Shown: positions 1 to 35,836 of the stretch, piece by piece
Layout: each line of letters begins with the position of its first letter
Position numbering within the stretch: the stretch's first letter is position 1
Position numbers and translations under genes: made by a program
Notes under the pieces: generated by a model
Database searches by the model: none
Told to the model about the DNA's origin: nothing
The model's input: the letters and a program-made list of their open reading frames with translations, nothing else
Virus record (IMG/VR): IMGVR_UViG_3300036770_000502
Location: 1-35,836 of that record
Reading direction: 5' to 3' (one strand)
DNA from: a virus
Length of the DNA: 35,836 nucleotides

Positions 1-1357
1 CAATCTTCGGAATGAACTTCTGATCGGGCACACCCCACCTAAACACACCAGTTTGAATCGTCCCAGACGACACAAGGTTCGTTGAATGTTTACGGTACGC
101 ACCCAAACCAGACACCGTGAACACAGGATCGTTATCGAACTCGTGGACATCAAGAACAGCACCCTGACCAGACACCATCAAATCCGATGCGTACGCAAAC
201 TGATTCGTGGAAATCTGCACCGACAAATCGATACGCCCCAACCCTGTGGATGCCGAGTCGTAGTTCGTCCAACCGAAATACACGTACGACCCGATACCAG
301 TGAACGCTTGAATAGATGAACCCGTCGAGATGAACGGTCCAATAACAAGGTTCCCGTTATCGTCCGATGTCGCGGCACGGAACCCAGTCTCCAAACCGAT
401 AAAAATGTACCCGAGATAACTGTCGATACTGACAACGATTTCGCCCTGCGGCAACTCGCCAGCAACAGTCGGAATATCAAGCGCCGTACCGTCAGCTTTG
501 ATTTGCGTTTTATAGATAAGCGTCTTGTTGCCCGAGTGACCAGCACAGTAGATGTGGTTTTGCCCACCAGCGAAACCAACCCAAGTGAAGTTCGTGTTTG
601 GATGCGTATAAAGGGCACCAGGGTTATTTGCTGAAGTACCTGGGGCGGTGGTGATATTCCAAATCTTGTGCTTATCAGCACCCTGACCAGTAGCCATCAA
701 ACGACCGCGAACATAATCCAATTTTCCAGCCTCAATACCAGTGATATACGCCGAAGCCGCTGAAGTACCAGCGTTCGTTTGATCTATGTCGCCGTTCGCA
801 TACGAAAAAAACACGTTGTAACCATCGGATGCAATCGAATAAATGTTTGAAGCGGCGGTGCTTGTCACCGTAGTGAAGGTGGACCAATCCGTTGTGTACT
901 TGACGTTCTGCCCATCCGTCCCATAGATACGGGTATCAGCAGTAGCCATATACAGATTCGTTCCAGATGTCGAATACGACTGCGTTGTATCAGACAGAAG
1001 CGACAACTGGCCTTTCGTCCAAACATCAATCCCCTTAGACGAAAAGAAACGATACGGTTCAGCGTCAGCAGTGTCCGCATATTTCTGTCCAGCCCCATAA
1101 TGCCAAGACGACTGCGACCTACGCCAAAGTCCCTGCGGATTGATAGCAGACTCCCCAGGTTCAGCTGACTGGTCAACCGAATCACGAACACGAGCATCAA
1201 ACTGGCGGGTGAACTGGTTCGATTTCGTATCAATCATGTACGGGCGACCATTGATCGCCACCGGAAAAATATATGGAACAAGCGGAGAATCACCGGTACC
1301 AGCAAAAAATCCTGGAGTGTCCTTATACGGAAACTCAAGTTCAGTAACGATTGCCAC
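1..1357 (-). CDS. Putative tail/fibre structural protein, 3' end cut off by window edge
   Basis: The frame is open from a GTG at 1357 down to base 1 (452 codons) with no stop. I found it by translating the minus strand directly. The protein is rich in Gly, Ser, Thr and aromatic residues. It shows repeating short strands such as NLYMATADTRIYGTDG, NHIYCAGHSGNK and YLGYIFIGLETGFR, which suggest a beta-propeller or other all-beta virion protein. TAG is the first codon in frame upstream, and GTG is the only start-type codon between it and the body of the gene. The start lies 2 nt after the stop of the preceding gene, so translation is probably coupled. The C-terminus is outside the window, unless the genome is circular, in which case the frame continues in phase into the fragment at 35836. 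The exact role is not known. Confidence 0.8.
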   Translation of the reverse strand, partial: MAIVTELEFPYKDTPGFFAGTGDSPLVPYIFPVAINGRPYMIDTKSNQFTRQFDARVRDSVDQSAEPGESAINPQGLWRRSQSSWHYGAGQKYADTADAEPYRFFSSKGIDVWTKGQLSLLSDTTQSYSTSGTNLYMATADTRIYGTDGQNVKYTTDWSTFTTVTSTAASNIYSIASDGYNVFFSYANGDIDQTNAGTSAASAYITGIEAGKLDYVRGRLMATGQGADKHKIWNITTAPGTSANNPGALYTHPNTNFTWVGFAGGQNHIYCAGHSGNKTLIYKTQIKADGTALDIPTVAGELPQGEIVVSIDSYLGYIFIGLETGFRAATSDDNGNLVIGPFISTGSSIQAFTGIGSYVYFGWTNYDSASTGLGRIDLSVQISTNQFAYASDLMVSGQGAVLDVHEFDNDPVFTVSGLGAYRKHSTNLVSSGTIQTGVFRWGVPDQKFIPKI

Positions 1358-1359
1358 GG

Positions 1360-2244
1360 CTACTGCCTAATAACTAGCGGGTATTGTCTTACCAAGCGCG
1401 CCATCTCAGCGACAATACGATCCCTCCGCAAACGCAAAATGTTACTGAACGAATCACGCATCGCCCCAGGTGGAACCTCATCAGACCTACGAGTATCACC
1501 CTGAGACTCAATAAAGTTTCGCTTCACCTCACGCACCGACAACATACGAGACATCACACCCATTTCCAGAATGTCTTCCATTGTCACAGGAACATACGAC
1601 ACCGACTGAATATCATCAGACAGCGCCGACACCCGCGCAAACGGAGCCTTATAACGGACACGCAAAGTGCCAGCCATCGTCCCCTCATCAAACGTAAGTG
1701 CGAACCCAGACGCAAAATCAGCGGTAGGCATATCTCGTGACAAACGCACACGATGAATTGTTGGGTGATCGTCCGATAGGTAACGAAGACGAACATCAAT
1801 CAAATCAATAATCGAAGTCGCACCCGTAATATTGATCTGCCGATCCGACCCGTTATACGACACATCAGTAGACACCACACGAAACAAACCGTTCGCAGGA
1901 CTCGACAAATCATCAATGTCTTGATTCAACGCATCCAACATCTGAGCCTTTGGGAACCGCGGATTCAATGTCAACACCGCACCAGACGAATGAGAAACAG
2001 CTGTAGTCCCCGAATACCCGCGTTCAACCGTCAATGTGTTCGTCGAGGTGTTCGTCGCCCATACATAAAACAACTCCGAGCCAATCTCGAAAATCGTTCC
2101 AGGTTGCAGCGAGTTCACCGGATACAAACAAACAACAGTCGTATCGTCGGAATCAATCGACACCGACAACTTGTTTCGTTCTTCAACGATCCCAGAAAGC
2201 AGTTGTCGCGACACCCGATCAAGGAGCGCAGAAGCGGTGGACAC
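1360..2244 (-). CDS. Putative head-tail connector/neck-type structural protein
   Basis: This is a 294-aa protein starting at GTG, with 1 nt overlap (TAGTG) with the small Lys-rich gene upstream. The N-terminal half contains a beta-rich stretch, LTVERGYSGTTAVSH (about residues 71-85), of a type common in phage proteins of the neck or tail region. It is followed by a helical stretch, FPKAQMLDALNQDIDDL. The C-terminus is basic and helical (RRDRIVAEMARLVRQ). Its place between small virion proteins and a tail/fibre-like gene supports a virion role. The neck assignment is an inference from position and style, not from a diagnostic motif. Confidence 0.75.
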   Translation of the reverse strand: MSTASALLDRVSRQLLSGIVEERNKLSVSIDSDDTTVVCLYPVNSLQPGTIFEIGSELFYVWATNTSTNTLTVERGYSGTTAVSHSSGAVLTLNPRFPKAQMLDALNQDIDDLSSPANGLFRVVSTDVSYNGSDRQINITGATSIIDLIDVRLRYLSDDHPTIHRVRLSRDMPTADFASGFALTFDEGTMAGTLRVRYKAPFARVSALSDDIQSVSYVPVTMEDILEMGVMSRMLSVREVKRNFIESQGDTRRSDEVPPGAMRDSFSNILRLRRDRIVAEMARLVRQYPLVIRQ

Positions 2245-2369
2245 TACTTCTTTTTCTTGCCCTTCATTTTATCCATCTTCATAGACTTGCCAGACTTCTT
2301 GGCTTCCTTCTTGGCTGATGCCATTCCGGATTCAGTGTACGGGAACTTCTTCTTTCCAACCTTGGGCAT
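2244..2369 (-). CDS. Small Lys-rich protein (41 aa)
   Basis: This short gene reads MPKVGKKKFPYTESGMASAK at its start and ends in a run of lysines. The start at 2369 is preceded by a good Shine-Dalgarno (AGGAGAA). Its TAG stop overlaps the GTG start of the next gene by one base. Very small basic proteins beginning MPKVGKKKFPYT are familiar from aquatic phage genomes, where they sit among virion genes. A role in binding DNA or in assembly is a guess. The ORF is too short for ordinary length cut-offs, but its start signal and coupling make it convincing. Confidence 0.8.
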   Translation of the reverse strand: MPKVGKKKFPYTESGMASAKKEAKKSGKSMKMDKMKGKKKK

Positions 2370-2394
2370 GTCTTCTCCTATCGACTAGCCAATG

Positions 2395-2667
2395 TTACCA
2401 TTTGACTTTATCTGCCCAGTAAGCGGCAGACATCTTTCCCTTGGCGATGTTCTTGGCATGACGGGCCTTGAACGACTCACGACGCTTGCGATAAGAGGCC
2501 GACTCACCAGCTTTCTTTGGAGAACCCTGGACACCCTGCTGACCGAAGCGGATTAACTTCACCTTGCTACCCTCTTTGGCAAGCACGGCATGTGACTTAC
2601 TCGCTCCCGGGGTGCGCTTAGGCTTGTTGTATCCAGCAAACTTCTCGCCACGATATTCAATTGTCAT
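2395..2667 (-). CDS. Small basic protein, conserved phage type
   Basis: This is a 90-aa basic protein with the central segments FAGYNKPKRTPGASKSHAV and KVKLIRFGQQGVQGSPKK. This style is common in aquatic phages, where such proteins travel with the DUF5872-like protein encoded just upstream. The ATG overlaps the stop of that gene as ATGA, so the two are probably translated together. Many Lys, Arg and Gly residues suggest contact with nucleic acid inside the virion. That is inference; the biochemical function is unknown. Confidence 0.8.
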   Translation of the reverse strand: MTIEYRGEKFAGYNKPKRTPGASKSHAVLAKEGSKVKLIRFGQQGVQGSPKKAGESASYRKRRESFKARHAKNIAKGKMSAAYWADKVKW

Positions 2668-3062
2668 TTGCTTTTCCTCGCTTCCTTACCAGCCTTCTTG
2701 GCCGCAGGTGTGTTTGATACGAACTGCCTGCCAGCCCTAGAGCCAGCCTGCTTCTTCTTGTTTGTCGCAGCTTTTTCAGCTGGCGACAACTTTTTCCAAG
2801 CTTTATCTGGAAGATAACGCGTTGTGCCACCGGGGCGATCGGCTGGCTTCTTATCAGAAGTACGCCATTTTTCCTTAGTCCACTTCGACAACTTCTTCTG
2901 GGCACCAGTCTTTTCTCCGGTATACCCACCACCAGCAGCCTCGTACTTTTGCGCAACAAGCTGGGCCTTGCGAGCCGACCACTGTCCCGGCTTGCCACCT
3001 TTTGAGCCAGCCATCACCTGGTTTTTAATACGCTCACGAAGTTGCGGTTTGGTGTAGGCCAT
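2664..3062 (-). CDS. DUF5872-like basic protein
   Basis: This is a 132-aa very basic protein. Residues about 17-45 (VMAGSKGGKPGQWSARKAQL, then YEAAGGGY) match the pattern I associate with the DUF5872 family, which is found in phages and large DNA viruses. The C-terminus is a Lys/Ala-rich tail. The ATG overlaps the stop of the glycosyltransferase gene (TAATG), and its own stop overlaps the next ATG. No enzyme motif is visible. A DNA-binding or condensing role in the particle is plausible but unproven. Confidence 0.8.
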   Translation of the reverse strand: MAYTKPQLRERIKNQVMAGSKGGKPGQWSARKAQLVAQKYEAAGGGYTGEKTGAQKKLSKWTKEKWRTSDKKPADRPGGTTRYLPDKAWKKLSPAEKAATNKKKQAGSRAGRQFVSNTPAAKKAGKEARKSK

Positions 3063-4153
3063 TAGTCATTAATCTCTTTTAGGTACCCACCACTGTACAT
3101 GATGTCATGCATATTTTCGTTTATGTAATAGGTTTGGCCGGGGACAAACTCGGTTCTTTTCCCGTTGACCTCGCAGGCGCAGTTCTTGGTGACCTCAATC
3201 TTGACAAGCAGGTTGGCTTCAATCTTTTTGGGGTTGTCCAAAAGGACACCGATTGGCACAGCACCAAGCAGCTTCTTGGTTGATTTGGCCCATGAAAACT
3301 CCTGAGCACCAGAAACCTTATCAAGGGCAAAGATGCGCATGTCGTTTTCGTAGTGGAACTTCATTAGGTGCGCCAAGTCGTCAACGTCAGCTACGTCCCA
3401 ATAGCCACCCATGGGGGCTTTGGACTTTTTATACTTGACCACGCCAGTAGCCAGATCCTTGTACTGATCTTGGCCAGACGTGGGTGTGATTATGGTCGGT
3501 ATCCCCATGGCTATGGCCTGAAGTGGCATTAACCCAAAACCTTCACCACGCGCAGGAGCAACGAAACAATCAGCCATTGAGTACCACTCACGTTGTTCCT
3601 CTAAGCTCATCCATTCTCTATGTAGATGGATATTGTCTCCAAGAAAAGAACTTGGCACATCACTTGCATGTGGAGCAGCTTTAATGTGCAGCTCAGCATT
3701 TGGCAACTTCAACTTGTTAAACGCTTTGACAAGGATGTCCAGACCTTTGCGTGCCCACAAAGAACCACCAGCATGGAAGCGGAACGTCTCCCCTCTTTCG
3801 TGTGGCATGGGTTTCCAGAACTTTGTGTCCACCCCAAGCGGCACATACTTTACGTTTGGATGGTGCTTGCCAAAAACTTCAATGTTGTGTTTGCACGGAA
3901 CAAGTATCTGGTCGTATTCTTTTAACCACCTAGAAAAAGACAGAGGTATTTGGGTTGTTTCCCACATAGTAAAACAGACTCTGTGCGCTCCTTCCGTCCA
4001 ATGACCCGGAAACCGTGGCACCCCCATGTAGACATCTACGCTTGCGTCAGGGGAAAGCGTCACGTTCTTGGGTAGCGCACTCCTGAATCCATCGAGCATT
4101 GACCCATAGCCGAACTTTGGGTCCTCAACACCCCTCCAGTTTTGAAAGTTCAC
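3062..4153 (-). CDS. Glycosyltransferase, GT-B fold (GT4-like)
   Basis: This 363-aa protein has the C-terminal nucleotide-sugar site typical of GT4 enzymes: RKGLDILVKAF, then PARGEGFGLMPLQAIAMGIP with the E-x7-E type pattern. These enzymes transfer sugar from a nucleotide donor. The N-terminal half has CFTMWETTQIP and VPLGVDTKFW, also usual for this group. After the catalytic domain, about 60 residues with two cysteines (NCACEVNGK) look like a small beta add-on. The start is GTG in a GTGA overlap with the preceding gene. A gene of this kind inside a virion operon suggests glycosylation of the virion or of a host surface polymer. The target is unknown. Confidence 0.85.
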   Translation of the reverse strand: MNFQNWRGVEDPKFGYGSMLDGFRSALPKNVTLSPDASVDVYMGVPRFPGHWTEGAHRVCFTMWETTQIPLSFSRWLKEYDQILVPCKHNIEVFGKHHPNVKYVPLGVDTKFWKPMPHERGETFRFHAGGSLWARKGLDILVKAFNKLKLPNAELHIKAAPHASDVPSSFLGDNIHLHREWMSLEEQREWYSMADCFVAPARGEGFGLMPLQAIAMGIPTIITPTSGQDQYKDLATGVVKYKKSKAPMGGYWDVADVDDLAHLMKFHYENDMRIFALDKVSGAQEFSWAKSTKKLLGAVPIGVLLDNPKKIEANLLVKIEVTKNCACEVNGKRTEFVPGQTYYINENMHDIMYSGGYLKEIND

Positions 4154-4434
4154 TTTGGGATTCCGAGACCAGTTTCAATCTGCCAACTGTGCTCGGCCCT
4201 GCTTTCTGCAGCAGCAGAACCGTCAATTGCCTGTGGCTGTAGGCCGTCCTGGCGCAAACGCTTGTAGGCGTCAAGGTCCTTCTCAAGCATCTTGTCCTTT
4301 TGGTTAATGGTTGCCGCCCTTGCTCCACCACGGCGAGTTGGGGTAGCGGACGCAGCAATTGCCAAACCAGCGATCCTACAACCAAAGCAATCATCAACAT
4401 CCAGATTTGGGTGTGTTTCTCTGTGCTTTATCAT
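4150..4434 (-). CDS. Small phage protein with CxxC-type N-terminus
   Basis: This is a 94-aa protein. The N-terminus HPNLDVDDCFGCRIAG has a CFGC pair that, together with the nearby histidines, may bind a metal. The rest is charged and helical (KDKMLEKDLDAYKRLRQDG). The ATG overlaps the upstream stop as ATGA, and the stop overlaps the GTG of the glycosyltransferase. The CFGC pattern recurs in small proteins of actinobacterial phages, but I know of no assigned function. Confidence 0.75.
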   Translation of the reverse strand: MIKHRETHPNLDVDDCFGCRIAGLAIAASATPTRRGGARAATINQKDKMLEKDLDAYKRLRQDGLQPQAIDGSAAAESRAEHSWQIETGLGIPK

Positions 4435-4727
4435 GTGATGTAACCTCCATACCCAGCAGCAATCAAAGCCGCTTCTTCTTCAGCGGTGACAATGTTATCG
4501 TGCCCACCGTAGAACACCGTTCGTATATCGTTTGGGTCAGACGGATCGTTCTCTGTGAATGTCCCATCTAATAGCCAATAAACGTTGCGCCCCCTTGGCG
4601 ATGCTGGGTAGAACCTAGACAACCTACGCCTAAGTCGTTCTTCTGTGGAAAAAATACCAAACATGCTCTCGCCATTGATTGGACCCTGTGTAACAAAGTT
4701 ATCGGTTGGTGGGCGGAAAGTGGCCAT
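4431..4727 (-). CDS. Small virion-associated protein sharing a C-terminal domain with its neighbour
   Basis: This is a 98-aa protein. Its last 45 residues (YWLLDGTFTENDP ... GGHDNIVTAEEEAALIAAGY) resemble the end of the protein encoded just upstream at 4727-5422 (LYKLTNGTYTTTE ... GSHSNFLTDTEVSELTAAGY). Both end in AAGYG(G/S)YIT. The two genes are adjacent and overlap by one base, which suggests domain duplication. The N-terminus FVTQGPINGESMFGIFSTEE recalls short phage proteins near tail genes. It is probably a tail or decoration component; the role is not established. Confidence 0.75.
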   Translation of the reverse strand: MATFRPPTDNFVTQGPINGESMFGIFSTEERLRRRLSRFYPASPRGRNVYWLLDGTFTENDPSDPNDIRTVFYGGHDNIVTAEEEAALIAAGYGGYIT

Positions 4728-5422
4728 CAGGTTATGTAGCTCCCGTACCCAGCTGCGGTCAGCTCGGATACCTCGGTATCGGTAAGAAAATTACTATGCG
4801 ACCCCAAATACACTTTTTCCACCTGTCCTTCATTTCTTTGCTCTGTGGTGGTATAGGTACCGTTGGTAAGTTTATAAAGATTTTGCGCTCTGCGCCCTGA
4901 TCGGTCATACGAACGTAAACGGTTTGCGACATCTGGCATGGCAAACAAACCAGCAGGATATTCGTCTATTGCTGGCAGACGCAGAATGTGGGATTTTATC
5001 CAAGTTGCTGCACTAGTCCCTGTTCCTGTAGAGGTTGCTGTACGAAACGCAACTCTGACACCTACAACTTCTGCTGTTCCCGAACCCGAGCCTGTGGCGG
5101 TTCTAATATTAACGACAAGATCGACACCTGCCCCAGAACCAACACCAGAGCCTGTTGCCGTGCGCAGTTTGACAACAACACGATCAGCAGACCCGGCGCC
5201 AGTGCCAGAACCAGTAGCCGTACGGAACTTGATGACAACACGGATGGTAGAGCTAGTTCCAGAACCTGAACCAGTAGCGGTGCGAATTGCAACAAGGACT
5301 TCGGTGGCGGACGAAGAACTTGTACCAGACCCCGTAGCGGTGCGCGCTACAGGATCGCCAATATAAAACTTTCGCGTACCGACAAACGGTTCGGTAAACC
5401 CGATTACTGCTGTTCTAGACAT
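4727..5422 (-). CDS. Repeat-rich structural protein (six RTATGSG-type repeats)
   Basis: This is a 231-aa protein. Residues about 27-145 hold six tandem units of about 22-24 residues. Each begins with RTATGSG or a close variant and is followed by a Gly/Ser/Thr turn and a hydrophobic strand such as RVVVKL. This looks like a beta-solenoid or fibrous repeat. The C-terminal 60 residues form the domain shared with the next gene and end AAGYGSYIT. The Shine-Dalgarno AAAGGGG lies inside a perfect small hairpin (5424-5437). The setting near the capsid and tail genes points to a surface or tail protein. Repeat number could vary between relatives. Confidence 0.8.
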   Translation of the reverse strand: MSRTAVIGFTEPFVGTRKFYIGDPVARTATGSGTSSSSATEVLVAIRTATGSGSGTSSTIRVVIKFRTATGSGTGAGSADRVVVKLRTATGSGVGSGAGVDLVVNIRTATGSGSGTAEVVGVRVAFRTATSTGTGTSAATWIKSHILRLPAIDEYPAGLFAMPDVANRLRSYDRSGRRAQNLYKLTNGTYTTTEQRNEGQVEKVYLGSHSNFLTDTEVSELTAAGYGSYIT

Positions 5423-5423
5423 C

Positions 5424-5437
5424 AGGGGTTATCCCCT
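5424..5437 (-). promoter_or_regulatory. Hairpin covering the ribosome binding site of the repeat-protein gene
   Basis: On the minus strand AGGGG-ATAA-CCCCT forms a 5-bp hairpin one base before the ATG at 5422. The 5' arm is the Shine-Dalgarno itself. If formed, it would lower initiation. This is read from sequence; the effect is inferred. Confidence 0.45.
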
Positions 5438-5442
5438 TTCAG

Positions 5443-5805
5443 CTAGTCGAGAGACAGCGTAAGAGAAGTGATCTGGAACGTATCGCCAGCGGTAACAGCA
5501 GCGGAAGAAGACAAAGCGCCAGTCCACAAACAGTTACCCGCAGAAGCGTTATCCCAAAGCGACCAATGTGAGTACGTTTCGCTTGTCGAGACATTGGTCC
5601 ATTCAAGAGTTGCAGAAGAAGCCATTGAACCAGATGACGCGGCCGACCAAGATACGGCTTTGCGAGTCGTTTCGGTTGCCGCGTTGGAGGTCCCAGCCTC
5701 ACCTGGATCACCTGTATGCAATTTAATGTATGAAGTAGTAACGGAGAACGATTGATTTCTCAGCGTGTCAAGCAGAGCGTTTTCTGCGTAGTTAGAAATT
5801 GACAT
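5443..5805 (-). CDS. Phage structural protein, small beta-rich tail/decoration type
   Basis: This is a 120-aa protein. The pattern LLDTLRNQSFSVTTSYIKLH, TGDPGEAGTSNAATETTR and then ETYSHWSLWD is familiar from small virion proteins of many phages, usually annotated as a tail or fibre-associated protein. I take ATG at 5805; a TTG lies immediately before it. No Shine-Dalgarno is visible, and a strong terminator-like hairpin separates the gene from the capsid gene upstream. Its expression may depend on read-through. The exact virion position is unknown. Confidence 0.8.
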   Translation of the reverse strand: MSISNYAENALLDTLRNQSFSVTTSYIKLHTGDPGEAGTSNAATETTRKAVSWSAASSGSMASSATLEWTNVSTSETYSHWSLWDNASAGNCLWTGALSSSAAVTAGDTFQITSLTLSLD

Positions 5806-5824
5806 CAATGAGAGTGTAGCAAAC

Positions 5825-5860
5825 GCGGGGTGCCCGGTGGAGGGGAACCGGACACCCCGC
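5825..5860 (-). terminator. Terminator-like hairpin after the major capsid gene
   Basis: The arms 5825-5837 and 5848-5860 form a 13-bp GC-rich stem with one G-U pair and a 10-nt loop. It sits about 20 nt after the capsid stop codon. Only a short T-containing stretch (GTTTGC) follows, so it may terminate partially. That would make the capsid the most abundant product of the upstream promoter. Confidence 0.65.
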
Positions 5861-5879
5861 TCGCTTTACTACTCAGCTA

Positions 5880-6863
5880 TCAGGTGTTTGCACCGATGCT
5901 AGACGAGGACTCGATACGTCCGAGTGCCTCTTCGCGGAAGCGGCCGTAGCCACCCAGCCAGTACCAACCAGTCGGGTTGAAACGACGCAGCGCGTCGACA
6001 ACCGGACCTTCGATGATGCGTGGGAACGGACCATTGCCATCCGTGATGCTGTACGCCTTGGCGAGTGCCTGCTGTCCCATGATGTGGGTGCAGTACACGT
6101 CGACCTTCGCACCAGCGCCAGTCGATGAACCCGATCCGTCCGAAGCGTCAGCAAAGACCTTGGCACGTGGCGTCTCAATGAAACGCACCGATTCAAAGGT
6201 TCCGATTTCACCCGTGTAGATGTTGACCGTATCGACAGCAACGTGCGGAGCATTCCACGACGCAGCACCAGTCTCACGACGCAGGTCGTAGGACACGTCT
6301 GGGTGGATGTAACCGACGTAGAAGCCACCGTCGCGCGGAGCAACGTTCTTCTTGCGGAGCGATGCCGTCATCTTGCGAACGTCGTTTGCAGTAACGATGT
6401 CGTCTGCACCGACGTAAGCACGAGCCGTTGGCAACGAAGCGCCACCCGAACCGTAGAAGATGTTCTCGGTACCAGCAGCAAGCACGTCACGGACAATCTG
6501 GTCAATTGAGTCACCAGCGTTGTAACCGATGATGTTTGCAGCAGCTGCATCCACATCGAGGAACGAGGTGCCACGGAGCTTGGCCGTGGTGTTGACCGCG
6601 TTACCGTACTCAGCAAGGGTGACCGTCACCTGTGCGTCGCTCATTGCGACAGGGGTGACATCGGTCGTCTCTGCAAGAGTGCTGGTTGCAGCTGAAAGGT
6701 CGGCAAACTTGGTGAAGACCACCGAACTTCCCGGCATTGATTGATTGGTCGGCATAACGTCTGCCGCCTGATCGAACAGGAGCTGCGAGCGGAGCGCAAA
6801 GTATGCGAGCTGCTCGTACGCCGCCTGAACGACGTTGAGGGATGAAACCTGTGTATAGGCCAT
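5880..6863 (-). CDS. Major capsid protein, N4-gp56-like family
   Basis: This is a 327-aa protein directly downstream of a scaffold-like gene. The N-terminus (VVQAAYEQLAYFALRSQLLF), the block VVFTKFADLSAATSTLAET and the phrase VTLAEYGNAVNTTAKLRGTS match the layout of the N4-gp56 major capsid family. It also has YIHPDVSYDLRRETG and QALAKAYSITDGNGPFPRII, typical of the later part of that family. The codon usage is unusually GC-rich and regular, as expected for a highly expressed protein. A terminator-like hairpin follows. It would form the HK97-type icosahedral shell. Confidence 0.9.
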   Translation of the reverse strand: MAYTQVSSLNVVQAAYEQLAYFALRSQLLFDQAADVMPTNQSMPGSSVVFTKFADLSAATSTLAETTDVTPVAMSDAQVTVTLAEYGNAVNTTAKLRGTSFLDVDAAAANIIGYNAGDSIDQIVRDVLAAGTENIFYGSGGASLPTARAYVGADDIVTANDVRKMTASLRKKNVAPRDGGFYVGYIHPDVSYDLRRETGAASWNAPHVAVDTVNIYTGEIGTFESVRFIETPRAKVFADASDGSGSSTGAGAKVDVYCTHIMGQQALAKAYSITDGNGPFPRIIEGPVVDALRRFNPTGWYWLGGYGRFREEALGRIESSSSIGANT

Positions 6864-6905
6864 TGTTTTCCTTAGGGTCGCCCCTAAGACGTGAGACCTA
6901 GGGGG

Positions 6906-7352
6906 TTAGTAGTTTTCTGCTTCGGCTCGCGCCTGGGCCAGTAAGTGCATTACTTCGTCTTTGGTCCGGGCCTGCTTGATCCGCTCAACGTAATCGACTG
7001 GTAGCTCACTCGTCTCTGCCGCACCAGCTGCACGATTCACACGGTTCCAGGCCTGCTCCTCATTTGCAGAGGGCCTGCTGGACTCGATGATATTTGCTTC
7101 TTGGGCTGCAGCACGGATGGCATCAGTCGACAAGTCGCCTTCGTAGCCCTTAATGAAATACTTTGCCATCGGGTTCTCTGGGTTAACCCCAGCCTTCAGG
7201 AAAGCCAGTTCACGTTTGGCTTGCTCGGCTTCCGCAAGGAGTGCATCCTTACGCTTGTTCTCTGCTTCCAGTTCTCGCATTCTTGCTCGTACCGGATTAC
7301 GTCCTGCTTGGTCTTGCGACTCGTCCTCAAACTCAATGTTTGCGTCCGACAT
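6906..7352 (-). CDS. Putative scaffolding protein
   Basis: This is a 148-aa acidic, helical protein. Residues about 20-60 (RARMRELEAENKRKDALLAEA) form a clear coiled coil. The C-terminal part is Ala/Glu-rich (VMHLLAQARAEAENY). It sits immediately before the capsid gene and after a promoter, the usual place for a scaffold. I prefer ATG at 7352 (MSDANIEFEDE) over the upstream in-frame start because the coding style begins there. A scaffold guides capsid assembly and is then removed. No protease gene is visible. Confidence 0.75.
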   Translation of the reverse strand: MSDANIEFEDESQDQAGRNPVRARMRELEAENKRKDALLAEAEQAKRELAFLKAGVNPENPMAKYFIKGYEGDLSTDAIRAAAQEANIIESSRPSANEEQAWNRVNRAAGAAETSELPVDYVERIKQARTKDEVMHLLAQARAEAENY

Positions 7353-7448
7353 GACCCACTCTTTCCTGCCCACGTACTGGCCAGAGGAACCAGGACGGCT
7401 GCAAATATCACCCTTGTTTACTCACCGAAGCCGGGGATCTCCAGCGGT

Positions 7449-7463
7449 TATCCCAACGGGATA
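7449..7463 (-). promoter_or_regulatory. Hairpin at the predicted 5' end of the scaffold-capsid mRNA
   Basis: TATCCC-GTT-GGGATA on the minus strand is a perfect 6-bp hairpin. The transcription start predicted from the promoter just upstream falls at about 7462, so the mRNA would begin with this stem. It may stabilise the message. A similar arrangement is seen at 32522-32562. Confidence 0.45.
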
Positions 7464-7468
7464 TGACA

Positions 7469-7498
7469 ACTTTATTGCATTTGTAATGCAAATGTCAA
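7469..7498 (-). promoter_or_regulatory. Promoter with embedded palindromic operator, scaffold-capsid operon
   Basis: On the minus strand TTGACA (7498-7493), an 18-nt spacer and TAAAGT (7474-7469) form a sigma70-like promoter with a perfect -35. The spacer carries the inverted repeat TTGCATT-ACA-AATGCAA (7475-7491). It would sit between the -35 and -10 and could bind a repressor or activator. The promoter begins right after the stop of the gene at 7502. Confidence 0.7.
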
Positions 7499-7501
7499 GT
7501 A

Positions 7502-8731
7502 TTACTGGGCTCGACCAACACCGGAAATAATTGATCCAGATGTTTCGCCAGTGGTGCGAGAAAAACCTCCCCCACCAAGGAACTCTCCCATTCTTTCCCT
7601 TTTGCGACGTTCAAGCCTTTGCTGAGTTTGAACATCGATACCGAATTGAGCCCTAACAATATCTTCGGTCGCAATTGCTTGTTCTCCGGCAAACGTCTGA
7701 GCCAACTCGCCAAGTTTCCCAATTTCCTCAAATCCTTTTTGTGCTTCTACGCCAGTTGTGCCACGACGTGCAAGGTCTTCAGCTAGGGCCCCAGTAAGTC
7801 TGATTCCTGCCTGCTCTTGTGCTCTAGCTGCAATCTCTGCAGCTCGTGCCTGACGCTGATAATCGCTTGCCACGAGCAACGGACGGGTGCGTTCTGGGTC
7901 AATAAAGTAGGCAGCAAGTTGGCTTTCGCTTACGCCATACAGTTCAAACATTTTTTGCTTTACGGCAGGGTCAGCTTCAGCAACCATGCGGTAACCGTTT
8001 TTGATTCTGTCCTGCAACTCTGATGCGGAAACATCACCCTCAATAAAGGCCTTGAAATCGTCAGGTGAATCGTAGAAACCCTGTGGCATTCCATTTGCTG
8101 AAAGTACGTTTTTGTAAGAGTCCTCCATTGCCATGTAGCTCTCTGGGTCTAGCTCGTACAACCCAGCCTTGAGACGAGCCTCGTTTGCTGCAAACCGTCT
8201 CTTGTAGACATCTTCATTTCGGATAGAAAAAATAACAGCGTCTGCGTTGTCAATATCGACAAGCTTTTGTGTGTAGTTGTTGTAGACAACATCGGCAAGA
8301 CTTTCAAGTCCATAAATAGAAAGAGCTGCCCTGATCGTGTTTAGCGCGCTTCCCCTTGTTCTTGCAAGGGTTTCGTCACCGCCTTCACCTTCAGTGCCTT
8401 CCCCCGCACCGTTTCCGGTTCCATCACCATTTCTGTTACCATTGCCTCCTCCACCTCCGGGAGAAATCGGCGTGAACTCAGGGCCAATAAACCCAGCATC
8501 AATTGCGGCTTGGATTGTCTCTGCGGTTGGCCCGATTTGTGCAAGGCTTTCACGCAAACTGGTAAGGCTTTCCTCGGTGATTGGCGCAGGCGCAGGGGTT
8601 GGAGCAGGGGCTGGTGCGGTAGTTGTGGCTGGTGCTGGGGAGGGAATAAATCCCGCATCAATCGCAGCTTGTATTGTTTCCGCACTGGGACCAATCTGGT
8701 CAAACGAAAAATCAGAGGCGTTCATGCTCAT
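7502..8731 (-). CDS. Internal/structural virion protein with duplicated N-terminal motif
   Basis: This is a 409-aa protein. The motif QIGPSAETIQAAIDAGFI (about residues 11-28) recurs as QIGPTAETIQAAIDAGFI (about 65-82). The two copies are separated by a Pro/Ala/Thr-rich linker and followed by a Gly/Asn-rich flexible segment. The rest is helical and charged, including KRRFAANEARLKAGLYELD and AARAQEQAGIRLTGAL. It is the last of four successive large genes between portal and scaffold. In podovirus-like phages such genes often encode internal or ejected proteins. Start ATG overlaps the upstream stop (TAATG). Confidence 0.8.
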   Translation of the reverse strand: MSMNASDFSFDQIGPSAETIQAAIDAGFIPSPAPATTTAPAPAPTPAPAPITEESLTSLRESLAQIGPTAETIQAAIDAGFIGPEFTPISPGGGGGNGNRNGDGTGNGAGEGTEGEGGDETLARTRGSALNTIRAALSIYGLESLADVVYNNYTQKLVDIDNADAVIFSIRNEDVYKRRFAANEARLKAGLYELDPESYMAMEDSYKNVLSANGMPQGFYDSPDDFKAFIEGDVSASELQDRIKNGYRMVAEADPAVKQKMFELYGVSESQLAAYFIDPERTRPLLVASDYQRQARAAEIAARAQEQAGIRLTGALAEDLARRGTTGVEAQKGFEEIGKLGELAQTFAGEQAIATEDIVRAQFGIDVQTQQRLERRKRERMGEFLGGGGFSRTTGETSGSIISGVGRAQ

Positions 8732-9669
8732 TACCTTCTCCTTCCAAAAGCTCTAGCAATTGTTAAGGCAAGATTCGTTGCATCCTGGTTTGCCTTAGCT
8801 GTGTACTCGTAGCCATACTTTCTGTCCGTCATGAGTTTTGTTTCCCAATCGGAAAGACTCATCTGGCCATCCTTCTTGTTGCCAAGAGCAGAAGCAAACA
8901 GTGGATCGCTAAGAGAGATCTGATTCGGCGTCTTTTCAAGCACCTTTGCAGCAATCTCTCGATACGGAGAAAAGATGTCGTCGAGTGTTAGACCAGAGTC
9001 AATCTGCTCGGACAGGTGGAAAAACGTGGACTTTGCTGCCCTTTGTGCATTCTGCCTGATTGAGTCAGCCGTAAGAACTGTTCCAGTCGGAGCATATTCC
9101 CTTCCGGTTACGGCAGAAATAATCTGGTCGTCCAGATCGGTTGGGTTGTAGTTGTACGCCCTGGCAATTTTCTTAAGCGCCTGAGCGTCAAGACCCTGCA
9201 AGAGATCCTGCTTGCCACGAGCGCGCCCACCAATCGTGCTGTTGATGTAGTTGGTCAGCACAATTCCGGTCATGCCAGTACGTGTTGCTGCTCTAGCAAT
9301 TGCGTCAAGCTCAGATACAGTCAGGTTCAGGTCACCGTAATTGGCCGCAATCTGCGCACGATTGTTTGCGACTCGCTGTGTCTGCTCGCCAACTGGGAGC
9401 GAGTCAAACTCCTTAGCCGAGTTGGCAGTCTGCTGGTAGTAAGGGGTTGCTCTGACCTTGGTGTCAAATGCGTCAATGCCAGCCTGTGTGGTGAAGTCGT
9501 ACTGATCCGGGTTCTGCGCTACGTCAAGGATGATGTCGATAAGTTCGTTACCAAACAAACGACGAGCCTCAGCCTCCCCAGCACCACCATCAATGATGGC
9601 GGCGAACTGCGGGAAACGTGCCTTGAACGATGTGCGCCAATCAGTTTTCTTTGGCTGTGCTGCCATCAT
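8731..9669 (-). CDS. Structural virion protein, function unknown
   Basis: This is a 312-aa mostly helical protein without a recognisable enzymatic motif. It contains FKARFPQFAAIIDGGAGEAE near the start and QNPDQYDFTTQAGIDAFDTK further on, a style seen in phage internal proteins. Two adjacent ATG codons overlap the stop of the previous gene. Its place in the portal-to-scaffold block suggests it is part of the particle, possibly an ejected internal protein. That is inferred from context only. Confidence 0.75.
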   Translation of the reverse strand: MMAAQPKKTDWRTSFKARFPQFAAIIDGGAGEAEARRLFGNELIDIILDVAQNPDQYDFTTQAGIDAFDTKVRATPYYQQTANSAKEFDSLPVGEQTQRVANNRAQIAANYGDLNLTVSELDAIARAATRTGMTGIVLTNYINSTIGGRARGKQDLLQGLDAQALKKIARAYNYNPTDLDDQIISAVTGREYAPTGTVLTADSIRQNAQRAAKSTFFHLSEQIDSGLTLDDIFSPYREIAAKVLEKTPNQISLSDPLFASALGNKKDGQMSLSDWETKLMTDRKYGYEYTAKANQDATNLALTIARAFGRRR

Positions 9670-10682
9670 CCACCACCCAGAAGTGCAAAGATTCTGTTCA
9701 TAGCATTACCAGCTGACTGTGCTGCCGCTTCACCAGGTGCAGCTTTTTGCGCTGCTAGTTCTGCTGCAGTCTCAAGTGATGGAGCGTCCATGCTCTGACC
9801 AGATGCCCTACTGCGCTCAGTTGCTTGGATCTGCTTGACTGCTGCATCGATCTCTTTTGCGGTAGGCATACGGCCAAGAAGCTGAAGTGACTTCTGACGG
9901 AACAACTTGGTTGCATCTTCCGTGGAAACAACAGACACAGTTCGCCCGCCACCAGAGACAAGTTTGGCCCCACCCTGGACAATTGGAAGAACTGCACGCC
10001 AGGTACGACCAAGGCTCGACGAATAATCAAGGAACTTTTGGAGGGCAACTTCATCCTTATTCTCAAGACCGCGGCCACTCAGAGCAAATGCGCTTGGCTT
10101 GCCTCCATCTCCGTAGAAGTTGTAGTCCTTCAGGGTTGTGAACAACTCAATCAACTGCGCCTGATTCGTGATAGTTCTGTACTCGGCCAAAAGATCCTTG
10201 CCAGATCTGTCATACTGGCCACGGACAACGTTGCCATCTTCGTTGACAAGCTGATCGCCAGAGTAAACAACAATACGTCCAGCACGTCCGGGAACGGTTG
10301 AGATTGTGTTTGCCCCAGACAGCAAAGCGTCGTTCTGTGCAGCCTTTAAGTTGTCTGGGGTGTTGTTAATTACGCGTGCCGGGAACGAGTAGCTAGTACC
10401 AGCAAATGGCCCGGTCGTAGCCCCGCTGCCTCCTTGTGCCTCCTGGATTAGTGTTGCCAGGTCGGCATCCCCAATAGAAGATGTAAGGTTCGTGCCAGTC
10501 TCGTTTTGGGTAACAGTAGAGGCGGTTGCCGATTTGGTAGTTGCTAACTTGCCACCAGTCTTCATCCCATATGGGTCGGTCTGGTAATACTCTGTCCTTA
10601 GGTCACGCCTATTCTGTGGGGTGTCCTCGATACCGCGAGCAGTTATTTGTTCTTGAATCCAGGTATCAGAGTTTCGTGCCAT
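9666..10682 (-). CDS. Structural virion protein, function unknown
   Basis: This is a 338-aa protein. It begins with a short helical segment (DTWIQEQITARGIEDTPQNR). A Ser/Thr/Gly-rich flexible region follows, and the helical C-terminus contains TKLFRQKSLQLLGRMPTAKE and an Ala-rich tail. The ATG overlaps the stop of the 1624-aa gene (TAATG). With its neighbours it is probably made in stoichiometric amounts as an internal or connector-associated protein. No catalytic motif is visible. Confidence 0.75.
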   Translation of the reverse strand: MARNSDTWIQEQITARGIEDTPQNRRDLRTEYYQTDPYGMKTGGKLATTKSATASTVTQNETGTNLTSSIGDADLATLIQEAQGGSGATTGPFAGTSYSFPARVINNTPDNLKAAQNDALLSGANTISTVPGRAGRIVVYSGDQLVNEDGNVVRGQYDRSGKDLLAEYRTITNQAQLIELFTTLKDYNFYGDGGKPSAFALSGRGLENKDEVALQKFLDYSSSLGRTWRAVLPIVQGGAKLVSGGGRTVSVVSTEDATKLFRQKSLQLLGRMPTAKEIDAAVKQIQATERSRASGQSMDAPSLETAAELAAQKAAPGEAAAQSAGNAMNRIFALLGGG

Positions 10683-13600
10683 TAGTCTTCCACCTCTTGA
10701 GCAAGCAGACGACCCCAGATTCTATCAAACTCAGGTGATTGAGCAGCAAGCGCTTCACCGAATTGATACAAAGATCCACGAGCACCCTGAGCCTTCTTAG
10801 ACTGCAATGTCTTGGTTCCCACGCGAGCAAGAGCAATGTCGCGCTGCTCAAGATACTGGACCAGTGGAGCAACGACCTTGCTGTCTGAAACGCGAGAGTC
10901 CTTGACCAAAGCCTTCAAGTTCTCAATATCGTTGGCAAACTGGTTGGTAACGAACTCTGCGTAACGTGGGAATCCAGGATGCTCCTGATGCAGCTTCTGG
11001 CGATACAGAGCCAGGATGGCACTCTGCCGCTCGTTCGGGTATGGACCAAATAGTCTGCGGGCACGGCGATACTTGGCCGCACCAATGCGCTCTTGGGCCA
11101 ACTTAATCATTTCCGTATCCGTCAGCTTGACACGCTCGCCGCGAAGGTTCTGCGCATTCCAAACGCTAAAGCTGAAGTCGGAGCCATACGGCGAGAAGTA
11201 TGCGCCTACACGCTCGTACTGCTTCAAGATGTCTGGATGTTCGCGCTGCCAGTCGCCAAACTCTGGGGACGCTTCAAGTCCGTTCACCAAAGAGCGTGAC
11301 TTGGAGGACACGTACAGCGACATGTTCTCCCCATACAGCTCAAGGAATCTTGTAACAGAAGTGTCATAATCATCCTGCTGAAGTCTCTGGAACTCTTTGA
11401 TGATTTCTCCAACAAATGCATCACCCTGCTTTGTGGGGACAATAAACTCCGTCGTTCCTGCGGTTGGTCCGACAAACTGTGATATCGCCCTAAGCGCAGT
11501 AAGCCAACGTGCATCCCACTTAGAGTCAGCAATAAGCCGCTGCATCTCTTCTTCTCTACTTATGTCGTAATTCCCGGTTGCCTGCTTGGCTCGCAGCACT
11601 TCGCTATAGGTGTTGAAGTATGCAGTGGTCGTGTTCTTGGTATCAGCCTGCAGCACCTGCACAGCTTTGTTTAGCCAGCCAGGAGTTGGGTTGAACAGAG
11701 TCGAGTACTCCTTCTTTCCGTAGGGCAGCAGCAACTCTGTGATCGTGTTGTACTTCGGGACATCCGGGATGAGTTCAGACGCAGCTACCTGAGCCATAGG
11801 TCCAATTGCTGGGAAGACGTTAATTCCCTGGGACAGCTGCTTGACCGGGGCCTCAAGGATTGACTGCACTGCAGCGCCACCACCAGGGATAGCGTTCTGC
11901 ACCATGTTGGCAATTCCCTTGCTGAATGGGAAGGCGAACATCATCTGACCTGTTTGTGGATCTTCATACACAAAGCCACGACCGTCTTGGTCTGGGTCGG
12001 CGTACTTAGCTCCGGTGTAGATGCGTTGGAATGAGCGGAGGGCACGGACGTTCTCCGTTGCCGTAACGCCCATGTACGTTCCAACAATGTCACGCCATGC
12101 ACCAGCAAACGGAGCGATGATGCGCATGATGTCCTCAAGGTTGCTGCGTTCCGAAGCATCGTACAAAAGACGCTTGGTTTTCTGAAGCGCCAAGAAACGG
12201 GCATAGTCGTCCAGATCTTCTGCCGAGATGTTCCCCTTGCCGCCCTTGGACGCAATGTCTTCAATGCGCTTTGCAATTGCATCGTCACCGATGTACTTGC
12301 CAACCGACATACCCTCAAGCTTGGCGTTATCACGAAGTGACTTCATGATCTGCTTGGCCGCCTTTGGGTCAAGACGGTCAAGGTTCTGTGCGATGGTGTC
12401 GTAGTAGAACTTACGGAACGTCGGGCTTTTTTCGGTTGCCCTCACATACTTGTTGCCATAAAGGTCTGTGAACAGCTTGTCCACCATCTTGTCCATGGCC
12501 TCTTCGGTTGCCTTGAACCAGCTCTTGTCCTCTTTGGCTCGACGGTACACCTCTTTTGCTACACGCTCGGGAAGCCCGCGGCCAACCTTCTCGTCCCAGA
12601 TTGGCTTGCTATCGATCAATCGACGAGCCTGCCTACTCCCATAAGCGCCCTTGAATGCCTCGCCTTCATGCACTGGAATAAACGTGACCTTGTTGTCAGC
12701 AATCCTTGTGATTACACCCTCTTGCCCATCAACAGAAACAACCTTGCCTTCAATTGGCTTAAACCCGAGATCCTTTACCGGAATAACCCTTGCCTGGTCC
12801 ATCATTGGAACACGGTTAAATGCGTACATGAACTGCACGTCATCAAGATTCCCGGTGTGGTTCTTCACGTTTCCAAGAACAACAGTCTTTGCGTGGAGAC
12901 GGATGTACTCATCCACCCTTGCTTTGCTCATTAGGTCAAAGTCAACGCTTGGAGACACGACCTTTGCACCGTTCATGTCAACGTATGGGATTCCACGCTT
13001 GAAGATTCCACGGATTTCTGCGTAGGTTTCTGGCTCGCGGGCAGCCTTAACAAGCATCTCGACAATCTCGTCTTCTGTCTTGCCAAGGGAAAGTCCACGT
13101 GCAGCGATGTTCTGCAAAGGGTCATTAAACACAAGACGACCCTGCTGAATCATTCCATTGGTGTGCTTGGCAAATCCGCCCTGTCTGCTGACAGGAACCC
13201 ACACATTGGTGTTTTTCAGATTCCCGGCAAACTCGGTTGTTGTAATTCCCTGCTTGCGTGAGCTGGTGACAAGAATATCCTTATGCGCCTTACGCAAAGA
13301 GTTCAGGTCCTTACCAAGCAGATCCTCCCCAAGGATCGAGCGCTTTCCAGTACGACCAAATACCAAGTTGATGTAGTCAAGCGGATGCGCGATACCAGTC
13401 CCTGCGCCAAAGTGCATACGGATCTGTGCGTCCATGCTGTTGCGGATTCCGTAACCGAGAGTTGCAAGAGCAAGCGGTTTCCAGATTGCGTTCTGCAAAG
13501 TGTCAATAAACTCATATGCGAACTTTTGTTCTCCGGTAGCAACACGCTTTGTTACCAGTTCAGTAAGCATGTCGCGCTCATTTTCAAGGTCTCTTATCTT

Positions 13601-15556
13601 TGAGATTGCAGTTTCGTCAAGCGACTCACCAGATGCTGCTTTGATTTGATCTATCTGTTTAGTAAGTGCGTCGTACTCTTTCTGATCTGTGATTACTTCA
13701 ATTTCACGGCGCTCGAACTTTGATGTGGTGAACAAGCCAAGCGGACCGCCCTTCTTTACTGCGGTTCCACCAGCCTCAGTCTTAAGCATGTCGGCAAAGA
13801 ACGGGTTCCTTGTCAGACGGCGAAGCTCACGTGCATCAGGCAATGTCTGCACACGATTCAGAAGTTCAACAATCTGCATTGGACGGGCAAATCCAACCTC
13901 ATCGCCAAGATGTCCGGCCTTCTCAATGAAATCCGTGTAGAACTCGGGCGGGAAGTCATCCTTCAGCATGTCTGCAAAAGCATTCATGAAGCCGTGGTCG
14001 GTTTCGTTACCAGCACGGTTCAGCATCCACGCACGGATCTTGTCCATCTCTTCACGTGGCTTTTGTAATATTTCTGCAACAATCTCTTTGGGTACACCGT
14101 TCTTCTTCAGAAGCATCCCAATTGTTGCTTCATACGCACGGTAGGCGTCGTACTGGTCATCGGCAGTTGACGATGCGCGGAACGCTGGCATGACGATCTG
14201 TGCGATCTCACGGACCTCATCCTCGTTTGCACCAGCAGAACGTACAGAGTTAATCATGTTGCGCACAGCTTTGGTCCGGTCAAACCTGTCGCCGTTAATG
14301 ACAATCGTGCTTTCTGGCATGGCCCGCATCCAACGAGACTTGCGGATTGTGTTAACTAGCGGCGCTCTCTCGACTCTGGTTCGCAGCGGATTGCGATAGT
14401 CGTAGATGTTGCTGGAAAGCGTTCCGTCACCGACAACCCATCCTTCCGAAAGGATTGTCTTGACTTCATCACGGCTCTTCGCATTCTTGAGCGAATAAGC
14501 CATATCCGGAGAAACGTCATATTTAAATATCTCCTCCATGATGTAAAGCTCGTCATCTGATCCGACGATCTCATCAATCAATGCACGTGCAGTTGGCTGC
14601 TCGTCCATGAACTTGTTCCACTTAATCCAGTCAACAGTTCCACCTGCGAGGTTGTCGACCACTCCGGCCTCAGATGCAAGGGCCGCCTTGAGCGCAAGCT
14701 GTCCCTCTCTGGCAAGGGTTGGCACCTCTCCAGCCGTCCTCAACGCTCCGGTAAGCGTCTTGCTTACAAGCTTTGTTGGATCTGGTGCAAGTACGTTTAC
14801 GATTGCGTCAATGAAGCCAGACGCATTCCGGTACCCTTCGCTGTTTGGGGTGAAGAACACCGATGCCGCACCGCGGCCAACGGTAAAAGCAGAGCCATTC
14901 AGCTCGCCACGGAAGTCACGCGCACGTCGCGCCTGCTCTGCGCGGAACTCGTCACCAACAACGAATCCCTCACCTTGGAGTTCTGGGTTGTCCAGAAGGG
15001 TAGCAATTGACAAAGAGTCCCAGAAGCCACCAAGTGTCCTGTTCTTTGATTTGGTTGCAACAAAGAAAGATCCAAGGTTGTTGATAGTTTCCGGGATTGC
15101 ATCAAGACCAGCCACGCCATAACGGGTGATTGGCTTGAGCGGATCGATAACGGTGTCATAGAACGCATCGCCAGTTGCATTTACTGCGTCGAGTGCACCA
15201 GGAACAATGTCGATTGCCTTGCCAGCCATGCGTGCAGCAAAGGACAATGACGAGATTCCGTACTGGACTGCGCGACCAATACCTTGCATAAGGCCAGTTG
15301 GCTGCTGTGCTTGAGAAACAATCTCGCGACCCTGCAGTTCGCCAGCCCTATCGATGGCTGCATCGCTAGCACCAGACTTTGCTAGTGCCAACTGTTGCTG
15401 TGGCGTTAGCCACGGGGCACGTTCATTGATTGCTTCAAGCGCAGCGGCAGTAGTCGGGTCTGACTGTGCAGGGATATTCCGCTTTCGCAGGTCGAGCTCC
15501 GCCTTTTTGCGGAGTGATTCCTGTGAATACGGGTCTAGTTCATATCTCCAACTCAT
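10682..15556 (-). CDS. Very large (1624 aa) internal virion protein
   Basis: This is the largest gene of the window. The N-terminal about 250 residues contain amphipathic helices and small-residue-rich stretches such as LSFAARMAGKAIDIVPGALD. The middle is charged and helical with many DE/KR segments (YDALTKQIDQIKAASGESLD). Near residues 1200-1350 there is a Gly/Ala-rich hydrophobic part (NMVQNAIPGGGAAVQSILEA). There are no polymerase or lysozyme motifs that I can identify. In N4-gp56-type podoviruses a giant protein between portal and capsid is often packaged inside the head and may be ejected. Tail tape measure is a less likely alternative, since no typical tape-measure repeats or tail tube gene are seen. 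Confidence 0.85.
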   Translation of the reverse strand: MSWRYELDPYSQESLRKKAELDLRKRNIPAQSDPTTAAALEAINERAPWLTPQQQLALAKSGASDAAIDRAGELQGREIVSQAQQPTGLMQGIGRAVQYGISSLSFAARMAGKAIDIVPGALDAVNATGDAFYDTVIDPLKPITRYGVAGLDAIPETINNLGSFFVATKSKNRTLGGFWDSLSIATLLDNPELQGEGFVVGDEFRAEQARRARDFRGELNGSAFTVGRGAASVFFTPNSEGYRNASGFIDAIVNVLAPDPTKLVSKTLTGALRTAGEVPTLAREGQLALKAALASEAGVVDNLAGGTVDWIKWNKFMDEQPTARALIDEIVGSDDELYIMEEIFKYDVSPDMAYSLKNAKSRDEVKTILSEGWVVGDGTLSSNIYDYRNPLRTRVERAPLVNTIRKSRWMRAMPESTIVINGDRFDRTKAVRNMINSVRSAGANEDEVREIAQIVMPAFRASSTADDQYDAYRAYEATIGMLLKKNGVPKEIVAEILQKPREEMDKIRAWMLNRAGNETDHGFMNAFADMLKDDFPPEFYTDFIEKAGHLGDEVGFARPMQIVELLNRVQTLPDARELRRLTRNPFFADMLKTEAGGTAVKKGGPLGLFTTSKFERREIEVITDQKEYDALTKQIDQIKAASGESLDETAISKIRDLENERDMLTELVTKRVATGEQKFAYEFIDTLQNAIWKPLALATLGYGIRNSMDAQIRMHFGAGTGIAHPLDYINLVFGRTGKRSILGEDLLGKDLNSLRKAHKDILVTSSRKQGITTTEFAGNLKNTNVWVPVSRQGGFAKHTNGMIQQGRLVFNDPLQNIAARGLSLGKTEDEIVEMLVKAAREPETYAEIRGIFKRGIPYVDMNGAKVVSPSVDFDLMSKARVDEYIRLHAKTVVLGNVKNHTGNLDDVQFMYAFNRVPMMDQARVIPVKDLGFKPIEGKVVSVDGQEGVITRIADNKVTFIPVHEGEAFKGAYGSRQARRLIDSKPIWDEKVGRGLPERVAKEVYRRAKEDKSWFKATEEAMDKMVDKLFTDLYGNKYVRATEKSPTFRKFYYDTIAQNLDRLDPKAAKQIMKSLRDNAKLEGMSVGKYIGDDAIAKRIEDIASKGGKGNISAEDLDDYARFLALQKTKRLLYDASERSNLEDIMRIIAPFAGAWRDIVGTYMGVTATENVRALRSFQRIYTGAKYADPDQDGRGFVYEDPQTGQMMFAFPFSKGIANMVQNAIPGGGAAVQSILEAPVKQLSQGINVFPAIGPMAQVAASELIPDVPKYNTITELLLPYGKKEYSTLFNPTPGWLNKAVQVLQADTKNTTTAYFNTYSEVLRAKQATGNYDISREEEMQRLIADSKWDARWLTALRAISQFVGPTAGTTEFIVPTKQGDAFVGEIIKEFQRLQQDDYDTSVTRFLELYGENMSLYVSSKSRSLVNGLEASPEFGDWQREHPDILKQYERVGAYFSPYGSDFSFSVWNAQNLRGERVKLTDTEMIKLAQERIGAAKYRRARRLFGPYPNERQSAILALYRQKLHQEHPGFPRYAEFVTNQFANDIENLKALVKDSRVSDSKVVAPLVQYLEQRDIALARVGTKTLQSKKAQGARGSLYQFGEALAAQSPEFDRIWGRLLAQEVED

Positions 15557-15948
15557 TGAGCTCCGTACTTATCGATCAAGTCGGCAAGGCCAGAGTTCGG
15601 GTACAAACGCGCAATATTCAACAACTCGTTGATTGAGTTGTTGTAATCATCCATCATTGGTATTCCAGCCTGCAAAGAGTTCATACCGGGACCAAAGTCT
15701 GCACCGCTGGTGATTGGCTCCATTGGTCTGTCGGTCGCACGGGTAAGCGGGCCCATCGAGCCAGGTCGTGGACGTTGTGCATTGATCTGCCCAACAGCAT
15801 CTGTTGGTGCCTGACCCATTGGTACGGCCTGCTGAGCTTGACGAAGCTTGGTTGCTTCACCGTACTGCGACGAAGGCGGGGTCTTGACAGCAATCTTTTT
15901 CCCTGCCTGGACCGCAACGTTCTGCAAGTCTGTTCTATTTGATGCCAT
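15553..15948 (-). CDS. Small virion protein, function unknown
   Basis: This is a 131-aa Gln/Pro/Met-rich protein: KLRQAQQAVPMGQAPTDAVG in the middle, and a short helical C-terminus (YNNSINELLNIARLYPNSGL). The ATG follows directly on the portal stop, and the stop overlaps the start of the 1624-aa gene as ATGA. The flexible composition suggests a linker or minor structural role next to the portal. I recognise no family. Confidence 0.75.
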   Translation of the reverse strand: MASNRTDLQNVAVQAGKKIAVKTPPSSQYGEATKLRQAQQAVPMGQAPTDAVGQINAQRPRPGSMGPLTRATDRPMEPITSGADFGPGMNSLQAGIPMMDDYNNSINELLNIARLYPNSGLADLIDKYGAQ

Positions 15949-17706
15949 TTAAGCCCCCAACTGCGAGAGTAGTTCCTCTATTCCACCAGCTCCAGCAGGG
16001 GGCGCCACGCCAGCCTCAGCTCCCATTCCGGGTTGTGCGAGGCCAGGCATCGCCTCAGGCGCTCCCGGCTGGACCATGGCCGCCTGTCGATCACGTGCAC
16101 GTTGGTCGGTGCGACGGACGGCTTCAAACAACGGCACGTCGTTCTCAACCACAAGCTTGGTGAGATACGCCAGATCTTCTGGCTGGTACGGGCCGTTTGG
16201 ATCTACTGCCTGCTGCTGGATGGAGGACAGCAATGCAGCCTCAACACCTTCAGCAATAATGCGGTCATGCTCAAGATCTGGGTCCGCAATCAACGGATCA
16301 GACTCGCGAGCGGTTTCCTTACTAATGATTCCAGCTCCAAGGCGCTGACCAAGGCCGACGACAAGGGCGTTTACGTCTGAACCAGCAGCGCTGTACGTTA
16401 CGTAGTGGAAGTCATTGGTCCACAACTGGTTCGGAATGTACATCGAGCGACCAGCAGCTGCACGGCCTGGGATATAGAACGACTTTTGGAACGTTCCCCA
16501 GTACGCCTTCTCGATTGCAATGGCAATCCTGTCCTCTTCCATCAAAGAAGATTCAAAGATTGCCTGTGCTTCCTGCACACGGTAGTCAACAGTTGCTGAA
16601 AGCACCGAATCACCACGGCGACCAGTACGGATGTTGGTTGCAGACTCTCCACCAAACTCAGCTGGGATCGCACCCTCAAGGCGTTCCTGGCGCTCAAGCC
16701 TGTCAAGTGCAGTATCCGTCTTGTATCCAGGGTTTAACTGCAATTGTTGGATGGTTCCGCCCTTAACCACACCAAGAATACCGGACTTTCCGTCAGCTAC
16801 CTGCAGAATCTCTGGGTTCTCGCCAGAGTTGGCAATCAAATACTCTTCTGGGAAGATGCCACGCTCAATAGCAATCTCCGTGAGGGCCTGCAGACGAGCA
16901 CGGGTGTAGTACATGCCAAGAACACCGTCGAATTGGCCACGCGACTTGTCCAAAGTGATGCGATTAGCCACCACGGCAAGAGGCATTCCGGTCCTATTCG
17001 GAATATTTTCAAGCTCAATTACCTCTACGCCGACTCTTTCGGCTGGCGTCATCTCTGGGCTGTCATCAGAACCGAGCACAACAAGCTGAATGCTGTCCGG
17101 AGACACGTACTCAAGCAGCGTGTAGCGGGTATCTGCGCTAATCCTGCCCAAACGCAGGCGACCACTTACAAGATCGCCGTAGTTCTGCATCAAATACTGT
17201 GCACTTACGCGATAGGTGAAAATGCAGTCGTACGGAAGATTATTATCCGGGTCGTCAGTCGGAGCTGGGAACGTATCAAGTGGGTTGCGAACGGCCCACG
17301 TTGGCATGAGTGTCTTAAAGTCTGGCTTGAGAATGACTGCGGACTGGCTGTACCCAAGCAGGTGACGAGCACGACGGCGCATCTTCATCTGCATCTTGTT
17401 GTGATCCCAGATAGCAAGCATTGCCCGCTTACGCTGACGTGCGTTTGCCTTGCTACGCTCCGATCCCTCCTTGGTTGGCGGAAAGAACGGGGATGGCATA
17501 GTCGATGCAACACGCATTGACATCTGGTCAAGGCCTTGGACAAGAAGATTTGCTACAGAAGCTTTGGCGTTTTTGTCCAGCTCATTTAACGGAACGATTA
17601 CATCGCCGTTGGCAAGGTCACGGACACGACGCATCTGCTCCTTGATTGGACCAGCAGTCTTCCTGCGTTGCTGGTAAAGAGCAACAATCTCCTCTGGGGT
17701 TAGCAC
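15949..17706 (-). CDS. Portal protein
   Basis: This is a 585-aa protein in the classical position after the terminase. Features expected of portals are an N-terminal helical segment (EEIVALYQQRRKTAGPIKEQ), conserved phrases such as GYSQSAVILKPDF and DTFPAPTDDPDNNLPYDCIF, the long helical region around RIAIAIEKAYW, and a C-terminal Pro/Ala/Gly-rich tail. The start is GTG, overlapping the stop of the upstream gene as TAGTG. The dodecameric portal forms the DNA entry channel and docks the terminase. Confidence 0.85.
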   Translation of the reverse strand: MLTPEEIVALYQQRRKTAGPIKEQMRRVRDLANGDVIVPLNELDKNAKASVANLLVQGLDQMSMRVASTMPSPFFPPTKEGSERSKANARQRKRAMLAIWDHNKMQMKMRRRARHLLGYSQSAVILKPDFKTLMPTWAVRNPLDTFPAPTDDPDNNLPYDCIFTYRVSAQYLMQNYGDLVSGRLRLGRISADTRYTLLEYVSPDSIQLVVLGSDDSPEMTPAERVGVEVIELENIPNRTGMPLAVVANRITLDKSRGQFDGVLGMYYTRARLQALTEIAIERGIFPEEYLIANSGENPEILQVADGKSGILGVVKGGTIQQLQLNPGYKTDTALDRLERQERLEGAIPAEFGGESATNIRTGRRGDSVLSATVDYRVQEAQAIFESSLMEEDRIAIAIEKAYWGTFQKSFYIPGRAAAGRSMYIPNQLWTNDFHYVTYSAAGSDVNALVVGLGQRLGAGIISKETARESDPLIADPDLEHDRIIAEGVEAALLSSIQQQAVDPNGPYQPEDLAYLTKLVVENDVPLFEAVRRTDQRARDRQAAMVQPGAPEAMPGLAQPGMGAEAGVAPPAGAGGIEELLSQLGA

Positions 17707-19370
17707 TACTTGAGACCCAGCTTTTTCTTCGTCTCGGCGTTACGTGCGTTTATTTCTGCCTGGCGCTTAGCCTGTGCAGCAAGACGTTGGTTCTCGGCAA
17801 CAGTACGTCGAGTCTGACGAGCGCGAATAAATTGTGCGTTGTTGCGCTGGAAGCTCTCTGCCGCCTGTGGGTTGGTACGGGCCAGCTTACGCATCTGCTC
17901 ACCACCGCCCTGAACGTCCATAAACTTGTCGAACTCTTCTTGGCTTCCAAACTTCGTTCCAAGATTTGGCCTCTGGGTTGGCGTCACTGTCGTGCTCCTT
18001 GGTGATGCTGCCTTCTTGGTTGTCGCCTTCTTGGTTGTTGCCTTCTTTGCAACTGGCGACTTACCAGTTGTCTTAGCTGGCTTGGACGTAGAAGCCTTCA
18101 TTGCCGGAACGTCATCAGCTGGGTTGTACAGATATGCATCGCCCTGACGCACGTCAGCCGAAACCATCTCGCTGAATCCTTCTTCACGCACAGACTGGGA
18201 TGCAGCCTTCTTCTTGGCCGGGGCCTTCTTTGCTGGTGCAGCCTTCTTGGCGGTTGCTTTCTTGGCAACGGGAGACTTGCCAGTTGACCTAGGGGTTGCA
18301 TCTCCTTTGCCAGATAGCATCTCTTTTTCTGCTTTAGAAAGTTTTGCCATCTTTGCATCTTCTGCTGCGTCGCTCATTCCGCCAATTCTGTATTTTCTAG
18401 CTGGCCTAGGTGTTGCAGCTTTCTTTCCAACAACTTTTGTAGTTGCGGATTCGGCAACCTCATTGACAGCGGTGCGCTTACCAGGCGCAACTGGGCGAAC
18501 ATAGTCAGCACCACGCACCTGTGCACTGACGCTACGGCCAAGGTCATCGGCTTTGCTCCACAGCTTTGCTTCGCCCTTGAGTGCGGTAACAGCCTTCTGC
18601 ACAGTACGAACAGTTCGGCTGCGGCCAGAGAGTCGATTGAGCAATGCGCCACCAGAAGGCACGAGGCCCTTGGCTGCACCACCAGAGTAAATGGTTGCTA
18701 CCACGTCTGCGGTGTTAAGCAAAGCCTCTGTGCCAGTTGCTTGACGCAAGTTTGGATTCTTGCCAACTGCACGACCAACGGTGTTGATTGCAGGGTTAAC
18801 GAACGTTGCGTTAAGCGATTCACCTTGCGAGGAAGCAAAGCCGAGAATCCTCTTACCAGCACCGAGCCAAGACTTGCCAGTTCCAGTAACAGCTTTCTTC
18901 CATTCATTTGGATCAGTTAGTCGAAGTGCTGCCGACTCAACTGGATTGCTGCCACGATTCGTACGGGTTGGCGTAACATTCTTTGGCGCACTAATACGCT
19001 TTTGAATTGCCTGACGCTCGATGCTATTGATATCCGTGTAAGCCTTACCGCGTGTAACATCTGCGGTACGTCCAGTCTTTCCAGTTGACGGAAGCGTGCC
19101 AGAAGAACTTGATGTTGATACAGCCTTCTTGGCCGCTGCTCGCTGGATATCTGCTGGAGTATAGAAACCTTCACGGGTAACTCCACCTGATTCAAACTTT
19201 TGACGCAGCGCTTTGCGGTCTACAGCCTTTCCAGCCGCAGATAACTCCTGAGCGCGAGTCTGAACATAAAAACGCTTACGTGCTTCAGCAGGTGATAGAT
19301 TAGGATTAGAAGCAACAAAAGCTTTACGAGCTTGAATCCGTTGTTCAACATTCTTCTTCTTTGATGCCAT
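17706..19370 (-). CDS. Lys/Ala-rich histone-H1-like virion protein
   Basis: This is a 554-aa basic protein between terminase and portal. The start is ATG at 19370 (MASKKKNVEQRIQARKAFVA) with a GGAG ribosome site 5 nt before it; the longer in-frame extension has no such site. The C-terminal third has two copies of GKSPVAKKAT followed by KKAAPAKKAPAKKK-type runs, like the tail of histone H1 or bacterial HU/H1 hybrids. Residues about 210-300 look partly hydrophobic (TADVVATIYSGGAAKGLVPSG). A role in binding packaged DNA or in holding it during entry is likely but inferred. Confidence 0.75.
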   Translation of the reverse strand: MASKKKNVEQRIQARKAFVASNPNLSPAEARKRFYVQTRAQELSAAGKAVDRKALRQKFESGGVTREGFYTPADIQRAAAKKAVSTSSSSGTLPSTGKTGRTADVTRGKAYTDINSIERQAIQKRISAPKNVTPTRTNRGSNPVESAALRLTDPNEWKKAVTGTGKSWLGAGKRILGFASSQGESLNATFVNPAINTVGRAVGKNPNLRQATGTEALLNTADVVATIYSGGAAKGLVPSGGALLNRLSGRSRTVRTVQKAVTALKGEAKLWSKADDLGRSVSAQVRGADYVRPVAPGKRTAVNEVAESATTKVVGKKAATPRPARKYRIGGMSDAAEDAKMAKLSKAEKEMLSGKGDATPRSTGKSPVAKKATAKKAAPAKKAPAKKKAASQSVREEGFSEMVSADVRQGDAYLYNPADDVPAMKASTSKPAKTTGKSPVAKKATTKKATTKKAASPRSTTVTPTQRPNLGTKFGSQEEFDKFMDVQGGGEQMRKLARTNPQAAESFQRNNAQFIRARQTRRTVAENQRLAAQAKRQAEINARNAETKKKLGLK

Positions 19371-19407
19371 GTCACTCCTGCGCGCGCGTACTACCAAAGT
19401 ACCATAT

Positions 19408-21366
19408 TCACGCGGATAACCAGGACGGTCTCCAAAGTCTAGGAGGCGCGACAACCGGACGCAACTGTGGCATGTGAAGCTCTGCGAACCAGTGCGCCAT
19501 CACCAAGTCAGTTCCGTTCTTCTTGTCGCGAGTCCACGAAGTCATTTCGTCAATGAACGCAAGTGTCTTCCAGTTGTCCCGAAGATCTGGTAAGCGCACC
19601 TGACCAGTACGCCACAACTGTGGAAGCAAAGCTTCCACACCGAGATTTTCATCGAGCTTGTTACGGCTGGTGGTGTGTGGAACCACGTTGACGCCCTGCA
19701 TGGCCTGCCACTTGCGGATGAAGTCGTGCGCTAAAAGGAAGCGCTGGGCAGCGTTGATCTCCACGACCCAGTGGCTGATTGGATAGCCCATATCCCATGA
19801 GCGTTCCTGCCAGGCTTGCATAATGCCCGAGTACTCCCCAGTGCCAGTGTCGTAGCCCAGCAGTTCTTCTGCGGTCAGCTTGCAGCGTTCGATGTCGACC
19901 AGGAACCTAAGCCCAGTCTCTGGTTGGAACAACCACCATTGGATGGCCCAGAACATGGTGGGGCTCGGGTCGACCGACGCCACCGAGATTATCGGTTGAG
20001 ATAGCCCTTCAGGAATATACCCAGGACGGCGGCCAACGTCAATGCAGCCAGGATAGAGAACCCCATCAGGACCCATCCCACCAGTCGCCCAAGTGCGCTC
20101 AATGAGGTAATGTCCCTCTGCCATATCCTCTTGCTGATAGACAACCTGGAACTTGGACGGAGTGTTGTAGCGGATGTAAGAAAGGTCCTTCCAGGATAAA
20201 CGGAACGGGTCCAGGAGGGGGCCTTCTGGCCAAGGTGGTGCATCTTTTCGTTTACAAGCAAGTGTTCCATCGTCGAGTTCCTCGTAATAGGCTTTATATA
20301 CCAGGTGGTGGTACTTAGCCGATTTCGTAGGTTCGACAAGTTCCGATTTATCTTTAACATCAGAACCGTCATATTCTTCCAATTCTTCGTATGTGACTTT
20401 TGACAAGCAGTGGGCGTATAGGTCTTGAGGCCCTAGACGCTGACCTATAACGGCAAGCATGCCGCCCGGGTCCACACGTGCTTCGGCCATGGAATCCCAG
20501 CGCTCCAACAGCTTATCCCGTGCCACGGATTCTTTAGCGTTTTCTGGTGATGCCACGTCGTCAAAGAGAACTAGGTCGGCACGGTGTCCAATGAACTCTG
20601 ACTCAATTCCGTATGCAGAAACGGTTGGTTCCTTGTTGTCCAAGCCACCCATGGTCTGCTGCTCCACCACGAACTCTTCAGCACGCCATAAGGCACCTAC
20701 GTGTGTTGGCTTGAATCGGCCGTAGTCCAGCACGAGGCAGGCTTCTGCATTTACTGCTAAACCGCGGGCCACCATCTCTGGGTCTGGCTGGATTGGTGAC
20801 GTACGTTCCAGGGTTTCGCGGATACGGCGCGAGTACATCTTTGCTAGCGTCTGGCTGATAGAGCCGATCATCACACGGATAGCCCGGTTGCGCACGATAC
20901 ACCAGACGGCTACGTCGTGAAACAAGGTGGATTTGCCCACTCCAGGTGGACAGTTGAGCACCATGAACTGTTTCTCTGGGTGTTCCAGCATCTCGACAAT
21001 TTTGTAGGCAGCATCTACCTGCCAGGGGCTTGGGATGCGTCCGAGGTATACACGCCGGAAATAGTCGAAGTCTTCCAGGCCTCGCTGGGCCCGTGGGCTG
21101 AGCCGACCACTGGGAAGCACTGGTGGCATATCCTTCATAATCACACGGTCTCGTTCGACCGCATGCCCACCAGAAGGCTTGGAGGCGACTAGCTTTACCT
21201 GCTCCAGCTCAAGGCTGGTCTGCTTAGCTTTAGCTGACCACTTAAGTGCCGTGTTGTAGGAGATACCCGCATTGCGGGCAGCCTCCTTTAGGGTGACACC
21301 AGATTGCAGGGACTGCCAAAAGATTGACCTGTCCTCTGCAGAGATCGCCCTCCGCCCCTGCTGCAT
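19408..21366 (-). CDS. terL: Terminase large subunit with N-terminal helix-turn-helix
   Basis: This 652-aa protein has a packaging ATPase with Walker A CPPGVGKST (about 139-147) and Walker B LVLFDDVAS (about 270), followed by a nuclease-type C-terminal part with SVASVDPSP and a later WVVEINAAQRFL. The first 50 residues form a helix-turn-helix (GVTLKEAARNAGISYNTALK), a module normally carried by the small subunit. The fusion may let one polypeptide both recognise and cut the DNA. The gene follows a 78-aa gene by 10 nt. The product pumps DNA into the prohead through the portal. Confidence 0.93.
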   Translation of the reverse strand: MQQGRRAISAEDRSIFWQSLQSGVTLKEAARNAGISYNTALKWSAKAKQTSLELEQVKLVASKPSGGHAVERDRVIMKDMPPVLPSGRLSPRAQRGLEDFDYFRRVYLGRIPSPWQVDAAYKIVEMLEHPEKQFMVLNCPPGVGKSTLFHDVAVWCIVRNRAIRVMIGSISQTLAKMYSRRIRETLERTSPIQPDPEMVARGLAVNAEACLVLDYGRFKPTHVGALWRAEEFVVEQQTMGGLDNKEPTVSAYGIESEFIGHRADLVLFDDVASPENAKESVARDKLLERWDSMAEARVDPGGMLAVIGQRLGPQDLYAHCLSKVTYEELEEYDGSDVKDKSELVEPTKSAKYHHLVYKAYYEELDDGTLACKRKDAPPWPEGPLLDPFRLSWKDLSYIRYNTPSKFQVVYQQEDMAEGHYLIERTWATGGMGPDGVLYPGCIDVGRRPGYIPEGLSQPIISVASVDPSPTMFWAIQWWLFQPETGLRFLVDIERCKLTAEELLGYDTGTGEYSGIMQAWQERSWDMGYPISHWVVEINAAQRFLLAHDFIRKWQAMQGVNVVPHTTSRNKLDENLGVEALLPQLWRTGQVRLPDLRDNWKTLAFIDEMTSWTRDKKNGTDLVMAHWFAELHMPQLRPVVAPPRLWRPSWLSA

Positions 21367-21376
21367 GAATCTAGGC

Positions 21377-21613
21377 TTACTTGCCCTTCTTCTTTACGCC
21401 CTTGACCGGGGTCGGCTTGTTCCAACTGTTCCGGTAGTCATACACGAAACGCTTCAGCTGTGCTTCCTGCTTACGCGGGATAATAAAACCGATGCCAGGG
21501 TTGGCTCGCTTCATCTCATCAAAATGAACGAGGCCCCTCATTGCGGATGCAAGGGCCTTCTTGGTTTCACGCGAAGCCTGTGCAGTCAGTCGCTTCTTCT
21601 TGTTATCGTCCAT
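21377..21613 (-). CDS. Small basic protein before terminase (possible small subunit or accessory)
   Basis: This is a 78-aa basic protein (MDDNKKKRLTAQASRETKKA ... RFVYDYRNSW) with a Lys-rich tail. I choose ATG at 21613; another ATG 18 nt upstream is possible. Neither has a clear Shine-Dalgarno, and leaderless initiation is possible in actinobacteria. Its place immediately before terL suggests a packaging accessory, but terL already carries a helix-turn-helix. The plus-strand promoter of the structured RNA begins 2 nt from this start codon, so the two may interfere. Confidence 0.65.
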   Translation of the reverse strand: MDDNKKKRLTAQASRETKKALASAMRGLVHFDEMKRANPGIGFIIPRKQEAQLKRFVYDYRNSWNKPTPVKGVKKKGK

Positions 21614-21614
21614 G

Positions 21615-21642
21615 TTGCAATCGTACACCATGGTGCTATAGT
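21615..21642 (+). promoter_or_regulatory. Plus-strand promoter for structured RNA, copy 1
   Basis: TTGCAA (21615-21620), 16 nt, then TATAGT (21637-21642) fits a sigma70-like promoter reading away from terL. The same TTGCAA sequence is the -35 of the promoter of the second RNA copy, with a comparable spacing (17 nt). The expected start is about 21649. Confidence 0.6.
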
Positions 21643-21648
21643 GAGACC

Positions 21649-21870
21649 GCAAACCAATCAAGTCCCTCATGTCGGGAGACACAGGGCACGCACGGTCGTA
21701 CCACGGTTGCAGGTGGCGGGACGTAAACAGGGAAACCTGGGTAGACCTCTGACCCCCGAGTCAGGGGAGCAGCGTGTGAACGTACAACACAACCAGGTGT
21801 CGGCTAGAAACATTGGCTACGGCCACCTACTACAAACGTAGTGAAGCGTGGGGGGAGCTTTTCTTTTTCT
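21649..21870 (+). ncRNA. Structured non-coding RNA, copy 1
   Basis: The conserved core is 21690-21767. It holds hairpin 1 CCAC/GTGG (21701-21704 with 21713-21716, loop with TTGCA), hairpin 2 CAGG-GAAA-CCTG (21728-21739, GNRA tetraloop), the hexamer GGTAGA (21740-21745), and hairpin 3, an 8-bp stem CCTCTGAC/GTCAGGGG (21746-21753 with 21760-21767). The same order occurs at 32642-32719, where stems 2 and 3 have different bases but pair again. Both copies have GNRA loops only in the plus-strand reading. The 3' part ends near a CCAC/GTGG stem and a T-rich tract (from about 21859), a possible terminator. Ends are estimated. No protein family fits the plus frame. Confidence 0.7.
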
Positions 21871-22035
21871 GTTTTCTTTTCAACTAGTGCGTGTAATACA
21901 CACCTGTGTGTGGAGCTTCACCGAAATACACAAAATACACACATATCGAGAACGGGTATTATCCCCCCATACGGGGGGGTGAAACGGCAAAGCCCCAGTA
22001 GCCGATTTGACTACTGGGACTCGCCGTGCTAGGTG
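21871..22035. other. Non-coding region between the early operon and structured RNA copy 1
   Basis: I see no gene here. It holds the terminator described separately, the GC hairpin at 21963-21978, and CA/TG-rich tracts (ACACACCTGTGTGT and ACACACAT). On the minus strand the stretch TGTGTGTATTTTGTGTATTT resembles the -10 surroundings of the promoter at 32569-32597. A minus-strand promoter for the terminase operon may therefore lie at about 21925-21960, but no -35 is clear. Confidence 0.4.
21994..22018 (-). terminator. Probable terminator of the early/replication operon
   Basis: On the minus strand CCCAGTAG and CTACTGGG form a perfect 8-bp stem with a 9-nt loop. GGCTTTGCCGTTTC follows. It lies 18 nt after the stop codon at 22036. 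The T tract is short, so efficiency is uncertain. A second GC hairpin, CCCCCC-ATAC-GGGGGG (21963-21978), follows. Confidence 0.55.
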
Positions 22036-22287
22036 CTAAGCGTTCTGGAATGTCCAGACTTCGCATGCTGGAAGTCCCAGCATCTCATTCGCTGGAATGT
22101 CGGCAACCTTAGAAACGAGTTTCTTAGATTGCCGATTGCCCCAACGATTCACCGACTCGACGATCTTGCCCTTAGAGCCCTGACCCTTAGGGACTCGTAG
22201 CCCCCAAGTTTTGGGTTCCTTAGTGATCATGGTGAATGTTGCTGAAATGACCTCTGCCGTAGCAGTCGGCTTCTTCTTCGTTGCGAT
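22036..22287 (-). CDS. Small basic protein, probable non-canonical ATC start
   Basis: The frame from ATC at 22287 gives 83 aa beginning (M)ATKKKPTATAEVISATF. It continues through the internal ATG at 22230 (MITKEPKTWGLRVPKGQG) to WTFQNA. A strong Shine-Dalgarno, AAAGGGAG, stands 6 nt before ATC, whereas the internal ATG has none, and no ATG, GTG or TTG lies between them. ATKKKP is a very usual start for a small phage protein. The alternatives are a sequencing or real mutation of ATG to ATC, or initiation at 22230. The function is unknown. It is the last gene of the early block. Confidence 0.65.
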   Translation of the reverse strand: MATKKKPTATAEVISATFTMITKEPKTWGLRVPKGQGSKGKIVESVNRWGNRQSKKLVSKVADIPANEMLGLPACEVWTFQNA

Positions 22288-22451
22288 AACTAACTCCCTT
22301 TCTCTTCACTTCATCGCCCCATTGGCGACGACATCCACCGTAGCCGACCTAGCGACACTTCGCAAGTCGCCCCGGGTTCTCAGGTTTCGCCATATTATGT
22401 ATCAAGCCTAAGCCCTTAGCATAGGTAATCTAAGTATCGGTAGCCCTAACG
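22288..22451. other. Leader region upstream of the ATC-start gene
   Basis: I see no credible gene here. The stretch contains a small hairpin at 22352-22370 (GCG, ACTT, CGC loop, AAGT, CGC) and the strong Shine-Dalgarno used by the next gene. A plus-strand frame here is a shadow. Together with the following structure it makes about 370 nt without a gene. Confidence 0.4.
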
Positions 22452-22653
22452 GTAGGTACTAGCACACTCGGTAGCGATAAGTCCAGCTAGAGACGCTAGT
22501 GGTAGGTCTATCGGGGGTTTAGTGCCTAGCGCATATCCCGATCATGGATACCCACTAGGTGATAGACCTACTCACTAACGCTCTATTCCATTACCAGCCT
22601 CTACTAAAGGCTAGTACTACGACTAGCAGTAATGCCCATATGCCTACTGCTAG
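22452..22653. repeat. Large nested inverted-repeat structure (possible ornate RNA or origin)
   Basis: An outer stem pairs 22452-22463 with 22610-22620 (11 bp, one bulge). Inside it a long hairpin pairs 22488-22512 with 22561-22585. It is made of TAGAG/CTCTA, CGCTAGTG/CACTAACG with one mismatch, and a perfect 10-bp TAGGTCTATC/GATAGACCTA. It continues with CCTAG/CTAGG and TATCC/GGATA around a 7-nt loop. A further 9-bp stem, CTAGCAGTA/TACTGCTAG, occupies 22623-22653. The tetramer CTAG occurs at least eight times here. The strand of any RNA is not known. Confidence 0.65.
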
Positions 22654-22680
22654 CCAGTTCTCACTCACCCTCTTCCTCAT
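22591..22680 (-). CDS. Possible 29-aa single-span membrane peptide
   Basis: The minus frame from ATG 22680 gives a peptide with basic MRKRVSE followed by a hydrophobic span NWLAVGIWALLLVVVLAF and a short end. The charge pattern fits a small inner-membrane peptide. It overlaps the end of the upstream gene by 20 nt, and its ribosome site is weak. Part of it coincides with a perfect 9-bp inverted repeat, so the DNA may be structured rather than coding. I rate it as a candidate only. Confidence 0.3.
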   Translation of the reverse strand: MRKRVSENWLAVGIWALLLVVVLAFSRGW

Positions 22681-23329
22681 CGTCAATGCCTGACTCACGC
22701 TTGAGTTTGCCGATGACTTCCTTGTAAGTCTCAGGGTAGTCCCGTTCCATAGTCCGTGGGTACAAGTTGCCTTGCCACAGGCTGTGGAATAACTCGATGG
22801 TCTCTGTGTCGTAGTCAGCGAAAGCCAGTTTGGGGTCTGGGTCATCGCTGTCTAGGGTAAGTATTGAGACGTTATCGCCTGACTTGACCACGACAAAGCC
22901 GGGGGCAGCACAGGCTGTAAGCCGTCTGCCGTCAGGGAGATTAGTCCTGATGATTAGCCCTGACTGCTTCTTGATGTGGTAAGTCATAAGCATTGACTGT
23001 GGCTCTGAGACGATCTGGGCTAGTTCCTCATGGGTATCAAAGGTGTACAACTTGGTGATCTTGCCACCTGTGTAATCCCCACTGGTGAGGTCTTCGGGCT
23101 TACCACCTACTACTTGAGCGTCACCGTTCAGCATTTGCTGGTATTCCTCTTCAGTTGTCTTGGTCAGTGCGAACAAGTAACTGCCGAAATAGCCGTCTTT
23201 GGTGAACTGATCGTCAAGCATTGTGATAATGCTCTTAGCCTCAGCTGTACGCTCATCAAATATGGTCGTACCTGCTTCGGTCATTACTGCCTGTAGTTCT
23301 GCCATAAGCAGTTCGTCAGGGGTACTCAT
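22661..23329 (-). CDS. Acidic protein of the MoxR-vWA cluster, function unknown
   Basis: This is a 222-aa protein starting at ATG 23329 (MSTPDELLM). GGAGG lies 6 nt upstream, and the stop of the vWA gene overlaps as TGATG. It is acidic, with a Glu-rich C-terminus (GIDDEEEGE). It has a mixed alpha/beta pattern including KITKLYTFDTHEELAQIVSE and CAAPGFVVVKSGDNVSILTL. It is the third gene in a tightly coupled set after the AAA+ ATPase and vWA genes, so it may be the substrate or adaptor of that pair. I recognise no family. Confidence 0.8.
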   Translation of the reverse strand: MSTPDELLMAELQAVMTEAGTTIFDERTAEAKSIITMLDDQFTKDGYFGSYLFALTKTTEEEYQQMLNGDAQVVGGKPEDLTSGDYTGGKITKLYTFDTHEELAQIVSEPQSMLMTYHIKKQSGLIIRTNLPDGRRLTACAAPGFVVVKSGDNVSILTLDSDDPDPKLAFADYDTETIELFHSLWQGNLYPRTMERDYPETYKEVIGKLKRESGIDDEEEGE

Positions 23330-24648
23330 CACTTTCCTCCTTGTAGTTTGGTCATTTCCCTTATTGCTTGCTTCACATTACGGGCTGTGATAATCCCGTG
23401 CTTTCTTACGAGGTTACGGCACTGCTGTCTCAGGTTCTCGTTAGACCTGTCGCCTAAGCCAGTGACTTGCTGGTCGCTGACCCAGATAACGGGCTGAACG
23501 CTAGATGACCTAAGCGATACGCCGTACTTGAGTGCTGGTGCGTCACAGCCGTTACCCCCTGGAAACTCAGGGAGACGCCTAATCTGACGACCTCTACGGG
23601 CTACGACCCAAGCGTTAGGGTTGCTCTCATCGGGATAGTTACCCGTTGAGTAGCAGAGCACCGTAGCACCTGACGATGACTTCATAAGTGCCTTGAGGTC
23701 ATCTTCGGTAAGACTCATAGAGCCTGAGCAGTCAATGACTACGACAGCCCCAAGCGAACGGGTCTTACGGGTAAAGATACGACGCTCAGGGTCAGTCATA
23801 AGCCGACCGATATTGCGTGGATACTTACCCTCGTTGGTGTACATGATACGCCTACCCAACTTGCCAGTATGGGGGATATCCAACGGTGGCTTAGACACAA
23901 ACAACGGATACCACCCGTCGTTAGTGTCGTCAATCGCTGGCTTACCCTTACTGATCTGCTCGGAAAGGTGACGCTGTGCTTTGGTCTGCTTAGCCTCTTT
24001 GGCTTGAGACCTAAGGGCTTCAGCTACCTGCTCAGCCCTAGCGTCGATCAACTCAGTGAGCCAACGCCAGTGCTTCTTAGCGTTACGCCTACGCCAGTCG
24101 CTCTTGCTGTTGATATCCAGCAAATGACTCTGGTAGTAATCCACAGTACGGGTAACTGCTTCCTCTGTGGACTGTAAGTACTCACGCACTGACGGTGGAA
24201 CTGCTGACTTGAGTTGCTCGTAAGCCTGAGTGCCTACATAACGGGTAGCCTCAAGAAAGACTGCGCCGTTAGGCGTTGGCTCGTTGAGCAACCTAGCCAG
24301 AGTGGCTACAGAAACTGTGCCGTTAGTTGGGTCATCGCCGTAAGCCTCTTTGTAGAGGCTTGTGGCTACTACCTGACTGGCTACCTGAGTTGAGTGAATA
24401 CTCACACCCCAACGCTTAGCGTTACGCTTAGCCTCAGGAAGAGCAACTCGGGCAAGGCAAAGGGCATAACGCCTAAGCCTACGGCTAGTCTCGCCACCAC
24501 CTGACGGGGCAACTAAGCCGTGAACCTTAGTCCCGTGAGTAACACTCACAGTCGTAAGGTCTAAGGCTTCGCCCGTTTGGGTGTAGCGATTATGCGATAG
24601 AGACGGTCTATCACCGAGTACCTCAGGTACTACAGAGTGCTTAGCCAT
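23329..24648 (-). CDS. von Willebrand A domain protein, partner of the MoxR ATPase
   Basis: This is a 439-aa protein. The C-terminal third carries a vWA fold with the metal-ion site DCSGSMS (about 303-309) after a hydrophobic strand GAVVVI, then a strand PVIWVSDQQVTGLGD. The N-terminal 280 residues are helical and basic, as in CobT- or CoxE-like proteins that work with a MoxR AAA+ ATPase. The start overlaps the ATPase stop (TAATG). Known pairs of this type remodel or insert metal into target proteins; in phages their job is not settled. Leu-Arg steps encoded CTT-AGG are frequent here, unlike the virion genes. Confidence 0.85.
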   Translation of the reverse strand: MAKHSVVPEVLGDRPSLSHNRYTQTGEALDLTTVSVTHGTKVHGLVAPSGGGETSRRLRRYALCLARVALPEAKRNAKRWGVSIHSTQVASQVVATSLYKEAYGDDPTNGTVSVATLARLLNEPTPNGAVFLEATRYVGTQAYEQLKSAVPPSVREYLQSTEEAVTRTVDYYQSHLLDINSKSDWRRRNAKKHWRWLTELIDARAEQVAEALRSQAKEAKQTKAQRHLSEQISKGKPAIDDTNDGWYPLFVSKPPLDIPHTGKLGRRIMYTNEGKYPRNIGRLMTDPERRIFTRKTRSLGAVVVIDCSGSMSLTEDDLKALMKSSSGATVLCYSTGNYPDESNPNAWVVARRGRQIRRLPEFPGGNGCDAPALKYGVSLRSSSVQPVIWVSDQQVTGLGDRSNENLRQQCRNLVRKHGIITARNVKQAIREMTKLQGGK

Positions 24649-25379
24649 TAGCGACCCTCGACTTTGGCGATAGCCATTGCGTCTACTAGCTGCTCAGCGA
24701 TCTGAGGCAAAGCCACAAGAGCCGAACGCTGTATGTCGTTGCTTCGCTGATAGAGTCCTGCGAACTCTACGAAACTACGCAATGAGTAACGGTCATCACC
24801 GACTCGTGAAGTGTAAGCACGAGCCAACTCCCTGAGGTACTCAGGCAAAGCCATGATGGCGTCATCGTGAGGTTCGTCAATGCGAATACGAACAACGAGA
24901 CGGTCAAGCACAGCAGGTGCTAAGTCCTCAGGCTCACCGTTCATCGTAGCGACAACGCTGAAACCCTCAGAGGGCTTGACGATTTCGCCAGTCTCAGGAT
25001 GTTCCCAACTGCTTGAGTGAGTTGTATCAATGAGAGCCATAAGCCGTGACTCAACATCTGAGTTACAGCGATTGATCTCATCTACGACTAAGCGAGCACC
25101 CTCTCGCCAAGCCTTGATGCCAACACCCTCACGGAACTGCCAAGTCCCGTTAGCAGACTGACGATAGCCACCGATGAGGTCGCTGTCGGTCATCTCTTCA
25201 GTACAGATGAGACGGTAAGAGTTCTTACCTGCCAAGTGGTAGTTCAGACCGAAGTAAGTCTTACCCGTACCGGGCAAGCCATACATCAGCACTCTGCCAA
25301 GTCCGTTAGACAAAGCAAAGTCTGCTTGCTGCCAGCCACTAAGCGTGACTGGCTCTAGGTTGATATTGACGGCTTCCAT
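24648..25379 (-). CDS. MoxR/CobS-type AAA+ ATPase
   Basis: This is a 243-aa protein from ATG 25379 (MEAVNINLEP). AAAGG lies 8 nt upstream; the longer frame begins in the leader and is not needed. Walker A is GLPGTGKT (34-41), Walker B LVVDEINR (97-104), sensor 1 lies in VVATMNGEPEDLAPAVLDRL, and conserved Arg residues follow. These are the hallmarks of the MoxR clade, whose hexamers act with a vWA protein. The vWA gene follows with a one-base overlap. The pair probably works as an ATP-driven chaperone on a host or phage protein. Confidence 0.9.
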   Translation of the reverse strand: MEAVNINLEPVTLSGWQQADFALSNGLGRVLMYGLPGTGKTYFGLNYHLAGKNSYRLICTEEMTDSDLIGGYRQSANGTWQFREGVGIKAWREGARLVVDEINRCNSDVESRLMALIDTTHSSSWEHPETGEIVKPSEGFSVVATMNGEPEDLAPAVLDRLVVRIRIDEPHDDAIMALPEYLRELARAYTSRVGDDRYSLRSFVEFAGLYQRSNDIQRSALVALPQIAEQLVDAMAIAKVEGR

Positions 25380-25413
25380 GATTATGCCTTTCGTTAGTAG
25401 TTGATAATGGAAG

Positions 25414-25449
25414 TTACATACTGCGATAACTTCGGCTGTGCGTATGTAA
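25414..25449. repeat. Inverted repeat in the leader of the MoxR gene
   Basis: TTACATAC (25414-25421) and GTATGTAA (25442-25449) form a perfect 8-bp inverted repeat with a 20-nt interval, 35 nt upstream of the ATPase start. It could be an operator for a dimeric regulator or a leader hairpin. Confidence 0.5.
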
Positions 25450-25483
25450 GACACAGCATTACTCGGGCTTATCGCTACCCGTC

Positions 25484-25517
25484 TCTTCTAAGGGAGAAAG
25501 GGGAATACCTTAGAAGA
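25484..25517. repeat. Inverted repeat at the end of the 60-aa gene
   Basis: TCTTCTAAGG (25484-25493) and CCTTAGAAGA (25508-25517) are perfectly complementary over 10 bp. The second arm includes the stop codon of the 60-aa gene. No T tract follows on the minus strand, so an RNA processing or attenuation site is more likely than a simple terminator. Confidence 0.5.
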
Positions 25518-25692
25518 AGATCTTGTGAGACTCAGGTGAGTAGGACTCAAGGCAGTCTTGCCAATGCCAAATAGCCCTAGACACATACTCAAGTTCGTTA
25601 GGAAACTGAATACGGTTATTGTGCTTCTTGGCGATAGAGTACCGAAGATACCGTACTGCCAAGTGGTCTAATGCTCTAATAAGAGCGTTCAT
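25510..25692 (-). CDS. Small protein, function unknown
   Basis: This is a 60-aa protein starting MNALIRALDHLAVRYLRYSI at ATG 25692, with GAGAAAGG placed before it; the longer frame runs back through the leader hairpin and is unlikely. It is helical and contains aromatic and charged residues (RAIWHWQDCLESYSPESHK). It lies between a 231-aa early protein and the ATPase. It shares its leader design with the upstream gene, so the two may be regulated together. Confidence 0.7.
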   Translation of the reverse strand: MNALIRALDHLAVRYLRYSIAKKHNNRIQFPNELEYVSRAIWHWQDCLESYSPESHKIFF

Positions 25693-25903
25693 AAGGTCGC
25701 CTTTCTCTAGATCGGGGGTACTTCCCCCGAGGTCGCCGACCACGCTAGCCGACCCGACGACCGATCGCAAACACCGAGCCGACACCACAACACTCGCGCG
25801 CGCGATTAGTTTAGATAAGGCTTAGATAACACTAACGCTAACTAGACGCGCGCTCGCAGGCGCGCATTATCTAGTAGCGGTAGCGGTAGAGGTAGCGGTA
25901 GTG
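25693..25903 (-). promoter_or_regulatory. Leader with shared 13-mer, GC hairpin and operator-like repeats
   Basis: This is 211 nt without a gene. In transcription order it holds a (GGTAGC)-type repeat (25875-25901, in plus reading), GCGCGC inverted repeats (25848-25865) and two direct repeats TTAGATAA (25811-25818 and 25822-25829, 11 bp apart). It then holds the 13-mer CGACCACGCTAGC (25737-25749), a perfect 7-bp hairpin (25712-25730) and the Shine-Dalgarno. The last three elements recur in the same order before the gene at 26599. Confidence 0.55.
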
Positions 25904-26599
25904 CTACTTGTCTTCGCTCTTGACGGCTCGACGCAGCTCTTCGATGAGCTTGGCTTCGACATCATCGCCATACTCACCAGCAATCAACTGAACCGAGAAC
26001 GCTGTAGCCATTGCGTCGTACAGCTTCTGCTCACCTGGCTCAGCCTCAAAGTGTGGCTTGATGTCAGTGAGTATCTCGTTGGTGACCAGGTTCCGGGTGA
26101 TGGTGTACATGGCAGCCGAAGTAATCATGGAAGTCATAACGATTTCCTGCTTGTCGTCAGCCTCTGACGGCCTTACTTCTGTCTGCTTTGATACCCATCC
26201 ACCGACACGGAGGATCATGCCAACTGGCTTCTTCTCAAGCAACTCAATCATTAGCTGGGGGCTGAGCAGGCATTCGTATGCCTCGCCCTGAACTACTGAA
26301 CTAATGGTAATCATGCCACCAGTAGTGGAGTTGGGGTTAGGCTCATTGAGATTGATGGCAGTCGGGTGGTTCTTGCGACACTCAAGAGCCTCATCAATAG
26401 TGGTAGCTGTGACTTCGACAATGAAGACACATGCTTCAGAGTCAGGGTTACCCATGTTGTCCCACATACCAGCCTCAATAGACATGAAGTCTTCTTTGAT
26501 CTTGAGTGTGGACTCGTCATAGATTTCTTTCTCAGCATCAGCGATGATCCCCTCTAGTTCGGGGTGGACATCGCTCAAGTTGTAGCTATCCTCTGACAT
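25904..26599 (-). CDS. Early phage protein, function unknown
   Basis: This is a 231-aa acidic protein from ATG 26599 (MSEDSYNLSDVHPELEGIIA) with GAAAGG upstream; the longer frame runs through the leader and is rejected. It has alternating strands such as ACVFIVEVTATTIDEALECR and GMILRVGGWVSKQTEVRPSE, and an acidic C-terminus. It contains no catalytic motif that I recognise. Its leader shares a 13-mer and a hairpin with the next gene. It may be a cofactor of the downstream MoxR-vWA cluster or an early takeover protein. Confidence 0.8.
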   Translation of the reverse strand: MSEDSYNLSDVHPELEGIIADAEKEIYDESTLKIKEDFMSIEAGMWDNMGNPDSEACVFIVEVTATTIDEALECRKNHPTAINLNEPNPNSTTGGMITISSVVQGEAYECLLSPQLMIELLEKKPVGMILRVGGWVSKQTEVRPSEADDKQEIVMTSMITSAAMYTITRNLVTNEILTDIKPHFEAEPGEQKLYDAMATAFSVQLIAGEYGDDVEAKLIEELRRAVKSEDK

Positions 26600-26726
26600 T
26601 GTTATCCTTTCGTTGGTGATCCCCGGCTGGGGAACGGCGACCACGCTAGCAGCGCCCCGTCGGGGTTGCGACACACGCGCGTGGAAATACTTTCATCTAG
26701 ATTCTTGTGTAGGTGTACTCGCAGCC
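26600..26726 (-). promoter_or_regulatory. Leader with 13-mer and GC hairpin
   Basis: The leader carries CGACCACGCTAGC (26638-26650) followed on the minus strand by the hairpin CCCC-GGCT-GGGG (26621-26632) and then AACGAAAGG. The order and near-identical spacing match the leader at 25712-25749. No clear -35/-10 pair is visible to me. Confidence 0.5.
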
Positions 26727-26746
26727 AGCGGTAGCGGTAGCGGTAG
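26727..26746. repeat. Short AGCGGT hexanucleotide repeat
   Basis: AGCGGTAGCGGTAGCGGTAG is a run of just over three hexamer units directly after the stop of the 64-aa gene. A similar run (25875-25901) follows the stop of the 231-aa gene. Both are intergenic. Confidence 0.6.
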
Positions 26747-26748
26747 GC

Positions 26749-26943
26749 CTACTTCTTCATCTCCTTGTACCGGAACAACGCATACTCCTTTGCCCTCTCA
26801 ACTCTCTCAGGCTCAAGTGCGTCAGCCACACCCATCGCCATAGACGTAAAGGAATCCTTGATGTGTTCGGATGCACACATCGCAGCAAGGAGTAGTTCCG
26901 TGAGAACATTCTCAGCTTTGTCTTTGTCACTTTCTATCAGCAT
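26749..26943 (-). CDS. Small helical protein, function unknown
   Basis: This is a 64-aa protein (MLIESDKDKAENVLTELLLA ... ALEPERVERAKEYALFRYKE). It appears entirely alpha-helical and amphipathic. The start is ATG 26943 with AAAGGTAAG nearby, and it overlaps the end of the preceding gene by 17 nt. No family is recognised. Confidence 0.65.
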   Translation of the reverse strand: MLIESDKDKAENVLTELLLAAMCASEHIKDSFTSMAMGVADALEPERVERAKEYALFRYKEMKK

Positions 26944-27076
26944 CTTTCTTACCTTTCGTAATCATTTCTTGGGGTTCTGAGTGTAACCGTCTGTTGCTAC
27001 AGATCGGCGCACCATTTACTTTGACGTTAGTTGTAATTGAGTTCTTGCACTTCGGGCAAGTCCATCGCTGGCTCAT
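26927..27076 (-). CDS. Small zinc-ribbon-like protein
   Basis: This is a 49-aa protein starting MSQRWTCPKCKNSITTNVKV. The pair CPKC and a later Cys (APICSN) suggest a zinc-binding knuckle. The Shine-Dalgarno GGGAGG sits 5 nt before ATG 27076, which decides this start over the longer frame. It overlaps the preceding gene by 50 nt. Similar short RW-CPxC proteins are familiar beside early genes in actinobacterial phages; the role is unknown. Confidence 0.65.
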   Translation of the reverse strand: MSQRWTCPKCKNSITTNVKVNGAPICSNRRLHSEPQEMITKGKKDADRK

Positions 27077-27413
27077 AGTTCCCTCCCTGGCACTTACACT
27101 TTCCAAACTGTGTGTATGTATAACCACCGAACTGCGTGTCTTCAACTTGAAGCCATCCGAGATTGCACTTGCCACAGTACTCACTGTTCGTACCTCCCCT
27201 TGATCCCCTAATCAGGTTCTTTACTCGGGCCAATGTGGGGAACGCTGGCTCTGCTTGGATCTTCTCAAGTACTTTCTTGGCATCCTCATCGGACAGCGAC
27301 ACGAGCAGTTCTTCCTGACGCCACGCATTCTTCACGGTGTTACGTGCGATGTTGGTGGTGGGGAAGTACCCACAGATCCTGTCGACAAACAGGTCAATGC
27401 GCTCCGGGGTCAC
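27027..27413 (-). CDS. Putative replisome organiser / helicase-loader-like protein with Cys cluster
   Basis: This is a 128-aa protein. The N-terminus (MTPERIDLFVDRICGYFPTT, then VKNAWRQEELLVSLSDEDAK) resembles the helical domain of phage replisome organisers or helicase loaders. The C-terminal part has YCGKCNLGW and GKCKC, a likely zinc-binding site. GTG start in a GTGA overlap with the gene upstream. If right, it would direct the host helicase to phage DNA, which would suit a genome with no polymerase or helicase of its own. The assignment is tentative. Confidence 0.6.
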   Translation of the reverse strand: MTPERIDLFVDRICGYFPTTNIARNTVKNAWRQEELLVSLSDEDAKKVLEKIQAEPAFPTLARVKNLIRGSRGGTNSEYCGKCNLGWLQVEDTQFGGYTYTQFGKCKCQGGNYEPAMDLPEVQELNYN

Positions 27414-27619
27414 AGCTCTAGCCCCTGAGACATGGCGATCTGAATGCGAGACAGCATGCTGCGGAGACGTGCGTTCTCGTCCTCTGCCACGGCAAGCTGA
27501 TGACGCAGCTCACGCAGCTCACTGAGCGTGTGCCTCAGCGCTGTGTCGATGTCGTCAAACTTCTCAGCCCAGTACTCGTCTACGTACTGCTTGTAGTCCT
27601 CTTCGTATCGGTTAGTCAT
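27410..27619 (-). CDS. Small coiled-coil protein
   Basis: This is a 69-aa protein whose central part LRHTLSELRELRHQLAVAED continues as a heptad-repeat coiled coil up to about residue 60. It overlaps its upstream neighbour as ATGA and its downstream neighbour as GTGA. It could be a small regulator or adaptor; the function is unknown. Confidence 0.7.
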   Translation of the reverse strand: MTNRYEEDYKQYVDEYWAEKFDDIDTALRHTLSELRELRHQLAVAEDENARLRSMLSRIQIAMSQGLEL

Positions 27620-27747
27620 TTCTTCATCCTCCTGTTTATTTCTTTTTCGAACTTATCGATTAGTTGCACCAATCGTTCTTCGTCTGCCTTGCCAGGATAT
27701 ACCTTTCGCAAGAATCTCACAAGGTCATGTAGTTCATCGAGCGTCAT
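27616..27747 (-). CDS. Small helical protein after WhiB
   Basis: This is a 43-aa protein from ATG 27747 (MTLDELHDLVRFLRKVYPGK) ending in basic residues NRRMKK. It overlaps the whiB stop by 14 nt. The longer frame continues antiparallel to nothing useful and would overlap whiB deeply, so the short form is preferred. It is fully helical; the function is unknown. Confidence 0.6.
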   Translation of the reverse strand: MTLDELHDLVRFLRKVYPGKADEERLVQLIDKFEKEINRRMKK

Positions 27748-28018
27748 GTGCGCCCCACGAGTGGATACCCAAGTGCATGAGACGTTCGTTTGATGTCTTG
27801 CCTCCCCATATTCCGTACTCCATTCTGTTCTCGAGCGCAAAGTCTAAGCAGTCTTTCTTCACTTTGCACTTTGAACAGAGAGCTTTTGCTTTTGCAATCT
27901 TGTCACCGGAGTATCCACGTTCAAAGAAGAACACGTCACCGTTGCCTTTGCAATTGGCTTTGTTCTGCCAGTCAAACTTCTGACTACGCAGAGACCAAGC
28001 ATCCAGTAGTTCTGACAT
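27734..28018 (-). CDS. whiB: WhiB-family iron-sulphur transcription regulator
   Basis: This is a 94-aa protein from ATG 28018 (MSELLDAWSL), with GGGAGGG upstream. Four cysteines, C23, C48, C51 and C57 (CSKCKVKKDC), match the WhiB iron-sulphur cluster. The turn YGIWGGKTSNER (68-79) is the family signature used to contact the sigma factor. WhiB proteins occur only in actinobacteria and their phages, so this is the best single indicator of the host. The phage copy could redirect or block host sigma-dependent transcription. Confidence 0.93.
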   Translation of the reverse strand: MSELLDAWSLRSQKFDWQNKANCKGNGDVFFFERGYSGDKIAKAKALCSKCKVKKDCLDFALENRMEYGIWGGKTSNERLMHLGIHSWGAHDAR

Positions 28019-28044
28019 TGCCTTATCCCTCCCGTTGTTGTTGT

Positions 28045-28572
28045 TTAGTTCGCTACCCATGGTGACCATCCTGCTACGTCAAACAGTAATTTGCCTGCGC
28101 GTAGGTTGGTCAGTGCGTCCAGTAATGGCTCTTGTGTGCATATGCCCATCTCCTTGCAGATCAGTCCATGATAGTTGGGATGATCCTGCTTCCAGTGCAC
28201 TCCGTTGATCTGGAGTAGACCGGAGTCGGAGCGATGGTTCCACTCAGACACACGGATGATGTTGCAGTTGGCGTCGACCACATCCCCACCCTTACGGTTC
28301 GGGCAGCCACCCGATTCCCTGAGGATGATCTGTGCCAGCTTTTTGTGGGTTCGCTTGGGCCAGCCTGCTTCGGTTGCCAGCCGGGTCAGCCACGATACGT
28401 CTCCGTGCTTGAAGGTTACGGGGACGAGCAACGGACGCTCCGCCCTGAGATGGGCGAGCTTGTCGTGTGGCTTGTCAGTAACTCCGCTCGGTGCACCCAC
28501 CGCTTGAGCGTGTCCCATTCCTACTGCCAGCGCTACCAGGCAAACGGCAAATAGCCGTACTGTCTTTCGCAT
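28045..28572 (-). CDS. Secreted lysozyme-like/transglycosylase muralytic enzyme
   Basis: This is a 175-aa protein with a signal peptide (MRKTVRLFAVCLVALAVGMG, cut near AQA-VGAPS). The C-terminal domain has the lysozyme-like features IILRESGG (catalytic Glu), SDSGLLQINGVHW and NLRAGKLLFDVAGWSPWV, as in soluble transglycosylases and resuscitation-promoting factors. It would cleave peptidoglycan outside the membrane. It lies among early genes next to whiB, away from the endolysin-holin cluster. It may act from the outside late in infection or in the wall during infection. Confidence 0.88.
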   Translation of the reverse strand: MRKTVRLFAVCLVALAVGMGHAQAVGAPSGVTDKPHDKLAHLRAERPLLVPVTFKHGDVSWLTRLATEAGWPKRTHKKLAQIILRESGGCPNRKGGDVVDANCNIIRVSEWNHRSDSGLLQINGVHWKQDHPNYHGLICKEMGICTQEPLLDALTNLRAGKLLFDVAGWSPWVAN

Positions 28573-28703
28573 TGTGTGCCTTTCAGTCTAGTCGAAACTG
28601 CTTGCCTTTATTTTACAGGGCTATCGCCCCAGCCAAACCCAACAGCAGGAATGACTGGGGAGAACCACGCCACTGTGACCCAGTGACTGCCCTTGTGTGG
28701 TCC
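28573..28703 (-). promoter_or_regulatory. Intergenic region, possible promoter for the muralytic enzyme gene
   Basis: These 131 nt hold no gene. On the minus strand TAAAAT (about 28612-28617) could be a -10, about 45 nt before ATG 28572, with only weak -35 candidates (TTTGGC). A small GGGC-type palindrome occupies the spacer. GAAAGG precedes the start codon. A promoter is possible but weakly supported. Confidence 0.35.
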
Positions 28704-29147
28704 TTACGACAGCAGAGAGACTATCTCTGCAAACTCTGTGAGTGTCATGAGCACGATACCTTCTGAAGTACCGTCCGGCATAGCCACCATCACAAATGGA
28801 CGAACGTCACCCAGCGCCTTCGCCGCATCGCTCTGTGCTTTCGCGTCTCTGAATCGTGTATAAATCGGACCAACCTGCGCGCCCGCTTTGATTTCGGTAC
28901 GAAAAATGCCACCCCAGTTTTCTTCGTGACGGGTAAGATGACCACCCAGCCCAAGTTTCTTGCGGGCACGACGTGCTTTGGAATCGCCCTTAGTCCGGTT
29001 ACGTTTACCCCGAGCCGCAGGGTCGCCACAGTTTCGAACCCTACGCCGACCGTCACGACCGGGCTTCCCAAGGGTTCCGAATAGTGGGCAGTCTTTGTTG
29101 CTGCACTTGTCTTTGTTTCCATCGCATTCACCTTTCCTAGTGTCCAT
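28704..29147 (-). CDS. Zinc-binding nuclease/resolvase-like protein (tentative)
   Basis: This is a 147-aa protein. The N-terminal Cys cluster (GECDGNKDKCSNKDCPLFG) probably binds zinc, followed by a basic patch (GKRNRTKGDSKARRARKKLG). The later HEENWGGIFRTEIKAGAQVG and FVMVAMPDGTSEG have the E...ExK spacing of a small PD-(D/E)xK-like nuclease. Such proteins next to recombination genes in actinobacterial phages are plausible Holliday-junction or branch nucleases. The start overlaps the stop of the small repressor-like gene by one base. Motifs are suggestive only. Confidence 0.7.
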   Translation of the reverse strand: MDTRKGECDGNKDKCSNKDCPLFGTLGKPGRDGRRRVRNCGDPAARGKRNRTKGDSKARRARKKLGLGGHLTRHEENWGGIFRTEIKAGAQVGPIYTRFRDAKAQSDAAKALGDVRPFVMVAMPDGTSEGIVLMTLTEFAEIVSLLS

Positions 29148-29293
29148 TACTTAGATGCTTTCAATCCGACTTGGATAAGAACTCTGATTGTCTCAGACCT
29201 GTTGAGGCTAATCCTTTCTGACACCCGAGCCACCTTTTCAAGCAGCTCGGGTTCCAGACGGACAGCGATCAAGGTCTTTGGCTTGCGCTTCAC
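29147..29293 (-). CDS. Ribbon-helix-helix (CopG/Arc-type) DNA-binding protein
   Basis: This 48-aa gene reads MKRKPKTLIAVRLEPELLEK at its start, then ISLNRSETIRVLIQVGLKAS. The N-terminal strand (LIAVRL) followed by two helices with NRSETIR is the signature of ribbon-helix-helix repressors. The start is GTG, overlapping the annealing-protein stop as GTGA, and the stop overlaps the next ATG as TAATG. Both overlaps and the motif make it convincing despite its size. It probably represses early transcription. Confidence 0.88.
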   Translation of the reverse strand: MKRKPKTLIAVRLEPELLEKVARVSERISLNRSETIRVLIQVGLKASK

Positions 29294-29964
29294 TTCAGTG
29301 ACGTGATGAGAGTGGAGGCTTCACCCTTGGTGATCGACTCCAGTGAATCCACATCACGGCCCAGCGTTGCCTTGGCGTAGCCAGCCTGCTCGTCCTTGGA
29401 GCGCACACCCTGCTGTGCAAGCAAGGCACGGATCATGCCGATCTGCTTGACAGAAGCTGCCTCACCCGGGTTCTTGATAGTTGGCGCAGGCTTGGTGACC
29501 TCCTTTGCACCGAACGAATCGGCAAGGTTGCCCATGACTTCTGCCATCTCATCGGGCGTTGGCTCCGAGTCGAACGATTGCTGTGGGCGTGGAGCTGGCT
29601 TTGGGTAGCTGGTCGTGTGACGCTGTACCTTCTCCATCTCTTCACGTGACGGGCGCTTGGCTGGGTCAGATCCGGCTAGCCCAAGGTTGGCCAATGCGCG
29701 TCCCACGGCCGAGGATTCACAGTTCTCGAGGTGACTGGTGCGGTTCACCATGCCCTCTCCACGTGTCTCTTCTGCCCATCCGGTAGCCACCAACTTGTCG
29801 TCGATGTACAACTCGGCACGAAACACACAACGTGTGTCGGTGTAGTGGACGAGATCGGTCACGACCTTGGTGCGTGGCACCACATGGTCTCCGCTGTACT
29901 CGCTGAGCCAGCGGTCCAGTCTAGCTGCGACTGTCTCGTAGTTGTCAAGGTTGAATGATGCCAT
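29290..29964 (-). CDS. Single-strand annealing recombinase-like protein
   Basis: This is a 224-aa protein. Residues about 60-115 (GWAEETRGEGMVNRTSHLEN, CESSAVGRALANLGLAG) match the core pattern of Erf/Sak/Redbeta-type phage annealing proteins. The C-terminal part is Pro-rich linker plus a small helical domain (VKQIGMIRALLAQQGVRSKD), common in such proteins for binding DNA. The gene lies just downstream of the YqaJ exonuclease, the usual partnership in which the exonuclease makes 3' tails and the annealer pairs them. Confidence 0.85.
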   Translation of the reverse strand: MASFNLDNYETVAARLDRWLSEYSGDHVVPRTKVVTDLVHYTDTRCVFRAELYIDDKLVATGWAEETRGEGMVNRTSHLENCESSAVGRALANLGLAGSDPAKRPSREEMEKVQRHTTSYPKPAPRPQQSFDSEPTPDEMAEVMGNLADSFGAKEVTKPAPTIKNPGEAASVKQIGMIRALLAQQGVRSKDEQAGYAKATLGRDVDSLESITKGEASTLITSLK

Positions 29965-29969
29965 TGCTG

Positions 29970-30905
29970 TTACCTCCGTTTGATTTTCATTTGACGATAT
30001 TCGGTGATCTTGCGGAACTTGCTGACCAGCGCTGGATGTGCTTCACCCAATGCCTTTGTGTCCAGAGTGTCCCTCTGCACTGTCTTCCACGTGACTACCT
30101 CTGTGCCATCGTATAACGCTTTCTCTGCGTTTTGCAACACCATGCCAATCTTTGCCTGCAGCTCGCCCTCTTGCTTCTCGAGTGCGCTGATCTGCGCCTT
30201 GACATCTGCGAGTGCGGACACAAGCGCATAGTCATCGGCATTGATCTCAACGGTGATTGGTTCTGACTTCTTGTACATGTCCTGCACATTCGTCAGGGAC
30301 ATGATGACATTCTCTGGGATGTCCAAGTTGTCGATGGATGCCAGGAACTTGGAGACCTCAACGATGTGCGCATTGGTCTCGTCACTGGACACGTGCTGCG
30401 TGTGCCTGTACATGTCGAGCGAGCTGTCAAAGATGATCCACTCGATCCTGTCTGCGCCAGCACAGATGGCCTGGTGGATTCCCTGCCAGTACCAATGGCG
30501 TGGCAGTTCGCCATCCCAGCGCTTGCGCGAGGTCTTCACCTCGTACGGGATTCCGTCCTTGTCAATGGCATCCAGCGTGGCGATCATGCGACACGTGCCG
30601 TCCTCATAGCAGTACATCTGCTCTGGGGTCACAAGGTCGATGCCCTCGCTTTCGGCAGCCCACTTGATGAGCATTGGCTCCATGCGGTTGCCTCGCTCCA
30701 TGTCGCGCGTGGACGGCTGTGGAACTGGTGGTGTCTGCGAGAGCAGCTCCTGTGCCAGGTCTGCGGACGAGGTGTACGGGTGCTCGTTGTAGATGGCACC
30801 TGCCACCGATGCGGAGATCCGCCTGCGTCCCTCTGCGTCTGCCCATCGCACACGGAGCCATTCTTCGCTCCCGTGCTCGGGCTTGTCAATCGTGTATCTG
30901 AACAT
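29970..30905 (-). CDS. YqaJ/RecB-like exonuclease
   Basis: This is a 311-aa protein. The visible YqaJ motifs are RRISASVAGAIY, ERGNRMEPMLIKWAAE, the catalytic CRMIATLDAIDKDGIPYEVK (D..ExK) and HWYWQGIHQA (Q motif). The C-terminal third is a coiled coil (LADVKAQISALEKQEGELQA). It would degrade one strand from DNA ends. The start has AAGGAGGGAC just before ATG. It forms a recombination module with the annealing protein downstream. Confidence 0.9.
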   Translation of the reverse strand: MFRYTIDKPEHGSEEWLRVRWADAEGRRRISASVAGAIYNEHPYTSSADLAQELLSQTPPVPQPSTRDMERGNRMEPMLIKWAAESEGIDLVTPEQMYCYEDGTCRMIATLDAIDKDGIPYEVKTSRKRWDGELPRHWYWQGIHQAICAGADRIEWIIFDSSLDMYRHTQHVSSDETNAHIVEVSKFLASIDNLDIPENVIMSLTNVQDMYKKSEPITVEINADDYALVSALADVKAQISALEKQEGELQAKIGMVLQNAEKALYDGTEVVTWKTVQRDTLDTKALGEAHPALVSKFRKITEYRQMKIKRR

Positions 30906-30941
30906 GTCCCTCCTTGTTGTTGTGATACGACTGTATCACGG

Positions 30942-31277
30942 TCACATCGGGAATGCAACCACCTTGATAGAACGCACCATGTCCACCGGAATGTGCATCG
31001 GATGGATGCCCTCGTCCTTGCACAGGGACTGCCACACAGTCACGTGCTTGTCCTTTGACCCTGGCTCGCCCACAGGTATGAGGAATCCAACCGTGTCGAC
31101 GATGGTCTCCCCATCATCCACGTATTCGTCCAGCTCCTGCCAGCCACCATCGCCCATGTGCGCATCCGCCCACTGGACGAGGACTATTGACCTACTCGTC
31201 GTCTTCTGGTTTGTCGCCACAGTCTGGATGAGACCCAACTGGTCGGACAGGGAGGCATGCACATGTGTCTCGTGCAT
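30942..31277 (-). CDS. Early phage protein, function unknown
   Basis: This is a 111-aa beta-rich protein (SIVLVQWADAHMGDGGWQEL, ETIVDTVGFLIPVG, MVRSIKVVAFPM). ATG 31277 lies close to the stop of the metallophosphoesterase gene; a GTG three bases upstream is an alternative start. It sits between metallophosphoesterase and exonuclease, so a role in DNA metabolism is possible but not shown. Confidence 0.7.
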   Translation of the reverse strand: MHETHVHASLSDQLGLIQTVATNQKTTSRSIVLVQWADAHMGDGGWQELDEYVDDGETIVDTVGFLIPVGEPGSKDKHVTVWQSLCKDEGIHPMHIPVDMVRSIKVVAFPM

Positions 31278-31283
31278 CACGCA

Positions 31284-32300
31284 TCAGTCCAGCCAGACGG
31301 TGTACTCGGCCGTCACACGTCCCTTGTCGGGGTCGACAAAGTGGAGGCGCTGGCTCGGCTTGCCCACAGCAGCCACGAACACACGTGCGTATTCATTGTG
31401 TGACTCGGGTGACCCGGACACAAACACACGCCCACCGTTGGCCATGGTCAGGCTCATCGGGGTGTGGAAGTGGCCCATGTATACGTCGTGGAAATCCTCG
31501 ACCACTCCGGTTGCCCATGCGTTGCACTTGCGCAAGATGCCAAATGCTGGCACATTGCCACCGTAAGAGTTGATCTCGTCGCCATGCACAAGGAGTGCAC
31601 GATAGGAACCGATGTTTACTATTTGATACCAGTCTCCGGACATCTGCCATGTCACGTTGTTCAGGTGGGCACAGCGGTCGCTGGCAATCTTGTATGCCAT
31701 GCGGTCGATGTTGTCGCCGTTGGGCATGTCGCCCTTGCGACCAAGACGCCCGTGGTTTCCGAACTCGCACACAACGTGCACGTTTTCAAAATGGCTCGCC
31801 ATTTGGTGGACAGTGTTGGCGATAATGCGAACAACCTCAAAGAGTTGCTCAAACAGATGGGCTTCCACCTCGTATGCTTGGCCCGGAAATATTCCGATGC
31901 CCTCGACCATATCTCCGCCCAGCATGATGACCACATCCTTGACTGGGTGGTGTTGGCGCTGGATGTTGGTCAGCTCAATGACCTTCTTGGTCATCAGGTC
32001 AATCCGCTCAGCAAGCGTGGCAAGGCCGTAGGACACGGTTCTCTTGCCAGCTTGCCAGTCGGTCAAGTGAACAAGGGCAACCTCTGACTTACCCTTGCGC
32101 TTGTCGATCTGTAACTTGGCTGGCTTCAGCTGTGGTGTTGACTTGAGTGCATCTGCTGCTGCTTGATAGACGGCTGCGACGATTGCCTCGGACCTGTTTT
32201 TTGCCTTGGCCTCTGCCTGTTGTGCTCGCTTAAGGGCAGCCTTCAGTTCAAGAATGGTGTCATCGTTCTCGATCTCTACCAACCTCTTGAACTTTGTCAT
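31284..32300 (-). CDS. Calcineurin-like metallophosphoesterase
   Basis: This is a 338-aa protein with the metal-binding motifs in order: LTDWQAG, VVIMLGGDMVEG, VCEFGNHGRLG, LLVHGDEIN and VYMGHFHTPM. The N-terminal 80 residues form a coiled coil rich in Lys, Ala and Glu. Enzymes of this family hydrolyse phosphodiester bonds in nucleotides or DNA. In phages they are often grouped with recombination nucleases, as here. The ATG overlaps the stop of the preceding gene as ATGA. Confidence 0.88.
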   Translation of the reverse strand: MTKFKRLVEIENDDTILELKAALKRAQQAEAKAKNRSEAIVAAVYQAAADALKSTPQLKPAKLQIDKRKGKSEVALVHLTDWQAGKRTVSYGLATLAERIDLMTKKVIELTNIQRQHHPVKDVVIMLGGDMVEGIGIFPGQAYEVEAHLFEQLFEVVRIIANTVHQMASHFENVHVVCEFGNHGRLGRKGDMPNGDNIDRMAYKIASDRCAHLNNVTWQMSGDWYQIVNIGSYRALLVHGDEINSYGGNVPAFGILRKCNAWATGVVEDFHDVYMGHFHTPMSLTMANGGRVFVSGSPESHNEYARVFVAAVGKPSQRLHFVDPDKGRVTAEYTVWLD

Positions 32301-32506
32301 TGGATTACTCGCATTCTTTGTATTGAGATAACTGCCACATCTATGCCAAGCTCTTTGAGTGCCCGTGCAATCGCAGCAGCTTTTACATCTGGGTTATTAA
32401 CTGCGTCCAAAAAATCCTTGTAAGATTGTTCGTCCAGTCCGGCTTTGATTCTTTCCTGGACCCCAAGTTTTTCGGAGCTTTTTAGAACATCTTTAAACTT
32501 GCTCAT
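32297..32506 (-). CDS. Small HTH-like protein, first gene of the early operon
   Basis: This is a 69-aa protein from ATG 32506 (MSKFKDVLKSSEKLGVQERI). GGAGG lies 4 nt upstream, which decides the start; the longer frame passes through the leader hairpin. Residues about 36-65 (AAAIARALKELGIDVAVISI, QRMR) look like a helix-turn-helix that ends in a basic recognition segment. It stands directly behind the promoter, so it may regulate the operon. Confidence 0.75.
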   Translation of the reverse strand: MSKFKDVLKSSEKLGVQERIKAGLDEQSYKDFLDAVNNPDVKAAAIARALKELGIDVAVISIQRMRVIQ

Positions 32507-32521
32507 TGTTCCTCCGTTCAG

Positions 32522-32562
32522 TGACCCAGGAGGGAAGAAAGGCGTAACACCCTCCCGGGTCA
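32522..32562 (-). promoter_or_regulatory. 13-bp hairpin at the predicted 5' end of the early mRNA
   Basis: The arms 32522-32534 and 32550-32562 pair over 13 bp with one G-U and a 15-nt loop. The predicted start of transcription (about 32562) falls on the first base of the stem. No T tract follows on either strand, so it is not a terminator. It may protect the mRNA or be an operator. Confidence 0.65.
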
Positions 32563-32568
32563 TAGATA

Positions 32569-32597
32569 AATATACACACATGAAGTAAATGTTGCAA
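32569..32597 (-). promoter_or_regulatory. Early operon promoter
   Basis: On the minus strand TTGCAA (32597-32592), a 17-nt spacer and TATATT (32574-32569) make a good sigma70-like promoter. It drives the block from 32506 down to 22036. The palindromic TTGCAA is also the -35 of the divergent plus-strand promoter. Confidence 0.75.
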
Positions 32598-32620
32598 GCA
32601 TCATTCCACATGTGTACACT
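32592..32620 (+). promoter_or_regulatory. Divergent promoter for structured RNA, copy 2
   Basis: TTGCAA (32592-32597), 17 nt, TACACT (32615-32620) read rightward. The -35 element is shared, base for base, with the early promoter on the other strand, so only one of them can be occupied at a time. The expected start is about 32627. Confidence 0.65.
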
Positions 32621-32626
32621 TGCACA

Positions 32627-32775
32627 ACAACTTCAGAAAGCGCATGGCCGTACCACCTTTGCAAGTGGCGGGGCAAGAACACCAGGGAACTGGGGTAGAT
32701 CTCCCATTGGCTTGGGAGAGGCAATCGACTAGGGAGTCGGCGTGAGGCAAACCGACGGGGGGACGTGGTTAGAAG
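32627..32775 (+). ncRNA. Structured non-coding RNA, copy 2
   Basis: The core at 32642-32719 parallels copy 1. It has hairpin 1 CCAC/GTGG (32653-32656 with 32665-32668, loop with TTGCA), hairpin 2 CCAG-GGAA-CTGG (32682-32693, GNRA loop), the hexamer GGTAGA (32694-32699), and hairpin 3, perfect 7 bp TCTCCCA/TGGGAGA (32700-32706 with 32713-32719). Relative to copy 1 a 2-nt insertion lies in the linker between hairpins 1 and 2, which would break any shared reading frame. Downstream, CGACT/AGTCG and GTCGG/CCGAC are alternative, mutually exclusive stems. The 3' end is estimated. Confidence 0.7.
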
Positions 32776-32784
32776 TCTGTCCTG

Positions 32785-33000
32785 TTACTTGTGCCCACGT
32801 ATGTGTGTATCAAGCTTGTCGTCCACACGGTCGATCTTGTCCTCAACGTTGGTCTGCTTCTTGTAGACCATCTTGAGCATGCCCATCACAACCTCGTGGT
32901 CAGAAGCATTCTCTTTCTTGAACTTCTGTATGAGTGTGACTATGACGCCAAAAGCACCAGTAACAACAGCGCTAAGAAGAAGGGCCCAGCCGCCATCCAC
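32785..33000 (-). CDS. Holin-like membrane protein
   Basis: This is a 71-aa protein starting at GTG with AAAGGGAG upstream. The N-terminal hydrophobic span (WALLLSAVVTGAFGVIVTLI) is followed by a basic, charged helical tail (QTNVEDKIDRVDDKLDTHIR). This is the layout of single-span phage holins or spanin-like proteins. It lies next to the M15 endolysin gene. It could form pores in the membrane at lysis. Confidence 0.7.
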   Translation of the reverse strand: MDGGWALLLSAVVTGAFGVIVTLIQKFKKENASDHEVVMGMLKMVYKKQTNVEDKIDRVDDKLDTHIRGHK

Positions 33001-33001
33001 A

Positions 33002-33562
33002 TCAGGCTCCCTTTGATTCCTTCCACGTCTTCACACGTTCTGGAACATCATCGCCAGCAACGTAACGCAGGTGCCATGGTTCTGACGGCAATACTTCCCA
33101 CGAGAATCCAAACGACACAGCGTTTTTGGCTAGCCATTCAAGACGTGTGCCAGATGCGTTGGCAATATCGATGGCCACCCCGTAATTATGCTGACTCGTA
33201 CCCGGCACGGCCAAGGGCGCATAACCCTTCTTCAAGTACCAAGCCTTGCCCTTGTAGATGCGTGGCTTCTGCTTCATCAAGGCTGGCTTTGGGTTGTCGG
33301 TGTATCGCTGGAAGAATCCGTACTCTTGAACCGCAAGCGAGCGATATGTATCCGCTGGGCTAGTCGGGCTGAGGTCAATTCCTTCTGCGTTGGCTGCGGC
33401 GTCCATCGCCTCATATGCGTCAGCTGCGCAATGGTGAAGCATGCCCTTTCCCTCAATCTTGCGAAGAAGACTAGGGTCGAGTTCACCTGGCTCGACGTTC
33501 TTGAGGTGCGAGCACAGCTTGACCTTGATGATTGGAAGCTTGGCGATGTCTACCTTCGCCAT
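33002..33562 (-). CDS. M15/VanY-type D-Ala-D-Ala peptidase endolysin
   Basis: This is a 186-aa protein. The zinc ligands are in SQHNYGVAIDIANASG (H and D) and EPWHLRYV (H), the M15 signature. Upstream, the SPADTYRSLAVQEYGFFQRY region is a typical VanY segment. It would cut peptide cross-links of peptidoglycan. There is no signal peptide, so export needs a holin, and holin-like genes lie on both sides. ATG overlaps the stop of the preceding holin gene (TGATG). Confidence 0.9.
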   Translation of the reverse strand: MAKVDIAKLPIIKVKLCSHLKNVEPGELDPSLLRKIEGKGMLHHCAADAYEAMDAAANAEGIDLSPTSPADTYRSLAVQEYGFFQRYTDNPKPALMKQKPRIYKGKAWYLKKGYAPLAVPGTSQHNYGVAIDIANASGTRLEWLAKNAVSFGFSWEVLPSEPWHLRYVAGDDVPERVKTWKESKGA

Positions 33563-33816
33563 CAGCCAGCTGCTTCTTCCTTCTTCTTTGGCGCACCAGC
33601 ACCGGAGAATGCAATCTCAATCTCTTCCTTGGTGAGGGTGCCATCCACGCTGAAACGGAGAAGCTTCTCAACAACCTGTGCACATGCCATCACTCCAGCA
33701 AGGGCAGCAGACTTCCAAAGTTCCACACCGATAATCGCACCACCAGCTACAGCAGCAAGTGCCGAAGACCCAAAGAGGGCAAAGATTCGGAAGATGATGT
33801 TCTTGAGCTTATCCAT
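33562..33816 (-). CDS. Holin-like membrane protein
   Basis: This is an 84-aa protein. It has one or two hydrophobic segments (IFRIFALFGSSALAAVAGGA and ELWKSAALAGVMACAQVV) and a charged Lys/Glu-rich C-terminus. It is placed directly before the endolysin gene, with overlapping stop and start. The pattern fits a class II holin. The function is inferred from topology and context. Confidence 0.75.
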   Translation of the reverse strand: MDKLKNIIFRIFALFGSSALAAVAGGAIIGVELWKSAALAGVMACAQVVEKLLRFSVDGTLTKEEIEIAFSGAGAPKKKEEAAG

Positions 33817-33817
33817 G

Positions 33818-33979
33818 TTATTCCTTCTCAGAGAGACTTAGTGCTGAATGCAGTATCAATGTTACACCAGTGATCCACAGGGCTGATCTGAGCGTTGGCC
33901 CAGAGAGAGTAATGAGCACGAGTCCGGTCCCCGCATACGTCCACGAGTTCTCATTCAGGAAAGAAAGGAATCGTTTCAT
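33818..33979 (-). CDS. Small membrane protein (53 aa), holin-like
   Basis: This minus-strand gene reads MKRFLSFLNENSWTYAGTGL, followed by LVLITLSG and LWITGVTLILHSALSLSEKE. Two hydrophobic segments are visible. It overlaps the PA14-gene stop as ATGA, and its own TAA precedes the next ATG by 1 nt. It joins two other small membrane proteins in the lysis cluster. It may be a holin or an antiholin. Confidence 0.75.
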   Translation of the reverse strand: MKRFLSFLNENSWTYAGTGLVLITLSGPTLRSALWITGVTLILHSALSLSEKE

Positions 33980-35355
33980 CGTCTACTCATCCTAGTTCCA
34001 GCCGCTGCAAGGGCCATTCCAGCGGTCACGGCAATGAGGGTTCTGCGCGTTCCAACAGGGACGCTTGATCCAATGGGCACGTAGTCGTCTAGACCCTCAC
34101 CAAAGATATTGATGGTGTCCTCAAAGGTTTTACGGACTTCGGTGGGTGCTTCTTGGACTGCTTCAACGAGCGCATCAATCTGGGCATCGCTTAGTTCGTC
34201 TACCGCAAGGGCCTCAAACACTGCCTCGGCTTCCTCGGTGCTAACTGTGGCAAGCACTTCTGGGTTGAGGGCCACAGCGACCGCCTGCGCTTGAGACACG
34301 CTAGAAGGCTCTATAACGATTTGGGGGGTAGTTACCGTGGTTTGGGGTGCAACGCTCGTCTGAGGGGCTGTGGACGCGACTGGTGGGATTGTGGTGGCAG
34401 GGGCTAGGGTGGTGGCAGGACTAGTAATTGGAGGAGTAGGCAATGTGGTTGGAACTTCTAGGACTGTTGTTTGGGGTGGTGGTGCTTCCGTTGTTGATAC
34501 TGGGGGCACAGTCGTTGAGGGCTCAGTCGTGGTTGATGGCGGTGGAGGTACCCATGCTTGTGTGGTTGACGTGGCGACTAGCGACGTACTCGTAGATGAA
34601 CTCGTTGTTGTAGCTGGCTGAGTAGTAGTCGTACTGCTCGTGGTGGTGGTACTGGTACTAGATGTAGTGGTGGTACTCGGCTCAGTAGTGGTAGATGAGC
34701 TACTGGTTGTTGGAGGTTCGGTCGTCGTCGTCGACTCTTGCGTGGTGGAGGTTTCCTGAAGCGTCGTAGTGGTAGGCGGGTCCGTGACAGGGACAGTCTC
34801 TAACGGCGCAGTAGTAGTAGTTGTCGTCGTCGGTGTGGATGCTGTTGTAAATGCCCATTCTGGAACGATCTCCCAATATGCGTCGTCAATCTTCCAAGCA
34901 AGCATATAGCAGGTACCGCCACCAGCCTCAAAGAACCAGCCATCCAACGGGTATTCTCCTGGCATAACGGAAAGCGTTATGGTCTGCGACCACGAGCAAC
35001 CTTTCAGGTTCCAAGTACCGAACTCGTAGCCACCGATATTGACTGTGCCCCCGTCATCGGCTGCGACCATAAACTCAATCGTGTCATGCTCGGGCAGTGT
35101 GATGAACCCTGTGTAGTGGACCATGAAGTAGTCCCAACCGCAGTCTTGGAATGGTTCTCCGTTGAAGTTGCGGTTGATGTTGTTCTCGACCTCGGACCCG
35201 CAGGTGGGGTACAGGTTGTCTGAGCGTTCCGGTGGTATCTGGTCAATCAGGTAGCCGACAGCGTTCAACCCGTATTCGGGTTCAGCTTGTGCTTCTCTGG
35301 GAAGTAAAGCGAAGAAAACCGCTGGAAGGAAAACGATCCAACGGCTTTTGAACAC
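33976..35355 (-). CDS. PA14-domain surface/adhesion protein with Thr-rich stalk and C-terminal membrane anchor
   Basis: This is a 459-aa protein from GTG 35355 (FKSRWIVFLPAVFFALLPRE), whose first 24 residues form a signal peptide; the upstream extension is not needed. Residues about 27-165 form a PA14-like beta domain (FMVAADDGGTVNIGGYEFGT). About 180 residues of Thr/Ser/Pro stalk follow. A conserved-looking helical domain (EEAEAVFEALAVDELSDAQI, then FGEGLDDYVPIGSSVPVG) precedes a hydrophobic anchor near the C-terminus. PA14 domains bind sugars. The protein could be shown on the infected host or the virion. The GTG lies just after the stop of the preceding gene. Confidence 0.82.
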   Translation of the reverse strand: MFKSRWIVFLPAVFFALLPREAQAEPEYGLNAVGYLIDQIPPERSDNLYPTCGSEVENNINRNFNGEPFQDCGWDYFMVHYTGFITLPEHDTIEFMVAADDGGTVNIGGYEFGTWNLKGCSWSQTITLSVMPGEYPLDGWFFEAGGGTCYMLAWKIDDAYWEIVPEWAFTTASTPTTTTTTTAPLETVPVTDPPTTTTLQETSTTQESTTTTEPPTTSSSSTTTEPSTTTTSSTSTTTTSSTTTTQPATTTSSSTSTSLVATSTTQAWVPPPPSTTTEPSTTVPPVSTTEAPPPQTTVLEVPTTLPTPPITSPATTLAPATTIPPVASTAPQTSVAPQTTVTTPQIVIEPSSVSQAQAVAVALNPEVLATVSTEEAEAVFEALAVDELSDAQIDALVEAVQEAPTEVRKTFEDTINIFGEGLDDYVPIGSSVPVGTRRTLIAVTAGMALAAAGTRMSRR

Positions 35356-35356
35356 G

Positions 35357-35578
35357 CTATGAGATGTTGTTGAGTTCCGCCTGATGCACGTTGATCGCGG
35401 CTTCAAGGGTGGCAAGTGCTTGGTCTGCTGATGCGACACCAGCCTCATCGTTCAACTGGGTGCAGGTTTGCTTGTTCAGTTCATGCTGCCATGCTTCGGC
35501 AGCAAACTGGGCGATGCGCTGGTTCAGGATGTTTTGCTTCTGTTCAGCGGTGAGTAGGGAGGTGTAGTCGATTGCCAT
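35357..35578 (-). CDS. Small helical protein
   Basis: This is a 73-aa protein (MAIDYTSLLTAEQKQNILNQ) with an all-helical pattern and Ala/Gln-rich segments (RIAQFAAEAWQHELNKQTCT). The start has GGAG placed 7 nt upstream. It lies just after a fibre-like gene. Similar small proteins follow phage fibre genes and may be chaperones or attached subunits; the role is unknown. Confidence 0.75.
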   Translation of the reverse strand: MAIDYTSLLTAEQKQNILNQRIAQFAAEAWQHELNKQTCTQLNDEAGVASADQALATLEAAINVHQAELNNIS

Positions 35579-35588
35579 TGGTTGCTCC

Positions 35589-35836
35589 TTAGGTTAGCGA
35601 AACTGATTTCCAGGCACCATTGTAGACATACAGTTTGTTGTTTGTCGTGTCATAGTAGAGGGGGGTGTTGCCTGTGGGGTTGGTTGGTGCGCCCGTTGGT
35701 GCGCCTGCCGCGGCTGGGACATGGGTGAATCCTGTGGTCATGCCTGTGGTTCCTGCGACTACTTCGAGTCCGCCAGCAAGATAGTTTCTGGCGGTGCCGT
35801 TCATGTATAGGTTCCAGCGGTTCGAAGCAGCGGCGA
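35589..35836 (-). CDS. C-terminal part of a fibre/tail structural protein, truncated by window edge
   Basis: The frame enters from the right edge without a start. It reads AAASNRWNLYMNGTARNYLA, then a Gly/Ala/Thr-rich segment and LYYDTTNNKLYVYNG. The NRWNLYMNGTA phrase recurs in many phage fibre proteins. The frame agrees with that of the gene cut off at base 1, so both may be one 534-aa protein in a circular genome. An internal ATG would give a shorter frame, but the upstream residues clearly belong to the same domain. Confidence 0.8.
   Translation of the reverse strand, partial: AAASNRWNLYMNGTARNYLAGGLEVVAGTTGMTTGFTHVPAAAGAPTGAPTNPTGNTPLYYDTTNNKLYVYNGAWKSVSLT

Follow-up and report, generated by a model that had tools for sequence, protein, structure and literature searches.

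GOLLD was first described from lake DNA, the phi29 pRNA is a small phage RNA that is structured and has a promoter of its own, ColE1 RNA II is a structured, promoter-driven primer RNA with a G-run, and the put RNAs of HK022 are a pair of related RNA elements close to promoters of the early region. The locus studied here lies in a viral contig of 35,836 bases, hereafter the window. We conclude that its stretch 32592-32765 (+) is almost certainly a promoter followed by an independent noncoding RNA gene, paralogous to a gene at 21615-21857 (+), both belonging to a phage family outside Rfam in which a 5' domain A is joined to a 3' domain B or C, domain C occurring also with another 5' domain, D.

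As in the put system, two related RNA elements lie near phage early-region promoters; however, put RNAs are part of the transcripts of the genes on which they act, whereas ours are on the opposite strand. The phi29 pRNA is matched in small size, structure, own promoter and, for copy 1, proximity to a packaging gene, but our RNAs have no Rfam match, stand beside unrelated terminases and have a second copy far off, and the terminase of the window belongs to phrog_38 and not to the phi29-type packaging ATPases. ColE1 RNA II is similar in structure, promoter and G-run; in the family, however, the 5' domains are modular, copy 2 is not followed by an origin region and the sequence does not match. 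ROOL is likewise a phage-borne structured RNA with pseudoknots, but its structure differs. GOLLD has a conserved 3' region and a less conserved 5' region (PMC12286853); our family shares this pattern and is also phage-encoded, highly structured and of unknown function. Nevertheless, GOLLD often exceeds 800 nt and is found near tRNA islands, whereas RNAs of the family measure ~170-240 nt, sit at operon borders and, in one clade, come as a pair of paralogues in each genome. Neither an Rfam model of GOLLD or ROOL, nor their size of several hundred nucleotides, nor, in the window, a tRNA island was found, and ARAGORN detected no tRNA or tmRNA there. The locus does show an own promoter at a fixed distance and a covarying structure on the transcribed strand, as expected of a noncoding RNA gene.

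The two RNA copies in the window

All detected phage genes of the window are on the minus strand and both RNAs are on the plus strand (Table 1). The earlier note had placed at 32592-32775 a structured RNA with three hairpins, the second copy of an element, the two copies bracketing 22036-32506. They do bracket this region, and an RNA is present, although 32592-32620 is its promoter and the conserved body spans only ~32640-32765. Besides the three stems there is a pseudoknot, UUGC of loop L2 with GCAA, which had escaped notice. The changes described between the copies are confirmed, i.e., CAGG-GAAA-CCTG to CCAG-GGAA-CTGG in stem 2 (P3) and CCTCTGAC/GTCAGGGG to TCTCCCA/TGGGAGA in stem 3 (P4), with GGTAGA conserved in both (21740-21745 and 32694-32699) and a linker differing by 2 nt. 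The GNRA loops said to be kept are reduced to that of stem 2, the only loop that is GNRA in both window copies.

Table 1. Coordinates of the RNA genes and of neighboring features in the window
Feature	Position	Strand	Details
Terminase large subunit	19408-21366	-	phrog_38, E 6e-65; copy 1 upstream on the opposite strand
Copy 1 promoter	21615-21642	+	TTGCAA-16-TATAGT
RNA copy 1	21686-21857	+	5' domain A and 3' domain C; predicted start ~21649; covariation in A2
Copy 1 domain A	21695-21772	+	P1 21695-21697/21720-21722; P2 21701-21704/21713-21716; P3 21728-21739; P4 21746-21767
Copy 1 pseudoknot	21707-21710/21769-21772	+	UUGC with GCAG
Copy 1 P5 and domain C	21775-21855	+	P6 21796-21827; P7 21829-21842; lone pair C21824-G21846; G6 21850-21855
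Early module between the RNAs	22036-32611	-	VWA, MoxR-type AAA ATPase, WhiB, annealing-protein-like, YqaJ/RecE exonuclease, phrog_284 exonuclease
Divergent early-operon promoter	32569-32597	-	TTGCAA-17-TATATT; palindromic -35 TTGCAA in common with the copy 2 promoter
Copy 2 promoter	32592-32620	+	-35 TTGCAA 32592-32597; 17-nt spacer; -10 TACACT 32615-32620
RNA copy 2	32640-32765	+	5' domain A and 3' domain B; predicted start ~32627; alignment A3
Copy 2 P1 and P2	32647-32674	+	P1 32647-32649/32672-32674; GUA/CGG internal loop; P2 32653-32656/32665-32668; L2 32657-32664
Copy 2 pseudoknot	32659-32724	+	L2 UUGC 32659-32662 with GCAA 32721-32724
Copy 2 P3	32682-32693	+	CCAG-GGAA-CUGG, GNRA loop
Copy 2 P4	32700-32719	+	UCUCCCA/UGGGAGA
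Copy 2 domain B	32730-32762	+	stem GUCGG 32736-32740/CCGAC 32752-32756; then G6 32757-32762

A covariance model of the 5' domain (R1) matches the window only at the two copies, 21690-21775 (+) with E 4.4e-26 and 32642-32727 (+) with E 1.7e-22, both values being rough owing to a shortened calibration. A 24-base pattern taken from the first hairpin likewise has exactly two matches in the window, where shuffles expect none. The stretch common to both copies is the first ~85 nt, 59% identical; the alignment breaks down after the third hairpin, so only the 5' domain is common, and the 3' halves represent distinct domains. The similarity of copy 2 is 86% to copy 2 of relative L001 and 59% to copy 1 of its own window; each genome position forms its own paralogue lineage. 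The description as a second copy thus holds for domain A, which recurs with extensive compensatory changes, and not for the 3' domains.

Folded as a single sequence, copy 2 is not significant on the plus strand (z -1.1), and the z of -2.35 on the minus strand is misleading because most of it is due to the promoter dyad. The proof of structure therefore rests on the comparison of relatives.

The neighbors of copy 2, ~11 kb from copy 1, are lysis and exonuclease genes, and downstream it reads directly into the 3' end of a holin-like gene. Both copies do stand upstream of an operon, as claimed, but with RNA and genes on opposite strands they are divergent from it and not leaders. The region between them had been called a replication module; its annotation does not bear this out, with no polymerase, helicase, primase or initiator detected. 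Two inverted repeats were seen past copy 1. One, CCCCCC-ATAC-GGGGGG (21963-21979), lies ~110 nt beyond the G-run and could pair with it or be a terminator; the other, CCCAGTAG...CTACTGGG (~21992-22017), lies directly beyond the end of the early operon in a terminator-like position.

Promoters, fold and domains across relatives

The layout of the copy 2 promoter recurs in relatives with equal spacing and position (TTGCAA-17-TATAGT in L001, TTGCAA-17-TATCTT in L305), TTGCAA being the commonest -35 box in the family. Its use as the -35 box of the divergent early promoter as well is restricted to the window, L001 and L005, and is therefore clade-specific. In 70 nonredundant upstream regions, we counted 49 TTGNNN-16..18-TANNNT pairs compared with 4.2 in shuffles. 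As many as 46 of the 70 regions have the pair 24 to 32 or 44 to 56 nt before P1 compared with 1.2 in shuffles, a contrast somewhat favorable since the two distance bands were picked after the data had been seen; the 49 versus 4.2 does not depend on them. A generic promoter score averaged over relatives is weak, and the promoter claim is thus carried by the positional test. Promoters at a fixed distance argue that the RNA copies are independent genes. No conserved intrinsic terminator was found in the family, so that the 3' ends given here are provisional. In several relatives, among them L091 and L093, and in the window (21615-21645), a ACACCATGGTG dyad is located between the promoter of the RNA and the beginning of the terminase operon; it is a possible operator for an early/late switch.

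The fold was assessed in two alignments, A2 (29 copy-1-type RNAs, aligned by MAFFT with no structure information) and A4 (the 5' domain of both copy types together, 35 sequences). An all-against-all scan of column pairs in A2, made without structural input, returned as covarying pairs only those of helices P1 to P5, one pseudoknot pair (23-90) and one lone pair (151-178). When the whole structure is counted, 96.9% of the cells of A2 are paired compared with 79.0% after shuffling, double-change cells number 206 compared with 65, and covariation reaches 0.522 compared with 0.182, while no slid version exceeds 0.09. In A4, the corresponding values are 96.1% compared with 70.5% for pairing and 0.740 compared with 0.236 for covariation. 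The sequences are related, so that these counts are not independent events, and the shuffles preserve column make-up only; hence the weight of the slid controls, the strand test and the independent pair types. P1 and P2 are paired in 35 of 35 sequences of A4 through many compensatory pair types, column pair 46-53 in P3 takes GC, AU, CG or UA, and in P4 all six counted pairs are changed on both sides. RNAalifold recovered the same nested helices.

The pseudoknot joins UUGC or UCGC in the P2 loop to the bases directly after P4, and the two sides of its variable position always change together across relatives, UUGC going with GCA(A/G) and UCGC with GCG(A/C/G). In domain C, compared over a set including sequences with an unrelated 5' domain, the variable pairs of P6 and P7 covary and a lone pair from the P6 bulge to the joining strand appears as C-G, G-C or U-A. 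The stem of domain B, GUCGG/CCGAC in the window, has compensatory variants in L001, L005 and L022, the forms seen among relatives being GUCGG/CCGAC, ACUGG/CCGGU and AUCGG/CCGAU. A run of five or six G ends both 3' domains, with a few B-type exceptions such as GGGTG.

Among variable pairs, G-U exceeds A-C by 84 to 5 in A2 and by 58 to 5 in A4, which indicates selection on the plus-strand RNA and not on a minus-strand mRNA. That the element is a chance similarity or a feature at the DNA or protein level agrees with the unexceptional single-sequence folding, but is refuted by the covariation, the strand asymmetry, the positioned promoters and the many small indels within the element; we give this a practically negligible probability. 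Altogether, pairing and covariation above shuffled and slid controls, the G-U bias, the positioned promoters, the shuffling of domains and the paralogues kept in position argue for RNA genes, as does the constant orientation of the copies opposite the neighboring terminase or exonuclease gene wherever that gene was found.

The conserved RNA body is ~125 to 250 nt long. Domain C mostly follows domain A, and in at least 18 loci it follows an unrelated, conserved 5' domain D with the core GACCGGAAACGGGG or GGCCGGAAACGGGGACCGACCCC. Domain D with the core CCGGAAACGGGG (alignment A6) was seen in L117, L127, L128, L129, L134, L165, L168, L192, L197, L217, L232, L280 and L281; it is probably another new structured domain. 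Domain B occurs with domain A and, in L296 and L322, with a variant P1/P2 domain. Such a swap of large RNA domains at a fixed genome position is rare. An insertion of ~50 nt within P4 of copy-1-type RNAs, beginning CCCTGCAACCAAG... or CCCTGCAATCAAG..., is conserved in a subgroup (L185, L204, L209, L173 and L207).

Distribution and genome position

A DNA pattern search gave three further viral contigs, and the neighboring exonuclease and terminase used as queries gave 160 loci (80 each). R1 matches at 30 of the 80 exonuclease loci and 41 of the 80 terminase loci, in 71 of 71 cases on the strand opposite the gene. Motif scans found the 3' domain of copy 1 (C) in at least 120 viral contigs and that of copy 2 (B) in 50, again on the opposite strand in 98 of 98 loci with a terminase in reach and 40 of 40 with an exonuclease in reach. 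A leader or riboswitch would lie on the same strand, 5' of its gene; all 71 model matches and all 138 pattern matches are opposite the neighboring gene. The true exceptions in gene arrangement are L296 533(-) and L322 3562(-), where the RNA is on the same strand as an adjoining annealing-protein gene. Several of the remaining loci have at the same place an unrelated large terminase (PHROG 979 and 2), dissimilar to that of the window; the family persists beside it and is thus no accident tied to a single gene. In some relatives whose terminases are closely similar, no RNA copy is detectable.

R1 matches 31 of 48 long records at least once, in a few of them weakly, and 7 have two strong matches, the window being the eighth genome with both copies. 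The pairs lie ~10.8 to 11.2 kb apart, directly or with the record read as circular, and the pair at the early-module borders that the earlier note proposed to seek in other phages is strongly supported, being present in seven of them. Relatives lacking one copy, which the same note would have counted against the pair if gene order were unaffected, do exist, an objection that holds in part, as many carry only the terminase-side copy.

The RNA family is present in well over a hundred phages, mostly from lakes. At the gathering score, Rfam 15 gave no match for the whole window, both copies or 16 relatives including domain D, and in a permissive search with both copies the best weak match, in copy 1, reached 16.5 bits of the 41.8 needed. 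Five representatives compared by blastn with 50,697 named phages had no real match, three matches to Thermus phages (E 0.9) being due to chance. R1 found nothing convincing in 396 Actinomycetota genomes, where two weak matches of ~27 bits are regarded as chance, and nothing in the Streptomyces phages Manuel and Immanuel3, which are distant terminase relatives. A motif scan of genome contigs gave three matches, of which the one inspected (L328) is inside a coding gene, and R1 has no match in the genomes of L328 and L329. No description of the RNA family was found in the literature; it is apparently undescribed and absent from Rfam.

WhiB is used to mark freshwater actinophages (PMC6802176, PMC10202952), and the WhiB genes of the window and its relatives indirectly suggest actinobacterial hosts. 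This study adds an apparently undescribed, widespread RNA family to presumed phages of actinobacteria that abound in fresh water. Cultures exist of two 'Ca. Planktophila' phages (PMC10202952), which, should they encode the RNA, would make its function directly testable; the structure is precise enough for the design of mutants and compensatory mutants.

Possible functions

Evolution has carefully kept the shape of the RNA, which must therefore matter to the phages. We propose a phage-borne, early-expressed, modular family of trans-acting RNA genes, a reading to which, taken as a whole, we give an even chance; for the trans-acting, protein-binding mechanism itself, we put the chances at even or just short of it. 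Host RNA polymerase would transcribe both, copy 2 jointly with the early operon, copy 1 from the early/late boundary. Without being translated, the RNAs would work in trans by binding a protein of the host or of the phage, e.g., of the transcription, translation or RNA-decay machinery, or a defense factor, serving as a regulator or decoy whose partner could be set by the swappable domains. More tentatively, a rather doubtful extension is that phages exchange 5' domains for recognition, which are pseudoknotted, and 3' domains acting as effectors so as to retarget host machinery, the paralogues controlling the early and late operons. Nevertheless, the fixed position at the head of operons could point to a role in cis, the conserved terminal G-run is unexplained by protein binding, and the predicted gene has no conserved intrinsic terminator.

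This G-run, together with an own promoter, the missing terminator and an early module with recombination proteins and no recognized polymerase, helicase, primase or initiator, would suit a replication-origin or primer RNA that, like ColE1 RNA II, maintains an open R-loop by means of its G-run and serves as primer for host-type DNA synthesis. We consider this unlikely: copy 2 reads into the 3' end of the holin-like gene and leaves no noncoding origin region, swaps of whole 5' domains are unexpected for a primer, neither RNA site has a GC-skew switch (the skew being uninformative for the origin), and the early module may contain an undetected helicase loader. No enrichment of G-run targets was seen elsewhere in the genome. 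The position of the RNAs opposite neighboring operons, and the -35 box of copy 2 that doubles as that of the early promoter, are consistent with a cis-antisense RNA or a transcription-interference element damping convergent or divergent operons. A conserved fold is not required for pairing of this kind, yet one is kept, with strand-specific G-U pairs; moreover, copy 2 hardly reaches mRNA before the 3' end of the holin-like gene, and domains swap independently of the neighboring genes, which makes such a role quite improbable.

By analogy to phi29 pRNA, the RNA could take part in packaging or mark a packaging site, in line with the location of the copy 1 type, which stands upstream of the terminase gene wherever that gene was found (41 of 41 model matches, 98 of 98 pattern matches), and upstream of an unrelated terminase too. 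However, copy 2 is ~11 kb away beside lysis and exonuclease genes, some close terminase relatives are without a detectable copy, and the same RNA domain, with no Rfam match, accompanies unrelated terminases, so that we regard this as very unlikely. Least probable of these by far would be a scaffold self-assembling into an RNA-only particle, an analogy with GOLLD and ROOL drawn from the phage-borne state, the wealth of pseudoknots and GNRA loops and the conserved 3' and variable 5' domains as in GOLLD (PMC12286853); the short length, the lack of a tRNA island in the window and of any Rfam match all speak against it. A self-cleaving ribozyme, a tracr or omega RNA and a Y-RNA were also considered and have no supporting feature beyond resemblance. 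Among the functions offered in the earlier note, a regulator or decoy thus stays the most likely, a replication RNA is possible and a cis-antisense role is weakened by the strand test.

Besides the RNAs, a 439-amino-acid protein with a DxSGS (VWA-type) motif (phrog_33218) is encoded beside a MoxR-type AAA_5 ATPase (23329-25454, minus strand) in the early module, forming a MoxR/VWA pair in a phage. The WhiB-type regulator, a marker of actinobacterial phages, is encoded at 27734-28069 (minus strand). Short AGCGGT/AGAGGT tandem repeats occupy two intergenic sites of the early module, 25876-25912 and 26727-26763. Finally, a 490-amino-acid protein (33976-35448, minus strand) has a long Thr/Ser/Pro-rich stalk and repeats and looks like a surface or tail-fiber protein.
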